Assembly: GCF_004331345.1 (NCBI RefSeq)
Contig: NZ_SJJZ01000002.1
Location: 806,001-870,000, forward strand
DNA length: 64,000 bases
Reading direction: 5' to 3'
Source: Kribbella soli
GTDB lineage: Bacteria; Actinomycetota; Actinomycetes; Propionibacteriales; Kribbellaceae
Under the pieces are notes generated by a model. It saw only the letters and a program-made list of their open reading frames with translations, was not told the DNA's origin and searched no databases. Positions 1-64,000 of the stretch are shown one piece after another (the first letter of the stretch is position 1; the number at the start of each line of letters is the position of its first letter). The translations under genes and the position numbers were made by a program.

Positions 1-3000
1 ACGCCCTCGACGGCCGCACCGCCGACATCGCCTACAGGCGTCTCGGCGAACAGCGCAGCCATGTTCAGCGGCGGCCGGTAGACCGGGAGGTTCTCGCCGA
101 GCTCGGTCATCCAGTCGTGGTCGAGATAGAAGTGCTGCCGGCCCGTCAATGTGTGCCAGGGCTTGAGCCGCTCGACGTTGATCGTGAACGGCGAGTACCG
201 GCGCCCGCCGGCCTCTGTACCGGACCACTCCGGTGACGTGATCACTGGGACCGGCGCCGCCTGGGTGTCGGCGAACGTGATCCGCTTGCCCTCGTGCTCG
301 GCCGCCAGATCGTGCAGTCGCGTCCCGGTCCGCTTCTCCAGGGTCTTGAACCCTTGAGTCGCAAGATGCCCGTTCGTGGTGCCGGACAACGCCAGGATGG
401 CTTCACACGCGTGCACGTCCCGCTTGAGTGAGGGCCGCCCGTCTGCGGGCCCGCCGCGGACAGCGCCGTTCTTGGACCGGAGAAAATCGATCGAGGCGGC
501 GACGTCGTACGTCACGCCCTTGGTCGTGGTCCCGAGCTTGTCGAGCAGCGGACCGAGAGCCTGCATCTGCGCGCCGATCGCGGTGTAGTCACGTTCGACC
601 TCGACAATCTTCGGCATCGTGACCCCAGGAACCGGCTCGCACTCACCGTGCTTCCAGTCCCGTACGACGCCATGCGGGTTGGCCATCGCGTCCGGGGTGT
701 CGTGCAGGAGCGGCACGGCGACGATGTCCCGGCGGGTGTCCAGGTTGCCCTCGGCAAGCTCGCTGAACTTCGTCGCGATCACCTGCCACGCGTCCCAGTC
801 CGTACGGGTCTGCCAGGGCGGCGCGATCGCCGGGTTGAACGAGTGCACGAACGGATGCATGTCCGTGGTGTTGAGGTCGTGCTTCTCGTACCAGGTCGCG
901 GCCGGCAGCACGACGTCGGAGAAGATCGTCGTACTCGTCTGCCGGAAGTCCAAGGTCAGCAGCAGGTCCAGCTTCCCCTCGGGCGCCTGCTCGTGCCAGT
1001 CCACCTCCCGCGGACGCTGGCCGTCCCCCGCCTCGGTGGCGCGCAGGGAGTTGTCGGTGCCCAGCAGGTGCTTGAGGAAGTACTCGTTGCCCTTGCCCGA
1101 CGACCCGAGCAGATTCGCGCGCCAGATCGCCAGCACGCGCGGGAAGTTCTCCGGTGAGTCCGGATCCTCCGCGGCGAAGCGCAGATCGCCGGACTTCAAC
1201 TGCTCGACCACATGCTCAGCCGCTGGTCGGCCCGCCGCCGCGGCCTCATCGGCGAGGTCGAGGGGGTTGCGGTTGAACGTCGGGTACGACGGCATCCACC
1301 CCATCCGCGCACTCTTGGCGATCACGTCGGCGGTGCTCATCCCGGCCAACAGGCCACGACCGGTGCTCGCGGCAACGGTGTCCGCGGAGAACGTGTCGTA
1401 GCGGTACTGGTTCGTGTGCAGGTACCAGTACGCGGTGTGGATCATCTGCCGCGGCGGCCGCAACCAGTCCAGCCCGAACGCCAGCTGGGCCCAACCGGTG
1501 ATCGGTCGGCACTTCTCCTGACCGACGTAGTGCGCCCACCCGCCACCGTTCACCCCTTGGCATCCGGTCAACGTGGTCAGTGTGAGGAAGCCCCGGTAAA
1601 TCGTGTCCGAGTGGAACCAGTGATTCGTACCGGCACCCATCAGGATCATCGACCGACCCCGCGACTCCTCGGCGTTGGCAGCGAACTCCCGCGCAATCCG
1701 GGCAGCCGCCACGGCCGGCACACCCGTGACCGTCTCTTGCCAGGCGGGCGTGTACGGCGCGTCCGCATCGTCGTACGACGCCGGCCACGCACCCGGAAGC
1801 CCCGGCCGACCCACGCCGTACTGCGCCAGCATCAGGTCGAACACCGTGGTGACCACCTGGTCACCGACGCGCCGAACCGGCACGCCACGGATCAGCGACG
1901 TTGAAGCGTCGTCGAAGCGCGGCAGCTCTACCTGCACCGACTCACCACCTGAGCCGAGCAACGTCAGCCGCGGATCGACCTCACCGAGATCGAGGTTCCA
2001 CTTCCCGGCACCTGCCTCGCCGAAGCGATGGCCGAGCGACCCGTTCGGCACGACAACCTCGTCGGTTCGCGAGTCGATCAGCGCGGTCTTGAAGTGCGCG
2101 TTCTCCTCCCCCGCGTGCGCGGGCAGGTCCGCGGCCGTCAGGAACTTCCCCGGCCGGTACGCCGTACCGTCGCCGCCGGGATCCAGCACCACGAGGTACG
2201 GAAGGTCGGTGTACTTCTTGGTGTAGGCAATGAAGTACGGCGTCTCCCGGTCGACGAAGAACTCCTTCAGGATCACGTGCCCCATCGCCATCGCCAGCGC
2301 GCCGTCCGTACCGGGTGCTGCCGGCAACCATTCGTCGGCGAACTTCACGTTGTCCGCGTAGTCCGGCGAGACCACGACCACCTTCTGTCCGCGGTAGCGC
2401 GCCTCCGTCATCCAGTGCGCATCCGGCGTCCGCGTCACCGGCACGTTCGAGCCCCACATGATCAAATAGCCGGCGTCCCACCAGTCACCGGACTCCGGTA
2501 CGTCGGTCTGATCCCCGAAGACCTGTGGCGACGCGACGGGCAGATCGGCGTACCAGTCGTAGAACGACAGCATCGAACCGCCGATCAGCGAGGTGAACCG
2601 GGCACCGGACGCGTGCGACACCATGGACATCGCGGGAATCGGAGAGAAGCCCGCGACCCGATCCGGACCCCACTTCTTGATCGTGTGCACATAGGCAGCG
2701 GCGACCATTTCGGTCGCCTCATCCCAGGTCGCGCGGACCAGTCCGCCCTTGCCACGCGCGGCCTTGTAGGCCTTCGCCCGCAACGGGTTGTCGACGATGT
2801 GCGCCCACGCCTTGACCGGATCCCCGCCGTACTGGCGCTTCGCCTCGCGATACATCTCCAGCAGCACGCCGCGGATGTAGGGATAACGGACGCGGGTCGG
2901 CGAGTAGGTGTACCACGAGAACGCGGCCCCGCGCGGGCAACCACGAGGCTCGTACTCCGGCCTGTCAGGTCCGACGGACGGATAATCGGTCTGCTGGGTC

Positions 3001-3278
3001 TCCCAGGTGATGATGCCGTCCTTGACGTAGACCTTCCACGAACACGAGCCCGTGCAGTTCACGCCATGTGTCGAGCGGACGACCTTGTCGTGACTCCAGC
3101 GATCCCGGTAGAAGTCGTCGGCGCCCCGGCCGCCGGTCTTGGTCAGGGTCCGCAGATCAGCCGACACGGTGCCCTTCGTGAAGAACCGTCTTGTACGCAC
3201 CAGCGCGTCACTGAAGGCTCCATCCAGACCCACCTCGTGAGGGGCTCCTGTGCCTTCGGGCTGGACCTCAGTGCTCAC
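1..3278 (-). CDS. narG: respiratory nitrate reductase alpha subunit NarG (3' end beyond window)
   Basis: Catalytic subunit of the membrane-bound respiratory nitrate reductase, which reduces nitrate to nitrite at a molybdenum bis-MGD centre. The GTG at 3278 follows a GGAGAGG ribosome site. The N-terminus carries the family FS0 cluster ligands: His71, Cys75 and Cys79 in THGVNCTGSC, and Cys114 in EPRGCPRGA; the WETQQTDYP stretch typical of NarG lies between them. About 1,092 codons are present and the frame is open to the window edge, so roughly the last 130-150 residues of a usual NarG (about 1,230 aa) are missing. It starts 30 bases after narK ends, so the two are probably one operon, with narHJI expected outside the window. 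Confidence 0.95.
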   Translation of the reverse strand, partial: MSTEVQPEGTGAPHEVGLDGAFSDALVRTRRFFTKGTVSADLRTLTKTGGRGADDFYRDRWSHDKVVRSTHGVNCTGSCSWKVYVKDGIITWETQQTDYPSVGPDRPEYEPRGCPRGAAFSWYTYSPTRVRYPYIRGVLLEMYREAKRQYGGDPVKAWAHIVDNPLRAKAYKAARGKGGLVRATWDEATEMVAAAYVHTIKKWGPDRVAGFSPIPAMSMVSHASGARFTSLIGGSMLSFYDWYADLPVASPQVFGDQTDVPESGDWWDAGYLIMWGSNVPVTRTPDAHWMTEARYRGQKVVVVSPDYADNVKFADEWLPAAPGTDGALAMAMGHVILKEFFVDRETPYFIAYTKKYTDLPYLVVLDPGGDGTAYRPGKFLTAADLPAHAGEENAHFKTALIDSRTDEVVVPNGSLGHRFGEAGAGKWNLDLGEVDPRLTLLGSGGESVQVELPRFDDASTSLIRGVPVRRVGDQVVTTVFDLMLAQYGVGRPGLPGAWPASYDDADAPYTPAWQETVTGVPAVAAARIAREFAANAEESRGRSMILMGAGTNHWFHSDTIYRGFLTLTTLTGCQGVNGGGWAHYVGQEKCRPITGWAQLAFGLDWLRPPRQMIHTAYWYLHTNQYRYDTFSADTVAASTGRGLLAGMSTADVIAKSARMGWMPSYPTFNRNPLDLADEAAAAGRPAAEHVVEQLKSGDLRFAAEDPDSPENFPRVLAIWRANLLGSSGKGNEYFLKHLLGTDNSLRATEAGDGQRPREVDWHEQAPEGKLDLLLTLDFRQTSTTIFSDVVLPAATWYEKHDLNTTDMHPFVHSFNPAIAPPWQTRTDWDAWQVIATKFSELAEGNLDTRRDIVAVPLLHDTPDAMANPHGVVRDWKHGECEPVPGVTMPKIVEVERDYTAIGAQMQALGPLLDKLGTTTKGVTYDVAASIDFLRSKNGAVRGGPADGRPSLKRDVHACEAILALSGTTNGHLATQGFKTLEKRTGTRLHDLAAEHEGKRITFADTQAAPVPVITSPEWSGTEAGGRRYSPFTINVERLKPWHTLTGRQHFYLDHDWMTELGENLPVYRPPLNMAALFAETPVGDVGGAAVEG

Positions 3279-3308
3279 CGGCAATCCTCTCCTCGACGCA
3301 GATACGGC

Positions 3309-4571
3309 TCAGGCGACGTTCTTGGAAACCTTCTCTTCGCCGGGTGGCGATGTCCGGTGCGCGCGCTCCGTCGCCCGTACCAGTGTCAGAGTCAGGACGA
3401 GGGTCAGAGCCGCTGTAGCCGACAGCAGCCACAGGCCGATCGCGTAGGACTCCGTCCGGCCGTACACATAACCCATCACCAGCGGCGGCACGAACCCACC
3501 GAGCCCACCGGCTGCACCGACCAAACCGGTCACTCCACCGACCCGGGACGGTTCTGTGACCTCGGCGATCAGCGCGAAGGTGGCGCCACTGCCGGAGCCG
3601 AGCGCGGCTGCCATTCCGAGGAACGCGATCGTGCCGACATGCTCGAGCAGAGGATGGGTCGCGGCGACTGCGGCACCAGCGACCACGACGGCGTACCCGA
3701 CCGCCAGCACCGGAACCGGCCCCAACCGGTCCGACAGCCAGCCGCCGAGCGGGCGCATGATCACCGCGACCAAGACGAAGCCCGCCATCCGGTTCGCCGC
3801 GTCAGCCGGCGTCAGTCCGTAGTCGGTCTTGAGGTAGGCCGGGAGGTAGACCGAGAAGGCGACGTACCCGCCGAAGGCTACTGCGTACAGGACACAGGCC
3901 TGCCAGGTGATCGGAAGCTTCGCGTTGGCCACTAGGCGCCGGGCCAGCGAGGTTGTTGGCGCTGTGCGTCCAGGAGCGTCCCGCAGGAACAGCCAGGCGA
4001 CGACGGCGTACACGGCGAGGACGGCAGCCGTGATCAGGAACGGGGTCTTTGGTCCCAGACCGTCGTACAGCTTCACGGTGGTCAGCGCACTGATCGCCGT
4101 ACCTCCCATGCCGGCGCCGAAGATCCCCACCGCGAGCCCCCTCCGCTCCGGCGGGAACCATGCGTTCACGAACGGCACCCCGACCGCGAACGTCGTCCCC
4201 GCGACCCCGAGGAAGAACCCGCCGACCAGCAGCAGGGCGTAGGAGTCGAGCGCGACGAACGCGATGAACAGGATCGGGACGATCGTCATCGCGGAGACGA
4301 TCGGGAACATCACCCGGCCGCCGAACTTGTCGGTCAGCGCACCGACCACGATGCGACCCAGCGACCCGACGATCACCGGGACCGCGACCAGCAGCGCGAC
4401 ATCCGACTCACTCAGCGCCCCCAGCGCCCCGTTCTGCCGGAACAACGGACCGAGCGGGCTGATCAGCGCCCACGCCCAGAAGTTGACGGCGAAACCAACC
4501 GTCGCCAAGGCCAGCATCACCCACGGCGAACCCACTACGTCCCCGGTACGCCGCTCCGCACGAGCTGTCAT
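3309..4571 (-). CDS. narK: nitrate/nitrite MFS transporter NarK
   Basis: A 420-residue major facilitator protein of the nitrate/nitrite porter family, expected to import nitrate or exchange it for nitrite across the cytoplasmic membrane. The family signatures are visible: a glycine-rich GVAGTTFAVGVPFVNAWFP followed by the PPERRGLAVGIFGAGMGG loop, and a second glycine-rich helix with GGVTGLVGAAGGLGGFVPP. The frame is open further upstream, but the ATG at 4571 (MTARAERRTG) is where family similarity begins and it leaves the upstream regulatory DNA free. It lies directly in front of narG in the same orientation. Two DosR-like boxes sit 63-107 bases upstream, suggesting hypoxia or redox control. 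Confidence 0.92.
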   Translation of the reverse strand: MTARAERRTGDVVGSPWVMLALATVGFAVNFWAWALISPLGPLFRQNGALGALSESDVALLVAVPVIVGSLGRIVVGALTDKFGGRVMFPIVSAMTIVPILFIAFVALDSYALLLVGGFFLGVAGTTFAVGVPFVNAWFPPERRGLAVGIFGAGMGGTAISALTTVKLYDGLGPKTPFLITAAVLAVYAVVAWLFLRDAPGRTAPTTSLARRLVANAKLPITWQACVLYAVAFGGYVAFSVYLPAYLKTDYGLTPADAANRMAGFVLVAVIMRPLGGWLSDRLGPVPVLAVGYAVVVAGAAVAATHPLLEHVGTIAFLGMAAALGSGSGATFALIAEVTEPSRVGGVTGLVGAAGGLGGFVPPLVMGYVYGRTESYAIGLWLLSATAALTLVLTLTLVRATERAHRTSPPGEEKVSKNVA

Positions 4572-4633
4572 CCCTCGTCCCCATCCGAGATCGTCACAAT
4601 TTCCACCATCGTGCACGTCGCTCGTGTTGCCAA

Positions 4634-4677
4634 TGGGCCGAAAGTCCCGCCTCGGACCCACCGGGGACTTTGCCGGG
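4634..4677. promoter_or_regulatory. two DosR/DevR-like boxes between narK and flavodoxin gene
   Basis: On the minus strand, 4634-4648 reads GGGACTTTCGGCCCA, nearly identical to the mycobacterial DosR half-consensus GGGACTTTNGGCCC. On the plus strand, 4663-4677 reads GGGGACTTTGCCGGG, a second, weaker copy. Centres are about 29 bases apart, close to three helical turns. They lie in the 171-base divergent gap and could serve narK, the flavodoxin gene or both. The consensus is established knowledge; use by a DosR/OsdR-type regulator here is inference, and no such regulator gene is in the window. Confidence 0.6.
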
Positions 4678-4742
4678 TCTTTCGGCACTGCCGTCCCGGC
4701 GCGCCACCTGGTGTGCTGGACGTGACTCTCAAGGAGGTTCCG

Positions 4743-5303
4743 ATGTCCAAGAAGGTTCTGGTCGCCTACGCCAGCAAGATGGGCGCGACCGCGGGCATTG
4801 CCGAGGCGATCGGTGACGAGTTGCGCGCGCACGGGCACTCCGTCGACGTTGCCGAGGTGACGAGCGTGAAAGACGTCGCGCCGTACGACGCCGTCGTCCT
4901 GGGCAGCGCGATCTACATCCGCCGCTGGCGTCGGGACGCGGTGCGATTCCTGCGTCACAATGTCGAAGCGCTCCGTCAGCGCCAGGTCTGGCTCTTCCAC
5001 AGCGGGCCGGTCGGACCTGACAAGGACGACGACCAGACGATGCCGCCGGCCGTCCGCCACCTCGCCCGCGAGATCGGCGCGACACCGGCCGTCACGTTCG
5101 CGGGCCGACTGGAACCGGCCACCGCGAAGGGTTTCCTGGCCCGTCGGCTCGCGGCCGGCAACCTCGGCGGCGACGCGCGCGACTGGGACAAGATCCGCGC
5201 GTGGTCAGCCGACGTCAGCGCCGCCATCGAAGCCACTCAACGCAGCACCTGGCACCGCCCACCGGCCGAGCACTCCCCCACGGCCGGCGACTTCCTCGGC
5301 TGA
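4743..5303 (+). CDS. flavodoxin-domain protein
   Basis: A 186-residue cytoplasmic flavodoxin-like protein. The ATG at 4743 follows a strong AAGGAGGT ribosome site. The N-terminal strand and FMN-phosphate loop are visible as VLVAYASKMGATAGIAEAIG, with AVVLGSAIYIRRW as the second flavin-contacting loop and a C-terminal GDARDWDKIRAWS. This layout is that of HemG/menaquinone-dependent protoporphyrinogen-oxidase-like flavodoxins, but redox partner and substrate cannot be told. It is divergent from narK across the DosR-like boxes and convergent with the universal stress gene downstream (7-base gap). An electron-transfer role under low oxygen is plausible. Confidence 0.85.
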   Translation: MSKKVLVAYASKMGATAGIAEAIGDELRAHGHSVDVAEVTSVKDVAPYDAVVLGSAIYIRRWRRDAVRFLRHNVEALRQRQVWLFHSGPVGPDKDDDQTMPPAVRHLAREIGATPAVTFAGRLEPATAKGFLARRLAAGNLGGDARDWDKIRAWSADVSAAIEATQRSTWHRPPAEHSPTAGDFLG

Positions 5304-5310
5304 CGATCGC

Positions 5311-6216
5311 TCAGCGAGTCGGGACGGCGGACTCAGTGCGCTCCGCCGGATGTTGGGCACCTGTCAGGTGATGCGGCACGATCGCTACCGGACACGTCAT
5401 CGCCGCAACCGAGCGCCGTGCAACGGCGTCAACCGGCGACGAACCGTCGTGTGAACCGACAACCACCAAACCGGCCTCACAACTCTCGCGCACCAGCGCC
5501 GCGGCCGGAGCCCGGCTGCTCAGGAACCGCGTCACCTTCACACCCGGGAACTGGCTCGACCACGGTGCCAACGTCTCGGACAGGATGTGGTCAGCTCGGC
5601 TGATCCACGAGCACTCCTCGTCCGCGGTCCCGTGTCCCGTCGGAACGCCCGAGTGGACCACGGTGAGGTCCGCCTCCCGCCCCGCCGCGATCCCGAACGC
5701 GAACTCCAGCGCCTCCGCGGACAACGCCGTACCATCGATGCCCACGGCAACCTTCCGGTCCAGCTGCGACGGCTTCCACGACAGCGGTACGACGACCACC
5801 GGGCAGCCGGCCCGCGCTGCCAGCGTCAGGTTGATCTGGGTGTGCACCAGCCGCTGCGGACCACGACTGCGGGATCGGCCGACCACCAGCATCCGCGCAT
5901 CCCGCGCCGCATGTGCGAGAACCCGCACGCGCGGTCCCTCCTCGGTGACCGCTGCCAGCTCGGTCGCATACCCGTCGCGGTGCCGAACATGTGCCATCGC
6001 AGCCCGCACCGCAGCGTCCGCAAGCTCCGCAGACGGCTTCGGCGCATACCCCGGCAGCATGGGCGTGAACGGCGTGTGCGCAGAGTACGGCGCGACCAGC
6101 ACCAGTTCGGCGCCGACTCGCAACGCCTCGGCAGACGCGTAGTCCACCACGCGAAGGTTCTCTGCACTCCCGTCCACTTCCACAACCACAGGCCCGGTCC
6201 GGCTCCAAGTGTCCAT
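5311..6216 (-). CDS. tandem-domain universal stress protein (copy 1)
   Basis: A 301-residue protein with two UspA domains, each a Rossmann-like alpha/beta unit. Domain 1 ends in MLVVGRSRSRG...CPVVVVP and domain 2 in VVVGSHDGSSPVDAVARRS...CPVAIVP. Neither shows a full ATP-binding motif G-x2-G-x9-G-(S/T), so it is probably not a classical ATP-binding Usp. It is a close paralogue of the gene at 34789-35694: same length, same opening (RTGPVVVEVDG, NLRVVDYASAEALRVGAELVLVAPYS) and matching 3' DNA. It sits beside narK and a second Usp gene, a set that belongs to the DosR regulon in mycobacteria. The exact role is unknown. Confidence 0.88.
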   Translation of the reverse strand: MDTWSRTGPVVVEVDGSAENLRVVDYASAEALRVGAELVLVAPYSAHTPFTPMLPGYAPKPSAELADAAVRAAMAHVRHRDGYATELAAVTEEGPRVRVLAHAARDARMLVVGRSRSRGPQRLVHTQINLTLAARAGCPVVVVPLSWKPSQLDRKVAVGIDGTALSAEALEFAFGIAAGREADLTVVHSGVPTGHGTADEECSWISRADHILSETLAPWSSQFPGVKVTRFLSSRAPAAALVRESCEAGLVVVGSHDGSSPVDAVARRSVAAMTCPVAIVPHHLTGAQHPAERTESAVPTR

Positions 6217-6355
6217 GTCCCTACCTCTCTGTCAGCTCAAGCCTGTCGCCGTCGGTCCCCAAGGAGCAGAGCCACCCAGCCCACGATGTCCCACCACTCG
6301 ACCCGCACTCGCACCTGCCGAACGACCTACTCGACGAGTGATCCGGGCGACACGC

Positions 6356-6378
6356 GGGACCTAGGGTCCAAAGGTCCC
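6356..6378. promoter_or_regulatory. GGGACC-rich palindromic region between divergent Usp genes
   Basis: The 240-base gap between the two Usp genes holds GGGACCTAGGGTCC (6356-6369) overlapping GGGTCCAAAGGTCCC (6364-6378). Both resemble, imperfectly, the DosR consensus GGGACTWWAGTCCC. A shared binding site for a DosR-like regulator is a guess from position and sequence. I see no clear sigma-70 promoter in this gap. Confidence 0.35.
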
Positions 6379-6456
6379 GCGGCGCAGGGACCGAACGGCC
6401 GGTGCGCGCGGCCGCCGAACAGGTGATGCTGGAAGGCGAGGAGCCCTGGAGGTGGC

Positions 6457-7239
6457 ATGAGGCACAAAGCTGTGGTCGTAGGCATCGATGGATCGCCCGC
6501 CACCGACGTCGCCGTCAAGTGGGCCGCCGCGGAAGCCGCGTCGTTGGGCAGCGACCTTCGCCTGATGCACGCCGTCGCGGCCGATGGGACGGCGTCGAGC
6601 GCCGGCGATGTCGTGTATCGCGCAGTCGGACTGGCCCGCGGACTGGTCCCGGGCATCGAGATCGACACCCGCATCGACAAGGGCACGCCGTCAACGGTTC
6701 TGGTCAAGGCCTCCAGCGACGCGGAGGTCGTGGTGATCGGGAGCCGCGGCCTCGGCGTGATGGCCGGCGCTCTCGTCGGTGCGACCGGACTCGACCTCGC
6801 AGCGAACGCCCGCTGCCCGGTGGTCGTCGTACGCCCGGACCTCGCCGAGCTCACCGGAGCCCGCGTCGTCATCGGGTACGACGGATCCTCCGCCGGCGAC
6901 ACCGCCCTCGACTACGGACTCGAGTACGCCCGCCGCCACAACCTCGCCGTACGCGTCGTCGCCGCCCAGCCCACCGGGACCGAGCTGCACCGGATCACCG
7001 ACGACCAACTCCGGGAGGCGGTTCACAAACGCGGCGGCCATGACGCCGAGCTCATCCAGATCACCGGCCACCCCGCCGAGCACATCCTGCGCCTGTCGGC
7101 GGACGCCAGTCTCATCGTCCTCGGCGCCCGCGGCCGCGGCGGCTTCGCCGGCATGCTCATCGGCTCCGTCAGCCAAACCGTCCTCCACCACGCCGACTGC
7201 CCCGTCGCGATCATCCCCGCCGCCGCAATCGGAGGCTGA
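6457..7239 (+). CDS. tandem-domain universal stress protein, ATP-binding type
   Basis: A 260-residue protein with two UspA domains. The ATG at 6457 follows a GGAGG ribosome site at 6448. The second domain has a complete ATP-binding motif (GARGRGGFAGMLIGS fits G-x2-G-x9-G-S). The first has GSRGLGVMAGALVGA, which lacks the final Ser/Thr. This makes it a likely ATP-binding stress protein, unlike its divergent neighbour. It is the last gene before the biosynthetic cluster, which starts 125 bases downstream on the same strand. Confidence 0.9.
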   Translation: MRHKAVVVGIDGSPATDVAVKWAAAEAASLGSDLRLMHAVAADGTASSAGDVVYRAVGLARGLVPGIEIDTRIDKGTPSTVLVKASSDAEVVVIGSRGLGVMAGALVGATGLDLAANARCPVVVVRPDLAELTGARVVIGYDGSSAGDTALDYGLEYARRHNLAVRVVAAQPTGTELHRITDDQLREAVHKRGGHDAELIQITGHPAEHILRLSADASLIVLGARGRGGFAGMLIGSVSQTVLHHADCPVAIIPAAAIGG

Positions 7240-7364
7240 CAGACCGCCCACCTCACCCTCCGGGCCCTGCTGCTCGCCGCCGCCGAACTGCCGTCTGTGT
7301 ATCAACGGTGCGTGGTGTAGGGCTCTCGAAAGGAAGGTGGTGGCGACCGGAGGCGAGGGCTTGG

Positions 7365-8678
7365 ATGTCCGAAGACATGGGTGCTGTGGAAGTCGAACTG
7401 CTGGCGATCGGTGCCGGGCCATCGAATCTCGGGCTCGCGGTCGCGCTCGAGGAGCTGGCGCCGGATCTCGCGGCGAACACCCTGCTGATCGACCGGAACC
7501 TGACGATCGAGTGGCAGCCCGGCATGCTGATGCCGTGGGCGACAAGTCAGGTGTCGTTCCTCAAGGACCTGGTCACCCAGCGGGACCCGTGCAGCCGGTT
7601 CTCGTTCCTGAACCACCTGTTCGAGACCGACCGGCTCGACGAGTTCGTCAACATGAGCACGTTCACGCCGTACCGCGTCGAGTTCGCGGAGTACCTGCGC
7701 TGGGTCGCGGACTCACTCACCCGGGTCCGGATCCGACTGGGGTGTGAATGCGTTGCGGTCCGCCCGCAACGCGACGACACCGGAGCCGTCACAGGCTGGG
7801 TCACCAGCCTTGCCGACGGTACGACGATCCTCAGCAGGTACCTGGTGTACGGCGGCAGCCGCGAACCGAACATCCCGCCGGAGCTCTCCGGCGTGTCCCC
7901 GGACCGGATCATCCACAGCACGCAGTACCGCCAAAGGGTGGCCGAGCTCGACGGCGAACTGCCGTACCGAGTCGCCCTGGTCGGCAGCTCGCAGAGCGCC
8001 GCCGAGATGTTCCGCGCACTGCGCGACGACCTGCACGACAGCGACATCACCTGGCTGATGCGGTCCATCGGGCTGAGCTCGGACCAGTCCAGCAAGTTCA
8101 CCAACGAGATGTACTACCCGTCGTTCGTCGACGAGTTCTACGACGCCCGGCCGGCGGCGCGCGAGCAGATCCTCCGGGAGCTGTACCGGACCAACTACTC
8201 CGTCGTCACTCCCCCGATGCTCGAGCACCTGTACGCCGACCTGTACCTCGATCGCTTCGAGGAGCGCACCGATCGGCGGCTCGTCACGATGGTGGACATC
8301 ACGTCCGCCCACGAGGCCGGGGACGAAGTGGTGCTGGAGCTCACCGACCGCCGGACCGGAGCCGTCACCGAACTGCGCCGCGACCTGGTCTTCCTCGGCA
8401 CCGGTTTCGACACCCGGATGCCACGGCTGATCCGCGAGCTCGCGAGCGACCTCGAACTGGAGCACATCGAAGTGTCCCGTGAGTACCGACTAGAGCTGAG
8501 CGAGAACAGCACCGGAGCGTGTTATCTCCAGGGCGTCAACGAGGAGACGCACGGCATCTCCGACTCACTGCTCAGCGTGCTGGCCCAGCGGGCCGAGGAG
8601 ATCTGCCGGGACATCGTCGCGCACCGGGGCCGGATCCCGGCGACGGCTGTATCAGCCGAAGAGCCGGCCGGGCTCTAA
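7365..8678 (+). CDS. L-lysine/L-ornithine N-hydroxylase (SidA/IucD family), copy 1
   Basis: FAD- and NADPH-dependent monooxygenase that hydroxylates the terminal amine of lysine or ornithine. The start at 7365 (MSEDMGAVEVELLAIGAG) follows GGAGGCGAGG; an in-frame upstream ATG at 7308 lacks such a site. Visible motifs are the FAD loop GAGPSNLGLAVAL near the N-terminus, the NADPH loop VALVGSSQSAAEMF in the middle and the C-terminal DLVFLGTGF and CYLQGVNEETHGISDSLLSVL. At 437 aa it has normal family length. It opens the operon containing cupin, MetRS-like and DAO genes. In s56-p1-type pathways the homologous enzyme makes N6-hydroxylysine for N-N bond formation, so lysine is the more likely substrate here (inference). 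Confidence 0.88.
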   Translation: MSEDMGAVEVELLAIGAGPSNLGLAVALEELAPDLAANTLLIDRNLTIEWQPGMLMPWATSQVSFLKDLVTQRDPCSRFSFLNHLFETDRLDEFVNMSTFTPYRVEFAEYLRWVADSLTRVRIRLGCECVAVRPQRDDTGAVTGWVTSLADGTTILSRYLVYGGSREPNIPPELSGVSPDRIIHSTQYRQRVAELDGELPYRVALVGSSQSAAEMFRALRDDLHDSDITWLMRSIGLSSDQSSKFTNEMYYPSFVDEFYDARPAAREQILRELYRTNYSVVTPPMLEHLYADLYLDRFEERTDRRLVTMVDITSAHEAGDEVVLELTDRRTGAVTELRRDLVFLGTGFDTRMPRLIRELASDLELEHIEVSREYRLELSENSTGACYLQGVNEETHGISDSLLSVLAQRAEEICRDIVAHRGRIPATAVSAEEPAGL

Positions 8679-8696
8679 GGGGAGGGACCTGTGCCC

Positions 8697-8732
8697 ATGA
8701 GAAAAGGCCAGCCCGCGAGGAGAACCGGATGA
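8697..8732 (+). CDS. possible 11-codon leader ORF coupled to the PP-loop gene
   Basis: ATG at 8697 opens an 11-residue frame (MRKGQPARRTG) whose TGA overlaps the ATG of the PP-loop gene as ATGA. A GGGGAGGG stretch lies 9-17 bases upstream of it, and a second ribosome site (CGAGGAG) for the PP-loop gene lies inside it. It could be a translational coupler, or chance in a 50-base gap. No function is claimed. Confidence 0.25.
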   Translation: MRKGQPARRTG

Positions 8733-10252
8733 CAACACTCGAACTGGATCGATCCTCGGCCGACGGTGTCGCACAGGCCCGGGAGCGGACGTTCGCCGGG
8801 CTGCGTTCGGCGATGCCGCCCGGCCTGATGGCCGAAGCGCTGCGCTGTAGCGGGCGGCTCCTGGACGAGCTGCCGCACCGGCAGGAGCTGGAGCGCAACC
8901 TCGTCCTGGTGGCCTTCGGCGGCGGCAAGGACAGCGCGTACATGCTGGCCTTCGTCCGGGCGATCCAGCTGATCCTGGACCGCGTCCACGGCCGCACGTT
9001 CCGGATGCGGGTGGCGACCAACCGGCACGCCGGAATGCCGCGCGCCGTGCTGGAAAACATCGACCGCGAGTACCAGGCGCTGGGGCTCACCGACGACCCG
9101 GACTGCGAGCTGCTGCTCGTGGACGGCGACGAGATCAGCGAGTTCGACGTCGACTCCCCGCAGCGCGAACACGTCGTACGGCGTAATCGGCTCGACATCC
9201 TGATGACCGGTCACCGGACGTTCGCCGACGGACGGCCGACGTTCTGCAACTCCTGCAACCTCAGCGTCTTCAACGCCTTCGGGCTGGCGGCGGCGTACGG
9301 CGACGGCGCCGACGTACTCATCACCGGCGACTCACCGCAGGAGCAGCGTCAGTACAGCTTCTGGGTCGGCCGGCTGGCCCAGAAACTGCGCACTGCCCCC
9401 GCGGAACGGCCGCGCGCGAACGGGAACGGATTCGGCCGGATCCTCGGCAGGCTCGACGACATCTCCCAGTCGTACTTCGCCGACATCCACGGCCCGGACG
9501 CGACCGCCGCGATCACCGAGCGCCGGGTCAGCGTGGATGTTCCGGATCGGCTGCGGTTCTTCACCGTCTACGCCGAGACCGACTACGCGGCCGGGGGCCA
9601 CTTCGAGCTGCTGACCGGCTTCCTCGGCTTCCAGTTCGACGACCTCGCGTTCAGCTTCACCGAGTCCGACTGCGCGAACCCGGCGCTGATGGCGCACCTG
9701 CGCGGCCTCAAGGCCGAGCGCCTCTTCCAGCGTTCGTACGACGAGGGTCTGAGCGAGTACGTCGAGTTCGCGCTCGGGCTGATGCGGAAGAAGGACATCC
9801 CGGAGGAACTGGTCGAGATCATGCGTACCCGGTACGACGGCCCGGACGCACCGGTCCGGATGCGGCGGGCCGCCGAGGAGTACGCGCTGACGACCTTCGG
9901 GCTCACCGAGGAGCACCTGGTCTGCATGACCTACTCCCCCTTCGCCGGACAGGGTGCCGGGCTCCAGCAGTTCCTGGATCGCGAGTACCCGGCCCTGTCC
10001 GTGCGGATCAGCGACATCCACAGCCTGCTGGCCGGTCCGGCCGAAGATCCCACGCTGGAAGCCGAACTGGAGCGGATCAGCGGACTCACACCGAGCCAGT
10101 TGCGCGTGCTGTACAGCCGGTCCGTACAGAGCACCGGCGGCGGTACGCCGGTCATCGACCTGATCCTGGCGGGCGATCCGCACAAGGCAGTCATCGAGAC
10201 CCGGCACTCCAAGGACGGTCCGAACACCTTCGAACAGATTTCGGGACGGTAG
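8729..10252 (+). CDS. PP-loop ATPase (adenine nucleotide alpha-hydrolase superfamily)
   Basis: A 507-residue cytoplasmic enzyme. VLVAFGGGKDSAYML at about residues 60-74 is a PP-loop (SGGxDS type) that binds ATP and adenylates a substrate, as in TtcA, TilS and N-acetyl-sugar amidotransferases. A FCNSC pair near residues 171-175, followed by VLITGDSPQEQRQY, recalls members that activate a carbonyl before amide or thio transfer. The family member cannot be named from sequence. It lies between the N-hydroxylase and the cupin, with a 2-base gap to the cupin, so it is surely part of the same operon. A role as an amide- or amidine-forming ligase in the pathway is inference. It is longer than most PP-loop enzymes; the C-terminal 250 residues are unassigned. 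Confidence 0.8.
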   Translation: MTTLELDRSSADGVAQARERTFAGLRSAMPPGLMAEALRCSGRLLDELPHRQELERNLVLVAFGGGKDSAYMLAFVRAIQLILDRVHGRTFRMRVATNRHAGMPRAVLENIDREYQALGLTDDPDCELLLVDGDEISEFDVDSPQREHVVRRNRLDILMTGHRTFADGRPTFCNSCNLSVFNAFGLAAAYGDGADVLITGDSPQEQRQYSFWVGRLAQKLRTAPAERPRANGNGFGRILGRLDDISQSYFADIHGPDATAAITERRVSVDVPDRLRFFTVYAETDYAAGGHFELLTGFLGFQFDDLAFSFTESDCANPALMAHLRGLKAERLFQRSYDEGLSEYVEFALGLMRKKDIPEELVEIMRTRYDGPDAPVRMRRAAEEYALTTFGLTEEHLVCMTYSPFAGQGAGLQQFLDREYPALSVRISDIHSLLAGPAEDPTLEAELERISGLTPSQLRVLYSRSVQSTGGGTPVIDLILAGDPHKAVIETRHSKDGPNTFEQISGR

Positions 10253-10254
10253 CC

Positions 10255-10731
10255 ATGGTCGTACACATCTCCCGGCTGGATCGCGACAACCTGCTGCACG
10301 AATACGGCGTGGACACCCAGCGCCTGCAGCCGTGGCCGGTCCTGAACGCGCCGTTCGAGACCAGCTATGCGGTCTGCCGGGCGGGGACGGTCTCCAAGCT
10401 GCACACGCATCACGAGCAGGAGATCTTCGTCGCCGTCTCCGGGGAGTGCGTGGTCGAGTGCGGCGGTGAGCGGCAGCCCTTCCGGGCCGGCGACGTCGCG
10501 TACTTCACGCCCGGCCAGCTGCACCGGGTGCACAACCTCACCGACGAGGACTTCGTCTTCTGCAGCATCTGGTGGGACCCGGAGATGGCCCACCGGTTCC
10601 TTGCCGAGTACGCCGGATCGGACACCGAGACGTTCGCCGCCGAGGCCGCCGCGAACGCCGACGAGAACGCCCGGGCCGCCGAGGCCGTTGAGAACGCCGA
10701 GACCGCCGAGCGAGTAGGAGCCAGCCAATGA
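10255..10731 (+). CDS. cupin protein (split hydrazine-synthetase cupin component)
   Basis: A 158-residue cupin. Metal-ligand candidates are HTHHEQE at about residues 51-57 and the histidines in GQLHRVH near 88-92, matching the two cupin motifs. The C-terminal 35 residues are an Ala/Glu-rich low-complexity tail. Its stop overlaps the MetRS-like start as ATGA, so the proteins are made in coupled, probably equal amounts. In hydrazine synthetases such as Spb40 a cupin domain is fused in front of a MetRS-like domain, and the cupin carries out the N-N bond-forming rearrangement. Here the same order is kept as two genes. Function by context is inference. Confidence 0.85.
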   Translation: MVVHISRLDRDNLLHEYGVDTQRLQPWPVLNAPFETSYAVCRAGTVSKLHTHHEQEIFVAVSGECVVECGGERQPFRAGDVAYFTPGQLHRVHNLTDEDFVFCSIWWDPEMAHRFLAEYAGSDTETFAAEAAANADENARAAEAVENAETAERVGASQ

Positions 10732-12368
10732 CCCAACTGCTGCCGTCCGACGACAACCGTCCCGTCCTCGTCCTCGGTCCGAACCCGACCCCGAACGGCG
10801 GCATGCACCTCGGCCACATCGCCGGGCCGTACCTGGCCGGCGACGTCTACGCCCGGTACCAGCGGGCCCGCGGCCGGAACGTCATCTTCACCTCGGAAAC
10901 CGACGACAGCCAGACGTATGTGGTGGCATCGGCGGGCCGGGCGGGCATCACGCCCGAGGAGTTGTGCAAGCAGTCGACCGCGAAGATCCAGTCGGCGCTG
11001 AGCGCGACCGGCATCTCGATCGACGGGTTCGGCCCGTTCGACCAGACCTACCGCGCCACCGTGCTGCAGTACTTCAGCGCCTTGCACTCCGCCGGCGTGT
11101 TCCGGCTGAAGACCGTCCGGTTGCCATACCTGGAACGGACCGGCGAGTTCATGGTCGAGGGCCTGATCGAGGGCGACTGCCCGGTCTGCCTGACCAGCAG
11201 CCGCGGCGGCCTGTGCGAAACCTGCTGCCACCCGAACAACTTCGACCAGCTGATCAACCCGCATTCGACGATCAACCCCGACGACAAGCTCACCTACCGC
11301 GAGGCCACCATCATGGTGCTGCCGCTGGAGGAGTACCGCGCGCAACTGACGGCGTACCACGACAAGCTGGCGGCGCACCGGCGGCCACACGTCCGGCAGA
11401 TGATCGCCGAGCTGCTGTCCCGGCCGTTGCAGGACGTGCCGATCACGTTCCCGCTGAACTGGGGTATCGATGCCCAGTTCCCGGAGGTCCCGGGGCAGGT
11501 GCTGAACGCCTGGCTCGAACTGATCCCGGCCGGCATGTTCACCACGTCGTACGCCGCCGCGAAACTCGGCCGCGACACCGTGCCCGGCGAGCTGTGGCGC
11601 AAGGCCGAGAACCTGCGGATCGTCCACTTCCTCGGCTTCGACAACGCCTACTACTTCTGCCTTCCGCACATCGCGATGCTGATGGCGCACGGCGACAAGT
11701 ACGTCTGGCCGGAGTCGATCATCAACAACGAGTTCTACGAGCTGGAGAGCTCGAAGTTCTCCACCAGCAAGGGACACGTGCTGACCCCCGAGGAGCTGCT
11801 CGAGGAGGTGCCGCGCGATATTGCCCGGCTGTACCTGGCGCTGACGGCACCGGAGTACCAGCGGTCCACCTTCAGCCGGTCGGGACTCGACACGATGGCC
11901 GAGGAGCGGCTGGTCGGCCCGTGGAACCAGCTGGCCGGCATCCTCGCCAAAGCCGTGGCGAACGCCGGCGGCGACAGCAGTCGGCTACCGGTCTCGGACG
12001 CGGGACGGCAGCGCGTGGCACTGATGCTCGAGCGGTTCGACCTCGGCTACGAGATGCCGACGTTCAACCTGAACCGTTCGGCGGACACCGTGCTGGTCCA
12101 GATCGACCGGTTGCGACGACAGGCGACGGCCCTCGACGGCTGCGGTCTCGACGAGCAGCCCGGGGCCTGGGGCGACCTGTTCTGCGAGGTCAAGGCGCTG
12201 CTCGCACTGGCCTCGCCGATCCTCATCGACCTGGCCGCCGCGGCCCGCGACGCCGGCGTTTTCGACGACTCGCCAGAGTCCGGAACCCTGGTCGCCGGAG
12301 CTTTCGACGCCACCGAGGTCACCCCGTTCGCGCCTCCGTTGCTGGCGGCCGACGTGGCCGTCGGGTGA
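10728..12368 (+). CDS. methionyl-tRNA synthetase-like protein (split hydrazine-synthetase component)
   Basis: A 546-residue class I aminoacyl-tRNA-synthetase homologue. NPTPNGGMHLGH places the HIGH motif at residues 27-30, a four-Cys zinc knuckle (CPVC...CETC) lies near 151-167, and KFSTSK near 343-349 stands in for KMSKS. The gene overlaps the cupin by four bases and is followed after 6 bases by the DAO gene. In characterised hydrazine synthetases the MetRS-like part uses ATP to join an amino acid (glycine or glutamate) to N-hydroxylysine as an ester that the cupin rearranges to a hydrazine. I infer that role; a second housekeeping MetRS is much less likely given the context. Confidence 0.88.
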   Translation: MTQLLPSDDNRPVLVLGPNPTPNGGMHLGHIAGPYLAGDVYARYQRARGRNVIFTSETDDSQTYVVASAGRAGITPEELCKQSTAKIQSALSATGISIDGFGPFDQTYRATVLQYFSALHSAGVFRLKTVRLPYLERTGEFMVEGLIEGDCPVCLTSSRGGLCETCCHPNNFDQLINPHSTINPDDKLTYREATIMVLPLEEYRAQLTAYHDKLAAHRRPHVRQMIAELLSRPLQDVPITFPLNWGIDAQFPEVPGQVLNAWLELIPAGMFTTSYAAAKLGRDTVPGELWRKAENLRIVHFLGFDNAYYFCLPHIAMLMAHGDKYVWPESIINNEFYELESSKFSTSKGHVLTPEELLEEVPRDIARLYLALTAPEYQRSTFSRSGLDTMAEERLVGPWNQLAGILAKAVANAGGDSSRLPVSDAGRQRVALMLERFDLGYEMPTFNLNRSADTVLVQIDRLRRQATALDGCGLDEQPGAWGDLFCEVKALLALASPILIDLAAAARDAGVFDDSPESGTLVAGAFDATEVTPFAPPLLAADVAVG

Positions 12369-12374
12369 TCCCAG

Positions 12375-13508
12375 ATGCGCATCACCGTGGTCGGTGGTGG
12401 CGTCGTCGGCCTGCTCACCGCCGTCGAGTGTGTTCGCGCGCCCGGCGTGACCCGGGTCGAGCTCGTCGACGCCGGTCCGATTCCGTCACCGATGGCCACC
12501 TCGAACGACCGGCTCCGGGTGGTCCGGGCCCTGCATCGCGGCGAACCGGCGCTGACGTCGGCGGCAGCCCGAGCGCACGCCGGCTGGTTGGAGGTCGAGA
12601 GCCTGATCGGCTCGCGGTTCTATCACCCGTCCGGTGCGCTCACTGCGATGCCGGACCAGAACGTTGCGGCGACGCTCGCCGTCCTCACCGCGGCAGGTGC
12701 GAGAGCCTGGGGACTCTCGCAGATCGACCTGGCCGGGCGGTATCCGTGGATCCGGTTCCCGCCCGGGTCCGGAGCCGTGCTGGAGGCGACAGCCGGCGTC
12801 GTCCTCGCCGACCAGGCGCTGGTCGCGGTGGCGCGTTGGCTCGGCAGCCAGCCGCAGGTTCGGCTGCACCCGCACCAGCAGGTCGTCGAGGTGACCCAGC
12901 ATGACCAGGGCGGAATGATCCGGTTCGCTGACAGCACGACTCGTACCGCCGACCGGGTGGTCGTGGCCGCTGGGCCATGGTCCCGCGAGCTGGTGCCGGC
13001 CGCCGTCGCCTCCGATCTGACGTTGTACCGGCAGAGCGTGCTGTCGTACCGGCCGCAGTCGGCCGGAATGCCTGCGGTCCTCGGGCTCGGTCCGGCAGGC
13101 GACGCCTGGTTGATGTCGGCGCCGGCGCATTCGGACGCTTCGTTGCGGCTGAGCGCGGCCAGCGCCTGCCGGCCGGCCGCAGCGATGACCGACCCGGTCA
13201 CCCCCGATCGCTGGCGCGAACACCTCATCAGCGTTTTCACCGGGGTGCTCCCGGGCTTCGATCCGGCGGCGGTGGTCAACTGCTTCGACGGCTTCTACCT
13301 GTCCGAGCGGACCCGTGGCGGGCCGCTACTGGCGTCGTACGGCGCGGGCGCGGTCTGGGCGTACGCCGCGTGCGGCGGAATGTCCTTCAAGTTCGCACCG
13401 CAGATCGCCCGCGCGATTGCCGATCGCGCTGTCGGCGCGACCCCGCGCCCGACCGGCCTGGACTCGGTCGACCGGCCGCGATTCCTCGCCGCGGCCGGGA
13501 AGGAGTAG
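12375..13508 (+). CDS. FAD-dependent D-amino-acid-oxidase family oxidoreductase
   Basis: A 377-residue flavoenzyme of the DAO/glycine-oxidase fold. The N-terminus is a dinucleotide-binding loop (ITVVGGGVVGLLTAVE), and VVVAAGPWSRELVP in the middle and a C-terminal AYAACGGMSFKFAPQIA are typical of the family. It starts 6 bases after the MetRS-like gene. In the s56-p1 pathway a homologous enzyme (Spb39) oxidatively cleaves the hydrazine-linked lysine intermediate and releases hydrazinoacetic acid. The same step is proposed here from gene order and family, not from direct evidence of substrate. Confidence 0.88.
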   Translation: MRITVVGGGVVGLLTAVECVRAPGVTRVELVDAGPIPSPMATSNDRLRVVRALHRGEPALTSAAARAHAGWLEVESLIGSRFYHPSGALTAMPDQNVAATLAVLTAAGARAWGLSQIDLAGRYPWIRFPPGSGAVLEATAGVVLADQALVAVARWLGSQPQVRLHPHQQVVEVTQHDQGGMIRFADSTTRTADRVVVAAGPWSRELVPAAVASDLTLYRQSVLSYRPQSAGMPAVLGLGPAGDAWLMSAPAHSDASLRLSAASACRPAAAMTDPVTPDRWREHLISVFTGVLPGFDPAAVVNCFDGFYLSERTRGGPLLASYGAGAVWAYAACGGMSFKFAPQIARAIADRAVGATPRPTGLDSVDRPRFLAAAGKE

Positions 13509-13514
13509 AGAACC

Positions 13515-14771
13515 GTGAAGCTACTTGCCCTCGAAGCCGTCCAGAACGCCCGCTACTACCAGTCCCGCTACCGCCAGATCGAGGAGTTCGGCGGCACTCT
13601 GTTCGTTCTCAACGGGCTCGGTGAACCCGGTTACTGGCCGGACGCGCAGTACCGGATCGCCGGCTCCAGGCACATCGACGACATCATCGCGACCGCCCGC
13701 GCGTGGCATGCGCACGAGCGGTTCGACGGCGTGCTCACCTTCTCGGAGTCCGGCGTACTCACGGTTGCCGCGGTGGCCGACGCCCTCGGCCTGCCCGGAG
13801 TCGGCCTGGACGCCGCGCGGATCAGCCGGAACAAGCTGCTGATGCGCGAGGCCCAGTTGCGCGGTGGCGCACCGGTCCCCCGCTTCCGGCTCGCAGCCGA
13901 CGTCACCGCCGCGCTCGCGGCCGCGGACGAGTTCGGCTACCCGATCATCCTCAAGCCGACTTTAGGTGCCGCGAGCAACTTCGTGTTCAGGATCGACGAC
14001 CCTGACGAGCTGCGGTCCCGGTTCCCGCAGGCGCTCGAGGGGATGGCGGCGATGTCCTGGTTCCAGATGGAGGCCGACGGAATCGACCTCGGCCCGAACG
14101 GACTGCTGGTCGAGTCCTTCCTGGACGGCCGGGAACTGCAGATCGAGGCGCTCGCCTGGGACGACGAGGTGTACCTCGGCTCGATCGTGGACCGGATCAC
14201 GGTCGAGGGCAGCACGTTCGACGACGACGCCCACCGGGCGCCGACGACCCTCGACGCCGGAGAGCTGGCCGCTGTCCACGAGGTCGTGGCGACGGCCGCC
14301 CACGCGCAAGGTCTGCGGCGCAGCGTGATGCACGCCGAGGTCCGTTTCCACCAAGGCCGGCCGCACCTGCTGGAGATCGCCGTCCGCCCCGGCGGCGGCG
14401 GGCTGGACTACTTCGCCCGGCTGAGCGCCGGCTACTGCCCGATCCGCGCCACGATGGCCGTCGCCGCCGGAACGAAGCCCGACGTGCACCACTACCGGCC
14501 GACCGGCGTGCATCTGGCCGGTACCTGCCTGATCGGCGGGCCCGGCCGGGTCGAACAGATCACCGTGCCGCCCGCGGTGGCCGGGTCCGACCGGGTGTTC
14601 TTCCTGAAGATCACGGCCAAGCCCGGCGACGTGATCCGCCGCCCGCCGGACGGCAACAACATCCTCGGCTTCCTCTGTACCAGCGGGTCGACGTTCGACG
14701 AGGCGATCCGGACGGCGTACGAGTTCGCCGGGCAGATCGACGTACGCCTGACGGCAGCTACCCGCGCCTGA
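13515..14771 (+). CDS. ATP-grasp carboxylate-amine ligase 1
   Basis: A 418-residue ATP-grasp enzyme that should join a carboxylate to an amine through an acyl phosphate. The GTG at 13515 follows AAGGAGTAGAG. PIILKPTLGAASN near residue 142 is the nucleotide-binding lysine strand, and a later EVRFHQGRPHLLEIAVRPGGGG carries the metal-binding Glu and catalytic Asn/Arg-type region (here IAVRPGG in place of the usual IN-x-R). This motif layout is that of BacD/L-amino-acid-ligase-like and carnosine-synthase-like proteins. It lies 6 bases after the DAO gene, so the hydrazine product is its most likely substrate (inference). Confidence 0.85.
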   Translation: MKLLALEAVQNARYYQSRYRQIEEFGGTLFVLNGLGEPGYWPDAQYRIAGSRHIDDIIATARAWHAHERFDGVLTFSESGVLTVAAVADALGLPGVGLDAARISRNKLLMREAQLRGGAPVPRFRLAADVTAALAAADEFGYPIILKPTLGAASNFVFRIDDPDELRSRFPQALEGMAAMSWFQMEADGIDLGPNGLLVESFLDGRELQIEALAWDDEVYLGSIVDRITVEGSTFDDDAHRAPTTLDAGELAAVHEVVATAAHAQGLRRSVMHAEVRFHQGRPHLLEIAVRPGGGGLDYFARLSAGYCPIRATMAVAAGTKPDVHHYRPTGVHLAGTCLIGGPGRVEQITVPPAVAGSDRVFFLKITAKPGDVIRRPPDGNNILGFLCTSGSTFDEAIRTAYEFAGQIDVRLTAATRA

Positions 14772-14796
14772 CCCAACCCGACGAGAGGTGACCCGG

Positions 14797-16587
14797 ATGT
14801 CCACCGTGTTGTCCGAACAGCAGTCCGACCAGCCGTCCGAGGCCGGCCGGCCGATCGAGGGTGGCACCGTCACCTGGGCCTGCAACCCCGGCTTTCCGCC
14901 GGCCGCCATCTTCCCGTTCACGCCGCGGGAACGGATCGGCATCCGCAACCTGTACGAGTTCCAGGTGCTGATGTTCCGCCCGCTCTACTGGCTCGGCCGC
15001 GAGGGCAGGCCGGAGGTGAACCCCGAGCTGAGCCTGGCCTATCCGCCGGAGTGGAGCGAGGACGGGCTGAGCGTCACCGTCACGCTGAAGCCGTGGCAGT
15101 GGTCCAACGGTGAGCCGATCTGCGCCGACAACGTGATGTTCTGGGTGCACATGATGGCGGTCAAGGGCGACCGGCTCGGCTACTACGTCCCCGGGTACTT
15201 CCCGGACAACCTGGCGTCGTACGAGAAGGTTGCCGAGGACAAGGTCCGGTTCACCTTCGACCAGGTGTACTCCAGGACCTGGGTGGAGATGAACCAGCTG
15301 TCGCTGATCACCCCGATGCCGAAGGCCTGGGACCGGACGGCGAGCGGCCCGGCGCAGGCGTCGTACGACGTGGCCGACATCCCCGCCGTCTACGACTATC
15401 TGGTGTCGCAGAACGGCGAGTGGACGATGGAGGCGAATCACTTCCGTGGCGGCTGGGCCGAGAGCCCGGTGTGGAGCGTCGTCAACGGCCCGTGGCGGCT
15501 GAAGAGCTACACCGTCGACGGCGTCGTCACCTTCGTCCCGAACGACAAGTACTCCGGCCCGAACAAGCCGCACCTGGACGAGTTCCGGCAGGTGCAGAAC
15601 GACACCGACGAGCTGATGTACGAGCGCCTGCAGGCCGGACCGGACGCGCCGGACGGGATCCAGATCGGGTATCTGCCGTTCGGGATGGGCCTCACCGACG
15701 ACGGCGAGGATCCGCTCGCGGACTCGTACCGGCTGGTGCCGCAGGACGTGTTCGTGGTGCGCTACATGCCGTTCAACTTCGACAACGACTCCACGGCGGC
15801 ACGGATCTACAAGCACACCTACGTCCGGCAGGCGCTGCAGATGTGCCTGGACCAGGACCGCGCGATCCGGGAGATCTACCACGGCAACGCGTACCGGATG
15901 GACGGGCCGGTGCCGCCGTCGCCGGCCAACCCGCACGTGTCGCCGAAGCAGCGCAAGGACCCGATGCCGTTCGACGTCGACGCCGCCCGCGACCTGCTCG
16001 AGGCGCACGGCTGGGACACCAGCACTTTGCCGGCCGGCTGCGTTCAGCCGGGTGAGGTGGCCGGCTGCGCCGGTGAGGGTGTCGACATCGGTGACCGGCT
16101 CTCGTTCACGATCCGGTACGTCGAGGGCAAGATCGCGCTGACCAGGCTGCTGGAGATGTACCGGGAGGACGCCGCCAAGGCCGGTATCGAGCTGAAGCTG
16201 GAGCCGGTGTACGGGTCGGTGATGGTGGCCGAGGATCACAGCCCCGGTGTCGCGAGCAAACGGCTGTGGGAGATCAACACCTGGAACGGTGGCTGGTCCT
16301 TCTACGGTCACCTGACCGGCGAGATGCTGTTCCGCACTGGTGGCGGCAGCAACTTCGGGGACTACAGCGACCCGAAGGCCGACGAACTGATCGATCGGAC
16401 GGTGCACAGCGACGACCCGGAGGCGATGTACGAGTACCAGGACTACATCGCCGAGCAGGTGCCGACCATCTGGTCGCCGGGCTTCCCGAACCGGATGTTC
16501 GAGGTCGCGAAGAACCTGCGCGGCGTCGAGCCGGTCAACCCGTACGGCCTGATCAACCCCGAGGACTGGTACTACGTCGAGAAGTGA
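14797..16587 (+). CDS. peptide-type solute-binding protein homologue without signal peptide
   Basis: A 596-residue member of the family-5 (oligopeptide/dipeptide, DppA/OppA) solute-binding fold: GGTVTW near the start, YPPEWSEDGLSVTVTLKPWQWSNGEPICADNVMFW in two stretches and a C-terminal EQVPTIWSPGFPNRMF. The ATG at 14797 has a GAGAGG ribosome site 9 bases upstream. The N-terminus (MSTVLSEQQSDQPSEAGRP) is polar, with no hydrophobic core and no lipobox Cys, and no ABC permease or ATPase gene follows. It would thus stay in the cytoplasm and may act as a carrier, chaperone or enzyme for a pathway intermediate. A missed upstream exporting start seems unlikely because the previous gene ends 25 bases earlier. 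Confidence 0.82.
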   Translation: MSTVLSEQQSDQPSEAGRPIEGGTVTWACNPGFPPAAIFPFTPRERIGIRNLYEFQVLMFRPLYWLGREGRPEVNPELSLAYPPEWSEDGLSVTVTLKPWQWSNGEPICADNVMFWVHMMAVKGDRLGYYVPGYFPDNLASYEKVAEDKVRFTFDQVYSRTWVEMNQLSLITPMPKAWDRTASGPAQASYDVADIPAVYDYLVSQNGEWTMEANHFRGGWAESPVWSVVNGPWRLKSYTVDGVVTFVPNDKYSGPNKPHLDEFRQVQNDTDELMYERLQAGPDAPDGIQIGYLPFGMGLTDDGEDPLADSYRLVPQDVFVVRYMPFNFDNDSTAARIYKHTYVRQALQMCLDQDRAIREIYHGNAYRMDGPVPPSPANPHVSPKQRKDPMPFDVDAARDLLEAHGWDTSTLPAGCVQPGEVAGCAGEGVDIGDRLSFTIRYVEGKIALTRLLEMYREDAAKAGIELKLEPVYGSVMVAEDHSPGVASKRLWEINTWNGGWSFYGHLTGEMLFRTGGGSNFGDYSDPKADELIDRTVHSDDPEAMYEYQDYIAEQVPTIWSPGFPNRMFEVAKNLRGVEPVNPYGLINPEDWYYVEK

Positions 16588-16594
16588 CCTGACA

Positions 16595-16633
16595 AGAACA
16601 CTGCCCCGGCCGATCCGGCCGGGGCAGTGTTCT
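16595..16633. terminator. bidirectional hairpin terminator
   Basis: A perfect 18-base-pair stem (arms 16595-16612 and 16616-16633) with the 3-base loop ATC lies between the convergent solute-binding protein and P450 genes. The core is CTGCCCCGGCCG. This is among the strongest hairpins in the window and probably ends both transcripts. Confidence 0.9.
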
Positions 16634-16645
16634 GTTCGGTGAAGG

Positions 16646-17890
16646 TCAGGACTTCGGCGGAACGGTCGAGGCCGGCAGGTGGTGCATGCCCCGCAGCAGG
16701 GTGCTGGGCTCCCACTCCAGGAAGCTCGGGTCGGCGGTCATCCGCAGGTCCGGGAAGCGTTCGATCAGCCGGGTCAGCGCGATGTCCGTCTGCATCTTGG
16801 CCAGCGGCTGCCCGATGCAGAAGTGCGGGCCGTGGCCGAACCCGAGAACACCGTTCGGACGGCGGTCGAGGTCGAGCGTGTTCGCGTTCGGAAACTGTTC
16901 GTCGTCGCGGTGCGCGGACAGGATCGACAGCGCCAGGATGTTGTTCTTCGGTACGACGACGTCGCCGATCTCGATGTCCTCCGCCGTGAACCGGAACGTG
17001 GCCACTCCGACGCCGCCGTCGTACCGCATCAGCTCGTCGATCGCCTGCGGCATGATCGACAGGTCGGACCGCAGCCGCGCCATCGCCTCAGGGTTGGTGA
17101 GCAGGCTGAGGATGCCGTTCGACAGCGTGTGCTGGGAGGTGATGTGACCGGCCACCGTGTAGAGGAAGATCATCGCGACGAGTTCGTCGTCGGTCAGCCG
17201 GTCGCCGTTCGGGTTCCCCTCGATCATCGCGCTGACCATGTCGTCGGCCGGGTTCTTGCGCTTCATCGCGATGATCTGGTGCCCGTACGCGAGCACATTC
17301 TTCGAGGCGGTCTCGACCACCTCCGGCGGGTGCCCGGCGCCGACCAGCTCGACCGCCCACTGCTGGAACCGCTCGCGGTCCTCGAACGGGATGCCGAGCA
17401 CGTCGCAGATGAGATTGATCGGCAGCGGCTGGGCGTACTCGGTGACCAGGTCGATGTCGTCGCGGCCCTCGAGCTTGGTCAGGTAATCGTCGACCAACTG
17501 CTCGATCCGCGGCCGGAACTCATCCATTCGGCGCAGGGTGAACGCCTTGCTCACCAGCGAACGCAGCCGCGTGTGCCGGGGCGGGTCGCTGTTCAGCATG
17601 TGCTGCGACAGCTCGTCATCGAAGCCGACGTCGGGCTTTTCGTCCTCGACGTAGGTACCGGTGTGGCGGGCGAACATCTCGTTCATCCGCGTGCCGTCCT
17701 TGCTCACCCGGGGGTCCTGCAGCAGTGCGCGTACGTCGGCGTACCGGGTCACCAGCCAGACGTCGGCGCCGTGCGGGAAGACCACGTGATGCACCCGGCC
17801 GGCTTTGCGGTAGGGCTCGAGGATCTCGTACGGCCTCTGCATGAAGTCGTCCGGAATCCGCGGGAGGGCCTCCGTCATTTCGGTTGTCAT
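16646..17890 (-). CDS. cytochrome P450 with altered I-helix motif
   Basis: A 414-residue bacterial class I P450. The ATG at 17890 follows AGGAGGATCGGATCT. The haem loop FGHGPHFCIGQPLA places the axial Cys at about 358, and the N-terminal RPYEILEPYRKAG and SDPPRHTRLRSLVSKAFT (residues around 95-112) are typical of CYP107-like enzymes. In the I-helix, the usual AGxE/DTT reads AGHITS (about 246-251): the conserved acid is Ile and the second Thr is Ser. It is convergent with the hydrazine operon and divergent from the MFS gene. No ferredoxin or reductase gene is nearby. Substrate unknown. Confidence 0.9.
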   Translation of the reverse strand: MTTEMTEALPRIPDDFMQRPYEILEPYRKAGRVHHVVFPHGADVWLVTRYADVRALLQDPRVSKDGTRMNEMFARHTGTYVEDEKPDVGFDDELSQHMLNSDPPRHTRLRSLVSKAFTLRRMDEFRPRIEQLVDDYLTKLEGRDDIDLVTEYAQPLPINLICDVLGIPFEDRERFQQWAVELVGAGHPPEVVETASKNVLAYGHQIIAMKRKNPADDMVSAMIEGNPNGDRLTDDELVAMIFLYTVAGHITSQHTLSNGILSLLTNPEAMARLRSDLSIMPQAIDELMRYDGGVGVATFRFTAEDIEIGDVVVPKNNILALSILSAHRDDEQFPNANTLDLDRRPNGVLGFGHGPHFCIGQPLAKMQTDIALTRLIERFPDLRMTADPSFLEWEPSTLLRGMHHLPASTVPPKS

Positions 17891-18081
17891 AGATCCGATC
17901 CTCCTGGCTGCAGGCATGTCGACAGGGGCGCACGTACGCTTCCGCTACGCGTCGCCGTCATTCATCAGAGGCGCCCGCGGGCCTGCCCTGATACGCCTTG
18001 TTTTGTTGCCTTTGAGGGCTGTCCGTACGGCGCTCCAACCGATAACGTGCAGGGTCGAACGCACAGAGGGGTGGAGGGCTG

Positions 18082-19383
18082 ATGAGCGAAGAAGTCGACC
18101 GCGAACCGGGTTCGGCCGAGCGGCCAGGCGAAGGCCTGGGTGCCATCGCTACCTGGCGCCAGACGTCGATCACGTCGAAGGCGCTGCTGTTCGGAGTTTT
18201 CGTCAACCGGCTGGGCGCCTTCCTGCAGATCTTCCTGGTGCTGTTCATGACGCACCGCGGGTTCTCGGCCGGCCAGGCAGGTTTCGCGCTCGGCATCTAC
18301 GGCGCCGGCCATGTGCTGGGGGCGTTCGTCGGCGGCTGGCTGACCGACCGGCTGAGTGCCCGGGCGGCGACGTTGATCAGCATGCTCGGCTCGGCCGCGC
18401 TGATCGTCTCCATCCTCTACATCAACGTGTACTGGGTGATCCTGCTGGCGATCATCACGGTCAGCACCGTCAGCCAGCTGAACCGGCCGGCCGCGCAGGC
18501 GATGCTGGCCGAGCTGACCAAGCCGGGTCAGCTCGTGATGACGATGGCGATGTACCGGCTGGCCATCAACCTGGGCACCGCGGTCACTCCGATCGTCGGC
18601 GTCGCGCTGGTGTCGGTCTCGTACAACCTGCTGTTCTGGGCCGAGGCGTTCGCCGCCGTGGTCTACAGCGCGATCGCCTGGAAGTTCCTGCCCGGGAAGG
18701 CCGCACCGGACGAGGCCGCGAGCGCGGCCAAGGCCGCGGAGCCGAAGCAGGGCTACCGTGCGGTGCTGGCGGACTGGCGGTACGACTTCTACCTGGCCGC
18801 CGTGTTCCTGGTGACGATCGTCTACTGCCAGTACATCGCGGTGCTGCCGCTCGCGATCGTGAACGACGGCCTCAGCCTGTGGTGGTACAGCCTGATCGTC
18901 TCGGCGAACGCCATCGTCGTCGCGGTCTGCGAGGTCCCGGCGACCAAGTACGTGCAGACCTGGCCACTACGCCTGACCGCGATCGCAGGATTCGGTCTGG
19001 TCGCGGTCGGCTACGGGGTCTACGCGATCGCACTGGTCCCGGTGCTGCTGATCATCGGCACGCTGATCTGGACGATGTCGGAGATCATCGGCGCACCCAC
19101 CACGTTCGCCTACCCGGGCATGGTCGCGCCACCGCATCTGCGGGGCCGGTACTCCGGCGCCATGCTGAGCGTGTTCGGTCTCGGAAACGCGGTCGGTCCG
19201 GCGGTCGGCGTCTGGCTCTGGGAACAGATCGGCCAGACCTTCTGGCTGTGGGCGGCGGGAGTGGCCGTCCTCTCCGCCGTCTGCGCCCGGATCGGAATGC
19301 GCCGGCCAGACGAGGCGCCGGCCGATGCGGCGACTTCTGAGGCTGAGGCGGCGCCGGGCGCCAACCCCGAAGCGGCGACCTGA
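18082..19383 (+). CDS. MFS transporter, probable product exporter
   Basis: A 433-residue multi-pass membrane protein of the major facilitator superfamily. FVGGWLTDRLSARAA is the loop 2-3 signature (GxLaDrxGrr type), and TMAMYRLAINLGTAVTPIVG is the glycine/proline-bearing helix 5 seen in drug exporters. Hydrophobic segments run through most of the protein, with a charged Ala/Glu/Lys-rich central loop and a polar Ala/Glu C-terminal tail. It lies inside the biosynthetic cluster, divergent from the P450 gene, and ends at a strong terminator. Export of the product and self-protection is the natural reading. Confidence 0.85.
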   Translation: MSEEVDREPGSAERPGEGLGAIATWRQTSITSKALLFGVFVNRLGAFLQIFLVLFMTHRGFSAGQAGFALGIYGAGHVLGAFVGGWLTDRLSARAATLISMLGSAALIVSILYINVYWVILLAIITVSTVSQLNRPAAQAMLAELTKPGQLVMTMAMYRLAINLGTAVTPIVGVALVSVSYNLLFWAEAFAAVVYSAIAWKFLPGKAAPDEAASAAKAAEPKQGYRAVLADWRYDFYLAAVFLVTIVYCQYIAVLPLAIVNDGLSLWWYSLIVSANAIVVAVCEVPATKYVQTWPLRLTAIAGFGLVAVGYGVYAIALVPVLLIIGTLIWTMSEIIGAPTTFAYPGMVAPPHLRGRYSGAMLSVFGLGNAVGPAVGVWLWEQIGQTFWLWAAGVAVLSAVCARIGMRRPDEAPADAATSEAEAAPGANPEAAT

Positions 19384-19397
19384 GGATCCGCGTTTTG

Positions 19398-19429
19398 AAG
19401 GGGGCCGGTGCAGTCGCACCGGCCCCCTT
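19398..19429. terminator. hairpin terminator with T tract
   Basis: A 14-base-pair stem, AAGGGGGCCGGTGC with its complement, and a 4-base loop lie between the convergent MFS and ATP-grasp-like genes; it ends in TTT. It probably terminates the MFS transcript and, being symmetric, the opposite one as well. Confidence 0.85.
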
Positions 19430-19431
19430 TC

Positions 19432-20847
19432 TCAGTTCTTGCGGACCGGAAGCGCGGATCCCGGCTCGACGTCCGAGTCCTCCGGCAGGGCATGCAGGCA
19501 GCAGCCGACCGACGCGCCGGCGTCCAGCCGGACCACCTCGACGTCGGACTCGACAGACATGGCCCGCGCATACACACCGCCGAACCCGTTCACGACGGTG
19601 TAGACGCCCCAGTTCACGATCCACGGCGCCGGGTCGCCGTCCTGCATCGGGAACAGCTCCGGCACCGGCCGGATCCGGCGCTGGACGACCCACGGGCCGT
19701 CGAGTGCCTCCCGGACCCGCTCCTCCCACAGCTCTCCGTCGGTGTCGGCACGCCAGCCCAGCAGCACCCCTTCCCCGCTGTGCCGCGAGGTCGGCTTGAG
19801 GACCAGTTCTGCCTGATGACCGAGCACGTAGTCGAGCAACTCGACCTGCTTGCCGTCCTCCAGCGTCACTGGCCCAGATCGCACCATCCGGGTCCAGGGC
19901 AGGATCCGGTCGAGGCTGGTCAGCGTCTGCTGATCGAAGTACTGCCGGTTGGCCTCGTCGGACAGCACCGCGAGAGCTCCTTTGCTGGCGAACATCTCGG
20001 CGTCCAGCGGAGTGAAGATCTTCACCTCGCCGCGGGCGGCGGCATCCAGGATCGGGTCCATCATCGCCGACGCGTCCGAGTGCTCGAGCAGATCCTCCAG
20101 CATGAAGAGGCGCTGGATGATGTCGACCTTCACGTCGCCGAGCCAGACGCCGCCGTCGCGGACCTCGAGCTGCCCGATGTGGCCGACGTGGGCGTCGATT
20201 CCCATGTCCTGCAGGCGCGTCGCGAAGTGCCGCATGTACGGCTCGAGGGTCTCGTAGCTGCTCGGCCAGTCGACGGTGGCCAGCACCGGCCGGGAGCCGT
20301 GCGAGAACCCGCTTTCGACGAACATGTTGTTGACCTGTTCGCGCATCGTGTCCACGTAGGCCAGGCGGTGCGTCTGCGCGAACTCCGCCAGGATCGGCTG
20401 ATCCAGGAGGGCCCGGGCCATGTCGGACTGGTCGATGCCGCCGAGCGCGCTGCCCATGTTGAACTCGAGCAGCTTGAACCCGTTCTCGTCCAGGTACAGG
20501 TCGGCGCGGCTCTGCTTCGTCACCGTCGCGCCGCGGCTGCGCAGCACGGCCGAGACCTGTACGTCGGTCATTCCGACCGAACGGGCGAACGCCGCCAGGT
20601 CACCGCCGTACAACTTGTCGGGCAGGCTGGTCAGGGCAGCGTGCATGGTCAGGATGTCGTTCGCGAGCTGATCACACTCGTCGGCGCCGAGGAACAGCGG
20701 CCGCGCCAGGTACCGGCCGCCGTACACCGACTGCAATCCGATCGACTCGGGGTGGGTGCTGACGAGTTCGGCGGCGGAGATCCCGCGGCGCTTGATCTCG
20801 TCCAGGTACTGGGCAGTGAGTTCAGCTCGGCTCAGGCCGGTCAGCAT
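19432..20847 (-). CDS. ATP-grasp-type ligase 2 (circularly permuted / glutathionylspermidine-synthase-like)
   Basis: A 471-residue protein. The ATG at 20847 is preferred over those upstream because GGAGG lies 8 bases before it. A middle LLEFNMGSALGGIDQSD resembles the EFN-type Mg site of permuted ATP-grasps. The C-terminal half has LVLKPTSRHSGEGVLLGW (nucleotide-binding lysine) and WVVQRRIRP (the strand that lines ATP). The order suggests the permuted ATP-grasp fold of the glutathionylspermidine-synthetase/YgiC group, with peptide- or amide-bond formation. It is divergent from the dimethylargininase-like gene across a 125-base promoter region. Substrates are unknown. Confidence 0.75.
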   Translation of the reverse strand: MLTGLSRAELTAQYLDEIKRRGISAAELVSTHPESIGLQSVYGGRYLARPLFLGADECDQLANDILTMHAALTSLPDKLYGGDLAAFARSVGMTDVQVSAVLRSRGATVTKQSRADLYLDENGFKLLEFNMGSALGGIDQSDMARALLDQPILAEFAQTHRLAYVDTMREQVNNMFVESGFSHGSRPVLATVDWPSSYETLEPYMRHFATRLQDMGIDAHVGHIGQLEVRDGGVWLGDVKVDIIQRLFMLEDLLEHSDASAMMDPILDAAARGEVKIFTPLDAEMFASKGALAVLSDEANRQYFDQQTLTSLDRILPWTRMVRSGPVTLEDGKQVELLDYVLGHQAELVLKPTSRHSGEGVLLGWRADTDGELWEERVREALDGPWVVQRRIRPVPELFPMQDGDPAPWIVNWGVYTVVNGFGGVYARAMSVESDVEVVRLDAGASVGCCLHALPEDSDVEPGSALPVRKN

Positions 20848-20972
20848 ATTCGGGACCTCCATGGGCAAGACGGAACAGAGCGCTCCTGCTCGGACAGAGC
20901 CCGGCACGGTCGCCCGGAAATACACCGGCCGGCGCGAGTATCTGATCGCGACTCCCGCGCGCTCTTGTCGGC

Positions 20973-21857
20973 ATGGAACTCATCTCCGAGGTCGGTACGC
21001 CGACCAACGCCACCGCCGACGTACCGTCCGACGCCGCGATCCGGCGGAGCACTCACCGCCGGTACCTGATGTGCCCGCCCACCCACTTCGACGTCACCTA
21101 CTCGATCAACCCGTGGATGAATCCCGCCAAGCCGACCGATCAGCCGATCGCGGCGGCGCAGTGGCAGCGGATCCACGACCAGCTGGTCGACCTCGGGCAC
21201 ACCGTGGACGTGATCCCACCGGTGCCCGGGTTGCCGGACATGGTGTTCGCCGCGAACGGCGCCACCGTCTGGGGCGACCGTGCGCTCGTCGCCCGTTTCC
21301 GCCACGTCGAGCGGGACGCGGAGTCGGCGTCGTACCTGGAATGGTTCGCCAGTCGCGGTCTGCACGTCCAGCAGGCCTCGACGGCGAACGAGGGCGAAGG
21401 CGACTACCTGACCGCCGGGTCCTGGTTGCTGGCCGGCAGCGGGTTCCGCACCGACCGCCGGGCGCACCTCGAGAGTGAGCTGTACTTCGACCGCCCGGTG
21501 ATCGGCCTGACCCTCGTCGACGACCGGTACTACCACCTGGACACCGCACTGGCCGTGCTGGACGACGAGACCGTCATGTACTACCCGGGCGCCTTCACCC
21601 CGGGGAGTCAGGCGATCCTGCGCGAACTCTTCCCGTCCGCGATCATCGCAACCGCCGAAGACGCCGGTGTGTTCGCCCTGAACGCGGTCTCCGACGGCCT
21701 GCATGTCCTGATGCCGGCGGGTTCCACCAACCTGGTCGCGAAGCTGCGGGAGGCGGGCTTCGTCCCGATCGGCATGGATGTCTCCGAACTCCTGCGGGCC
21801 GGTGGCGGGGTGAAGTGCTGCACGTTGGAGCTGCACGGCCCGGCAGGTGGCCGATGA
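20973..21857 (+). CDS. amidinotransferase/dimethylargininase (DDAH) family enzyme
   Basis: A 294-residue guanidine-modifying enzyme. The catalytic set is complete: Cys282 in GGGVKCCTLEL, His near 188 in YYHLDTALAV, and the acidic pair in NEGEGD near residues 138-143. It has the family opening RYLMCPPTHFDVTYSINPWM. DDAH enzymes hydrolyse N-omega-methylated arginine to citrulline; relatives act on arginine or transfer amidino groups. No clear ribosome site precedes the ATG at 20973. It overlaps the next gene by 4 bases. In this pathway it may supply citrulline/ornithine or process a guanidine or hydroxyguanidine, which is inference. Confidence 0.85.
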   Translation: MELISEVGTPTNATADVPSDAAIRRSTHRRYLMCPPTHFDVTYSINPWMNPAKPTDQPIAAAQWQRIHDQLVDLGHTVDVIPPVPGLPDMVFAANGATVWGDRALVARFRHVERDAESASYLEWFASRGLHVQQASTANEGEGDYLTAGSWLLAGSGFRTDRRAHLESELYFDRPVIGLTLVDDRYYHLDTALAVLDDETVMYYPGAFTPGSQAILRELFPSAIIATAEDAGVFALNAVSDGLHVLMPAGSTNLVAKLREAGFVPIGMDVSELLRAGGGVKCCTLELHGPAGGR

Positions 21858-22195
21858 TCGACTACGACGGCAGGAGGTTCTCCCCCGCCGGACACCACTC
21901 GGAAAGCCATGACGTCACCGTCGCGTCGTACCGGCAGCGCGGCGACCTGCTGTGGGCCGACTTCAGCGGTGGTCGCGTCCGGCGTGGTGCGCTCACCGGC
22001 GTATGCCGGCCGGACGACACACTGGAGTTCAGCTACAGCATGGTGCTCGCCGACGGCGCAGTGGTCGCAGGGCACTGCGAGAGCACACCTGAGTTCCTGC
22101 CAGACGGCCGGATCCGGTTGCACGAACGCTGGGAGCGGTACGGTCCGCAGGCCGCTACCGGCGTGTCCGAGCTCGATGAGATCGCCTCCGGCTGA
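21854..22195 (+). CDS. small lipocalin-like protein of the so-called N-acetylglutamate-synthase family
   Basis: A 113-residue protein starting in an ATGA overlap with the DDAH-like gene. MIDYDGRRFSPAGHHSE, a DLLWADFSGGRVRRGALTGVC strand pair and the end STPEFLPDGRIRLHERWERYG match a family of about 110-residue bacterial proteins often labelled N-acetylglutamate synthase, although they lack a GNAT fold and look all-beta. That label is doubtful. It is probably a small-ligand-binding accessory protein of the pathway. Translation coupled to the DDAH-like gene suggests they act together. Confidence 0.7.
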   Translation: MIDYDGRRFSPAGHHSESHDVTVASYRQRGDLLWADFSGGRVRRGALTGVCRPDDTLEFSYSMVLADGAVVAGHCESTPEFLPDGRIRLHERWERYGPQAATGVSELDEIASG

Positions 22196-22240
22196 TCGGC
22201 CGGATGTATCAGACCATCGTCGATCCGCGCTCTGCTTGTC

Positions 22241-22693
22241 ATGAATCACGCCGCGGGCAAGGAGGTCAGCGCCGACGGCTTGTCCGTGGTGCTGACCAGC
22301 GTGTCGTCGGACTCGCACACCTGGAATCTGGTCGTCCTGCAACTGGTTCTCGAGGAGCTCGGCCATCAGGTGCACAACCTCGGCGCCTGCGTTCCGGACG
22401 AGCTGATGGTCTCCGAGTGTCTGCGGCTGCGGCCGGATCTCGTCGTGGTCAGCAGTGTCAACGGTCACGGCTTCCACGACGGCCTGCGGCTGATCCGTCA
22501 GGTACGGAGCCACGCGGAACTGGCCGGCACTCCGATGGTGATCGGCGGGAAGCTCGGGATCGCCGGGCCGGGCTGCGACCGCAGCCGGGCCCAACTGACA
22601 GCGGCAGGGTACGGCGCGGTCTTCGAGGACGGCACCGGCCTCACCGCCTTCCAGTCGTACGTCGGCAGGCTCGCCATCGGCCAGGCTTCGTGA
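22241..22693 (+). CDS. glutamate mutase small (B12-binding) subunit GlmS-like
   Basis: A 150-residue cobalamin-binding protein, partner of GlmE. The B12 motif is DSHTWN (family DxHxxG: the cobalt-ligating His is kept, the Gly is Asn), followed by VVVSSVNGHG (for SSLYGHG) and VIGGKLGI (for the GG motif). With GlmE it should convert L-glutamate to (2S,3S)-3-methylaspartate by an adenosylcobalamin radical. It ends in a GTGA overlap with the glmE-like gene. Such pairs provide methylaspartate or its decarboxylation product in several natural-product pathways. No MutL-type reactivase gene is seen. Confidence 0.85.
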   Translation: MNHAAGKEVSADGLSVVLTSVSSDSHTWNLVVLQLVLEELGHQVHNLGACVPDELMVSECLRLRPDLVVVSSVNGHGFHDGLRLIRQVRSHAELAGTPMVIGGKLGIAGPGCDRSRAQLTAAGYGAVFEDGTGLTAFQSYVGRLAIGQAS

Positions 22694-24045
22694 GCGTCCC
22701 GGATACCGGCTCGTTCGGTGACTTCGTCGCCCGGGCGCACCGATCGGGCAAGCTCGTGGTGCAACCGCGGATGGGTGTCAGCGATCCCGCCGCGATGCGC
22801 GCCGGGCTCCTGGCCACCCGGAAAGCGGCGGCGACCGCGGTCGGCACGATCACGCTCGACAGCTACACCCGGATGGGTGACAACGCGAACGCGCGCGCCG
22901 CGCTCGCGGCCGGAATCGAGCTCAACGGGTACCCCATCGTCGCGCACGACCCGGCCGTCACCCGATCGGTGCTGGACGGTGTCGCCGGGCCTGACTTCCC
23001 CGTGCAGATCCGGCACGGTTCGCCCTGCCCCGAGCCGATCGTGGCCGCGCTGATCCAGGCCGGACTGCACGCGACCGAGGGCGGGCCGGTCTCCTACTGC
23101 CTGCCCTACAGCCGGATGCCGCTGGAGGACTCGATCCCGAACTGGGCCCGCAGCTGTGACCTGCTGGCGGAGCTCAGATCGACCGGGGCCGAACCGCACG
23201 TCGAAAGCTTCGGCGGCTGCATGATGGGTCAGCTCTGCCCGCCCGGCCTCCTGGTCGCGTTGAGCGTGCTCGAGTGCCTGTTCTTCCGGCAGCACGGAAT
23301 CCGCAGCGTCTCTTTGAGCTACGCACAGCAGACCAACTCGGATCAGGACACGGAAGCGCTGCTGGCGTTGCGCCGGCTGGCCACGCACTGGTTGCCGGAC
23401 GTCGACTGGCACATCGTCGTCTACACCTACATGGGTGTGTATCCGCGGACGCCTGCCGGTGCCGCCGGGCTCCTGGAGGAAGCGGCCCGGCTGGCGGTCC
23501 GGGCCGGCGCGGCCCGGCTGATCGTGAAGACGGTTGCCGAGGGCTACCGAATTCCCACGTTCGCCGAGAACATCGCCGCCCTCGAGACCGCGGCGCTGGC
23601 CGCCGAAGGGTGCCTCACGATCGCCGGCGATGCCGTCGACACCGGCATCCACGCCGAGGCCAGCGCCTTGATCGAGGCGGTGCTCGACCTCGGTCCGGAT
23701 CTCGGCGCGGCACTGGCCACCGCGTTCCGGCGCGGCTACCTCGACGTGCCGTACTGCCTGCATCCGGACAACGCCGGCCGGGCCCGCAGCTACCTCGACA
23801 GCACCGGCCGGCTGCAGTGGTTGTCGATCGGGTCGTTGCCGATCCGCGGTGTGGTCGGCCCGACCGACTCCGCGAAGCTGACGGCGGCCGGGCTGCTGGC
23901 CTCGCTGTCGTACGTGGAACGGACCTTCGACAACGCGAGCCTCGAGCAGGAGTTTCACGCCGTATCGGACCACTCATCAGGGAGCACAGATGACCGAGAC
24001 CCGGATCCCGGAAACCGAAGCCCGGCTGCCCGCCAGTCCGCGTGA
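22690..24045 (+). CDS. glutamate mutase catalytic subunit GlmE-like
   Basis: A 451-residue TIM-barrel subunit. By hand alignment, the residues that grip the substrate in Clostridium GlmE are all kept: Arg27 (QPR, for R66), Arg61 (SYTR, for R100), Arg108 (RHG, for R149), Glu130 (EGG, for E171) and Tyr140 (for Y181). Activity on glutamate or a close analogue is therefore likely. The N-terminus is about 39 residues shorter than in Clostridium. The GTG at 22690 overlaps the glmS-like stop. Its 3' end overlaps the AsnRS-like gene by 56 bases, so the last 19 residues, which are low-complexity, share DNA with that gene. Confidence 0.88.
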   Translation: MSVPDTGSFGDFVARAHRSGKLVVQPRMGVSDPAAMRAGLLATRKAAATAVGTITLDSYTRMGDNANARAALAAGIELNGYPIVAHDPAVTRSVLDGVAGPDFPVQIRHGSPCPEPIVAALIQAGLHATEGGPVSYCLPYSRMPLEDSIPNWARSCDLLAELRSTGAEPHVESFGGCMMGQLCPPGLLVALSVLECLFFRQHGIRSVSLSYAQQTNSDQDTEALLALRRLATHWLPDVDWHIVVYTYMGVYPRTPAGAAGLLEEAARLAVRAGAARLIVKTVAEGYRIPTFAENIAALETAALAAEGCLTIAGDAVDTGIHAEASALIEAVLDLGPDLGAALATAFRRGYLDVPYCLHPDNAGRARSYLDSTGRLQWLSIGSLPIRGVVGPTDSAKLTAAGLLASLSYVERTFDNASLEQEFHAVSDHSSGSTDDRDPDPGNRSPAARQSA

Positions 24046-24997
24046 GCACCTCACCTCACCCGTCACCCGGTCGGTCCTCAGGATCCAGCACCGGATGCTC
24101 ACCGCGGCCCGCGAGCTTCTCGGCGCCCGCGGGTTCATCGAGTTGCTGCCGCCGGTGATCGGCCCGGTCACCGACCCAGGCGCGCGCGGGGCCAAGCAGG
24201 TCGACGTGGACTACTACGGGCACCGCTACAAACTGATGACGAGCGCGATCCTCTACAAGCAGGCCGCGCTGACCTCGTTCGACAAGATCTTCTTCATCGC
24301 GCCGAACATCCGGCTGGAACCGCTCGAGACCGCGTCGACGAGCAGGCACCTGGCCGAGTTCCACCAGATCGATATCGAGATCGCGGACGCGTCCCGGGAC
24401 GACGCCATGGCGATCGCGGAGGATCTCGTCCGTCACGTCGTACAGCAGGTGGTCGCGGAACTCCCCCACGAGTTCGAGGCCCTCGGCCGGGACACCTCCG
24501 GGTTCGCCGAGTTGATCGGTACGCCGTTCGGGCGCCGGACGCACGCCGACGCGGTCGCCGACCTGCGGGCGACGGGTCACGACCAGAACCCGGATGCCGA
24601 GCTCGACTGGGTGGGCGAGGCGAAGTTGTCGGCGAAGGCGAGCAGACCGTTCTTCGTCACCGACTACCCGAAGGGATCGCGCGGCTTCTACGACCGGGAG
24701 GACAAGGACCGGCCGGGCATGCTGCGGAACTTCGATCTGATCGCCGCCGAGGGGTACGGCGAGCTGTGCAGCGGCAGCGAGCGCGAGCAGGACTACGCCA
24801 CGATCATCTCGCGGATGCGGGAGACGGCGGAGAACCCCGCGAAGTACGCGTGGTACCTGCAGATGCTGAAGGACGGCGTACCGCCGAGCGCCGGTTTCGG
24901 CCTCGGCCTCGAGCGGTTCACCCGGTACGTCGCCGGGCTGGACTCGGTCTGGCAGGCCAGCGCGTTCCCGAAGGTGCCCGGCATCGCTTCGCCCTGA
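23990..24997 (+). CDS. AsnRS-like class II synthetase core (asparagine-synthetase type)
   Basis: A 335-residue class II aminoacyl-tRNA-synthetase catalytic core related to AspRS/AsnRS, without the N-terminal anticodon-binding OB domain. Motif 2 region IRLEPLETASTSRHLAEFHQ and motif 3 GFGLGLER (about 303-310) are clear; GSEREQDYATIISRM matches the AsnRS core. In archaea such an OB-less AsnRS paralogue makes asparagine from aspartate (AS-AR). Position inside the glmE-like 3' end suggests the substrate is the mutase product, giving a 3-methylasparagine or a related amide/hydrazide. That is inference. It is unlikely to charge tRNA. Confidence 0.85.
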   Translation: MTETRIPETEARLPASPREHLTSPVTRSVLRIQHRMLTAARELLGARGFIELLPPVIGPVTDPGARGAKQVDVDYYGHRYKLMTSAILYKQAALTSFDKIFFIAPNIRLEPLETASTSRHLAEFHQIDIEIADASRDDAMAIAEDLVRHVVQQVVAELPHEFEALGRDTSGFAELIGTPFGRRTHADAVADLRATGHDQNPDAELDWVGEAKLSAKASRPFFVTDYPKGSRGFYDREDKDRPGMLRNFDLIAAEGYGELCSGSEREQDYATIISRMRETAENPAKYAWYLQMLKDGVPPSAGFGLGLERFTRYVAGLDSVWQASAFPKVPGIASP

Positions 24998-25015
24998 GCG
25001 CCGGTTCCAGCGAAG

Positions 25016-26284
25016 ATGTCGCACGTGACAGAAACCGGTCGGCTGAGTCTCGCGCAAGGTACGGCGTTGTACATCGGAGCCGTACTGGCGACGGGTGTCA
25101 TCGCGCTGCCGGCACTCGCCGCCGAGGTGGCAGGCCCCGCGTCGTTGCTGGCCTGGTTGGGCCTGGCAGTGGTATCCGCTCCGCTGGCAGCCACCTTCGC
25201 CGCGCTCGGTGCGCGCTATCCGGATTCGGGTGGCATCGCGACGTACGCGCGACTGGCCTTCGGCGAGCGGGCAGCGGCGATCGTCGGCTGGTGCTTCTAC
25301 CTTTCCGTCCCGGTCGGCGGTCCCGCCGCCGCACTGTGGGCAGGTGGGTACGTCGAAGCAGCGCTGGGCGGCGGACGGGGCGTCGTCTTCGCAACCATGC
25401 TGGCGCTCCTGGCGGTCGTGCCGGCTGCCAACGCCTTCGGTATCGAGGTGACCGGACGGGTCCAGATCGGCCTCGCCGGGCTGCTGACGCTCTTCCTGGG
25501 CCTCGCGGTCGCGCTCTCGCTGCCGCACGCCGACCTGTCCAACCTGCAGCCTTTCGCACCGCACGGTTGGCAGGCGATCGGCCCTGCCGCCGCGCTCCTG
25601 GTCTGGAGCTTCGTCGGCTGGGAAACGGTCACCTACCTCACCGCCGAGTTCCGCCACCCGGCCCGCGACGTACCGCGGGCAACTGCGATCGCGGTGATCG
25701 TGGTCGGCGTGATCTACCTCAGTGTCGCCTTCGCCACCATCACGGTGCTGGGCCCGCGGGCCGCCGACACCGACGCGCCACTCGGCGATCTACTAGCGAT
25801 CGGCCTTGGCGGTAACGCCCGGGTGCTGGCCGCGGCGGCCGCCCTCCTCCTCACCTTCGGTGCGATGAACGCGTACTACGCGGGCGCGTCCAAGCTCGGC
25901 GCCGCCCTGGCCCGCGACGGCGCTCTGCCCGCCTGGCTGTCCCGTGGCAGCTCTGCGGGCGTGGTCCCACGCCGCAGTCTCGCCGTGCTGAGCGTGCTGT
26001 CGATGGTGACTGCCGTGATCGTGGTGGTGGCAGGACTCGAGCCGCAGTCGCTGGTCCTGCTCACCACTGGGCTGTTCGTGACCGTGTACGCCGTCGGCGT
26101 CGCCGCGGCAGTCAAGTTGCTGCCGCGACGCAGCCGCGCGCGTCTCGCCGCGCTCGTCGCGCAGGGAGCCGTCGTGGTCCTGCTCCTGATGGCCGGGGTC
26201 TACCTGCTCTGGCCGGCGCTCGTCAGCGTGGCGGCGCTGCTCTACCTGAAGCTGTCGCGCCCACGGGTTCAGCGACGTCCGTAG
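25016..26284 (+). CDS. APC-family amino acid permease/exporter
   Basis: A 422-residue membrane protein of the amino acid-polyamine-organocation superfamily, similar in layout to YjeH-type methionine/branched-chain exporters. TALYIGAVLATGVIALPALA carries the unwound helix 1 with the GxG-type substrate loop, and ARYPDSGGIATYARLAFG is the family's loop 2-3. About ten to twelve hydrophobic stretches fill the rest. It starts 18 bases after the AsnRS-like gene, in the same operon. It may export or import an amino-acid-like pathway compound. GTG at 25025 is an alternative start. Its 3' end overlaps the opposite-strand protease gene by 16 bases. Confidence 0.8.
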   Translation: MSHVTETGRLSLAQGTALYIGAVLATGVIALPALAAEVAGPASLLAWLGLAVVSAPLAATFAALGARYPDSGGIATYARLAFGERAAAIVGWCFYLSVPVGGPAAALWAGGYVEAALGGGRGVVFATMLALLAVVPAANAFGIEVTGRVQIGLAGLLTLFLGLAVALSLPHADLSNLQPFAPHGWQAIGPAAALLVWSFVGWETVTYLTAEFRHPARDVPRATAIAVIVVGVIYLSVAFATITVLGPRAADTDAPLGDLLAIGLGGNARVLAAAAALLLTFGAMNAYYAGASKLGAALARDGALPAWLSRGSSAGVVPRRSLAVLSVLSMVTAVIVVVAGLEPQSLVLLTTGLFVTVYAVGVAAAVKLLPRRSRARLAALVAQGAVVVLLLMAGVYLLWPALVSVAALLYLKLSRPRVQRRP

Positions 26285-27279
26285 AGCGCCCGCAGGCCGA
26301 GTACATCGCCACGGCCCAAGGTGCGCATGTGCGCGGTGCAGCGTCGTACGCCGGGGTACATCGTCAGGTTGATGTCCTCGGCCGCACTCAGGTTGACGAG
26401 CCCGTAGACGTGGCCCATCTCGTGGGTCAGAACGGACTCCACGTCGTACCGCCACCGGTCCGGATCCGGTGGCTGCGCCGGGTCGCACGCGGCATCGCGG
26501 GACGGGTCGTAGGTCCACTTGTAGTCGCCGCTGTTCATCCGGATGTCGGCCGAGACGGCCTGTGTCACGCCGTGGCGGGTCTCGGCCCAGGTGCAGGTCC
26601 AGGCCAGCGTCGCGTCGAGGAAGCCGCCGGGCAGGTCGCCAGCGTCGATCACGTTGTGGCCGTCGGAGTTACCGCACGTCGTCTGGCCGTCGGCGTAGAC
26701 GAAGTTGCCGCGTACGGCGGTGTGGCCGACCAGGCCGCCGGACGCGGCAGTATCGCCTCGCATCCCGCAGGTGTTGCGGCCCCTGGTCATATTGGCCGTG
26801 GACCTGCGGGCGGCCGCGTCGAAGTCGGCCTGACTGCCGTTGGTGAGGGCCGTTCCCTTGGTGGTTCGGAACAGCCATGGCCGGTACCACTTGTACGGGC
26901 GGAGGAGGTAGCTGTCTCGCTCGCACGCTCCCGGACCGGGCAGATCCGGGAACCGGTCCCGCACAACCTGCACGCCGGTCGTCACCACCCCTCCGGCGTC
27001 AGTGGTCAGGCTGTAGGTCCGTGCCTCGTTCGGGTACAGCATGTCCAGGGTGACGCTGCTACCCGGCTGTTGCACCTGGAGCGGTACACCGTCCCCGGCG
27101 TCGACGAATCGGCCGACGGCGCCGCACTCGATCGCGGTGCGCGACGCCAGGTCGCTCACCCTCAGCACACCTCGTGGCAAGCCGCATGGATCGGTCGCGA
27201 CGGCGGCGGCCGGCTGCGGGATCGAACCGACGCCGAGCGTCAGGCTGATCAAGATCGTGACTGCACGCGTGGATTTCAT
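26269..27279 (-). CDS. secreted metzincin-like metalloprotease with atypical third ligand
   Basis: A 336-residue exported protein. The ATG at 27279 follows AAGGGGGGACCACC. The N-terminus (MKSTRAVTILISLTLGVG...AAAVA) is a Sec signal peptide. Near the C-terminus VLTHEMGHVYGLVN gives HExxHxxGxxN: the usual third zinc ligand His is Asn, while a Met-turn-like NLTMYPGV and GDVLGLRALYG follow as in matrixin-like peptidases. Activity therefore needs proof. Several cysteines suggest extracellular disulphides. It sits inside the biosynthetic cluster on the opposite strand and may be unrelated to it. Confidence 0.75.
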   Translation of the reverse strand: MKSTRAVTILISLTLGVGSIPQPAAAVATDPCGLPRGVLRVSDLASRTAIECGAVGRFVDAGDGVPLQVQQPGSSVTLDMLYPNEARTYSLTTDAGGVVTTGVQVVRDRFPDLPGPGACERDSYLLRPYKWYRPWLFRTTKGTALTNGSQADFDAAARRSTANMTRGRNTCGMRGDTAASGGLVGHTAVRGNFVYADGQTTCGNSDGHNVIDAGDLPGGFLDATLAWTCTWAETRHGVTQAVSADIRMNSGDYKWTYDPSRDAACDPAQPPDPDRWRYDVESVLTHEMGHVYGLVNLSAAEDINLTMYPGVRRCTAHMRTLGRGDVLGLRALYGRR

Positions 27280-27342
27280 GGTGGTCCCCCCTTGAACCGG
27301 CAATCGCTCCTACGCGGTAGAGGGACCGGACGACGCCGAGTG

Positions 27343-27355
27343 ATACGGGCCGTAT
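27343..27355. promoter_or_regulatory. perfect palindrome in divergent protease/FMN-enzyme gap
   Basis: ATACGG-G-CCGTAT is a perfect 13-base palindrome 16 bases upstream of the FMN-enzyme start, in a 92-base divergent gap. It could be an operator. No regulator can be assigned. Confidence 0.35.
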
Positions 27356-27371
27356 TTTCGCCGTACCAACG

Positions 27372-28694
27372 ATGCCTCTTCCGGTCAGAAGCCGACCGAA
27401 GGAGCGCATCCTGTACGCCGAGGGGTTCCCCGAAGCCGCGATCCGCCGCCGCGCGCGGGCCGGCGCCGCCGACGCATTCCCGTCCCCGGACGACTACGGG
27501 CAAGTATTGTTCGGCGCCGACCCCGACTGTCCTGCTGCGGCGGACGATCTCCTTGACCGCCTGCGGCTGGTGCCGCCGGTCTTCGTGCCGCAGCGGCTGG
27601 CCCAACTCGTCGAACTGGCCCGGGAGCCGATGTACCGGGATGTGCGGCTGGAGACGACGATCGGCGGGTTCCGGTCCGCGTTGCCTTTGTACGTCTCGGC
27701 GTTCGGCTCGACGGAGGCGGCAAGCGTCGCACTCGGCCTGGCCGCCGGCCGTCAGGCCGGACGTCTCGGTATCCCGATGGTCATCGGCGAGAACGTGATG
27801 CCGGTCAACAGCTACGGGCGGCTCGAGGCCGACGCGGAACGCTCGCTGCTCGGCCGGATCCGCGCGTACCAGGCCGAGGCGCTGGACGGGTACGGCGGCA
27901 TCGTCGTCCAGCAGAGCACCGAAGACGCCGACGCCGAGGTGTGGAACCTCGTGTACAGCGATCCGAACGTCCTGCCGTTGCTGGAGTCCGGGCGGCTCGC
28001 GTTCGAGCTCAAGGTCGGGCAGGGCGCCAAACCCGGGCTGGGCGGGATGACGCTGGTCGGTGCGGAGGCCGCCGAACGGCTGGCCGATGCCTACCTCCTC
28101 GACCCGGTCCTCGGCGGCGACCGGGTCCTGCGCAGCAGCAGCCCTGGCACCTTCACCGAGGAGATCCTGCGGCAACAGATCCGCCTGATGCGCAACAACT
28201 ATCCACGGGCCAAGGTGTGGGTGAAACTGCCGCCCGCACGGGACGTTTCGACGGCAGCGCAGGTGGCCTGGGCGGCCGGCGCGGACGCGGTGTCCGTCGA
28301 CGGCGCCGAGGCAGGTACCGGCTGGGCTCCGCGGGCCTTCCTTCGCCATGTCGGGCTTCCCTTGGGCGAGTGCCTGCTGCGGATCGGGCACGATCGAGCG
28401 CCCTCCGACCCGTCCTGCCTGCTGGCTTCCGGCCGGATGTGGGAAGGCGCGCGCGTCGCCAAGTGCCTGGCCCTCGGCGCGAACGCGGCCGGACTGGGCC
28501 GGGCCGCGCTCCTCGCGGTTGACACCGACCCCGACCACGGGCTCGTCAACCTCGTCGAGTGCCTCGCACTGGAGTTGCAGTTCCTCGTCAGCGCTCTTGG
28601 CAAGTACCACGTGCAGGCACTCGATCCGGAAGATCTCTGGAGCCCTACGCCAGCGTCGTCCTGGGCGACAGGGATCGGCTCCGGTCCAGCTTGA
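27372..28694 (+). CDS. FMN-binding glutamate-synthase-domain-like oxidoreductase
   Basis: A 440-residue TIM-barrel protein related to the FMN domain of glutamate synthase (GltB). Family stretches are YVSAFGSTEAASVALGLAAG, FELKVGQGAKPGLGGM, WVKLPPARD and AVSVDGAEAGTGWAPRAF (about residue 305), then GRMWEGARVAKCLALGANAAG. The segment that in GltB carries the 3Fe-4S cysteines (CHLNTCPVGVA type) is absent, and so are the amidotransferase domain and the NADPH subunit. It should bind FMN and oxidise or reduce a small substrate by itself or with an unknown partner. It is in the cluster, so an imine/hydrazone redox step is possible (inference). Its 3' end overlaps the SARP gene by 50 bases, tail to tail. 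Confidence 0.78.
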   Translation: MPLPVRSRPKERILYAEGFPEAAIRRRARAGAADAFPSPDDYGQVLFGADPDCPAAADDLLDRLRLVPPVFVPQRLAQLVELAREPMYRDVRLETTIGGFRSALPLYVSAFGSTEAASVALGLAAGRQAGRLGIPMVIGENVMPVNSYGRLEADAERSLLGRIRAYQAEALDGYGGIVVQQSTEDADAEVWNLVYSDPNVLPLLESGRLAFELKVGQGAKPGLGGMTLVGAEAAERLADAYLLDPVLGGDRVLRSSSPGTFTEEILRQQIRLMRNNYPRAKVWVKLPPARDVSTAAQVAWAAGADAVSVDGAEAGTGWAPRAFLRHVGLPLGECLLRIGHDRAPSDPSCLLASGRMWEGARVAKCLALGANAAGLGRAALLAVDTDPDHGLVNLVECLALELQFLVSALGKYHVQALDPEDLWSPTPASSWATGIGSGPA

Positions 28695-29484
28695 AGATGT
28701 CTGCCACAACCCTGCGCGGATCGGCTCCGATCTGCCGACTGCGTACCAGGTCCACCAGCTCCGCGGTGGGCTCGACACCGATTTCGCTGGCCAGGCTCCG
28801 CTGGAAGAACTCGAGCCGGCGGATCGCCTCGACCACATTGTCCTCGGCGAGATGAACCTCGATCAGGACCCGGGTCGCGCTCTCCCGCAGCGGTTCCAGT
28901 CGTACGGCGGCCATGGCTGCCTCGATCGCCTCGGCGTACCGGCCGGAACAGGTCAGCTGCTGGGCCGTCAGCTCGAGCGCGTGCAACTGCAGCTGGCGCA
29001 GGCGTTCCCGCCCCAGCAGGACCCAGTCGTCGTACCAGCCGGGGAGCAGCTCGCCCATCGCGGCGAGGGTCGGCAGGAGCCCTTGGTCGGCGCCGCACTC
29101 GCCGTCGTGGAGCACGCGGCGAATGGCGATGATGAGTGTGTTCACGTCGACGTCGACGGACTCGTCGACGCGCAGCGTCTCGTCACCGGTGATGAGGGGC
29201 CGTGGACTCAGCTGGCGGAGCCGCCACAGCGCCGTACGCAGGCAGGCCTGCGCTTTGGAGTCCGACACCTCCGGCCAGAGAGTGCCGGCCACCTCGGCAC
29301 GGCTGGAACGCCCGCGCAGCGCGACGAACGCCACCACGCGGCGCGCACTGAGCGGGATCGACAAGGTCTGTTGACCGTCGACGACCCAGAAGCCGTCGAG
29401 CATGCGGAGCCGCACCGATCGGTGAACTCCGGCAGGCGGGATGTCCGGATCAGGATCGTCCGCCGCTACGGGCCGAGCGCGCAT
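28645..29484 (-). CDS. SARP-family transcriptional activator (BTAD)
   Basis: A 279-residue Streptomyces-antibiotic-regulatory-protein-type activator. The N-terminal half (VRLRMLDGFWVVDGQ, SARRVVAFVALRG, RTALWRLRQL) is the OmpR-like winged helix. The rest (LLPGWYDDWVLLGRERLRQLQLHALE, YAEAIEAAMAAVRLEPLRESA) is the helical BTAD domain. Proteins of this type recruit RNA polymerase at direct-repeat sites in antibiotic clusters, so this is the likely pathway-specific regulator. The divergent gap to the ATP-grasp gene holds TCGRGNN-type repeats that may be its binding site. Confidence 0.9.
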   Translation of the reverse strand: MRARPVAADDPDPDIPPAGVHRSVRLRMLDGFWVVDGQQTLSIPLSARRVVAFVALRGRSSRAEVAGTLWPEVSDSKAQACLRTALWRLRQLSPRPLITGDETLRVDESVDVDVNTLIIAIRRVLHDGECGADQGLLPTLAAMGELLPGWYDDWVLLGRERLRQLQLHALELTAQQLTCSGRYAEAIEAAMAAVRLEPLRESATRVLIEVHLAEDNVVEAIRRLEFFQRSLASEIGVEPTAELVDLVRSRQIGADPRRVVADIFKLDRSRSLSPRTTLA

Positions 29485-29531
29485 CTATCGATCTCCCCCC
29501 ACTGGGTAGGAATCCTCAAGACCCGCCCAGT

Positions 29532-29603
29532 TCGGGAAACCTTCGACTACCTCGAGAAGTATCGGGCGGGCGGGCCCTGTCGTACAGGTATCGCGACTTC
29601 TCG
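29532..29603. promoter_or_regulatory. candidate SARP operator and inverted repeat
   Basis: Heptamers TCGGGAA (29532), TCGACTA (29543), TCGAGAA (29552) and TCGGGCG (29562) are spaced 11, 9 and 10 bases. SARP sites are usually TCGAGNN direct repeats 11 bases apart, so this is an imperfect but suggestive match. The same stretch contains an inverted repeat, CGAGAAGT (29553) with ACTTCTCG (29596). The rest of the 282-base gap between the SARP and ATP-grasp genes shows no clear sigma-70 promoter to me. Confidence 0.4.
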
Positions 29604-29766
29604 TTCGGTTGCTCCCGAGCTACCTTCCCGTGAAGGTAGAGCCGTCACCTGTTTGAGTACAAGCGGTTGGCGCGACGGATATCCCGCACCTGCAAACGCG
29701 GTAGGTGTATCACCCACACCGGATCAGCCCCTCTCGTTCGTCAGTGACGGCTCCCGGGAGGTTGGC

Positions 29767-31050
29767 GTGAACGACAAGACCGACGGTGTCGTGCTGCAGT
29801 TGGGCAGTGGCTTCCAGCCGTACCGGGAGTACTTGATCCGAGGTGCAGCCGCGCGCAGCCCGCTCTGGCTGATCGACGACGAGCCGGCCACCTGGCAGAC
29901 GCCGTACATTGCCGGCAGCTCTGTGGTCGTCCCTCTCGAGGGAGCCGGCCTGGTACTCGACCACGACGGTTTGCTCGCGGCCGCCGAGGCTGTCGCCCGT
30001 ACGCACGGGGTCCGCGGCGTCTTCACGTACGACGAACCGTCGGTGATCACCACCGCCCTGGTTGCGGAGCGACTCGGGCTGCCGGGCCTGACCGCACGGG
30101 GTGCGCAGGGTTGTCGCGACAAGGTGCGGACCAGAGAGGCGCTCACCGCTGCCGGTCTGCCGCAACCGAGGTTCGCGGTGGCCGCAACGGCTGCCGAGGC
30201 CGCCACCGCGGCTGCGGACATCGGCTATCCGGTCGTGGTCAAACCGCGCGGTATGGCGGCGAGCATCGGCGTCGCCGTGGTCAGCGATTCGGCCGGCATC
30301 ACCGACGCGTTCGAACGCGCTGACAGCTCCAGCCGGAACGGTCCGGCCGAGTATCACGGCGGAGCGCTGATCGAGGAGCTGGTCGACGGTCCGGAGATCA
30401 GCGTCGACGGTGCTGTGGTGGCAGGCGAGTACCTGCCGTTCTGCGTCGCCCACAAGCAGCTCGGCGAACCGCCGTACTTCGAGGAGGTCGGCCACCTCGT
30501 CGACGGGGCGGACCCGTTGCTGGACGACCCCGAGTTGCGCGAGCTGCTCCGGGCAGCGCACGAGGCGATCGGTGCGCCGTACGGCATCACCCACACCGAG
30601 ATCCGGTTCAGCTCCCGCGGACCGGTGGTGATCGAGATCAACGGCCGGCTCGGCGGTGACCTGATCCCGTACCTGGGCAAGCTGGCCACCGGCATCGACC
30701 CCGGTGCGGTCCTGGTCGACGTGGCGCGGGGCACCCGTCCTCGGCTGGATCCTGATCACCGGACCTGCGTCGGGATCCGGTTCTGCTACCCACCCGAGGA
30801 CTGCCGCGTCGTGGAGATCACCGTCCCCGAGCCGGGGTCGGCACCGGGCCTGGTGGAGGCCCATCCGATGGTCGGATCCGGGGTGACCGTCCGGCTGCCA
30901 CCGCGAGCGCACATCGGCCGGCACGCGTACGTCGTCTGCAGCGCGGACGATCTCGCCACCTTGGCCGACCGGCTGACCGCCGCGGCCGATCTGGTCCACC
31001 TGAAGTACGACGCGCTGAACGAGCCCGAGTATTCCGGACGGCCCTGGTGA
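29767..31050 (+). CDS. ATP-grasp carboxylate-amine ligase 3
   Basis: A 427-residue ATP-grasp ligase of the BacD/carbamoyl-phosphate-synthase-like group. The GTG at 29767 follows GGGAGG. The N-terminal domain has FTYDEPSVITTALVAERLGLPG, typical of L-amino-acid ligases. Central motifs are YPVVVKPRGMAASIGVAVV (about 155-173, ATP-binding lysine) and GALIEELVDGPEISVDG. The end of the catalytic part is GPVVIEINGRLGGDLIPYL, with the canonical metal Glu and Asn/Arg (EINGRLGG). It probably forms a peptide or hydrazide bond. The second N-hydroxylase gene follows after 22 bases, so they likely work in sequence. Confidence 0.88.
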   Translation: MNDKTDGVVLQLGSGFQPYREYLIRGAAARSPLWLIDDEPATWQTPYIAGSSVVVPLEGAGLVLDHDGLLAAAEAVARTHGVRGVFTYDEPSVITTALVAERLGLPGLTARGAQGCRDKVRTREALTAAGLPQPRFAVAATAAEAATAAADIGYPVVVKPRGMAASIGVAVVSDSAGITDAFERADSSSRNGPAEYHGGALIEELVDGPEISVDGAVVAGEYLPFCVAHKQLGEPPYFEEVGHLVDGADPLLDDPELRELLRAAHEAIGAPYGITHTEIRFSSRGPVVIEINGRLGGDLIPYLGKLATGIDPGAVLVDVARGTRPRLDPDHRTCVGIRFCYPPEDCRVVEITVPEPGSAPGLVEAHPMVGSGVTVRLPPRAHIGRHAYVVCSADDLATLADRLTAAADLVHLKYDALNEPEYSGRPW

Positions 31051-31072
31051 GCCACGACCCATTGGAGTTGCT

Positions 31073-32416
31073 ATGACCAACCACGACGTCGAACTGCTGG
31101 CGATCGGCGCCGGGCCGGCCAACCTCGCACTCGCGGTCGCACTGGAAGAACTCGGCGCCGACGGCCTCGCGGAGAGCTCGCTCCTCATCGAACGCGGGCC
31201 AACGGTCGAGTGGCAACGCGGCCTGCTGCTGCCCTGGACGAAGAGCCAGGTCGCCTTCGCCAAGGACCTGGTGACACTGCGGAACCCACGCAGCAAGTTC
31301 ACCTTCCTGAACTACCTGCGCAGCGTCGGCCGGCTCGACGACTTCATCAACATGGGAAGCTTCACGCCGTACCGCGTCGAGGTCTCCGGTTATCTCCAGT
31401 GGGTGTCGGAATCGCTCCGCAAGGTGCAGCTCCGGCTCGGCTGCGACTGTACGTCGGTCGAACCCGTACGGGATTCCGCCGGCAGCCTGACCGGATGGCT
31501 GACCCGGCTCGCCGACGGCAGCAAGATCTCCAGCCGCTACCTGGTCATCGGCGCCGGGCGCGACCCGTACGTTCCGCCGGAACTCAGCCACCTGCCCGCC
31601 GACCGGCTGATCCACAGCACCCGGTACCGCAGCCGGATCGCGACACTCGACAAGGACCAGCAGTACCGGATCGCAGTGGTCGGTGCGGCGCAGAGCGCGG
31701 CCGAGATGTTCCGGGCAACGCAGCACGACCTGCCGAACAGCGACGTGAGCTGGGTGATGCGGTCGATCGGGCTGCGCGCGTACGACACGAACAAGTTCAC
31801 CAACGAGCTCTACTACCCGTCGTACATCGACAAGTTCTTCGAGGCCCTGCCGGACGGCAAGAAGCAGATCCTGCAGGAGATGCACCTGACGAACTACTCC
31901 GGCGTCGAGAGCGACCTCCTGCAGGAGCTCTACACCGGCCTCTACCTGGATCGGCTGGCCGGCGTCGAGCGGCGGCGGTTGGTGCCGATGACCGACATCA
32001 CCGGTGCCCGCACCGACGGCGACGAGATCGTCCTCGAGCTCACCGACCGCAAGACCGGCGACGTCCACGAGCTCCGCCGGGACCTGGTCTTCCTCGGCAC
32101 CGGATTCGTCCGGGAGATGCCCAGGCTGATCCGCGGGCTCGGTGCGGCGATCGGGCTCGACCGGATCGAGGTCAACCGGCAGTACCGACTGGACCTCGGC
32201 GAGAAGTCGGACGCGGCCTGCTATCTGCAAGGCGTGAACGAGGCGACGCACGGCATCGCCGACTCACTGCTCAGCGTGCTCGGCAACCGGGCCGCGGACA
32301 TCGCCCAGGACATCCTCGTCCATCGTGCCGGCAAGCGAGTCAACGGCGTGCACCGGCCCGGGGCAGAGCGACGTACCGCTGTCTCTGTGCCTGCCGACGG
32401 CGCAGTGCCCGCCTGA
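31073..32416 (+). CDS. L-lysine/L-ornithine N-hydroxylase (SidA/IucD family), copy 2
   Basis: A 447-residue paralogue of the enzyme at 7365-8678. Motifs match one for one: GAGPANLALAVALEEL (FAD), IAVVGAAQSAAEMF (NADPH), DLVFLGTGF and CYLQGVNEATHGIADSLLSVL. Many blocks between them are nearly identical (FTPYRVE, MRSIGL, KFTNE-YYPS), so a duplication within a cluster is likely. A second N-hydroxylase in a hydrazine cluster suggests either another hydroxylated residue (for example ornithine) or a second N-oxidation. It is between an ATP-grasp ligase and an antiporter gene. Confidence 0.88.
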   Translation: MTNHDVELLAIGAGPANLALAVALEELGADGLAESSLLIERGPTVEWQRGLLLPWTKSQVAFAKDLVTLRNPRSKFTFLNYLRSVGRLDDFINMGSFTPYRVEVSGYLQWVSESLRKVQLRLGCDCTSVEPVRDSAGSLTGWLTRLADGSKISSRYLVIGAGRDPYVPPELSHLPADRLIHSTRYRSRIATLDKDQQYRIAVVGAAQSAAEMFRATQHDLPNSDVSWVMRSIGLRAYDTNKFTNELYYPSYIDKFFEALPDGKKQILQEMHLTNYSGVESDLLQELYTGLYLDRLAGVERRRLVPMTDITGARTDGDEIVLELTDRKTGDVHELRRDLVFLGTGFVREMPRLIRGLGAAIGLDRIEVNRQYRLDLGEKSDAACYLQGVNEATHGIADSLLSVLGNRAADIAQDILVHRAGKRVNGVHRPGAERRTAVSVPADGAVPA

Positions 32417-32422
32417 CGGGGC

Positions 32423-33886
32423 GTGCCCATGTCCAGGCAGGACAGTTCGTTGCTTCCAAAGCCTGGCCGGGCCTCGGTGGTCGCAGCCTTGCTGGTTGCC
32501 GGCGCGGTCGCCCTGGCTGTTATCGGGTACGCCGCCGGCTGGCTGCGGCCGGAGCACGCGGCCACGGCGACGTCCGTACCTCCGGCCGCTGGACCGAGCT
32601 CGGCGCAGTTGATGTGGCGGTTGCTGCTGGCGATCGCGGCCGTCTGCGCGCTGGCAACCTTGTGCGGCCGGCTTGCCCGGCTGATCGGGCAGCCCGCCGT
32701 GGTCGGCGAGATCATCGCCGGGCTGGTGCTCGGGCCCTCGGTGATCGGATCGGTGACGCCCTGGCTGTTCGACGCCGTACTGCCGGCCGAGGTACGACCG
32801 AACCTCGGTCTGCTGGCGCAGGCCGGGCTGACCGTCTTCATGTTCGCCGTCGGGTCCGACTTCGGCCGGATCGGCCGCGAGCGCGGTGCGATCGCCGCCG
32901 CCAGCCTCGCGATCATGGCGGTTCCGTTCGCCCTCGGGCTGCTGGCGGCGATACCGCTCTACTCGACATTGGCCGGTCCCACGGTGGACCGGTTGCCGTT
33001 CGCCGTCTTCATCGGTACGGCGCTCAGCATCACCGCGTTCCCCGTCCTCGCGCGAATCGTTCAGGATTGCGGGCTGGAGGGCACCCGGCTCGGATCGCTG
33101 GCGATGCTGTGCGCGGCCGCTGCGGACGTGCTCGCCTGGTGCGCCCTCGCGATCACGATGGCGATGATCCGCTCGAGCGGTCCCGGTGATGCTCTGCTGG
33201 CACTCGGCCTGACGGTTCTCCTGGGCGCCTTTTCCTTGCTGGTCCTTCGACCGCTGCTGCTACGTCTGTCCCTCCGGTACGCCGCCTCTGTGCCGACGCC
33301 GATCCTGGTGCTGCTGGTACTCGCGCTGATCCTCGGTCTCGCCGCGGCGACCGATCGGATCGGCGTACACGCGATCTTCGGCGGCTTCCTGGCCGGTCTC
33401 GTGCTGCCGAAGGACAGCCTGCCGGTAGCGGCCGTGGCAGAGCAGATCGGCCGGCTCAACCGCACACTGCTGGTGCCGGTCTTCTTCGCATCCATCGGCC
33501 TGCAGACCGACGTCAGCGCAGCGGTGTCCCAGCCGCAGGTGCTCGCCGCCGGCGCTCTCCTGCTGGCCGTAGCGGTCATCGGCAAGCTGGCCGGAGCCGT
33601 ACCGGTGGCCTTTGCCGGCGGTCTGCCCGCGCGGTCCGCAGCGGGCCTGGGAGTCCTGATGAACGCGCGCGGCATCACGGAGATCGTCGTACTGTCCGCC
33701 GGGCTCGGTGTCGGCATCATCAACCACAGCGCCTTCACAGTGATGGTGATGATGGCGCTGGTCACCACGATGATGGCCGCTCCGTTGCTGCGTCTGCTGG
33801 GCCCGTCGCTGCTGCACCGGACCGCCACCGGCCGGCCTCCGGAAAAGGCGTATGCGAGCGGTGACGCCACAAGCACGATTTCGTGA
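32423..33886 (+). CDS. CPA2-family cation/proton antiporter
   Basis: A 487-residue membrane protein of the monovalent cation:proton antiporter-2 family. Core signatures are IGQPAVVGEIIAGLVLGPSVIG, TALSITAFPVLARIV, IGVHAIFGGFLAGLVLP and VLMNARGITEIVVL. There is no C-terminal TrkA domain. GTG at 32423 and ATG at 32429 are both possible starts; the gap from the N-hydroxylase stop is only 6 bases, so it belongs to the same transcript. Antiporters of this kind occur in actinomycete antibiotic clusters as export or self-resistance genes. It is the last gene I assign to the cluster. Confidence 0.85.
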   Translation: MPMSRQDSSLLPKPGRASVVAALLVAGAVALAVIGYAAGWLRPEHAATATSVPPAAGPSSAQLMWRLLLAIAAVCALATLCGRLARLIGQPAVVGEIIAGLVLGPSVIGSVTPWLFDAVLPAEVRPNLGLLAQAGLTVFMFAVGSDFGRIGRERGAIAAASLAIMAVPFALGLLAAIPLYSTLAGPTVDRLPFAVFIGTALSITAFPVLARIVQDCGLEGTRLGSLAMLCAAAADVLAWCALAITMAMIRSSGPGDALLALGLTVLLGAFSLLVLRPLLLRLSLRYAASVPTPILVLLVLALILGLAAATDRIGVHAIFGGFLAGLVLPKDSLPVAAVAEQIGRLNRTLLVPVFFASIGLQTDVSAAVSQPQVLAAGALLLAVAVIGKLAGAVPVAFAGGLPARSAAGLGVLMNARGITEIVVLSAGLGVGIINHSAFTVMVMMALVTTMMAAPLLRLLGPSLLHRTATGRPPEKAYASGDATSTIS

Positions 33887-34051
33887 CGAATCGACTACGG
33901 CTCCGTGACGGCGTCGGTGATCGAATAGGCGCGTAGGCAGCACTGACGACGACCACGGGGAAGTGGTGAGGCACAGGGCCGTCGGCCAGATCCTCCTGTG
34001 CTACCTCGCGTCTCGTCGCCAGCTGCGCGAATCAGCGAAAGGACGTGGAGC

Positions 34052-34666
34052 GTGTCGACGATCTCGCTACGCAGAACCGCACGGCCGCTCGAGGAAAACC
34101 GCGACCACACCGAGTCCGGTCCCTCGATCGCGGATGTTCTCAACCGCGCACTCGGCTCCGACTGGTCGGCCTGGAAGGAGCTGGAAACGCGCTACGGTTC
34201 ACTCCTTCTGCACACCGCTCGCGGTGTCGGTCTCAGCCACAGTGACGCCGCCGACGCCGCTCAGCTGACCTGGCTGCGGTTGTGGCAACACGGCCGTCAG
34301 ATCCGCGACCCAGAATGCCTTCCCGCCTGGTTGGCTGCGACGGCCCGCAGGGAGGGTCTGCGGGTGGCGATCAGCCGGAAGCGGTACCTTCTGTACGCCG
34401 ACCCGACAACCGAGCACAGCGACGGTCAACGCGCCGCCGTGGTCGACGTCTACCCGGCGGACGGCGAGTACGAGCCTTCCACGGAGCGTGCCCTGTCCCG
34501 GCTGCCCGCTCGCTACCAGAATCTGATCAGACTGCTGATGTCGGACAGCTGCCCGTCCTATCTGGAGATCGCCGAGAAGTTGAACCTTCCCGTCGGCAGC
34601 ATCGGCCCGATGCGCATGCGGGCCCTCCGAATGCTCCGCCACTCCCCCGAATTGATCACCCGCTGA
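34052..34666 (+). CDS. ECF-type RNA polymerase sigma factor
   Basis: A 204-residue sigma-70-family protein. The GTG at 34052 is placed after GGACGTGGAG. Region 2 is WSAWKELETRYGSLLLHTARGV...DAADAAQLTWLRLWQH, and region 4 is LSRLPARYQNLIRLLM...SYLEIAEKLNLPVGSIGPMRMRALRMLR, with a helix-turn-helix. There is no anti-sigma gene next to it, which is unusual for classical ECF pairs. A hairpin terminator follows 7 bases after the stop. Whether it belongs to the cluster upstream is unclear. Confidence 0.85.
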   Translation: MSTISLRRTARPLEENRDHTESGPSIADVLNRALGSDWSAWKELETRYGSLLLHTARGVGLSHSDAADAAQLTWLRLWQHGRQIRDPECLPAWLAATARREGLRVAISRKRYLLYADPTTEHSDGQRAAVVDVYPADGEYEPSTERALSRLPARYQNLIRLLMSDSCPSYLEIAEKLNLPVGSIGPMRMRALRMLRHSPELITR

Positions 34667-34673
34667 GGCCGGC

Positions 34674-34716
34674 AACCGGCCAGGCGATCTCGGTTCCCCG
34701 GATCACCTGGCCGGTT
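34674..34716. terminator. hairpin terminator after sigma factor gene
   Basis: AACCGGCCAGG (34674-34684) pairs perfectly with CCTGGCCGGTT (34706-34716), with a 21-base loop. It lies between the convergent sigma-factor and universal-stress genes. Confidence 0.7.
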
Positions 34717-34788
34717 CGGCAACGAACAGAACGTCGCCCAAGGCCGTGCCGGTGAACCCCGGGTGCGCGGCCACGCTGACCCCGGCCA

Positions 34789-35694
34789 TCAATGACTCGG
34801 TACGACGGTCTGCGCTCGAGTCACCGCATGCTCGGCGTTCGTCAGGTGATGCGGCACGATCGCCACCGGACACGTCATCGCCGCCACCGACCGCCGCGCG
34901 ACCGGATCGATCGCCAACGGACCGCTGTGCGCGCCGACCACCACCAAGCCGACCTCACCACTCTCATGCACCAACGCCGCAGACGCCGGCCGGCTGCTCA
35001 GGAACCGCGTCACCTTCACGTCCGGGAACCGACTCGCCCATGGCGCCAGCGTCTCCGACAACATGTAGTCCGCCCGGCTGATCCACGAACACTCCGGATC
35101 CTCGTCCGCGAACGGACGCTCGGACGGCAGCCCCGCATGCACAACGATCAGATCACCCTCGCGCCCCGCCGCAGCACCGAAAGCGAACTCCAGCGCTTCC
35201 GCCGACAACGCCGTACCATCGATGCCCACGGCAACTTTCCGGTCGAGCAACGACGGCCTCCACGACAGCGGCACCACAACCATCGGGCAACCGGCCCGCG
35301 CCGCCAATCGCAGGTTCGCCTGCGTATGCACCAGCCGCTCCGGTCCACGACTCCGCGACCGCGCGACCACCAACATCCGCGCCGACCGCGCCGCATGAGC
35401 CAGCACCCGCAGTCGCGACCCCTCCTCGGCGACCGCTACCAGCTCCATCGCGTACCCGTCACGATGCCGCACATGCGCCACCGCAGACCGGAGAGCGGCA
35501 TCCGCCAGCTCGGCCGACGACCTCGGCGTGGACTGCGACGCTGCGTACAACGCATGCACGGAGTACGGCGCGACCAGCACCAACTCCGCGCCCACTCGCA
35601 ACGCCTCGGCGGACGCATAGTCCACCACCCGAAGGTTCTCCACTGTCCCGTCCACCTCGACCACGACAGGCCCGGTGCGGTTCCAGTCATTCAT
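34789..35694 (-). CDS. tandem-domain universal stress protein (copy 2)
   Basis: A 301-residue paralogue of the protein at 5311-6216, with the same length, domain order and long identical blocks (RTGPVVVEVDG, VVDYASAEALRVGAEL, DRKVAVGIDGTALSAEALEF). Both copies share degenerate ATP loops (MLVVARSRSRG and VVVGAHSGPLAIDPVARRS), so they are probably functionally alike and differ from ATP-binding Usps. The start at 35694 (MNDWNRTG) aligns with the start of copy 1. It is followed upstream by another Usp, a DoxX-like gene and, divergently, ppk2, again a hypoxia-type set. Confidence 0.88.
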   Translation of the reverse strand: MNDWNRTGPVVVEVDGTVENLRVVDYASAEALRVGAELVLVAPYSVHALYAASQSTPRSSAELADAALRSAVAHVRHRDGYAMELVAVAEEGSRLRVLAHAARSARMLVVARSRSRGPERLVHTQANLRLAARAGCPMVVVPLSWRPSLLDRKVAVGIDGTALSAEALEFAFGAAAGREGDLIVVHAGLPSERPFADEDPECSWISRADYMLSETLAPWASRFPDVKVTRFLSSRPASAALVHESGEVGLVVVGAHSGPLAIDPVARRSVAAMTCPVAIVPHHLTNAEHAVTRAQTVVPSH

Positions 35695-35710
35695 TTCGCT
35701 CACTCCAAGC

Positions 35711-36571
35711 TCAAGCGGGTACGACGGCCAGCGGGCAGACCGCGTGGTGCAGTACGCCACGGGTCACCGAGCCGAGGAGGACGGCCGCCAGCCGGCTGTG
35801 GTGGTGGGTGCCGACGACCAGCAGTTGGGCATCGGATTGTTCAGCGGTCGTGACGACACCATCGACGACGTGTCCGCGCCGTACGTCGACCTGGATCGCA
35901 ACGTCGGGGTACTTCTGCTGCCATTCGGCCGCGACGTTCTCGAAGTACCGCTGGGCGTTCTCGGCCCACTCGGCGCTGATGCCGCCGGTGTCCATCGCGT
36001 CCCAGCTGAAGACCGCCGGCACGTCCCAGACATGGAGGATCCTGACGGGCAGCTTCCTCTCGGCCGCCGCGGCGATCGCGAACTCCATCACGGACGCACT
36101 CCCGTCCTCATCCAGGCCGACCAGCACCGGCCCGGCGTGGTCGGACGGCTTCCAGTGCTCCGGAACAACCACGACCGGGACCGTCGCCTGTGCAACGACG
36201 GCTTCCGAGGTGGAGCCGACCAGCAATCGCTTGAACGTGCCCAGCCCGCGCCGGCCGACGACCAGCATCCGACTGTCCGCAGCCTCCGCGTTCAGCGTCC
36301 GAGCCGGCTGGCCGACCATCAGCTCAGCCTCGTGCTCGAGGAGGCTGGGACCCTCGTCCAGACGCTTCTGTACTTCGTCGACGAGGTCGGTCGCAGCGTC
36401 GTCGACGGCGTCGGGCTCCCAGACGGTGACGTCGCGGAGTTTCTCGTCGATGACGTGCACCACCTGGAGGGACTCCTGCCGGAGCAACGACTCCTGCAGG
36501 GCCCACTCCAGGGCACCGGTGTCACGCCAGGAGCCGTCGACTCCCACGTGGATGACCGGCTTGACAGTCAT
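35711..36571 (-). CDS. tandem-domain universal stress protein, ATP-binding type
   Basis: A 286-residue protein with two UspA domains. Domain 1 has a full ATP motif (GRRGLGTFKRLLVGS fits G-x2-G-x9-G-S). Domain 2 has GTHHHSRLAAVLLGS, which keeps the last G-S but has His for the second Gly. The start at 36571 (MTVKPVIHVGVDGS) is where the first beta strand begins. It lies 16 bases upstream of copy 2 and 5 bases downstream of the DoxX-like gene, so the three genes form one operon. Confidence 0.9.
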   Translation of the reverse strand: MTVKPVIHVGVDGSWRDTGALEWALQESLLRQESLQVVHVIDEKLRDVTVWEPDAVDDAATDLVDEVQKRLDEGPSLLEHEAELMVGQPARTLNAEAADSRMLVVGRRGLGTFKRLLVGSTSEAVVAQATVPVVVVPEHWKPSDHAGPVLVGLDEDGSASVMEFAIAAAAERKLPVRILHVWDVPAVFSWDAMDTGGISAEWAENAQRYFENVAAEWQQKYPDVAIQVDVRRGHVVDGVVTTAEQSDAQLLVVGTHHHSRLAAVLLGSVTRGVLHHAVCPLAVVPA

Positions 36572-36576
36572 CGGGC

Positions 36577-37137
36577 TCACCGCAGCCAGGGGTACTTTTG
36601 GACGAAGTCCTGGCTGCTCCACCACTTGCCCAGACCCCACACATTGCCCGCAGCAACCAGTGCGAGGGCGACGACCGTGATGGCGCCGACGATGTGGTCG
36701 TCCAGGACCGGGTTGTTCTCCGGCGGGAAGTTCGCCGACCACATCAGCACGTAGAGCAACGCGCCGCTGACGGCCGCGATCCGCATGCCGATTCCGAGGG
36801 TCAACGCGAGACCGATGCCGGCCAGGCCGATCATGAACAGCGGACTGACCCACCAGTCACCGACCAGCGACTGGTAGAAGTCCGCCATCGGGCCGCTGGT
36901 TCCCTTGGCCAGGAACCCGGCCGTCGGGTCGCCACCATCGATCCAGCCCTTACCGGACGGGGTCGCGTAGCCGAGACCGAACAGTTTGTCGACGAACGCC
37001 CACAAGAAGGAGAGCCCGAGAACGATTCGCAGTACGGCGAGCGTACGGCCGGCCGCAGTGGTGATGATCGGATGCCGATCGCTGTCCGGCTCCATCGCGG
37101 GAACCGGGAGATCGCGCCGGTGCGGCGTGGTGGTCAT
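36577..37137 (-). CDS. DoxX/DoxD-like four-helix membrane protein
   Basis: A 186-residue integral membrane protein. The ATG at 37137 follows AAAGGAC. A short polar N-terminus is followed by about four hydrophobic helices: LAVLRIVLGLSFLWAFVDKL, PLFMIGLAGIGLALTLGIGM, VSGALLYVLMWSA and IVGAITVVALALVAAG. Between the first two is a GWIDGGDPTAGFLAKGT segment characteristic of DoxX/thiosulphate:quinone oxidoreductase small-subunit relatives. Function here is unknown. It heads the operon with two Usp genes and may contribute to quinone or redox stress responses. Confidence 0.82.
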   Translation of the reverse strand: MTTTPHRRDLPVPAMEPDSDRHPIITTAAGRTLAVLRIVLGLSFLWAFVDKLFGLGYATPSGKGWIDGGDPTAGFLAKGTSGPMADFYQSLVGDWWVSPLFMIGLAGIGLALTLGIGMRIAAVSGALLYVLMWSANFPPENNPVLDDHIVGAITVVALALVAAGNVWGLGKWWSSQDFVQKYPWLR

Positions 37138-37302
37138 GATGTTGTCCTTTCGTTTGAGTGCTGACACCTCGATCCTCGGCTGCCGACGCGACCCCCGGCA
37201 GGGCCGTTGTCACCTCTCACAGCAGTCGAACGGCCCACCTATCCCGGGACCTCCGCGGCGTGACTGCTGTGATCTGGGCGGTGGATGCGGCATCGTCAGG
37301 GG

Positions 37303-38106
37303 ATGGGTGATACGAAGCGATTGCCGAAGAAGCGGTACGAGCGGGAGCTGTTGCGGCTGCAGGCCGAGCTGGTGAAGCTGCAGGAATGGGTCCGGGTCGA
37401 GAAGGCCCGGGTCGTGGTGGTGTTCGAGGGCCGCGACGCCGCCGGCAAGGGCAGCACCATCAAACGCGTCACGGAGTACCTCAATCCCCGCGTCGCCCGG
37501 ATCGCCGCACTACCCGCGCCGACCGAGCGCCAGCGGACGCAGTGGTACTTCCAGCGGTACGTCGAACACCTGCCGGCCGCCGGCGAGATCGTCCTGTTCG
37601 ACCGCAGCTGGTACAACCGCGCGGGTGTCGAACGCGTGATGGGGTTCTGCACCAACCAGGAGTACGCACGGTTCCTGCACCAGTGCCCGATCTTCGAACG
37701 GCTGCTCGTCGAGGACGGCGTACTGCTGCGCAAATACTGGTTCTCGGTCAGCGACAGCGAGCAGGAGAACCGTTTCCGCAGCCGCCTCGAGGACCCGATG
37801 CGCCGCTGGAAGCTGTCGCCGATGGACCTGGAGTCGATCACCCGCTGGGAGGACTACTCCCGCGCGAAGGACGAGATGTTCGTCCACACCGACATCCCCG
37901 AGGCGCCCTGGCACGTCGTCGAGAGCGAGGACAAACGCTCAGCCCGGATCAACATGATCGCGCACCTGCTGTCGGGCATCCCGTACCACCAGGTCCAGCG
38001 ACTGCCCCTCGAACTTCCGCCCCGACCGCCGTCCAAGGGCTACCAGCGCCCCCCACGCGACATGCAAACCCAAGTCCCCGACCACGCCGCCAAACTCCGC
38101 AAATGA
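37303..38106 (+). CDS. ppk2: polyphosphate kinase 2 (PPK2)
   Basis: A 267-residue cytoplasmic kinase that transfers phosphate between polyphosphate and nucleotides. Walker A is GRDAAGKGSTIKRVTEYLNP, Walker B is LFDRSWYNRAGVERVMGF, and the lid module is RFRSRLEDPMRRWKLSPMD. The tract from ERELLRLQAELVKLQEWV to the end matches single-domain PPK2. The ATG at 37303 follows CAGGGG. It is divergent from the DoxX-Usp operon across a 165-base gap. Polyphosphate and Usp proteins are both linked to energy stress, so common regulation is plausible. Confidence 0.93.
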   Translation: MGDTKRLPKKRYERELLRLQAELVKLQEWVRVEKARVVVVFEGRDAAGKGSTIKRVTEYLNPRVARIAALPAPTERQRTQWYFQRYVEHLPAAGEIVLFDRSWYNRAGVERVMGFCTNQEYARFLHQCPIFERLLVEDGVLLRKYWFSVSDSEQENRFRSRLEDPMRRWKLSPMDLESITRWEDYSRAKDEMFVHTDIPEAPWHVVESEDKRSARINMIAHLLSGIPYHQVQRLPLELPPRPPSKGYQRPPRDMQTQVPDHAAKLRK

Positions 38107-38356
38107 GGTCCCAAAAGTTCGGACAGACACCTAGCAGACGCGGCTCTGTGGCGCTAGAGGCGTGTGGGCTCGGGATTGGTGGTCGCGCGCCTCTCCCCCA
38201 AGTTGATGGTCAGCCGGAAAGCTTGGATCGACGGTCAGCCGCCTCAGAGCGTCCATCAGCCCGCTCACCTACACGCAGGCGGCTGGCCGTCCCTCGCCGT
38301 CAGAAGATGTAGAAGCCGGTGACAGCGGTCGGGAGGATGCCGAGGATGAGCTGCTC

Positions 38357-38719
38357 TCACCGGTTGGCTCGTCGTAGTGGGTCTGAAGGAACGGAGCCCG
38401 CACGGAGGCCGTCCAGCAGCTCCGCCTGGTCCGACAACACCGACGTCAGGATGCCCCTGGCCATCGCCAGCAGCTCGGCCACCTGCGGACTGGTCAACGC
38501 GTAGTACACCTGCGAACCCTCACGGCGAGCCGTCACCAGCCCTGCCCGGCGCAACACCGCCAACTGCTGGGACAGGTTCGAGGCCTCGAGGCGGACCTCC
38601 GACAGGAGTTCGCTGACCGCCATCTCGCGTTCGCTCAACAGCTCCAGGACGCGGATACGCGCCGGATGCCCCAGCGTCTTGAAGAACTCCGCCTTCAACT
38701 GGTGCAGCGGTGTCGTCAT
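38357..38719 (-). CDS. ArsR-family winged-helix repressor
   Basis: A 120-residue regulator. The start at 38719 (MTTPLHQLKAEFFKTLGHPARIRVLELL) follows GGGCGGAGG; a TTG 66 bases upstream in frame is less likely. The recognition region is VSELLSEVRLEASNLSQQLAVLRRAGLV, then the wing TARREGSQVYYALTSPQV. There is no conserved CxC metal site in the recognition helix, so it probably senses something other than arsenic-type metals. It is divergent from two small genes, and an inverted repeat in the gap is a likely operator. The 250 bases between ppk2 and this gene contain no gene I can support. Confidence 0.88.
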   Translation of the reverse strand: MTTPLHQLKAEFFKTLGHPARIRVLELLSEREMAVSELLSEVRLEASNLSQQLAVLRRAGLVTARREGSQVYYALTSPQVAELLAMARGILTSVLSDQAELLDGLRAGSVPSDPLRRANR

Positions 38720-38763
38720 CCTCCGCCCTCCACTCGCTCCAAGCCGTGCGAAATTGATGCGAT

Positions 38764-38791
38764 CACGAATTGAAGAATTCTGCAACTCGTG
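38764..38791. promoter_or_regulatory. inverted repeat, candidate ArsR operator
   Basis: CACGAATTG (38764-38772) and CAACTCGTG (38783-38791) form an inverted repeat with 8 of 9 matches and a 10-base spacer, in the 89-base gap between the ArsR gene and the 61-residue gene. It fits an ArsR-type dimer site controlling both directions. Confidence 0.5.
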
Positions 38792-38808
38792 CCTAAGGTA
38801 GGTCCACC

Positions 38809-38994
38809 ATGGACACGTTCGCCGCGGAACTGCACCAGCGGATCACCTCCGCCCGGGAGCACCTCCGCGCTGCCCAGGACACCGGAGACCTCGACGCCGA
38901 GCGCATCTACTCCGGCGAACTCGACAGCCTCATCCACCAAGCTCTCGAGAACGGCATCACCGTTCCGTCGGAGGACACCGGCCAACACACCTGA
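38809..38994 (+). CDS. small acidic hypothetical protein
   Basis: A 61-residue, mostly helical, acidic protein (MDTFAAELHQRITSAREHLR) with no family I recognise. The ATG at 38809 has a good AAGGTAGG site 8 bases upstream. It is divergent from the ArsR repressor and directly behind the candidate operator, so it is probably the repressor's target. Confidence 0.55.
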   Translation: MDTFAAELHQRITSAREHLRAAQDTGDLDAERIYSGELDSLIHQALENGITVPSEDTGQHT

Positions 38995-39019
38995 ACGACC
39001 CACACTGTCTGGGGGGACA

Positions 39020-39190
39020 TTGGAGACCGCCGCTCTCTACGAAGTGACCTACACATCGCACGACCGCACACCTACCCGGGCCGTCACCGACGCCGCCGGT
39101 GTCACCGACCTCGTCCGTCAAGCCGCAGCCGCCGGATCCCGGGTGCACGTTCGCCCACTTCCCGAGGACCAACTACCTCGAGCAACCTGA
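39020..39190 (+). CDS. small hypothetical protein with TTG start
   Basis: A 56-residue frame starting with TTG at 39020 after GGGGGG (LETAALYEVTYTSHDRTPTR ... AAAAGSRVHVRPLP). It looks like the short YEVTYT...VRPL proteins seen in other actinomycetes, of unknown function. The rare start and short length keep confidence modest. It follows the 61-residue gene by 25 bases. Confidence 0.45.
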   Translation: METAALYEVTYTSHDRTPTRAVTDAAGVTDLVRQAAAAGSRVHVRPLPEDQLPRAT

Positions 39191-39209
39191 GGCGGCGAAC
39201 GGACGGCGA

Positions 39210-40019
39210 TCAGGAGAGGTCGGCCGTGTAGGCGGTGGCCAGGGAGTCGTCCCACGGCTCGGACTCTGCGGCCAGGGAGTCGAGGACTGTTTCTGGTCGC
39301 GTTGCGCCGGAGACGACGGACAGTACGGGCGACGATGCCAGCAGGGCACGTAGTTGCAGGCGTTGCAGCGAGACGCCGCGTTCGCCGGCCAGGGCGGCGA
39401 GCTGTGGCGACGGCGTCGCGACCGACGGCCGAAGCGGCGAGTAGGCGAAGAACGCGACCTCGTTGGCCTCGCACCACGCAAGCACCTCGAGCGACTCGCG
39501 TCCGATGGCGCTGTGGTGATTCTGTACGGCGTCGATGCGCGCGACCGCAGCCGCCCGCTCGAGGTCAGCGACGCTGACGTTCGACAGACCGATCCGGGCC
39601 AGCTTGCCTTCGTCGCGCAGCTTCGCGAGAGCTGACACGGCCTGCTCCACAGGCTGTTCGGCGAGATCGACTCGATGGAGGTAGTACAGATCGAGGCGCT
39701 CACGACCGAAGACCCGAAGGCTCGTCTCGACGTCGGACCGGATCCGGTCCGGGCTGATATCGGCATCCCAGGTGGACTCGCCGGTTCGCGAATGACCGCC
39801 CTTCGTTCCGACGATCACGCTCGTACCCCGAGCGGCGTCAGCGGCCAGTTCCTCGCCGTACAACGGCGCATCGGCGTGTGCGTACGCGCGCGCGGTGTCG
39901 AGGATCGCCGTACCTGCGGCAATGCCGGCTCGGATCGTCGCGAGATCGGCAGCGCGGTCCCTGGGCGCGAACGAGAAGCTCGCAACGCCCAGCGCGACCC
40001 GACCGACAAGTTCTTTCAT
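39210..40019 (-). CDS. aldo/keto reductase
   Basis: A 269-residue NADPH-dependent TIM-barrel oxidoreductase. The catalytic tetrad can be read as Asp41 and Tyr46 (ILDTARAYA), Lys73 (VGTKGG) and His115 (LYYLHRVD). GLSNVSVADLERA, the strand-helix after the substrate pocket, and the C-terminal SVVSGATRPETVLDSL cofactor segment follow as usual. Somewhat shorter than the 300-330 aa of many AKRs because loops are reduced. It stands alone; substrate unknown. Confidence 0.9.
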   Translation of the reverse strand: MKELVGRVALGVASFSFAPRDRAADLATIRAGIAAGTAILDTARAYAHADAPLYGEELAADAARGTSVIVGTKGGHSRTGESTWDADISPDRIRSDVETSLRVFGRERLDLYYLHRVDLAEQPVEQAVSALAKLRDEGKLARIGLSNVSVADLERAAAVARIDAVQNHHSAIGRESLEVLAWCEANEVAFFAYSPLRPSVATPSPQLAALAGERGVSLQRLQLRALLASSPVLSVVSGATRPETVLDSLAAESEPWDDSLATAYTADLS

Positions 40020-40248
40020 CGTGCCTCCCGCCGGTCACGCTACACGTCGACGGTCGGTACACGGGCTCCGAGCCGATCCGGTTCAACATCTGGTCACAGA
40101 TATTCGCGACACTGCCTTCTGATGCCCTAGGCAACTACTTGAATCGAGTATGCCGTGAACCGGTTGGCTGTCGCGACCGTGTAGCCCCCAACACACCGAG
40201 CACGGCGTCTACCAAGGGCAGCCGTGACGACCAGGGAGGGACCACATC

Positions 40249-41241
40249 ATGACCAGTGCGACCAGACGTCTCCGGCGAGGTATCAGCGCGGCAGCCGTCG
40301 CGACCGTCACCACAGGCATCGCCCTGAGCCTGGCCGGTACGGCGTCCGCGGCACCCACAGGCGGTGTCGTCATCGACGCCGGCCAACTCATCGTCACCGG
40401 CACGAACCACGCGGACAACATCGCTCTCAGCGTGCCGGCCGCGGACACGTCGGTGCTCGAGGTCGACTTCGGTGACGGTACGGCGAAGCGCACCGTGAAG
40501 CGGAGCGACTTCGGGCAGATCCGGGTCAGCAGCCGTGGCGGCAACGACGTCGTACGGATCGACTACGGCGCCGAAGTACAGCCGTTCACGATCATCGACA
40601 CCGGCGCGGGCAACGACAGCGCATTCGGTGGCAGCGGCAACGAACTGTTCCGCACCGGCGCCGGCAACGACACCGTCGACGGGAACCGAGGCAGCGACAC
40701 GGCGCTGCTCGGCAACGGCAACGACACCTTCACCTGGGATCCGGGCGACGGCAGTGACGTGATCGAGGGTGGTCGCAGCCAGGACACCATGGTGTTCAAC
40801 GGTTCGGCCGCCGCGGAGAAGTTCGTTGCCTCCGCCAACGGTCGGCGACTGCGGTTCACCCGCGACGTGGGCAACATCGTGGTGGACACCGACAACGTCG
40901 AGCGGATCAGGCTCAACGCCCTCGGCGGCGCCGACACGGTCACCGTCGGCGATCTGCGCCGTACCGACGTACGGAAGGTCGACGTCGACCTCGGCGCGCA
41001 ACTGAACGCGCGCGGCGGCGACTCGGCCGTCGACGCGATCACCGTCACCGGCACCCCCGGCAGGGATCGCATCCGAGTCTCCGGCTCCGGCGGAAACGTG
41101 CTGGTCTCGGGCCTGAGCGCCGACGTCCGGCTGTCGGACGCGGAACCGACCGACCAACTGACCGTCGACACCCTGACCGGCAAGGACCGAGTCGCAACCG
41201 GCCGACTCGCCACGAACACCATCGGTCTCAGCATCCTCTGA
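40249..41241 (+). CDS. secreted protein with RTX-type calcium-binding repeats
   Basis: A 330-residue exported protein. A signal peptide with a twin-arginine-like start (MTSATRRLRRG) and hydrophobic core ends at GTASAAPTG. Residues about 115-170 hold RTX nonapeptides such as GAGNDSAFG, GSGNELFRTGAGNDTVDG and LGNGNDTFTWDPGDGSD, which bind calcium in a beta-roll. The rest is repetitive beta-type sequence (ITVTGTPGRDRIRVSGSGG). The upstream GACCAGGGAGGGACC gives a ribosome site. Probably a cell-surface or matrix protein; no catalytic domain is seen. A strong terminator follows. Confidence 0.8.
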   Translation: MTSATRRLRRGISAAAVATVTTGIALSLAGTASAAPTGGVVIDAGQLIVTGTNHADNIALSVPAADTSVLEVDFGDGTAKRTVKRSDFGQIRVSSRGGNDVVRIDYGAEVQPFTIIDTGAGNDSAFGGSGNELFRTGAGNDTVDGNRGSDTALLGNGNDTFTWDPGDGSDVIEGGRSQDTMVFNGSAAAEKFVASANGRRLRFTRDVGNIVVDTDNVERIRLNALGGADTVTVGDLRRTDVRKVDVDLGAQLNARGGDSAVDAITVTGTPGRDRIRVSGSGGNVLVSGLSADVRLSDAEPTDQLTVDTLTGKDRVATGRLATNTIGLSIL

Positions 41242-41247
41242 GCGCCC

Positions 41248-41280
41248 CGCCCGGCGTCCGCCCGTCGCGGACGCCGGGCG
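41248..41280. terminator. hairpin terminator after RTX-protein gene
   Basis: CGCCCGGCGTCCG (41248-41260) pairs perfectly over 13 bases with CGGACGCCGGGCG (41268-41280); loop of 7 bases. It starts 7 bases after the stop codon. Confidence 0.85.
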
Positions 41281-41306
41281 TTCGACCTCCTCCGCCGAGG
41301 GCTCGC

Positions 41307-41335
41307 TTGACAAATTAACTGAGTGCGCTCATTCT
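41307..41335 (+). promoter_or_regulatory. sigma-70-type promoter with overlapping TetR-like operator
   Basis: TTGACA (41307-41312), a 17-base spacer and CATTCT (41330-41335) form a good promoter upstream of the oxidoreductase gene. Within it TGAGTGCGCTCA is a near-perfect palindrome (10 of 12), and CTGAGT (41319-41324) is repeated inverted as ACTCAG further down. This is where a TetR repressor would bind; the TetR gene closes the same gene set. Confidence 0.6.
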
Positions 41336-41392
41336 TGAGGCAACTCAGATTAGTTGATCTGGGCAAGTCATCGGAACGAGAAGGAAGTCGCC

Positions 41393-42388
41393 GTGCGCGC
41401 GTTCGTCGTCAAGCAGTACAAGGGGCCGGTACAGCAAGCGGAGGTTCCCGAGCCCGTGGTCGGAGCGAACGACGTGCTCGTGCAGGTCCGGGCGGCCGGG
41501 CTCAACGTGCTCGACGAGAAGATCCGAGCGGGTGAGTTCAAGCAGATCCTCCCGTACAAGCTGCCGCAGATCCTCGGTAACGATGTCGCCGGAACAGTGC
41601 TCGGCGTCGGCGCGAACGTGCGGGGCTTCAAGCCCGGCGACGAGGTGTACGCCCGGCCGGGCAAGGACCGCATCGGAACCTTCGCGGAGCGCATCGCGGT
41701 CGCTGCGGCCGACCTCGCACTCAAGCCCGCATCGGTCAGCCTGGAGGAAGCAGCCTCACTCCCCCTGGTGGCCTTGACTGCCTGGCAGGCGCTCGTCGAG
41801 CGGGGCAATCTGCGGCCGGGCCAACGGGTCCTGATCCACGCCGGCGCCGGGGGCGTCGGGACGATCGCGATCCAGCTCGCCAAGTACCTCGGCGCAACCG
41901 TCGCCACCACTGTCAGCTCCGGCAACGCCGACTTCGTGCGCGAGCTCGGGGCGGACGTCGTCATCGACTACCGCAGCCAGGACTTCGAACAGCTCCTCGA
42001 CTCCTACGACCTGGTGCTGGACAGCCTCGGCGGGAAGAACCTGGAGAAGTCGCTCCGCGTCCTGCGCCCCGGCGGCAAGGCGATCGGGATCGCCGGGCCG
42101 CCCGACTCGGCGTTCGCCCGAGAGCTGGGCGCGAACCCGCTGCTCCGGCTGGCGACGACCGCCCTCAGCAGCGGCGTACGTCGCCGGGCCCGACGCCTCG
42201 GCGTGACGTACGAGTTCCTCTTCATGCGCGCCAGCGGAGATCAGCTTCGCCAGATCACTGCCCTCGTCGACAGCGGCGCGCTGCGCCCTGTCGTCGGACG
42301 GGTCTTCGACTTCGACCAGACCGTGCAGGCACTGCAGTCGCTCGACAAGGGCGGCATCCGCGGCAAGACCGTCATCAGCCGGCCCTGA
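41393..42388 (+). CDS. quinone-oxidoreductase-like MDR family enzyme
   Basis: A 331-residue NADP-dependent medium-chain dehydrogenase/reductase without zinc ligands (quinone oxidoreductase/zeta-crystallin type). The GTG at 41393 follows AAGGAAG. Signatures are AAGLNVLDEKIRAGEF, LPQILGNDVAGTV, the nucleotide loop HAGAGGVGTIAIQLAKYLGA and the C-terminal RGKTVI. It is the first gene of a set with an alpha/beta hydrolase, an EthD-like protein and a TetR regulator, probably for degrading or detoxifying a small electrophile. Confidence 0.9.
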   Translation: MRAFVVKQYKGPVQQAEVPEPVVGANDVLVQVRAAGLNVLDEKIRAGEFKQILPYKLPQILGNDVAGTVLGVGANVRGFKPGDEVYARPGKDRIGTFAERIAVAAADLALKPASVSLEEAASLPLVALTAWQALVERGNLRPGQRVLIHAGAGGVGTIAIQLAKYLGATVATTVSSGNADFVRELGADVVIDYRSQDFEQLLDSYDLVLDSLGGKNLEKSLRVLRPGGKAIGIAGPPDSAFARELGANPLLRLATTALSSGVRRRARRLGVTYEFLFMRASGDQLRQITALVDSGALRPVVGRVFDFDQTVQALQSLDKGGIRGKTVISRP

Positions 42389-42415
42389 CAACCCCTACGA
42401 ACCAGGAGAATCACT

Positions 42416-43261
42416 ATGAATACCGTCATCACCGCCTACAAGGACGCGCCCGCCCGCACTGTCGACGCCGGCGGCGTCACGTACGCCTACCGCGAGCTGG
42501 GGCCGAAGGGAGGGATCCCGGTCGTCTTCTTCGTTCACCTCGCCGCGACCCTCGACAACTGGGATCCCCGCATCATCGACCCCATCGCCGCGGAGCACCA
42601 CGTCATCGCCTTCGACAACCGCGGCGTCGGCGCCTCCACCGGCCGCGTTCCCGACAGCATCGAGGCGATGGCCGACGACGCCGTGGCCTTCATCAAGGCG
42701 CTCGGCTTCGAGAAGATCGACATCTTCTCCTTCTCCCTCGGCGGCATGATCGCCCAGGCTCTCGTGGTGAAGCACCCCGGCCTGGTCCGCAAGCTCGTGC
42801 TCACCGGCACCGGCCCCGCGGGTGGGAAGGACATCGACAAGGTCGCCGGCACGACGTACTTCGACATCCTCCGCGCGACCCTGACCCGGTCGGACCCGAA
42901 GGAGTTCCTGTTCTTCAACCGCAACGCCACCGGCAAGCCCGCCGCCCGCGCGTTCGTCAACCGGCTCAAGGAGCGCACCGCCGACCGCGACGCAGAGATC
43001 AAGATCAAGGCGTTCCAGACCCAGCTCAAGGCGATCAAGAAGTGGGGACGCTCCACCCCCGCCGACCTGTCGAAGATCACCCAGCCCACCCTGATCGCCA
43101 ACGGCGACAACGACCGCATGGTGCCCTCGGTCCTCTCCGAGGACCTGCACCGGCGCATCAAGGGCTCGGATCTGATCATCTACCCCGACTCCGGCCACGG
43201 CGGCATCTTCCAGTACCACCAGAAGTTCGCCCCCGTCGCCGTCGACTTCCTCGCCCGCTGA
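42416..43261 (+). CDS. alpha/beta hydrolase
   Basis: A 281-residue alpha/beta-hydrolase-fold enzyme of the haloperoxidase/esterase type. The nucleophile elbow is FSFSLGGMIAQ (Ser), the acid is in IANGDNDRMVP (Asp) and the base is in YPDSGHGGIFQ (His). FDNRGVGAS after the third strand is the usual oxyanion-side loop. It lies 27 bases after the MDR gene and overlaps the next start by one base (TGATG), so the genes are co-translated. Substrate unknown. Confidence 0.9.
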   Translation: MNTVITAYKDAPARTVDAGGVTYAYRELGPKGGIPVVFFVHLAATLDNWDPRIIDPIAAEHHVIAFDNRGVGASTGRVPDSIEAMADDAVAFIKALGFEKIDIFSFSLGGMIAQALVVKHPGLVRKLVLTGTGPAGGKDIDKVAGTTYFDILRATLTRSDPKEFLFFNRNATGKPAARAFVNRLKERTADRDAEIKIKAFQTQLKAIKKWGRSTPADLSKITQPTLIANGDNDRMVPSVLSEDLHRRIKGSDLIIYPDSGHGGIFQYHQKFAPVAVDFLAR

Positions 43262-44058
43262 TGAGCACGTCAACAGCACCGGTCGAACCAAGGAAGCAGT
43301 TCGCGTCCTCCATCCCGCTGTGGGTACGAACCGATCAGCCTCGCGAAACCGGAATGGGCTACTGGAAGGGGCCGCACTCGAAGATCATCTCGGCGACCAA
43401 GGGCTTCCAGGAGTACCGGCAGATCCACCTCGCCGACGTCAACCCGGGACTGTGGCCGCCCACCCGCGGCGTCGAGACCGAAATACCCGTCGAACGCAAG
43501 ATCGACGGAGTCGCGGAGATCACGTTCCAGTCGGCATTGTCGCCGCTGCGGGGCCGAAAGCAGACCCGGCTCGCGTTCAAGGACGAAGTGAACGTCTTCC
43601 GGCGGACGCTGCTCTACTTCGGGCCGCCGTACTCGTCGCGCTGGTACGACCTGGCCGAGCCCGGCGAACCGGTCGGCGCCCGCGCCTTGATCTACCTCAG
43701 GCGGAGGGACGGCGTACGTGCCTCGGATTTCCGGACGCACTTCGTCGAACTCACCGACGCTCTCGCCGCCACCGGCATGCTGAAGGAACTCAGAACCCAG
43801 ACCTTCCTGCCGTGGATCGAGAAGTTCTGGGACACGCCGAACGTTGCGCACGACAACCCGGTAGACCAGCGGTTCCACGCGTCGCTGATCCTGGGCTTCG
43901 CGGATCCGGCGGCACGAGCGGCCTTCTTCAAGAGCCGTGAGCTCCAGAGCCTGTCCGACGCGCTGGCTCCGTTTACGTCGGCCGTGCACGCCTACGAAGT
44001 GTCAGAGGCGCTCACGTTCGTGAAAGACGGTGCAGCCCTTCCGCAGTACCAGCAATAG
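43261..44058 (+). CDS. EthD-like domain protein
   Basis: A 265-residue cytoplasmic protein with no signal peptide. ALIYLRRRDGVRASDFRTHFVE and MGYWKGPHSKIIS look like ferredoxin-like alpha/beta EthD/dimeric barrel repeats (W-x-GPH, then F-x-x-HF). The protein probably folds as two such units, one around residues 15-130 and one around 140-255. Related proteins bind or isomerise small aromatic or polyketide-like compounds. The assignment rests on these patterns and on the operon. Confidence 0.6.
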   Translation: MSTSTAPVEPRKQFASSIPLWVRTDQPRETGMGYWKGPHSKIISATKGFQEYRQIHLADVNPGLWPPTRGVETEIPVERKIDGVAEITFQSALSPLRGRKQTRLAFKDEVNVFRRTLLYFGPPYSSRWYDLAEPGEPVGARALIYLRRRDGVRASDFRTHFVELTDALAATGMLKELRTQTFLPWIEKFWDTPNVAHDNPVDQRFHASLILGFADPAARAAFFKSRELQSLSDALAPFTSAVHAYEVSEALTFVKDGAALPQYQQ

Positions 44059-44140
44059 CGTCGTCACTCGGCTCCCCATGCACCGAAGGTCGTAAACTTC
44101 CGGGCAGCAGGAGCCCGCACAGCAGACAAGGACGGCAGCC

Positions 44141-44743
44141 ATGCCACTCGCCTCCCAACCGGTAGGACGGCGCGAGCGGAACAAGCAGCAGAAACTCGAC
44201 CGCATCACCGCCGCGGCCCGCGAGCTCTTCGCCGAGCGCGGGGTCGACGAGGTCACCACTCAAGAGATCGCGGACAAGGCGGACATCGGTGCGGGCACGC
44301 TGTTCCTGTACGCCAAGACCAAGGGCGAACTTCTCCTGCTCGTGCAGAACTCGACGTACGCCGACGCGCTCGCCGAAGGTACGTCGGCTGCCGAGAGCAT
44401 CCCCGACGTACTCGACGCGGTGATGGCGATCGTCCGCCCGGTGGTCGAGTGCAATCGCAAACAGGTCGACAACGGGCGGACCTACCTCAGGGAGATCGTC
44501 TTCGGCGACCCCGAGGAGCCCCACCACCGCGACGCGCTCCTCCTGACCGTCCAGACCGAGAAGGCGATCGCCGAGGTGCTGCAGCGAGACGAGCGCATCA
44601 GCGCCGCCGACGCGGCGGCGCTCGCGCACATCGTCTCCGCGATCATGTTCGTCAGCATGGCCGCGACCATCAACGTCGCGAACCCGGTCGACGACGTCGT
44701 ACAGGAGATCAAAGACCAGGTTCAGGTTCTGCTGCCGAGGTGA
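44141..44743 (+). CDS. TetR-family repressor
   Basis: A 200-residue regulator with an N-terminal helix-turn-helix (RITAAARELFAERGVDEVTTQEIADKADIGAGTLFLYAKTKGELL). The C-terminal ligand domain is helical and not assignable. It follows the EthD-like gene by 82 bases and probably represses the promoter at 41307, which contains a palindrome of suitable size. Confidence 0.9.
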   Translation: MPLASQPVGRRERNKQQKLDRITAAARELFAERGVDEVTTQEIADKADIGAGTLFLYAKTKGELLLLVQNSTYADALAEGTSAAESIPDVLDAVMAIVRPVVECNRKQVDNGRTYLREIVFGDPEEPHHRDALLLTVQTEKAIAEVLQRDERISAADAAALAHIVSAIMFVSMAATINVANPVDDVVQEIKDQVQVLLPR

Positions 44744-44753
44744 TGTCGGTGCA

Positions 44754-45578
44754 TCAGGCGGACTTGACCTCGCGGTGGAGGAGGCGGAGGAGGCCCAGGG
44801 CGAGGGGGACGAGGACCCAGATGGTTCCGGAGACTGCGATGTGGGCCCAGTCGCCGGCCTGGAAGGTCCGCTGTTCGAAGGCGGGTGCCATGGCGGAGTT
44901 GACGTCGAGCCAGGGAGCGGCCTTCTCGAGGGTGCCGACCATCGAGAAGAGTACGGTCCACGCGATCGGGATCACGTAGTAGAGCACGATGGCGGCGGCG
45001 GTGTTCATCAGCAGCATGCCGAAGGCGAAGCCCTGGACGATGCCGATCAGCTGTACGGCGAAGAAGTCGCGGACGTTGGCGACGCCAACGTTCCAGTCGC
45101 CGGCGCCGTCCATGAACGCCATCCCGGCCAGGTTGCTCAAGGCCGCGACGCCGAGCGCCACGACCACCGCGAGCAGGCCGACCAGGACCACCGCGACGAG
45201 CTTGGCGACGGCGATGCGGAGCCGGCTCGGTTCGAGGGTGAAGGTGACCAGACCGGTGCGCTGGCTCCACTCGGCAGTGACCGCGAGGATGCCGAGCACC
45301 GGGAGCAGGATGCTCTGCGGGGTCGCCGTCGCACCGACGAAGTTGACGAACGTCAACTGATCCGGATCGGCGACGAACAGGAACACGACGATGACGGCGA
45401 CCGTGATGAGACCGATCGCGGTGAGCAGCCAGAAGCCGGCCCGGGTGTCGACAAGCTTGCGCAGTTCGGCCCGCAGCAGGCGGCTGAAGGGTACGGACGC
45501 CACACTCGGATCCGGTGCCAGCTCGGTTCGGTGAGTCTCGGTTCGGTGGGTCTCAGTTCGGTGGGTCGCGGTACTCAT
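44754..45578 (-). CDS. ABC-2 type transporter permease
   Basis: A 274-residue membrane protein with about six hydrophobic segments (FWLLTAIGLITVAVIVVFLF, LVAVVLVGLLAVVVALGVAA, and others) typical of ABC-2 exporters. The N-terminus has a threefold THRTE repeat encoded by three 15-base units. It overlaps the ATPase gene start/stop as ATGA, so both subunits form one transporter. It faces a sensor-kinase/regulator pair that may control it. Confidence 0.85.
   Translation of the reverse strand: MSTATHRTETHRTETHRTELAPDPSVASVPFSRLLRAELRKLVDTRAGFWLLTAIGLITVAVIVVFLFVADPDQLTFVNFVGATATPQSILLPVLGILAVTAEWSQRTGLVTFTLEPSRLRIAVAKLVAVVLVGLLAVVVALGVAALSNLAGMAFMDGAGDWNVGVANVRDFFAVQLIGIVQGFAFGMLLMNTAAAIVLYYVIPIAWTVLFSMVGTLEKAAPWLDVNSAMAPAFEQRTFQAGDWAHIAVSGTIWVLVPLALGLLRLLHREVKSA
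45523..45567 (-). repeat. three 15-base tandem repeats in permease gene
   Basis: Three near-identical 15-base units (TCGGTTCGGTGAGTC, TCGGTTCGGTGGGTC and TCAGTTCGGTGGGTC on the plus strand) encode THRTE-THRTE-THRTE near the permease N-terminus. The copy number could vary by slippage without a frame change. Confidence 0.85.
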
Positions 45579-46474
45579 GCGATGACCTTCTCTCGTGCGT
45601 CAGCGGCGGTGAGCTGCAAGAACATTTCCTCGAGTCCGGAGCCGTCGGCGCCGCGCAACTCGGTGACGACCACGCCATGCCGTGCGGTGGCCGTGGCGAT
45701 CTGCTCGCGGGTGGCATCCACGACGTACCCGCCGTCGGGCTCGAGCTGGTACACGTAGCCCGCGACGTCGAGGCAGCGTGCCAGCGCGTCGGGGTCCAGG
45801 CCACGGACGAAGGTGCCGGCGGCGTTCAACATGTCGGCCTTGCTGCCGTCGGCGACGATCACGCCGCGACCGATGACGACCAGATGGTCGGCGATGACCT
45901 CGATCTCGTGCAGAAGATGTGAGGACAGCAGGACGGTTCCGCCGCGATCGGCGAACCCCTTGAGCAGCCCGCGCATCCAGTGGATGCCGGCGGGATCGAG
46001 TCCGTTCGCGGGCTCGTCCAGGATCAGCACCTGCGGGTCGCCGAGCAGGGCGTGCGCGATGCCGAGACGTTGCCGCATTCCGAGGGAGTAGTTGCCGACC
46101 CGGCGGTCGCCCTCGTCGCCGGACAGCCCGACCATCTCGAGCATCTCGTCGACCCGCTGGAGGCGAAGGCCCATGACGATGGCGCCGAGGCGAAGGATCT
46201 CGCGCCCGGTCCGCCCGGTGTGCTGCGCGGACGCGTCCAGGAGGACCCCGACGTGCCGGCCCGGGTTGCGGAGTTCGGCGTACGGAACGCCGAGGATGGT
46301 GCTGCGACCTGCCGACGGTGGCGTCAGCCCGGTCATCATGCGCATCGTGGTCGACTTGCCGGCCCCGTTGGGACCGAGGAAGCCGGTGACGGATCCAGGC
46401 TGCGCCTGGAAGGACACGCGGTCTACGGATTGGTGTGCGCCGTACCGCTTACTGAGTTCTTCGACTGTGATCAT
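45575..46474 (-). CDS. ABC transporter ATP-binding protein
   Basis: A 299-residue ATPase. Walker A GPNGAGKST, signature YSLGMRQRLGIAHA (LGMRQ for LSGGQ), Walker B VLILDEPANGLDP and H-loop LLSSHLLHEIE are intact. The C-terminal domain (ADGSKADMLNAAGTFV...) is as in drug or bacteriocin exporters (BcrA/DrrA type). The partner is the overlapping permease gene. Confidence 0.93.
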   Translation of the reverse strand: MITVEELSKRYGAHQSVDRVSFQAQPGSVTGFLGPNGAGKSTTMRMMTGLTPPSAGRSTILGVPYAELRNPGRHVGVLLDASAQHTGRTGREILRLGAIVMGLRLQRVDEMLEMVGLSGDEGDRRVGNYSLGMRQRLGIAHALLGDPQVLILDEPANGLDPAGIHWMRGLLKGFADRGGTVLLSSHLLHEIEVIADHLVVIGRGVIVADGSKADMLNAAGTFVRGLDPDALARCLDVAGYVYQLEPDGGYVVDATREQIATATARHGVVVTELRGADGSGLEEMFLQLTAADAREKVIA

Positions 46475-46616
46475 GAGGTCGAGCCTGGGCCCACCGGCTG
46501 CCCCGGCACATCAGCCGCAGCGCCATGACCGCGAGCCACGGGATAGAGCTACATAGCCCACGGTAGGGGTCTGGCCGGACCGTGGTCTCTGCCCGGAACC
46601 ACAGACCTCCCGTACC

Positions 46617-47792
46617 GTGAGCAAGGTGGACGCCATCCAAGCCGCGCCACCACCTCCGCTGAGCCACTGGCAGTCGACGTGGCGCTACCTCTTCGCCATC
46701 GTCACTGGCCTCGGCTTCTGGGTTACGAGCTACTACAACACGTACGCCGGACAGATCGGTGCGCTCTGGGCCATCGACCTGCTACTCGGAGCGGTCAGCG
46801 TGGTCCTGATGCGCCGGCGGCGCCGCAACCCGTTCGTCGTTGCCCTGATCGTCAACATCTTCGGATCCTTCTCCACGGCCGCGTCGGGAGCGGTGGTCGT
46901 CACCACCATGTCCCTGGCCACGCGCCGGCGCTGGCGCGAGATCGTACCGGTCGCGGTGGTGGGCTTCGTCGCCTCGATCGTCTTCTTCGAGACCCATCCC
47001 GGCGCCGAGGACTCGTTGCTCTTCTCGCTGTTGTTCACGATCGTCTTCGTGAGCGCCGTGATCGCTCCCGGCATGTACGTCGGCGCTCGCCGCGACCTGC
47101 TGGCAACGCTGCGGGAGCGAGCGGATCGCGCCGAACGCGAGCAGGGTCTGCGCGTCGAGCAGGCGCAGGTCACCGAGCGGGCCCGGATCGCTCGCGAAAT
47201 GCACGACGCGCTGGCGCATCGGCTGTCGCTGGTCGCCTTGCACGCGGGTGCGCTGGAGTACTGCCGGAGTCTGAGCGACGCGGAGGTGGCCCAGGCAGCC
47301 GCCATCACCCGCGAGAGCGCCCACCTCGCGCTGCAGGACCTGCACGCGATCCTCGGCGTACTGCGAACCCTCGACACCGACGCGCCACCGGAGCGTCCAC
47401 AACCGACGCTGGCCGACCTTCCGGCACTGGTCCAGGAGGCCATCGGATCGGGCACGAGAGTCCGGTTGCACAACCAGGTCGACAACCTGACGGAACCGCC
47501 CGACGCGATCGGGCGCGGGGCCTACCGGATGATCCAGGAGAGCCTGACGAACGCTCGCAAACACGCACCGGACACCGCCGTCGACGTCACCCTCAGCGGC
47601 CGCCCGGGCGGGCAACTGGTCCTCGAGGTACGGAACCCGCTGCGGCTGGGCTCCGCCGTGAGTGCGACGCCCGGCTCGGGGCTCGGCTTGCTCGGACTGA
47701 CCGAACGCGCCGAGCTGATCGGTGGCCGCCTCGAGCACCTGAGGCTGGACGGGCACTTCGTGGTCCGGGCCTGGCTGCCGTGGCCGGCATGA
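46617..47792 (+). CDS. sensor histidine kinase (HisKA_3 type)
   Basis: A 391-residue kinase. The N-terminal 150 residues have about four or five membrane segments. The H-box RIAREMHDALAHRLSLVALHAGAL puts the phosphorylated His near residue 196, and the ATP lid region reads MIQESLTNARKHAP...GSGLGLLGLTERAELIGG. No strong ribosome site precedes the GTG at 46617; a leaderless start is possible. The stop overlaps the response-regulator start (ATGA). It is divergent from the ABC exporter operon. Confidence 0.92.
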   Translation: MSKVDAIQAAPPPPLSHWQSTWRYLFAIVTGLGFWVTSYYNTYAGQIGALWAIDLLLGAVSVVLMRRRRRNPFVVALIVNIFGSFSTAASGAVVVTTMSLATRRRWREIVPVAVVGFVASIVFFETHPGAEDSLLFSLLFTIVFVSAVIAPGMYVGARRDLLATLRERADRAEREQGLRVEQAQVTERARIAREMHDALAHRLSLVALHAGALEYCRSLSDAEVAQAAAITRESAHLALQDLHAILGVLRTLDTDAPPERPQPTLADLPALVQEAIGSGTRVRLHNQVDNLTEPPDAIGRGAYRMIQESLTNARKHAPDTAVDVTLSGRPGGQLVLEVRNPLRLGSAVSATPGSGLGLLGLTERAELIGGRLEHLRLDGHFVVRAWLPWPA

Positions 47793-48463
47793 GCGACGCG
47801 GCCGACGGCCCGGTGCGGGTCGTGATCATCGACGACGACGCGCTGGTACGCACGGCACTCGCCATGATCCTGCGCGACGACGCGACGATCGAACTGGCCG
47901 GCGAAGCGAACGACGGCCAGACCGGGCTCGACCTCATCGCCCGGACAGCACCCGACGTCGTACTGATGGACATCCGGATGCCACGACTCGACGGGCTCGA
48001 GGCTCTCGCTCAGCTCATGGGTCACCCCTCACCGCCCAAGGTGATCGTGCTGACGACCTTCGACGCCGACGACTACGTGCTGCGGGCTCTGCGCGGCGGA
48101 GCCAGCGGCTTCCTCCTCAAACACACCCCGCCGGTGGCGATCGTCCAGGCGGTACACAAGGTCGCGGCCGGCGAACACATGCTCTCCCCCACCGTGACCG
48201 CCCAGCTGATCGCCCGCCTCGGTGCTGATGAGCCAGAAGCCCAACACGTCCTCGATGCGCGATCGCTGGCCGACACTCTCACCTCCCGCGAACGCGAAGT
48301 CGCCATCGCGGTCGGCCAAGGCAAGGTCAACGCACAGATCGCCGAAGAGCTCTACCTGAGCATGGCCACCGTCAAAGCGCACGTCTCGCGCATCATGGTC
48401 AAACTCCAAGCCACCAACCGCGTCCAGATCGCCAACCGCATCCACGACGCAGGCCTCACCTGA
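47789..48463 (+). CDS. LuxR/NarL-type response regulator
   Basis: A 224-residue regulator. The receiver domain has the acidic pair IIDDD, the phospho-acceptor Asp near 61 (VVLMDIRMPRLDG) and VIVLTTFD/FLLKHTPP. The C-terminal helix-turn-helix is LTSREREVAIAVGQGKVNAQIAEELYLSMATVKAHVSRIMVKL. It is cognate to the overlapping kinase and may act on the ABC operon. Confidence 0.94.
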   Translation: MSDAADGPVRVVIIDDDALVRTALAMILRDDATIELAGEANDGQTGLDLIARTAPDVVLMDIRMPRLDGLEALAQLMGHPSPPKVIVLTTFDADDYVLRALRGGASGFLLKHTPPVAIVQAVHKVAAGEHMLSPTVTAQLIARLGADEPEAQHVLDARSLADTLTSREREVAIAVGQGKVNAQIAEELYLSMATVKAHVSRIMVKLQATNRVQIANRIHDAGLT

Positions 48464-48471
48464 CCGGAAGC

Positions 48472-48948
48472 TCAGTGCTCCGGGAAGCAGGCGGCGACGG
48501 CGAGGGCGTCTACGAAGTCGTTCATTTCGTGGCCGGAGTGGCCTTTGACCCACTGGAAGGCGACGTCACCGCGCTTGGTCACCAACTCGACCAAAGGCTC
48601 CCAGAGGTCCCGGTTGGCGACCGGCTTCTTTGCCGAGGTGAGCCAGCCGCGCTCGAGCCAACCTGTGTACCACCCGTCGCGGAAACAGTTGACGACGTAC
48701 GTCGAATCCGACACCACCAGCAACGGACCGTCGATCGCCCGCACGGCCTCCAATGCGGCCCGGATCTCCATCCGCTGATTCGTGGAACTAGCCTCGTGAC
48801 CGGACGCATACACGGTCTTCGACAACGCCCAGGCCCAACCTCCAGGTCCAGGATTGCGTGAGCACGCACCGTCCGTGAACACGGTGCGCGCCCCAACGGG
48901 GACGGTCATATCAGCCGGACGAGGACGACGAGCACGAGTCGGAGACAT
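48472..48948 (-). CDS. rnhA: ribonuclease HI
   Basis: A 158-residue RNase H that removes RNA from RNA:DNA hybrids. The four acidic metal ligands are visible in FTDGACSRNPGPGGW (Asp), NQRMEIRAALEA (Glu), VVSDSTYVVN (Asp) and HEMNDFVDALA (Asp). GWLTSAKKPVANRDLW is the family's basic handle-like region. ATG at 48948 is used here; an internal ATG at 48909 (MTVPVGARTV) would give the more usual 145-residue protein. Convergent with the response-regulator gene, 8 bases away. Confidence 0.92.
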   Translation of the reverse strand: MSPTRARRPRPADMTVPVGARTVFTDGACSRNPGPGGWAWALSKTVYASGHEASSTNQRMEIRAALEAVRAIDGPLLVVSDSTYVVNCFRDGWYTGWLERGWLTSAKKPVANRDLWEPLVELVTKRGDVAFQWVKGHSGHEMNDFVDALAVAACFPEH

Positions 48949-49003
48949 CAGAGCGAAACCCTATCCCGCCGACGCATCCCCGGACGCACAGCCCCGGCTG
49001 CCG

Positions 49004-49762
49004 CTACGGGTTGTTGGCTACGCCCTCGTCGATCTTGGGGCCGCGGGCGGCGGTGATGGCGGCGTAGCTGATGCTGGCGATTGCGGCGCCGACGATCGGG
49101 GCCACGATGAACAGCCAGACCTGGCCGAGCGCCGAGCCGCCGGCGAACCAGGCGACGCCGAGCGACCGCGCCGGGTTGACCGACGTGTTGGTGACCGGAA
49201 TGCCGACGAGGTGGATCAATGTGAGGGCGAGACCGATCGCGATCGGCGCGAAGCCCTTGGGCGCCCGGTCGTCGGTGGCGCCGAGGATCACGTACAGGAA
49301 GAAGGCTGTCAGCACGATCTCGACGATCGCGCAGGCCAGCAGCGAGTAGCCGCCCGGCGACCGGTCACCGTAACCGTTGCTGGCGAAACCACTGTCGACG
49401 GCGCTGAAACCGTCCTTGCCGCTGGCAACGGCCAGCAGGATCGCTCCGGCAGCCGTACCGGCGACGATCTGGGTGACGATGTACGTCGGCACCCATTTCC
49501 ACTCGATGCGCTTGGCAACCGCGAGGCCGATCGTCACGGCCGGGTTGAAGTGACCACCGGAGACGTGACCGACGGCGTACGCCATGGTCAGCACGGTCAG
49601 GCCGAAGGCCAGTGCCACACCGAGGTAGCCGATGCCGACAGAGACCTTGTCCGGGTCGAGCACGACACCGGCCAGGACGGCCGCACCGCAGCCACCGAAC
49701 ACGAGCCAAAAGGTTCCCAGAAACTCCGCACCGATCCGAGCCGCAGGACTTGGTGATTCCAC
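49004..49762 (-). CDS. aqpZ: aquaporin Z-like water channel
   Basis: A 252-residue six-helix membrane channel. Both NPA boxes are present (GGHFNPAVT and SVNPARS), with an Arg after the second box for the selectivity filter. [19 protein letters not shown] is helix 1 of AqpZ-type channels. The insertion [19 protein letters not shown] in the extracellular loop is as in AqpZ. The ATG at 49762 follows AAGGAGGCAGTCGTGG. Probably monocistronic. Confidence 0.93.
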
Positions 49763-49922
49763 GACTGCCTCCTTGTTGACCCCCAGTGAGTTGAAACCCT
49801 CCTGTCACGGTAAGGCATCAACTCGTGACAATCGGTGAAATCCGCGAAGGAGACTTTCCGACCCTGGCAGATAGTTCAGATCTATTTGTCCAGATTTCGG
49901 CGATTAGAGCAGATGCATAGGG

Positions 49923-49951
49923 TTGACGCAGTACACCGGCCTCGACATACT
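49923..49951 (+). promoter_or_regulatory. candidate sigma-70 promoter for the GH29-like gene
   Basis: TTGACG (49923-49928), a 17-base spacer and CATACT (49946-49951) lie in the 366-base gap between aquaporin and the secreted glycosidase gene. It implies a leader of about 170 bases. The remainder of the gap, locally AT-rich around 49865-49920, holds no gene I can support. Confidence 0.5.
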
Positions 49952-50128
49952 CGACCCACCCCGAAGGCCCCCAGCGGTAGCGCTGCAGCGTGAGAACGGC
50001 CCGCGCACACGGGATTTTCGCCCAGCAATCGACTCCCCCACTACAGCCCGTGCGCGGCCGAAAAGCATCGGATGCATCGTGCCGGCAGACGGTCGCCGAC
50101 TGCCGCTGCCAGAGCAAGGAGCTCAACA

Positions 50129-53100
50129 GTGAGACGTACAAGAACCGCAGCGTTGGTGGCCATGGCGGCGATGCTCGCCGCCGCGGTCCTCTTCGGACCA
50201 CCCAGGACGTCGGCGTACGCGCAGCAGGTGGCGGGCAGCGCCCCGTTCATCAACTCCTGGCTGGTGTCCGGTCCGTTCGACTCGCCGGTGGCAGACAAGG
50301 CCTACGAGTGTGAGGCCGCGGAACCCGTGAACTCGGCCCCGCGGGCCTCGGCGATCACCGCCTCGTCCGCGACCCTCACAACGAATCCCCCGGCGTACCT
50401 GGTCGACGGGAGTACGACGCGCCAGTGGGTGACGGAGAACGACGCCGGCCCGTGGGTGCAGTTCGCCTGGAGCACTCCGATCTCGCTGAACGAGGTACGC
50501 ATCGCCCAGTGGGGCGACTCGCGCCACGTCAACAACTGGTACCACCTCACCTTCACGCTCGCGGACGGACGCTCCGTCGAGTCGGGCAAGGTGGACAGCG
50601 CGTCCGCCAGTCCCTCGACGCCGACGGTCTACTCCGCGGACCCCGGGCTGCGGGACGTGGTCGGGATGAAGATCGAGATCGACAAGGGGCGTACGCCGTA
50701 CCCGACGATCACCGGCCTGTCCGAGGTCGAGGTGTACGACCGGGCGGGGCCGGTCGACGGGAAGATCGAGATCACGCCGAAGCTCGGCGGTTCCCTCGGG
50801 TTCGGCGGCGAGAACCACGCCTGGGAGTACTTCGACGACCGCATCTACAACCGCAACTACGACGACTACCAGGACCTGTACGGGTACTACACGGTCAAGA
50901 AGGGCGTCGACACGCGGAACAAGTACGTCTACGCGAGCAGCTACGTCTACAGCCCGGAGGCCAAGGACGCGTACTTCGACGTCGGCGCGAGCGGGTCGTA
51001 CCGGATCTACGTGAACGACCGCTGCCTGACGCCGCCGAGTACCCCGGTCGAGGTGCAGAAGGATCTGACGAAACAGGCCGTACACCTGCGGCAGGGCTGG
51101 AACAAGCTGATGATCCAGATCAAGCACACCTACACCGAGGACCTGAACTCGAACGGTGTGCCGATCGGCAAGGATCAGAACGTTGCCTACCTCGGGTTCT
51201 ACGGCCGGGTGGCAGATCAGAACGGCAACACGGTGAGTGGGCTCGCGAACTCCGTGGCCGGACCGTCCACGTCACTGCAGGTCGTTTCCCAGGGGCTGTC
51301 CACCGGCGATCCGGTCAAAACTCCGCTGCCGAAGAACGTCATGCCGACCGGGTACAAAGAGTGGCCGTACGTCTGGAACAGGTCGACCGGTGCGGCGAAC
51401 CATGGCGTGGCAGCCTCGGCGTTCCAGTTCATGGCCGGCGGAGGCCAACCGGGCTATACCTGGAAGCTCGTCGGCGGCCGGCTGCCCAACGGCCTGGAGC
51501 TGAACGCAGACGGCACGATCGCGGACGGCCTCGTCAACGGGAAGCCCGACCTCGGTAGCGCCAAGGGCATCATCAGTCGCACCGCCGCAACCGGTGACTA
51601 CCAGTTCACCGTGCAGGTGACCGACAGCGCCGGCGCCACTGCGACGAAGACCTTCACGACGACGGTGAAGGAACGCCCGAACAAGTGGTTCGAGGAGGGC
51701 CGGGTCGGCGCCTTGACGCATGCCACGCCGACGTACAACTACTTCGTCGACCCCCACTACTCGGTCGACCTCTGGGCGGCGCGGGCCAAGCGCCAAGGGC
51801 ACTCACTCGTGTCGGTCGAGGCTCTGCAGCAGAACTACTTCTGGCCGTCCAAGTTCGCCGACCCGAAGCACATCAGGCAGCTCTACCTCCCCAAGGACAG
51901 CAACGGCCAGGTGGTCGACGGCCTGAAGCAGTACGAGCAGGCGGTGAAGCGCTACGGCATGAAGTTCGGGCTGTACTACGCGACCGAGGGAGGCGGCCTG
52001 CAGCACTACTCCACCGACGTTTTCGTGCAGAACGTCGAGGATCTCCTCGGTCGTTACGACCCGGCCTACCTGTACTTCGACGGCCCGCAGGCGATGCCCA
52101 ACGCGAACTACGACGTGATGTACAGCGCCGTGCGGGATCACAGCGAGGACATCATCATCGACTCGAACGCCTGGGGCGAGGAGTTCGGCGACCCGGACCT
52201 GAGGACCGGCGAAGCATCGGGCATCTATTCCAACGCCGGCGCGAACCACCTGGTGAAGCGCACACCGATGGAACCGTGGAAGATGATCCGCACCAAGAAC
52301 CAGCTGTCGCCGTACTACGGCCAGCGCGACGACTTCCGGCAGGTCACGCAGGAGATGATCATGAACGCCGGTCGCGGGTACGTCGACAACAACGACCAGT
52401 CGGTGATCGACAGCCGCGGGCCCAACTGGAACTCCCCCACCGAGATCGCCACCCGGTATCCCAAGGGCGTCCAGGAATTCATCGACGTACGGGAGCGGCT
52501 TGCCGATTGGTTCGCACCGGCCGGGCTGCCGGAGCGGCACGAGGCCACGACCGGTACGACGCCGTACTTCCTGGCCGGCTACGGGTATGGCGACGACGGG
52601 CGCGGCAACTACGAGAAGTTCGCCTTCCCGAACAGTACGACCGGTCCGCAGTGGGGGTACGCAACCGCGCGGGACAACGACATCTATCTTCACGTCCTCA
52701 AGGGACCGGACGGCAAGAAGGGCTTCGACGCGATCGCCGGACGGTCGCTGACCATCCGCCCGGTGAAGGATCGCGTGACGTCGGTGCGCTGGCTGAATCA
52801 GAATGTCCCGGTCACCTCGTTCAGCCAGACCGGCGACAGTCTGACCATCAACCTCGGCAACGTCGAGGAAGACCCGATCGACACGATCGTCAAGATCGAG
52901 ACCGACAACCCGACGCGGACGTACCGGCTGACCGATGTCGTTGCCACCGGCGAGCAACTGGCATCGAAAGCCCTGCGGATCAAGGCCGAGGGGTACATGA
53001 CGTTCCCAGCCCTCAAGGCGAGCCTTTCGTCGATCCGTTACCGCAGCGCGAACCCCGCGGTCGCGGTGGTCCAGCCTTCCGGAATCGTCACGCCGGTCTC

Positions 53101-53974
53101 GGACGGTACGACGACGATCACAGTCACGGCTACTCATGAAGGCGTCACCAAGTCGGACGCGCTGAAGGTCAGCGTCAAGCGCGGCGTCGTCTTTGTCGGC
53201 GAGGACCTGCTCGGCGCCTCGTTGCTGGTCGACGGGAAGGAGACGTACGGCGAGTTCGGCCTGAACGACGGGCTCCGGTACGAGCTTCAAGGCAGATCGG
53301 CCACAGGTGGTGCGATCGGGGTCGACGCGGCTCAAGTCACGTGGCACGGCGGCATCGTCGACCTGGCCGGCGGCGACAACTACACGCCCGTCGCCATCAA
53401 GGAGGTCGGCACCTTCACGTTCGAGCAGAACAAGATCGTCACACCTCAGGTCGATCGGTTGACCAGAGGAGTCGTCTGGGCCGACGTCACGCTGAACGGC
53501 AAGACCGTCACGACGAACCGGGTGTTCCTGGACCTCCAGCCGTACCGCAACCTCGCGAAGTCGGCGACCGTCACCGCAGGCAACAACCAAGAAGCGGTGC
53601 GGTATCTCTCCGACGGGAAGATCATCGACGCAACGCACTTCGACAATGCGAAATGGTCCGTTGCCGCGGGCACGCCGACCTGGGTCCAGTTCAAGCTGCC
53701 GGCAGTCTCCGAGCTGTCGAACCTGGAACTGACCTACAACACGCTCAACCAGAAGTACCTGAACACACCCAAGACGTTCACCATCCAAACCAGCGTCGAC
53801 GGCGTGAGCTGGAACGAGATCAGTACGGTCAACGGACCGACCGGCCAGGCCTATTTCGGTACCTACAACCAGTACCCGTTGAACGGGCAGGCTCAGTACG
53901 TCAGGTTGGCGTTCGACGGCGGGGCGAACGGCCCGGCGATCGACCTGCTGGAGGTCGCCGTCAACGGTAGATAG
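50129..53974 (+). CDS. secreted multidomain GH29-like (alpha-L-fucosidase-type) glycosidase
   Basis: A 1,281-residue exported enzyme. The GTG at 50129 follows AAGGAG at 50116; the start VRRTRTAALVAMAAMLAAAV is a signal peptide. Order by eye: an F5/8 C-like carbohydrate-binding region (about 50-170), a beta region, a putative Ig-type domain (about 430-510), a GH29-like barrel (about 520-830) with WFEEGRVGALTHATPTYN and DPAYLYFDGPQ (likely nucleophile Asp), then a BIG-2-like domain (SIRYRSANPAVAVVQPSG) and a C-terminal F5/8 C-like domain. GH29 enzymes remove alpha-L-fucose; the true sugar is not certain here because the barrel is divergent. Likely role: degrading plant or mucin-type polysaccharide outside the cell. 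Confidence 0.8.
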   Translation: MRRTRTAALVAMAAMLAAAVLFGPPRTSAYAQQVAGSAPFINSWLVSGPFDSPVADKAYECEAAEPVNSAPRASAITASSATLTTNPPAYLVDGSTTRQWVTENDAGPWVQFAWSTPISLNEVRIAQWGDSRHVNNWYHLTFTLADGRSVESGKVDSASASPSTPTVYSADPGLRDVVGMKIEIDKGRTPYPTITGLSEVEVYDRAGPVDGKIEITPKLGGSLGFGGENHAWEYFDDRIYNRNYDDYQDLYGYYTVKKGVDTRNKYVYASSYVYSPEAKDAYFDVGASGSYRIYVNDRCLTPPSTPVEVQKDLTKQAVHLRQGWNKLMIQIKHTYTEDLNSNGVPIGKDQNVAYLGFYGRVADQNGNTVSGLANSVAGPSTSLQVVSQGLSTGDPVKTPLPKNVMPTGYKEWPYVWNRSTGAANHGVAASAFQFMAGGGQPGYTWKLVGGRLPNGLELNADGTIADGLVNGKPDLGSAKGIISRTAATGDYQFTVQVTDSAGATATKTFTTTVKERPNKWFEEGRVGALTHATPTYNYFVDPHYSVDLWAARAKRQGHSLVSVEALQQNYFWPSKFADPKHIRQLYLPKDSNGQVVDGLKQYEQAVKRYGMKFGLYYATEGGGLQHYSTDVFVQNVEDLLGRYDPAYLYFDGPQAMPNANYDVMYSAVRDHSEDIIIDSNAWGEEFGDPDLRTGEASGIYSNAGANHLVKRTPMEPWKMIRTKNQLSPYYGQRDDFRQVTQEMIMNAGRGYVDNNDQSVIDSRGPNWNSPTEIATRYPKGVQEFIDVRERLADWFAPAGLPERHEATTGTTPYFLAGYGYGDDGRGNYEKFAFPNSTTGPQWGYATARDNDIYLHVLKGPDGKKGFDAIAGRSLTIRPVKDRVTSVRWLNQNVPVTSFSQTGDSLTINLGNVEEDPIDTIVKIETDNPTRTYRLTDVVATGEQLASKALRIKAEGYMTFPALKASLSSIRYRSANPAVAVVQPSGIVTPVSDGTTTITVTATHEGVTKSDALKVSVKRGVVFVGEDLLGASLLVDGKETYGEFGLNDGLRYELQGRSATGGAIGVDAAQVTWHGGIVDLAGGDNYTPVAIKEVGTFTFEQNKIVTPQVDRLTRGVVWADVTLNGKTVTTNRVFLDLQPYRNLAKSATVTAGNNQEAVRYLSDGKIIDATHFDNAKWSVAAGTPTWVQFKLPAVSELSNLELTYNTLNQKYLNTPKTFTIQTSVDGVSWNEISTVNGPTGQAYFGTYNQYPLNGQAQYVRLAFDGGANGPAIDLLEVAVNGR

Positions 53975-53979
53975 TGCGG

Positions 53980-54750
53980 TCAGGCGGTGCCGTCGATGGG
54001 AAAGAGACGGCCATGGATCTCCTGCTTGAACTGCTCGAGCGTCGTGTCGACGTGCTCGATCATCAGCGACACCGCCTGCTGCTCGTCGCCCGCGGCGATC
54101 GCCATCGCGATCGCCGCGTGCTGCTGCGCGGCCACAACAGTTGAACCACCCGCGACGCCCGCCAGCCCGATCACACTGATCTGCCGCTGGAGCCGCTGCA
54201 CGGATTCGACGCTCGCGGACAGGAACATGTTGGACGACGCGTCGCCGATCGCGCCGTGGAACTTCGCATCGGCACGGTTGAACGCCTCGAGATCCCCCGC
54301 CTGCGCGGCGTCCACGGTGAGCTGCGCAGCTTCACGCAGCGCCTTCACCTGCGCCGGAGTCGCTCGCTGCGCGGCCAACTGCGTCGTCGTGATCTCCACG
54401 AAGCGACGGAACTCGAAGATCTCCTCCACCTGGCGAAGATCGGTCGGCAGGAAGTGCGACAACGACTCCCGCCACAACGCCGCCTCCGGCTCGGCGACGT
54501 AGATCCCACGGCCCATCTGCACCGAGATCCGCCCGAGCGCGGACAGGATCTTGACCGCTTCCCGGACGATGGTCCGGGACATGCCGACCGCCTCCGCGAG
54601 ATCCTTCTCGGTCGGCAACCGGTCACCGGGTTCGAGACGGGCCCGGACGATGTACTCGAGGATCCGCTCCGCCGCGATCTCGTATCCGGGACGGTATCCG
54701 CCCTCCGCACTCGTCTGCGCGGGCGACAACCGCTCGGACCGATCCGGCAT
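53980..54750 (-). CDS. FadR-subfamily GntR regulator
   Basis: A 256-residue transcription factor. The winged helix is ILEYIVRARLEPGDRLPTEKDLAEAVGMSRTIVREAVKILSALG...MGRGIYV, followed by an all-helical FCD ligand domain (EFRRFVEITTTQLAAQRA, FHGAIGDASSN). The start at 54750 (MPDRSERLSP) follows GGGGACGAA. It precedes the ornithine-cyclodeaminase gene in the opposite order (convergent with the GH29 gene), so it may control either the catabolic block upstream or the glycosidase. Confidence 0.9.
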   Translation of the reverse strand: MPDRSERLSPAQTSAEGGYRPGYEIAAERILEYIVRARLEPGDRLPTEKDLAEAVGMSRTIVREAVKILSALGRISVQMGRGIYVAEPEAALWRESLSHFLPTDLRQVEEIFEFRRFVEITTTQLAAQRATPAQVKALREAAQLTVDAAQAGDLEAFNRADAKFHGAIGDASSNMFLSASVESVQRLQRQISVIGLAGVAGGSTVVAAQQHAAIAMAIAAGDEQQAVSLMIEHVDTTLEQFKQEIHGRLFPIDGTA

Positions 54751-54854
54751 TTCGTCCCCAATCTCCAGTGACACGCGAGATCCAAGATACTTCACACTCA
54801 TCTGGGCGCTCGCGCGCGCTCGCCAGCAAATCAACCAGACCGATCTGCGCCCAG

Positions 54855-55784
54855 TTACTGCGCGGCCTCGAGGGCGGCGGTGGCGGTTACTACGTCGCAC
54901 CAGGCTTCGCCGACGCTCTTGAACAGGCGGGGTGCGCCGGCGGTGATGTCGCCCTGGCCGGTGGCGAGTTCGTGGAGGTCGGCCGTGATCGCGTCGCCGT
55001 CGGGTACGCCGTCCGCGATGGCGAGGATGATGTCGCCGGCCTGGCCCAGCGCGGACACACGTGACTCGACCACGACGGTGGCGCGGCGGACGAGGTTCGT
55101 ATCGATCTCCCGGACCGCTGGTTCGTGCGACCCGACGGCGACCACGGTCGCTTCCGGCCGGAGCAGATCGGAGTCGAACAGTGGCACGGTCGCCGTCGTA
55201 CAGCATGCGACCAGGTCGACAGCGGCAACGTCGTCGGGGACCCCTGGCCGAGCTGGGAGGCCCTGTGCTTCCAGCGAACCCACGAGCGCCGCGATTGCCT
55301 CGGCCCGGCGGCCCACGACGACGACCTGGTCCAGCGGACGCACCGCGTTGATCGCCAGGGCATGGCTCAACGCCTGCGGCCCCGTCCCGAACACCAGCAA
55401 CGAGTTCGAGTCCGTGGTCGACAGCCGGCGTACGGCGAGCGCCGAGAGACTCGCCGTACGCCGCAACGTGAGCGACTCGGCGTCGATGACGGCGACCGGT
55501 CGCAGAGTCGGTCCGTCGAAAGCGATGTGGACGCCCTGGATCCGGGGCAGGCCGCGGGCCGCGTTGCCGGGACTGACCGAGACGACCTTCACGCCGGCCT
55601 GCGGCCCGACCTCGCCCGGCATCAGGATGAGCTGGCCACCCGACACCTCCACGAACGTCCGCGGCGGCGTGTTCCCCGGCGCGGCGCCGGAGATCAGCGC
55701 GTCATCGAGCGCGTCGATCGCCTGCGTCCAGCCGAGCGTGCGCTCGAGGGTCGCTCTGTCGATGAACCTGATGCTGTCCGGCAT
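54855..55784 (-). CDS. ornithine cyclodeaminase/mu-crystallin family protein
   Basis: A 309-residue NAD(P)-binding enzyme. The Rossmann loop is LLVFGTGPQALSHALAI; GVKVVSVSPGNAARGLP and VGSHEPAVREIDTNLVRR are family blocks. Members convert ornithine to proline or reduce cyclic imines such as pyrroline-2-carboxylate. Just upstream are a prolidase-like amidohydrolase, a PucR regulator and, divergently, proline dehydrogenase, so a proline-related substrate is likely. Confidence 0.87.
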   Translation of the reverse strand: MPDSIRFIDRATLERTLGWTQAIDALDDALISGAAPGNTPPRTFVEVSGGQLILMPGEVGPQAGVKVVSVSPGNAARGLPRIQGVHIAFDGPTLRPVAVIDAESLTLRRTASLSALAVRRLSTTDSNSLLVFGTGPQALSHALAINAVRPLDQVVVVGRRAEAIAALVGSLEAQGLPARPGVPDDVAAVDLVACCTTATVPLFDSDLLRPEATVVAVGSHEPAVREIDTNLVRRATVVVESRVSALGQAGDIILAIADGVPDGDAITADLHELATGQGDITAGAPRLFKSVGEAWCDVVTATAALEAAQ

Positions 55785-55791
55785 GGATCTC

Positions 55792-57009
55792 CTAAACGAC
55801 GCGTCCGCCCTGGATGACGATCCGTTGTGCGGCCGGATCCCAGAGGCATTCGGGCTGCTCCAACGGGTTGCCCGAGACTACGAGAAGGTCCGCGATCGCC
55901 CCGGGCCGGACCACGCCGAGGTCCTCGAGCCCGAGCAGGCGGGCGTTCACGGACGTCGCGCAGCGCAGTGTGCCGAGCATGCCGAGCACCTCGCTCTGCA
56001 GCCGCAACCCGTTGAGCTGCTCCTCCTCCAGCTCACCCATCAGGTCGGTGCCGAACCCAACCGGAACACCCGCGGCAACTGCCAGCTCGATCGCCTGCCG
56101 GCCGGCGTCGAGCACCTCCCGGTTCTTGGCCCGCGACACCGCAGCCATCCCGAGTTCCACTCCGCGCCGGTCCATCGCGTCGTACGCCGCCAACGTCGGA
56201 ATCAGGAACGCGCCGTACTCAGCCATCGCCGCAGCCGACGCACTGTCGAGGAGGTTGCCATGCTCGATCGACCGGACGCCGTTCCGCACGGAGTGCACGA
56301 TCGCTTCCGGCGAGTACGAATGCGCCGCGACGTAACTCCCCCGCCGGGCCGCCTCGGCCGTGACGGCCCGGATCTCGTCCTCGGAGTACTGCGGGATCCG
56401 GATCGGGTCCGTCAGTGAGACGACACCGCCCGACGTCATGATCTTGATCGCGTGCGCGCCCTGCCGGAAACGCTCGCGGACGGCGCGGCGCAGCGGGTCC
56501 ACCCCGTCGACGACCTCGGTCGTGTGACTGTGGCAAGGACAGGTGTCCCAGTGCGCCGGCCGCGCGTCGCCGTGCCCACCGGTCTGGCTCAGCGCAGGAC
56601 CGGTGAACAGGTACCGCGGCGCCTCCAGCCGGCCCTCGGCGATCGCTTTCGCCAGCCCGGCCTCACCACCGGCGACGTCGCGGATCGTCGTGAAGCCGCG
56701 CCGCAACGCGTTGCGCAACCGGCCGGCCGCGACGATCGCGATGTAGCTCAGCGGGCTCGCTTCGATGTCGACCATGTCCAGGCTGATGCCGTACGGATGA
56801 CAATGCGCGTCGATCAGCCCAGGCAGAACGGTGCCGCCCTCAGCGTCGACCACAACGGCGCCGTCGCCAAGGTCCGCGCTGTCCCCGACGGCGACGATCC
56901 GCCCGTCCCGGACAGCAACCGGCCCGTCTACGAGCTCCTCGCCGTCGAACACAGTCGCATTGGTCACGATGAGCGTGCCTTGCACGGACCTGCCGTCATT
57001 CACCAGCAC
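55792..57009 (-). CDS. amidohydrolase, prolidase/imidazolonepropionase-like
   Basis: A 405-residue metal-dependent hydrolase. Metal ligands are in PGLIDAHCHPYG (HxH), AIKIMTSGGV (bridging Lys), VAAHSYS, IEHGNLLD (His) and VGFGTDLMGE (Asp). The order fits the Xaa-Pro/Xaa-Arg dipeptidase group of COG1228. The GTG at 57009 follows AAGGAGGACGAC. It overlaps the PucR gene's 3' end by 14 bases. A peptidase that releases proline would fit the neighbours. Confidence 0.85.
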   Translation of the reverse strand: MLVNDGRSVQGTLIVTNATVFDGEELVDGPVAVRDGRIVAVGDSADLGDGAVVVDAEGGTVLPGLIDAHCHPYGISLDMVDIEASPLSYIAIVAAGRLRNALRRGFTTIRDVAGGEAGLAKAIAEGRLEAPRYLFTGPALSQTGGHGDARPAHWDTCPCHSHTTEVVDGVDPLRRAVRERFRQGAHAIKIMTSGGVVSLTDPIRIPQYSEDEIRAVTAEAARRGSYVAAHSYSPEAIVHSVRNGVRSIEHGNLLDSASAAAMAEYGAFLIPTLAAYDAMDRRGVELGMAAVSRAKNREVLDAGRQAIELAVAAGVPVGFGTDLMGELEEEQLNGLRLQSEVLGMLGTLRCATSVNARLLGLEDLGVVRPGAIADLLVVSGNPLEQPECLWDPAAQRIVIQGGRVV

Positions 57010-58180
57010 GTCGTCCTCCTTGAGATGGTTGTCCGGTCGGCAGGAGCAAGGGTGCCATCGTCAGCGCCAGGTGGAGGACGAGGCGGTCTTCGCCGCGGTG
57101 CAGGTCGAAGCCGGTGATGGTCTCAATTCGGCGGAGCCGGTAGTACGCCGTCTGGCGGTGGATGGCGAGCTCCGTTGCCAACTCCTGGATGTTGCCGGCC
57201 CGGTCCAGGAAGACCTGTGCCGTCCGGACCAGCTCACCGCCCTCATCGAGCAGCCGCTGCGCCCGCGGGTCTAGTACGGCGTCCACCAGGGCCGACCGCG
57301 GACCGCAGGAGATCAACCGGTGCACGCCGAGTTGCGACCAATGAGCGACCGCACCGAGACGCGGCACGGCGGCCAGGATCTTGGTGGCGCGACGGGCCTG
57401 TTCGTGGCTGGTCCGCGCGTGGGTCACACCCCGCTGCGGATCGCCGACTCCGACGAGCAGGCGGGCCGCGGCCTGGTCGCCGAGGCGCTGGGCATGCAAC
57501 TGCCGGAGCCGGTCGATCGCCTGGTCGATCAGGGACATCCGCTCGTTCCCGAGGTCGACCAGCAACGTCGTGAATCCCTCGCCCGAAGTGGCGAGCACAT
57601 GGCGTGGCAGCGACCAGAGATTGAGCGGCACGACCTCACGCGACGGCTGTTCGGCATGGACGACCACGACGTACGCCGTCCGCTGGACCAGCCCGCGGCT
57701 GTCGAGCTCTTCGACCGCCCGCGCCGAGACTGCGTCGTCAGGCGCAAGCAGGTTGGTGAGCAGCAGCGAGGCGTCGCGACTACCGCGGGCCCGTTGAGCG
57801 AGCAGGGCACCCGCGTCCCGCGCGATCGCGGCGGTCGCCTCAAGTTGCGCAGGCGTACCCAATCCGCCTTCGGGGTCGAGCAGCCAGAAGTAGCCGTAGG
57901 TCACGCCGTTCCACCGGACGGGCAGGCACAGCCGCGGCAGGATTCCGAGGCTCGGCTCGGCCGGCGTTCGGACGGCTCCGGCCGCGGTCGCGATGCCGAA
58001 CTGCTCGAACCAGCTCCGGACGTCGGACGTCGAACGCCGCCGCAGGATCGACCCGGCCCGGACCGCGTCGATCTCGTCCGGCTGCGTGTTGAAGGCGACC
58101 AGGTTGAAGTCGCGGTCCTCGAGCACGGCCGGCGTACCGAACGCGTCCGAGATCGCGCCAACCAGGTCATCGAGGTCCAT
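56996..58180 (-). CDS. PucR-family transcriptional regulator
   Basis: A 394-residue regulator with an N-terminal GAF-like sensory region (LVGAISDAFGTPAVLEDRDFNLVAFN) and the C-terminal helix-turn-helix of PucR/CdaR proteins (VFLDRAGNIQELATELAIHRQTAYYRLRRIETITGFDL). It is divergent from proline dehydrogenase. In actinomycetes PucR-type proteins next to putB respond to proline; that is the likely role. A 12-base motif, TGTATGACGATC, in the divergent gap recurs upstream of the AhpD-like genes. Confidence 0.9.
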   Translation of the reverse strand: MDLDDLVGAISDAFGTPAVLEDRDFNLVAFNTQPDEIDAVRAGSILRRRSTSDVRSWFEQFGIATAAGAVRTPAEPSLGILPRLCLPVRWNGVTYGYFWLLDPEGGLGTPAQLEATAAIARDAGALLAQRARGSRDASLLLTNLLAPDDAVSARAVEELDSRGLVQRTAYVVVVHAEQPSREVVPLNLWSLPRHVLATSGEGFTTLLVDLGNERMSLIDQAIDRLRQLHAQRLGDQAAARLLVGVGDPQRGVTHARTSHEQARRATKILAAVPRLGAVAHWSQLGVHRLISCGPRSALVDAVLDPRAQRLLDEGGELVRTAQVFLDRAGNIQELATELAIHRQTAYYRLRRIETITGFDLHRGEDRLVLHLALTMAPLLLPTGQPSQGGRRAGE

Positions 58181-58198
58181 AGGACCAGCTTAGACATT

Positions 58199-58210
58199 TG
58201 TATGACGATC
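58199..58210. promoter_or_regulatory. candidate PucR site in divergent pucR/putB gap
   Basis: TGTATGACGATC at 58199-58210. The exact 12-mer occurs again in reverse at 59257-59268, upstream of the gene at 59311. A match at the +2/+3 position (GC) extends the similarity. Function as an operator is inference. Confidence 0.5.
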
Positions 58211-58297
58211 TGCTCGACGGATCTGTCAGCTGGATAACGCCCACGAGGCGTACCGGTCCTTACAGTGCACTCACATCCTGACCAGGAGGAGTCCGCC

Positions 58298-59224
58298 GTG
58301 CTTGGAACCGCTCTGCTCGCCGCATCCCGCAGCCGTCGTGTCCGGGCCGTCGTCACCAAGTCCCCGGTGACGCGCAAGGTCGTCACGCGCTTCATCGCCG
58401 GCGACGACGTGTACGCCGCCGTCGATACCACCCGCCGACTGGCCTCCGGCGGCTTCGCTGTGACCCTCGACCACCTGGGCGAGGACACGCTCGACCGCGC
58501 GCAGGCCGAGGCCACCCGGGACGCGTACCTCACGCTGATCGAACTGCTGGCCGACCAGGGGCTCGCGACCAGGTCCGAGGCATCGCTCAAGCTCTCCGCG
58601 ATGGGTCAGGCGCTGCCCGGCGACGGCGAGGCGCTCGCCGCCGAGAACGCGCACGCGATCTGCGCCGCGGCCGCGGAAGCCGGCATGACCGTCACCCTCG
58701 ACATGGAGGACCACACCACGGTCGACTCCACGCTCAGCATCCTGGCCGAGCTACGCAAGGACCACCCATGGGTCGGCGTCGCGCTGCAGGCGATGCTGTA
58801 CCGCACCGAGGCCGACTGCCGCGACCTCGCCACCACCGGGTCCCGGGTCCGCCTGGTCAAGGGCGCGTACGCCGAGCCGAAGTCGGTCGCCCACCCCGCG
58901 AAGAGCGACGTCGACCGCGCGTATGCCCGCTGCCTCGGCATTCTGATGGGCGGACTCGGCTACCCGATGATCGCCAGTCACGACCCGCGCATGATCGCCA
59001 TCGCCCAGGCGCTCGCAACCCAGCACGGGAAGGGCCAGGACGACTTCGAGTTCCAGATGCTCTACGGCATCCGGCCGAGCGCCCAGGAGCAGTTGCGCTC
59101 GCAGGGTTCCCGGGTGCGCATCTACGTTCCGTACGGCGACGACTGGTACGGGTATTTCATGCGCCGCCTGGCCGAACGCCCCGCCAACGTCGGCTTCCTG
59201 CTCCGCTCGCTCGTCACGAAGTAG
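58298..59224 (+). CDS. putB: proline dehydrogenase (monofunctional PRODH)
   Basis: A 308-residue FAD-dependent TIM-barrel enzyme that oxidises L-proline to pyrroline-5-carboxylate. The GTG at 58298 follows AGGAGG; upstream ATG at 58265 lacks a site. Key stretches are KLSAMGQALPGDGEAL, TVTLDMEDHTTVDSTL, VALQAMLYRTEADC, VRLVKGAYAEP (catalytic Lys region) and FMRRLAERPANVGFLLRSL, the C-terminal helix with the RRxxE-type substrate arginines. It is divergent from pucR. A P5C dehydrogenase partner is not in the window. Confidence 0.95.
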   Translation: MLGTALLAASRSRRVRAVVTKSPVTRKVVTRFIAGDDVYAAVDTTRRLASGGFAVTLDHLGEDTLDRAQAEATRDAYLTLIELLADQGLATRSEASLKLSAMGQALPGDGEALAAENAHAICAAAAEAGMTVTLDMEDHTTVDSTLSILAELRKDHPWVGVALQAMLYRTEADCRDLATTGSRVRLVKGAYAEPKSVAHPAKSDVDRAYARCLGILMGGLGYPMIASHDPRMIAIAQALATQHGKGQDDFEFQMLYGIRPSAQEQLRSQGSRVRIYVPYGDDWYGYFMRRLAERPANVGFLLRSLVTK

Positions 59225-59256
59225 CGCTGGCGACCTGTCGCATTTCGTGCTGCGCT

Positions 59257-59268
59257 GATCGTCATACA
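59257..59268. promoter_or_regulatory. second copy of the TGTATGACGATC motif (reverse)
   Basis: GATCGTCATACA, the reverse complement of the motif at 58199-58210, 43 bases before the GTG at 59311. It suggests the same regulator acts on the AhpD-like genes. Confidence 0.5.
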
Positions 59269-59310
59269 TCTGAAGGCGGACAGCCGAGTCCGCCGAGGAG
59301 GTGACGGCAC

Positions 59311-59637
59311 GTGCTGGAAGACGACGCGAAACGAGCAGCGCACCGCGCGCTGGTGGATCGGATCCTGACCGGCGACGGCAGAGCATCTGCCGAGCAGCGC
59401 TCGCGGGCGTTCAACAACGAGGGCCTCGCCCCACCGTTGAGCACGCTGATAGGCAAGGTCACTCGTACGCCGGTACGCATCGGCGAGGCGGACCTGGCGG
59501 TAGCGGGTTGCACCGAGGACGAGGTGTTCGAGTTGGTGATCTGCGCCGCGGTCGGTCAATCGACCCGGTTGTATGAAGCCGGACTGGCGGCGCTGGCCGA
59601 AGCGATCTCCGAGGAGGCGCCAGGCCATGCATCTTGA
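59311..59637 (+). CDS. small carboxymuconolactone-decarboxylase-like (AhpD-associated) protein
   Basis: A 108-residue helical protein. VRIGEADLAVAGCTEDEVFELVICAAVGQSTRLYEAGLAAL is similar to the helix pair of AhpD/CMD-like proteins but has no CxxC. The GTG at 59311 follows AGGAGGTGACGGCAC. It overlaps the next gene by 11 bases, so the two proteins are probably made together as partners. Confidence 0.65.
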   Translation: MLEDDAKRAAHRALVDRILTGDGRASAEQRSRAFNNEGLAPPLSTLIGKVTRTPVRIGEADLAVAGCTEDEVFELVICAAVGQSTRLYEAGLAALAEAISEEAPGHAS

Positions 59638-60208
59638 CATCCTCAACCACGGCTACCGGCCTGGAACGAAGCTGATGTTCGCGCTCATCCGGCTGTTCTC
59701 CGGGCAGCCGCTCCCTGACGCCGCCAAACTGACCTTCTACAGGTCTGACTTCTACGGCAACCCGGCCAAGGAGTTCACCCACGAGGCACTGCGCGGGCCG
59801 TCCGACTGGTCCGTCGGCGACCGCGAACTCATGGCGGCCTACGTGTCCAAGCTGAACCAGTCTGCGTTCTGTGTCGGCGCCCATACCGCGACCGCAAGCC
59901 TCGCCTACCAGGACGGTCCGCGGGTGGCGGCGGTCCTGGACGACCTGGAATCGGCGTCGATCGATGAGCCGCTCCGGGCAACGCTGCGCATGCTCGGCAA
60001 GCTGATCCGCGACGGACACGTCGACGCCGACGACCTGCGCGAGGTCCTGGCCGCCGGCGTCTCACCCCAGCAGGTCAAGGACGCGCTCGCGGTGTGCACC
60101 GCGTTCAACACGACCAGCCGCCTCGCGGACGCCTTCGGCTTCGAGCTCCTCACCCCGAAAGGCTATGAAGCAGGAGCGAAGTACCTCCTCAAACGCGGCT
60201 ACCGCTAG
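59627..60208 (+). CDS. AhpD/CMD-family protein with single active-site Cys
   Basis: A 193-residue protein of the alkylhydroperoxidase-D/carboxymuconolactone-decarboxylase fold. ELMAAYVSKLNQSAFCVGAHT is the family active-site helix, but the first Cys of CxxC is Ser (SAFC). The conserved His of the proton relay remains. The ATG at 59627 follows GAGGAGGCGCCAGG. A thiol-peroxidase role needing both Cys is unlikely to be intact; other CMD-fold functions are open. Its 3' end overlaps the opposite-strand membrane-protein gene by 20 bases. Confidence 0.78.
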   Translation: MHLDILNHGYRPGTKLMFALIRLFSGQPLPDAAKLTFYRSDFYGNPAKEFTHEALRGPSDWSVGDRELMAAYVSKLNQSAFCVGAHTATASLAYQDGPRVAAVLDDLESASIDEPLRATLRMLGKLIRDGHVDADDLREVLAAGVSPQQVKDALAVCTAFNTTSRLADAFGFELLTPKGYEAGAKYLLKRGYR

Positions 60209-60620
60209 CTGACGCAGGTAGCGGCTTCTTCAGCAGGAAGGCGGCAACGAACGCGACGGTCGCCACCGAGAACGTCACGAGCGGCGGACCGGGCACCCAC
60301 AGCACGGCGAGGCCGAGCGCGAGGACAGTCGCGACCAGGGCGATGATCCCGAACGGACGCAGCCGGTCCGGGTCGTTCCGCAGTACGTCGGCGATCATCC
60401 AGAGCAGCGCTCCGACGACGATCATCGCCAGCCCCATCGCCACACTCACACCTCGGCTCAGCGACTCCGCGTTGAGCTGCAACGGTCCGACGTCGATGGT
60501 CGAGGCGCGCATCGTCGCGGCCAGCTCCGGGTCGCCAGGTAGGACGAACTCCAGGATGTCGTGGCCGAGTCCGGTGAACCCCCAGGCCACCGCTCCCACT
60601 CGAAACGCTGTCAGGTTCAT
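60189..60620 (-). CDS. small four-helix membrane protein, unknown
   Basis: A 143-residue protein with about four hydrophobic helices (VGAVAWGFTGLGHDILEFVL, GVSVAMGLAMIVVGALLWMI, FGIIALVATVLALGLAVLWV, VTFSVATVAFVAAFLL). It resembles uncharacterised DUF-type membrane proteins. It is divergent from the TetR gene, 145 bases away, with a perfect palindrome between them, so it may be the repressor's target. Confidence 0.75.
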   Translation of the reverse strand: MNLTAFRVGAVAWGFTGLGHDILEFVLPGDPELAATMRASTIDVGPLQLNAESLSRGVSVAMGLAMIVVGALLWMIADVLRNDPDRLRPFGIIALVATVLALGLAVLWVPGPPLVTFSVATVAFVAAFLLKKPLPASASGSRV

Positions 60621-60714
60621 CGCGTCCTCAGCTCGGTTGATGTTTCCTGTTCTTCGTTCATGTTCAGGAAATTACGCCTGCGCGAATCGTCCCGGCAACG
60701 CGAGCTCGGTCACA

Positions 60715-60738
60715 CATACATACATGCCTGTATGTATG
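60715..60738. promoter_or_regulatory. perfect TetR-type operator
   Basis: CATACATACA (60715-60724) and TGTATGTATG (60729-60738) form a perfect 10-base inverted repeat with spacer TGCC, in the gap between the four-helix membrane protein and the TetR gene. It ends 27 bases before the TetR start. It is conspicuously AT-rich in this GC-rich DNA. Autoregulation is likely. Confidence 0.75.
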
Positions 60739-60765
60739 ATGGGCGTGGACCGTCGAGAGGAAGAG

Positions 60766-61371
60766 ATGCCGAAACCAGTACGCCGTACGCAGGCCGAGCG
60801 GATCGAGGTCACGCGGAACAAGCTGCTCGAGTCGGCGGCTCGCGGGTTCTCGACGTACGGGTACGGGAACGTTCGTCTCGACGACATCGCCCGGGACGCC
60901 GGCTACACCCGGGGAGCGCTCTATCACCTGTTCGCCGGTAAGGAGGAGCTCGCGCTGGCCGTGATCGACTGGGTCAGCCGCACCTGGCGCGCCGAGGTCG
61001 GCGAGCCCGCGGAGGCGATCGCGGATCCGGCCGAGCGGTTGGTGTGGACCGCGCAGGCGCACGCCAGGTACTGCCGGAAGGATGTCGCTGCCGTGCTGAT
61101 GAGCTTGCGGGTGGAGTTCGCCGGCCGGGACCATGCCGTGGCGCACGCCCTGACCGAACTCATGGAACCGTTGAAGGCCACCGTGGCGAAGGTCATCACG
61201 AGGGGCCGACGGGTCGGCAGCATCCCGCCCGGACCACCGCCCCGGGCCCTCGCGTCGGCGTACCTGGGCGCCCTCGAAGGCGTCACGGCCGCGGTCGGCG
61301 GTCCACCACACGACGTGGCCCTCACCGCCCGCGCCGTACGCGGCGTACTCGGCCTGCCGAACCCGTCTTGA
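60766..61371 (+). CDS. TetR-family repressor
   Basis: A 201-residue regulator. The HTH is LLESAARGFSTYGYGNVRLDDIARDAGYTRGALYHLFAGKEELALAV. The C-terminus looks like TetR_C domains with RVEFAGRD...VAHALTELMEP. The ATG at 60766 follows GAGAGGAAG. A strong palindrome precedes it. Confidence 0.92.
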   Translation: MPKPVRRTQAERIEVTRNKLLESAARGFSTYGYGNVRLDDIARDAGYTRGALYHLFAGKEELALAVIDWVSRTWRAEVGEPAEAIADPAERLVWTAQAHARYCRKDVAAVLMSLRVEFAGRDHAVAHALTELMEPLKATVAKVITRGRRVGSIPPGPPPRALASAYLGALEGVTAAVGGPPHDVALTARAVRGVLGLPNPS

Positions 61372-61422
61372 TCAGCCCTTCGGTGCCTGCGGCAACTCGA
61401 CGTGCCGGACTCCCCCGGACCT

Positions 61423-63075
61423 CTAGCCCGCAGGAGGTGTCAGTGCGTTGGTGATGCGTTGGCGGGATTGGTAGTAGTGGTTCGGGTCGAGTACCGGGTG
61501 GTTGAAGCGGAGGGTTCGGTCGGGGTCGATGAGGTCCAGGGCTGCGGCGTGGCCGTGGGTCGCGCGTACTGCCTGGAGGGCGCGGTGGTCCCACATTGCC
61601 TGCGCGAAGACGCGGTGGCGGAGGGACGGCCAGGGCGTGCCGTCCGGGCCGGGGTAAACGGCGAAGGGGTCACCGGACGGGAACGCGCCGCCGGCCGAGG
61701 TGTCCGCGAACGGATCCACCCGCCGGATCGAGTACTGCGTGTACCAGAAGTTGAATCCCCAGTGCAGGAACCCGTTCACACCGGACGCGAACAGCTGGTG
61801 CCCGATCGCACGGTTCCGCGCCGACGGCATCCCGATGAACCGGTTGGCGACATCGCGATCCTGGCTGACGCAGTAGTACACCCACAGATGTTCCGGCCGC
61901 TCGGCCAGGAACGGCTCCACATGATCGGTCGCGACCACGGGAACCTCGACAGCACCCGACGTGTAGAAGGAGTGCTCACTCAGGGCGTCGACGACCGTCC
62001 AGCCCTTCAGGAGATCGGCGACGACAGCCTTCGCGGCGAGGTAGCTCGCGAGCCCGTCCTCCCCGGACGGCTCGTCCGAGATGTGGAAGACGACGTGCTC
62101 GCGGTCCCATTCCTCGTCGAGTACCGCCTGCAGCGCCGGCAGCAGCGCTTCCATCAACTCCCGGTACCGTACGTCGGTCGCGGGCACGTCCCACCCGAAG
62201 GCGCGCTCCTCGCCGACCACGATGCCGGGCGTGGCCTTCGCGCCCCACTGGGTGAACAGATGCGCGACCTCGACCCCGGTGATCCCGGTACGTCGGCATA
62301 CGTCGAGCCAGCGCCGCAGCCGATCGAACCCGAACTCGTACCCCTCGTCGGTCGCCGTGATGTCGACCAGCTGCACCACGGTGCGGTACGTACCGACCGC
62401 GGTGTCGAGCGGCGGCGTCCAAACCGGCGCGAGCAACGACGTCGCACCCATCTCCACCGCGGACGCCATGAAGCGCTCCACGATGGTCCAGTGCTCTTCG
62501 CTGAACACCTCGACGCCGTAGTGGTCCGCGAGCGAGTCGAGATGCATCCAGTGGCTCGACACGATGTCGAGCGGCGGCAACTCGATCCCGGTGATCTCGA
62601 CCGCGACCGGCGCCCGATGCAGCTCGGAACCGTCGGGCGCGCTCACCACGATCGTGAGTTCGTGTACGCCGGCGCGGGCCGGATCGGTCGTGGTGACGTC
62701 GAACCACAGCGCACCCCAACTACCGAACCGCACCGGCGCTTCGCCGTTCGGCACGGGGCGCAGCACATCCGGATACAGGCCGGGCTCGTCGAACTCGTAG
62801 CCGTCGTCATGCCCCGGAAGAGCGACGAAGGTGCAAGGCACGAGGTCGACACTCGAGGCGGCGACCAAGTCGGCCGCTGCACCCTCGACCCGCACCTGCA
62901 GCGGGCGCGCGTCGCGGAACTTCGACTCGAGCGGAGGGCGATACGCGAGCTGGAACGACGCCGGTTCACCGAGGAAGGCCTGGAACCGGGTTTCGGCGGA
63001 CACGGGGCGCGGGTCCCGCACCGGGTGCACCTTCACGAGTGCATCGCAGAGCACGAACTCCCACTTGGCGGTCAC
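61423..63075 (-). CDS. DUF4091-type glycoside hydrolase-like protein
   Basis: A 550-residue protein. The GTG at 63075 follows AAGGAG. Residues about 1-180 are beta-sandwich-like (ETRFQAFLGEPASFQLAYRP, LWFDVTTTDPARAGVHELTIVV). A barrel follows (HYGVEVFSEEHWTIVERFM, GITGVEVAHLFTQWG, HISDEPSGEDGLASY with the likely catalytic Glu, GVNGFLHWGFNFWYT), ending in LDPNHYY. No signal peptide is visible, so it may act on imported oligosaccharide. Its target sugar is unknown. A GAATCT/AGATTC palindrome lies upstream. Confidence 0.78.
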   Translation of the reverse strand: MTAKWEFVLCDALVKVHPVRDPRPVSAETRFQAFLGEPASFQLAYRPPLESKFRDARPLQVRVEGAAADLVAASSVDLVPCTFVALPGHDDGYEFDEPGLYPDVLRPVPNGEAPVRFGSWGALWFDVTTTDPARAGVHELTIVVSAPDGSELHRAPVAVEITGIELPPLDIVSSHWMHLDSLADHYGVEVFSEEHWTIVERFMASAVEMGATSLLAPVWTPPLDTAVGTYRTVVQLVDITATDEGYEFGFDRLRRWLDVCRRTGITGVEVAHLFTQWGAKATPGIVVGEERAFGWDVPATDVRYRELMEALLPALQAVLDEEWDREHVVFHISDEPSGEDGLASYLAAKAVVADLLKGWTVVDALSEHSFYTSGAVEVPVVATDHVEPFLAERPEHLWVYYCVSQDRDVANRFIGMPSARNRAIGHQLFASGVNGFLHWGFNFWYTQYSIRRVDPFADTSAGGAFPSGDPFAVYPGPDGTPWPSLRHRVFAQAMWDHRALQAVRATHGHAAALDLIDPDRTLRFNHPVLDPNHYYQSRQRITNALTPPAG

Positions 63076-63152
63076 TTCGGACCACTCCTTCCGACAGGTT
63101 CGAAGGCCGCCGCAACGGCAGCTGGGCCATCCCACACGTCTGCGTGATAGTG

Positions 63153-63171
63153 GAATCTATGATGCAGATTC
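63153..63171. promoter_or_regulatory. inverted repeat upstream of DUF4091-type gene
   Basis: GAATCT (63153-63158) and AGATTC (63166-63171), spacer 7 bases, in a locally AT-rich stretch of the 132-base gap to the Lrp gene. It may be an operator for the glycosidase gene. Confidence 0.4.
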
Positions 63172-63207
63172 GCGCATCAATGCACAACCGTCATCCCACG
63201 GCCGGGC

Positions 63208-63654
63208 TCACGACGGGGCCGGGGTCAAGGCGCGTGCCGAGTAGTCGTGCAGGACGAGAGCGGTGGTCACCGGGCCGAAGCGGGCGAGGCTGTCGATGAT
63301 GGTCTCGAGGCGGCGCGCGTCGGAGCAATGAACGTCGCAGAGCAGGCAGTCCTCACCCGTGACCCGACGGATCGAGGTGATGTCAGGGGTCCGCGAGGCC
63401 AGCGCGAGGGCCTGTTCGAGTTGCGCGTGCGAGGTCCGCAGGCGGATGTGGGCGGTGATGCCGAGCCCGAGCTTGGCCGGGTCGACGATCGCTCGGTACC
63501 CCGTGATGACGCCGGTCTTCTCGAGCCGCTGCACCCGCGCGCTCGCGGCCGGCTGGGACAGCCCGACCCGGCGGCCGAGCTCGGCGCCGGTCAGCCGGCC
63601 CTCGGTCTGGAGCAGGGCGAGGATCCGCCGGTCGATCTCGTCGAGTGATTCCAT
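63208..63654 (-). CDS. Lrp/AsnC-family transcriptional regulator
   Basis: A 148-residue regulator. The HTH is LDEIDRRILALLQTEGRLTGAELGRRVGLSQPAASARVQRLEKTGVI, then the RAM/AsnC ligand-binding domain. ATG at 63654 is chosen; GTG at 63684 would add ten residues. It is divergent from the hydrolase gene at the right edge, with CACTTGC/GCAAGTG inverted repeats (63682 and 63756) flanking the start region. Confidence 0.9.
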   Translation of the reverse strand: MESLDEIDRRILALLQTEGRLTGAELGRRVGLSQPAASARVQRLEKTGVITGYRAIVDPAKLGLGITAHIRLRTSHAQLEQALALASRTPDITSIRRVTGEDCLLCDVHCSDARRLETIIDSLARFGPVTTALVLHDYSARALTPAPS

Positions 63655-63777
63655 GGTTGTCGCCGCCAATGTCCTTGTGATCACTTGCCACGCCGTCGCG
63701 GGTCTGTTGATTCGATCAGACTCAGAGCCTCAAGCCTCCCACGGTCGTGGGTTGCGCAAGTGAAAGCGAGGTCTGCA

Positions 63778-64000
63778 GTGACAGCGTTCGTCATCCTTCC
63801 GGGCATCGACGGCTCCGATGGTGCGCACTGGCAAAGCCGATGGGAACAGGCCTGGGGCGACCGCGCCGTTCGGATCGTTCCGGCCTCGTGGAGCGAGCCC
63901 GAACTGGACGACTGGGTCACCGCGGTCCAGCGTGCGTACGACGACGCTCGCGGCCGCGACGATGACGTGGTGCTGGTGGCTCACAGCCTGGGTTGCTGGG
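63778..64000 (+). CDS. RBBP9/YdeN-like serine hydrolase (cut by right edge)
   Basis: The first 74 residues of an alpha/beta hydrolase of the RBBP9/YdeN (DUF1810-like naming excluded) small-serine-hydrolase type: AFVILPGIDGSDGAHWQSRW opens the family, and DDVVLVAHSLGCW reaches the nucleophile Ser in HSLG. The GTG at 63778 follows GCGAGG. The remainder lies outside the window. It is divergent from the Lrp regulator, which probably controls it. Confidence 0.82.
   Translation, partial: MTAFVILPGIDGSDGAHWQSRWEQAWGDRAVRIVPASWSEPELDDWVTAVQRAYDDARGRDDDVVLVAHSLGCW

What the first reader, a model, noticed from the sequence alone, without database searches (positions are those of the whole stretch)
7365..13508. 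Hydrazine-forming cassette: N-hydroxylase, cupin, MetRS-like and DAO genes in one operon
The order N-hydroxylase, (PP-loop), cupin, MetRS-like, DAO is the recipe known from s56-p1 (Spb38/Spb40/Spb39) and related triacsin and pyrazomycin-type pathways: N6-hydroxylysine is joined to an amino acid, rearranged to an N-N bond and oxidatively cut to a hydrazino acid. All catalytic motifs are present, including HLGH, a zinc knuckle, cupin histidines and flavin loops. The whole cluster around it matches no named compound I can recall.
Basis: partly seen in the sequence, partly recalled or inferred. Interest (0 to 1): 0.85.

Follow-up and report, generated by a model that had tools for sequence, protein, structure and literature searches.

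The report
Kribbella hydrazine-forming biosynthetic gene cluster
A soil actinobacterium (Kribbella) and several distant relatives carry a 22-gene set whose core joins two nitrogen atoms by a known enzyme chemistry, but in a gene company (an amino-acid-making cassette, two amino-acid ligases, two N-hydroxylases and a binding protein that lacks its export signal) that I could match to no described compound.

Summary
Confirmed: 7365-13508 is a tight operon of N-hydroxylase, PP-loop protein, cupin, MetRS-like protein and DAO. The MetRS-like protein is not the genome's housekeeping MetG. It groups with cupin-linked MetRS-like proteins, and the cupin has the PyrN catalytic tetrad at identical positions (H50, H52, E56, H90). 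This is a two-protein cupin/MetRS-like hydrazine synthetase, a known family; split members are known too.

Not supported: that it repeats the s56-p1 recipe. The N-hydroxylase and DAO are remote from the azaserine-type (Spb38/39-like) sets (DAO 21% identity). The MetRS-like pocket has neither the bulky plugs of the glycine type nor the two arginines of the glutamate type. N6-hydroxylysine, glycine and glutamate are all unproven.

The real unit is larger (about 7.3-34.7 kb), syntenic in the 8 of 38 Kribbella genomes that have it, and recurs rearranged in Actinocrispum, Kibdelosporangium and MAGs. It adds two ATP-grasp ligases, a second N-hydroxylase, a glutamate-mutase/AsnA/GltB-like cassette (elsewhere beside NRPSs), DDAH, P450 and a signal-less substrate-binding protein; Deinococcus and Pantoea relatives have an unrelated binding protein in that slot. 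Best reading: a hydrazine-containing small peptide of unknown structure; a new variant of a known kind.

The parts
7365..8678 (+). NMO1, flavin-dependent N-hydroxylase (Lys_Orn_oxgnase); substrate unknown (diamino acid or diamine inferred)
   Evidence: PF13434 1.4e-82; histamine N-monooxygenase model hit but far under its cut-off (148 of 700 bits); tree
8729..10252 (+). PP-loop (N-type ATP-pyrophosphatase) protein, invariant GGGKDS loop and Cys173/Cys176; likely amide/hydrazide/amidine-forming ligase (inferred)
   Evidence: no Pfam; alignment A2; AF2 model pLDDT 67; VIA Z about 10 to amidotransferase, GMP synthetase, NAD synthetase folds
10255..10731 (+). stand-alone cupin, hydrazine-forming; H50, H52, E56, H90 as in PyrN
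   Evidence: PMC8664883
10728..12368 (+). MetRS-like protein, tRNA-independent aminoacyl-ester synthetase (inferred); HLGH and KFSTSKG intact, one zinc knuckle
   Evidence: PF09334 1.3e-64, tree, pocket
12375..13508 (+). DAO-type FAD oxidase, inferred C-N cleavage of the hydrazine
   Evidence: PF01266 3e-24; 21% identity to azaserine-cluster DAO, 46% to BHT-5-2, 35% to Deinococcus
13515..14771 (+). ATP-grasp L-amino acid ligase 1
   Evidence: PF13535 2e-16 and LAL_C2 1.6e-13; conserved in L054, L055, L056
14788..16587 (+). family 5 solute-binding protein without signal peptide
   Evidence: PF00496 2e-39; no lipobox or hydrophobic stretch in 9 of 9 orthologues, against most of 20 other SBP_5 proteins of this genome
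16646..17917 (-). cytochrome P450
   Evidence: PF00067 7.9e-37
18082..19383 (+). MFS transporter
   Evidence: PF07690
19432..20925 (-). protein without Pfam family; faint circularly permuted ATP-grasp signal
   Evidence: PF14403 E 0.002, under cut-off; AF2 model unusable, pLDDT 34
20973..21857 (+). DDAH (dimethylargininase, M. tuberculosis type)
   Evidence: NF045659 426.8 bits, cut-off 300
21815..22195 (+). small conserved protein of 126 aa, travels with DDAH
22241..22693 (+). GlmS-like B12-binding subunit (motif DSHTWN in place of DxHxxG)
   Evidence: PF02310 1.2e-12; translation
22690..24045 (+). GlmE/MutE-like glutamate mutase catalytic subunit
   Evidence: PF06368 8.3e-88; TIGR01503 172 bits, cut-off 390 not met
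23990..24997 (+). AsnA-type asparagine synthetase (class II aaRS paralogue)
   Evidence: NF005052 476.6 bits, cut-off 368
25016..26284 (+). amino acid permease
   Evidence: PF13520
26269..27303 (-). matrixin-like metalloprotease; seen in the cluster only in Kribbella
   Evidence: PF00413 2.2e-5
27372..28694 (+). FMN Glu_synthase-domain protein (GltB-like, no glutaminase domain)
   Evidence: PF01645 1.3e-22
29767..31050 (+). ATP-grasp ligase 2
   Evidence: PF13535, LAL_C2; start chosen
31073..32416 (+). NMO2, second N-hydroxylase, 61% identical to NMO1
   Evidence: PF13434 1e-82
32423..33886 (+). CPA2-type cation/proton antiporter
   Evidence: PF00999
33998..34666 (+). ECF sigma factor, conserved end of the cluster
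   Evidence: PF04542

Best explanation
A biosynthetic gene cluster whose core is a two-protein cupin/MetRS-like hydrazine synthetase. Proposed course: (1) NMO1 hydroxylates the side-chain amine of a diamino acid or diamine; (2) the MetRS-like protein adenylates a second amino acid and passes it to the hydroxylamine oxygen as an unstable ester; (3) the zinc cupin rearranges the ester, breaking N-O and making N-N; (4) the DAO-type oxidase cuts one C-N bond to free a hydrazino acid; (5) the two ATP-grasp ligases couple it to other amino acids, one of them probably made by the GlmS/GlmE/AsnA/GltB cassette (a 3-methylaspartate- or 3-methylasparagine-like unit), giving a small hydrazine-containing peptide; (6) PP-loop protein, P450 and NMO2 tailor, the signal-less binding protein holds product or intermediate inside the cell, MFS exports. 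Steps 1-3 rest on homology, residue and gene-order tests here plus published biochemistry of the family; steps 4-6 are inference.
For: Cupin tetrad identical to PyrN (H50, H52, E56, H90; PMC8664883); the cupin matches RHS1 (5UQP, 5.9e-9) and, much better, the cupins 4RD7 and 4MV2. MetRS-like protein clearly apart from own MetG and other MetGs, inside a supported clade of MetRS-like proteins each next to a cupin and an N-hydroxylase gene (Streptomyces BHT-5-2, Deinococcus, Pantoea, Klebsiella). Whole gene order kept in 8 Kribbella genomes; the PP-loop/cupin/MetRS-like/DAO block kept in five non-Kribbella relatives, three of them with NMO1 directly upstream. Stand-alone pairs are active enzymes (RHS1 pair, PMC8664883). 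ATP-grasp 1 follows the DAO in L013, L014, L017, L018 and L055. The Glm/AsnA/GltB cassette is found by an AsnA search in five other actinobacteria as a four-gene unit, mostly next to NRPS-like genes, without hydrazine genes, which fits a building-block supplier.
Against: No product is known. Substrates cannot be read: the MetRS-like pocket fits neither anchor and the N-hydroxylase clade has no characterised member here. No DAO was seen next to two related clusters (L086, L093), so C-N cleavage may not be universal in the clade. The GlmS motif is DSHTWN rather than DxHxxG and GlmE fails the TIGR01503 cut-off, so glutamate as the mutase substrate is uncertain. In Actinocrispum L016 no ATP-grasp ligase lies beside the core.
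Confidence: 0.8

Rival explanations
1. A straight s56-p1/azaserine-type pathway: N6-hydroxylysine plus glycine gives hydrazinoacetic acid.
For: Same gene kinds (NMO, DAO, cupin, MetRS-like); azaserine-type set seen in L061 for comparison.
Against: The glycine-type anchors carry W, Y and F at window pocket positions 260, 267 and 269; here N, P and G. NMO clade distant and DAO 21% identical. None of the azaserine follow-up genes (GNAT, carrier proteins, C45 peptidase) is here.
Confidence: 0.1
2. A glutamate-type pathway as in pyrazomycin or the Rhodococcus RHS1 cluster.
For: Stand-alone cupin and MetRS-like genes in R. jostii as here (L059); Asn19 shared with the RHS1 partner.
Against: The two pocket arginines of the R. 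jostii protein (aligned with window 268 and 310, also in Rahnella and M. amorphae) are Ala and Phe here; DAO instead of a saccharopine-dehydrogenase homologue; long branch apart in both trees.
Confidence: 0.05
3. The MetRS-like/cupin pair makes an ester, hydroxamate or other N-O compound and no N-N bond, and the cluster yields a hydroxamate peptide.
For: Two N-hydroxylases; in PyrN, loss of cupin activity leaves an N-acyl hydroxylamine shunt product (PMC8664883); cupins can do other chemistry.
Against: The tetrad, including the Glu essential for N-N formation, is invariant in all 11 orthologues; Zhao et al. report this Glu as invariant in the cupins they investigated (PMC8664883).
Confidence: 0.08
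4. Variant of the best explanation at step 4: the DAO acts like Apy10 and frees a side-chain hydrazine of the diamino acid rather than an alpha-hydrazino acid.
For: The DAO is remote from the azaserine/Spb39 type, and Apy10 shows that this family can cut either side (PMC11705231).
Against: No Apy10 sequence was available here to compare; nothing positive points to it.
Confidence: 0.3

Closest known systems
Stand-alone cupin and MetRS-like hydrazine synthetases: Rhodococcus jostii RHS1 pair; Afn8/Afn9 (albofungin); Dpn5/Dpn6
   Same: Two separate proteins; for R. jostii also the adenylation motifs, a matching cupin and a linked N-hydroxylase
   Different: The R. jostii MetRS-like protein has two pocket arginines and is 29% identical; cluster content differs; Afn and Dpn sequences could not be compared here
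Spb38/Spb39/Spb40 (s56-p1), Tri26-28, AzsL-N (azaserine)
   Same: N-hydroxylase, DAO-type oxidase, cupin plus MetRS-like module
   Different: Fused synthetase there; different N-hydroxylase and DAO lineages and a different pocket (against azaserine-type anchors); carrier-protein chemistry downstream instead of ATP-grasp ligases
MtRS-paralogue neighbourhoods of Aravind, de Souza and Iyer 2010 (PMC2922099)
   Same: They already list cupin, lysine monooxygenase, ATP-grasp, a PP-loop ATPase related to asparagine synthetase, dimethylargininase and periplasmic-binding-type proteins near this MetRS paralogue
   Different: No glutamate mutase or Kribbella appears in the main text (term search), nor the AsnA/GltB cassette, the paired N-hydroxylases or the missing signal peptide in the part of section 7 read; its supplement was not read
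Streptomyces sp. BHT-5-2 plasmid cluster (L054) and Actinocrispum cluster L093
   Same: NMO, cupin, MetRS-like, ATP-grasp 1 and 2, DDAH, 126-aa protein, SBP_5, antiporter
   Different: No Glm/AsnA/GltB cassette, no PP-loop protein, one N-hydroxylase; no DAO seen beside L093

Membership tests
cupin/MetRS-like hydrazine synthetase | Zinc cupin with H/D-x-H-x3-E ... H tetrad incl. essential Glu | tested here: met
   H50, H52, E56, H90 in 11 of 11 orthologues, same numbers as PyrN (PMC8664883)
cupin/MetRS-like hydrazine synthetase | MetRS paralogue with intact HIGH and KMSKS-like motifs, distinct from housekeeping MetRS | tested here: met
   HLGH, KFSTSKG; tree with own MetG
cupin/MetRS-like hydrazine synthetase | Cupin fused or adjacent, N-hydroxylase linked | tested here: met
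cupin/MetRS-like hydrazine synthetase | ATP-dependent, tRNA-independent N-N bond formation | not testable with these tools
   Needs enzyme assay
s56-p1/azaserine-type hydrazinoacetate pathway | Glycine-type MetRS-like pocket | tested here: not met
   W260/Y267/F269 of the anchors are N/P/G here; the anchor's glycine use is itself inferred from its azaserine-like cluster (L061)
s56-p1/azaserine-type hydrazinoacetate pathway | Spb39/AzsM-type DAO and lysine N6-hydroxylase lineage | tested here: not met
   DAO 21% identity; N-hydroxylase on a separate long branch; Spb sequences themselves not available
PyrN/RHS1 glutamate type | Pocket arginines in the MetRS-like protein (seen in the R. jostii protein; my reading, not a published criterion) | tested here: not met
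   R. jostii protein R at aligned 268 and 310; here A and F
housekeeping methionyl-tRNA synthetase | Groups with MetG; meets MetG model cut-offs | tested here: not met
   All NCBIfam metG models far under cut-off (e.g. 215 of 587 bits); tree; a separate MetG exists
glutamate mutase (GlmS/GlmE) | DxHxxG cobalamin motif in the small subunit | tested here: not met
   DSHTWN: Asp and His kept, Gly replaced by Asn; function may persist, the His ligand being present
glutamate mutase (GlmS/GlmE) | Catalytic subunit family | tested here: inconclusive
   PF06368 295 bits over cut-off; TIGR01503 172 bits under 390
asparagine synthetase A (AsnA) | NCBIfam equivalog cut-off | tested here: met
   NF005052 476.6 of 368 bits

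The most novel reading that the evidence does not exclude
The synthetase couples an amino acid not yet known for this family (for instance the branched product of the Glm/AsnA/GltB cassette, or another polar residue), and the cluster makes a new class of hydrazine peptide in which a solute-binding protein kept in the cytosol serves as carrier or self-protection; two unrelated binding-protein families were recruited to the same slot in different phyla.
Probability: 0.3. Interest if true: 0.75.

Novelty: new variant of a known kind. Interest (0 to 1): 0.52.

Why it matters
Hydrazine-forming enzymes are rare and sought after as catalysts. This cluster gives a defined, widely shared and apparently undescribed pathway with a synthetase pocket unlike the glycine and glutamate types, so it may add a new substrate. 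It also offers a compact four-gene cassette for a branched amino acid that recurs next to NRPS-like genes, and a testable oddity: solute-binding proteins that lack an export signal and sit in a biosynthetic operon. If real, the last point would say something general about how producers handle reactive N-N compounds.

Tried and rejected
(1) Housekeeping MetG: rejected by tree and by the separate MetG. (2) Glycine or glutamate as partner: disfavoured by pocket comparison; anchors for the serine, alanine and tyrosine types were not available, so I do not name the substrate. (3) Fold of 19432-20925: AlphaFold model unusable, pLDDT 34; only a faint CP_ATPgrasp signal. (4) PP-loop protein: Foldseek had no hit under 1e-3; VIA gives Z about 10 to several N-type PP-loop enzymes, class only, not function. 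(5) Direct comparison with Spb38-40, Tri26-28, PyrL-N, Apy9-11: sequences not in reach; azaserine-like clusters (L061, L062, L067) and R. jostii (L059) were used instead. (6) Matsuda 2024 phylogeny paper not held under the DOI I tried. (7) Sigma-70-type promoter scan found nothing; the terminator scan found fewer sites than its shuffled controls. (9) Literature for a glutamate-mutase plus hydrazine cluster, or Kribbella plus hydrazine: no match.
Full report
WHAT IS THERE. The window lies in a genome of 8.8 Mb in 10 contigs (G000); the nearest named relatives are Kribbella. Gene calling by codon-position composition and Pfam/NCBIfam scans confirm the five genes of the finding at the stated coordinates. 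They form one tight run, 50, 2, -4, 6 and 6 bp apart, that goes on into an ATP-grasp ligase and a solute-binding protein (to 16587).

IS IT A HYDRAZINE SYNTHETASE? The published family consists of a zinc cupin and a MetRS-like part, fused or separate. The MetRS-like part makes an unstable aminoacyl ester of an N-hydroxylated amine and the cupin rearranges it to N-N (Zhao et al. 2021, PMC8664883; review PMC11705231). In PyrN the cupin residues are H50, H52, E56 and H90; E56A is dead. The window cupin has H50, H52, E56 and H90 at the very same numbers, and all 11 orthologues keep them. RHS1 (5UQP), the crystallised family cupin, is matched at 5.9e-9; two structural-genomics cupins, 4RD7 and 4MV2, are matched at 3e-31 and 3e-23. 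The MetRS-like protein keeps HLGH and KFSTSKG and one zinc knuckle. The tree puts it far from the genome's own MetG (532 aa) and from other MetGs, in a fully supported clade with MetRS-like proteins of Streptomyces BHT-5-2, Deinococcus ficus, Pantoea and Klebsiella, every one of them next to a cupin and an N-hydroxylase. Long branches (R. jostii, MetG) make the deep order unsure, but not the membership of this clade.

IS IT THE s56-p1 RECIPE? Only in outline. Named anchors were found by tblastn on plasmids. pSA3239 of S. lavendulae (L061) carries a gene set in the order of the azaserine cluster described in PMC10445470, so its synthetase should be glycine-type. The R. jostii pRHL1 protein (L059) is taken as the standalone MetRS-like partner of RHS1, shown in PMC8664883 to work with glutamate (identified here by organism and by linked cupin and N-hydroxylase; the record has no annotation). 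In the substrate pocket, mapped by alignment to MetRS, the azaserine-type proteins have W260, Y267 and F269, the R. jostii-type proteins have two arginines (268, 310), and the Kribbella clade has N260, P267, A268, G269, F310. So neither glycine nor glutamate is expected. This is a reading of an alignment, not a structure. The N-hydroxylases form their own clade, away from the azaserine and RHS ones, and the DAO is 21% identical to the azaserine DAO. Lysine as substrate and the side of C-N cleavage are open; Apy10 is a precedent for the other side (PMC11705231).

THE REAL UNIT. Ten loci with MetRS-like proteins 68-96% identical were fetched (an eleventh match at 28% is a distant Rahnella gene). 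The protein is present in 8 of 38 genomes of the genus, the window's own included, and in all 8 the 22 genes from NMO1 to the ECF sigma factor are in the same order, as far as the fetched pieces reach (in the G025 pieces the metalloprotease gave no separate match). The same set, rearranged and in parts incomplete at contig ends, occurs in Kibdelosporangium banguiense, Actinocrispum wychmicini, two Micromonosporaceae MAGs and an Actinomycetota MAG. NMO1 and NMO2 are separate branches in this set, so the duplication is old; two or more copies of this N-hydroxylase type were found in each of the five non-Kribbella genomes searched. Streptomyces BHT-5-2 and a second Actinocrispum locus (L093) show a simpler core with ATP-grasp 1 and 2, DDAH, the 126-aa protein, SBP_5 and antiporter but no Glm cassette and no PP-loop protein.

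THE CASSETTE. GlmS-like, GlmE-like, AsnA and a GltB-like FMN protein stay close together wherever they were found complete; in Kribbella the permease and the protease lie between AsnA and GltB. A search with AsnA alone in 395 genomes of the class found five more copies, each as the four-gene unit, none with hydrazine genes in the 9-37 kb read around it, and with NRPS-like proteins (by eye on the translations) in four of the five neighbourhoods; the fifth, L106, has only a large reading frame on the other strand. A second Kibdelosporangium locus (L086) has the cassette beside a different hydrazine core. I infer a supplier of an unusual amino acid, most simply 3-methylaspartate amidated to 3-methylasparagine; the role of the GltB-like protein is unknown. 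Caution: the cobalamin motif is DSHTWN and GlmE misses the TIGR01503 cut-off.

THE BINDING PROTEIN. The SBP_5 protein has no signal peptide in any of 9 orthologues, and the in-frame upstream extension is 12 residues. Of 20 other SBP_5 loci of the same genome, 12 passed a lipobox-plus-hydrophobicity rule and several more show a lipobox or a hydrophobic stretch alone (automatic ORF choice, so approximate). In Deinococcus and Pantoea the slot after ATP-grasp 1 holds an unrelated binding-protein family (Peripla_BP_6), also apparently without export signal (the Deinococcus protein's first 60 residues reach a hydrophobicity of 1.58, so this one is less sure). Aravind et al. 2010 noted periplasmic-binding-type proteins near this MetRS paralogue. 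A cytosolic carrier or protective role is my inference only.

PP-LOOP PROTEIN. No Pfam family; invariant GGGKDS; AlphaFold pLDDT 67; VIA Z about 10 to FAD synthase, N-acetyl sugar amidotransferase, GMP and NAD synthetases and asparagine synthetase. Class: N-type PP-loop ATP pyrophosphatase; function by analogy amide, hydrazide or amidine formation. The asparagine-synthase-like Afn14 of albofungin is a hydrazine transferase (PMC11705231), a useful precedent.

VERDICT. Observation confirmed; interpretation partly supported. Known enzyme family, new variant of pathway, product unknown. Interest 0.52.

Noticed in passing
L086:8051-20000 (Kibdelosporangium banguiense, G436:C1 about 7228000-7240000): A second, different hydrazine cluster in the same genome: ATP-grasp, NMO, cupin, MetRS-like (48%), MFS, SBP_5, then the GlmS/GlmE/AsnA/GltB cassette; no DAO, no PP-loop protein beside it.
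   Followed up: partly
L093 (Actinocrispum, G434:C3:300000-319999): A second hydrazine core of the BHT-5-2 kind in a genome that also has the Kribbella-type cluster.
   Followed up: partly
L061 (pSA3239) and L062 (pSmeSM11b): Azaserine-like clusters on a Streptomyces linear plasmid and, in a related form, on a conjugative Sinorhizobium plasmid.
   Followed up: no
L056, L057: Plasmid-borne NMO/cupin/MetRS-like sets in Pantoea ananatis and Klebsiella variicola; the Pantoea one continues with an FAD oxidoreductase, MFS, ATP-grasp and a signal-less Peripla_BP_6 protein.
   Followed up: partly
PDB 4RD7, 4MV2/4Q29: Structural-genomics cupins closer to this cupin (3e-31, 3e-23) than RHS1 is; they may be structures of this clade's hydrazine-forming cupin.
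   Followed up: no
L100, L102, L103-L104, L105, L106-L107: Four-gene GlmS/GlmE/AsnA/GltB cassette in other actinobacteria, mostly beside NRPS-like genes.
   Followed up: partly
window 26269-27303: A matrixin-like metalloprotease on the opposite strand inside the cluster, conserved there in Kribbella but not seen in the other families.
   Followed up: no
window 3-7239: NarG-like nitrate reductase chain, NarK-like transporter and universal stress proteins upstream of the cluster (by eye).
   Followed up: no
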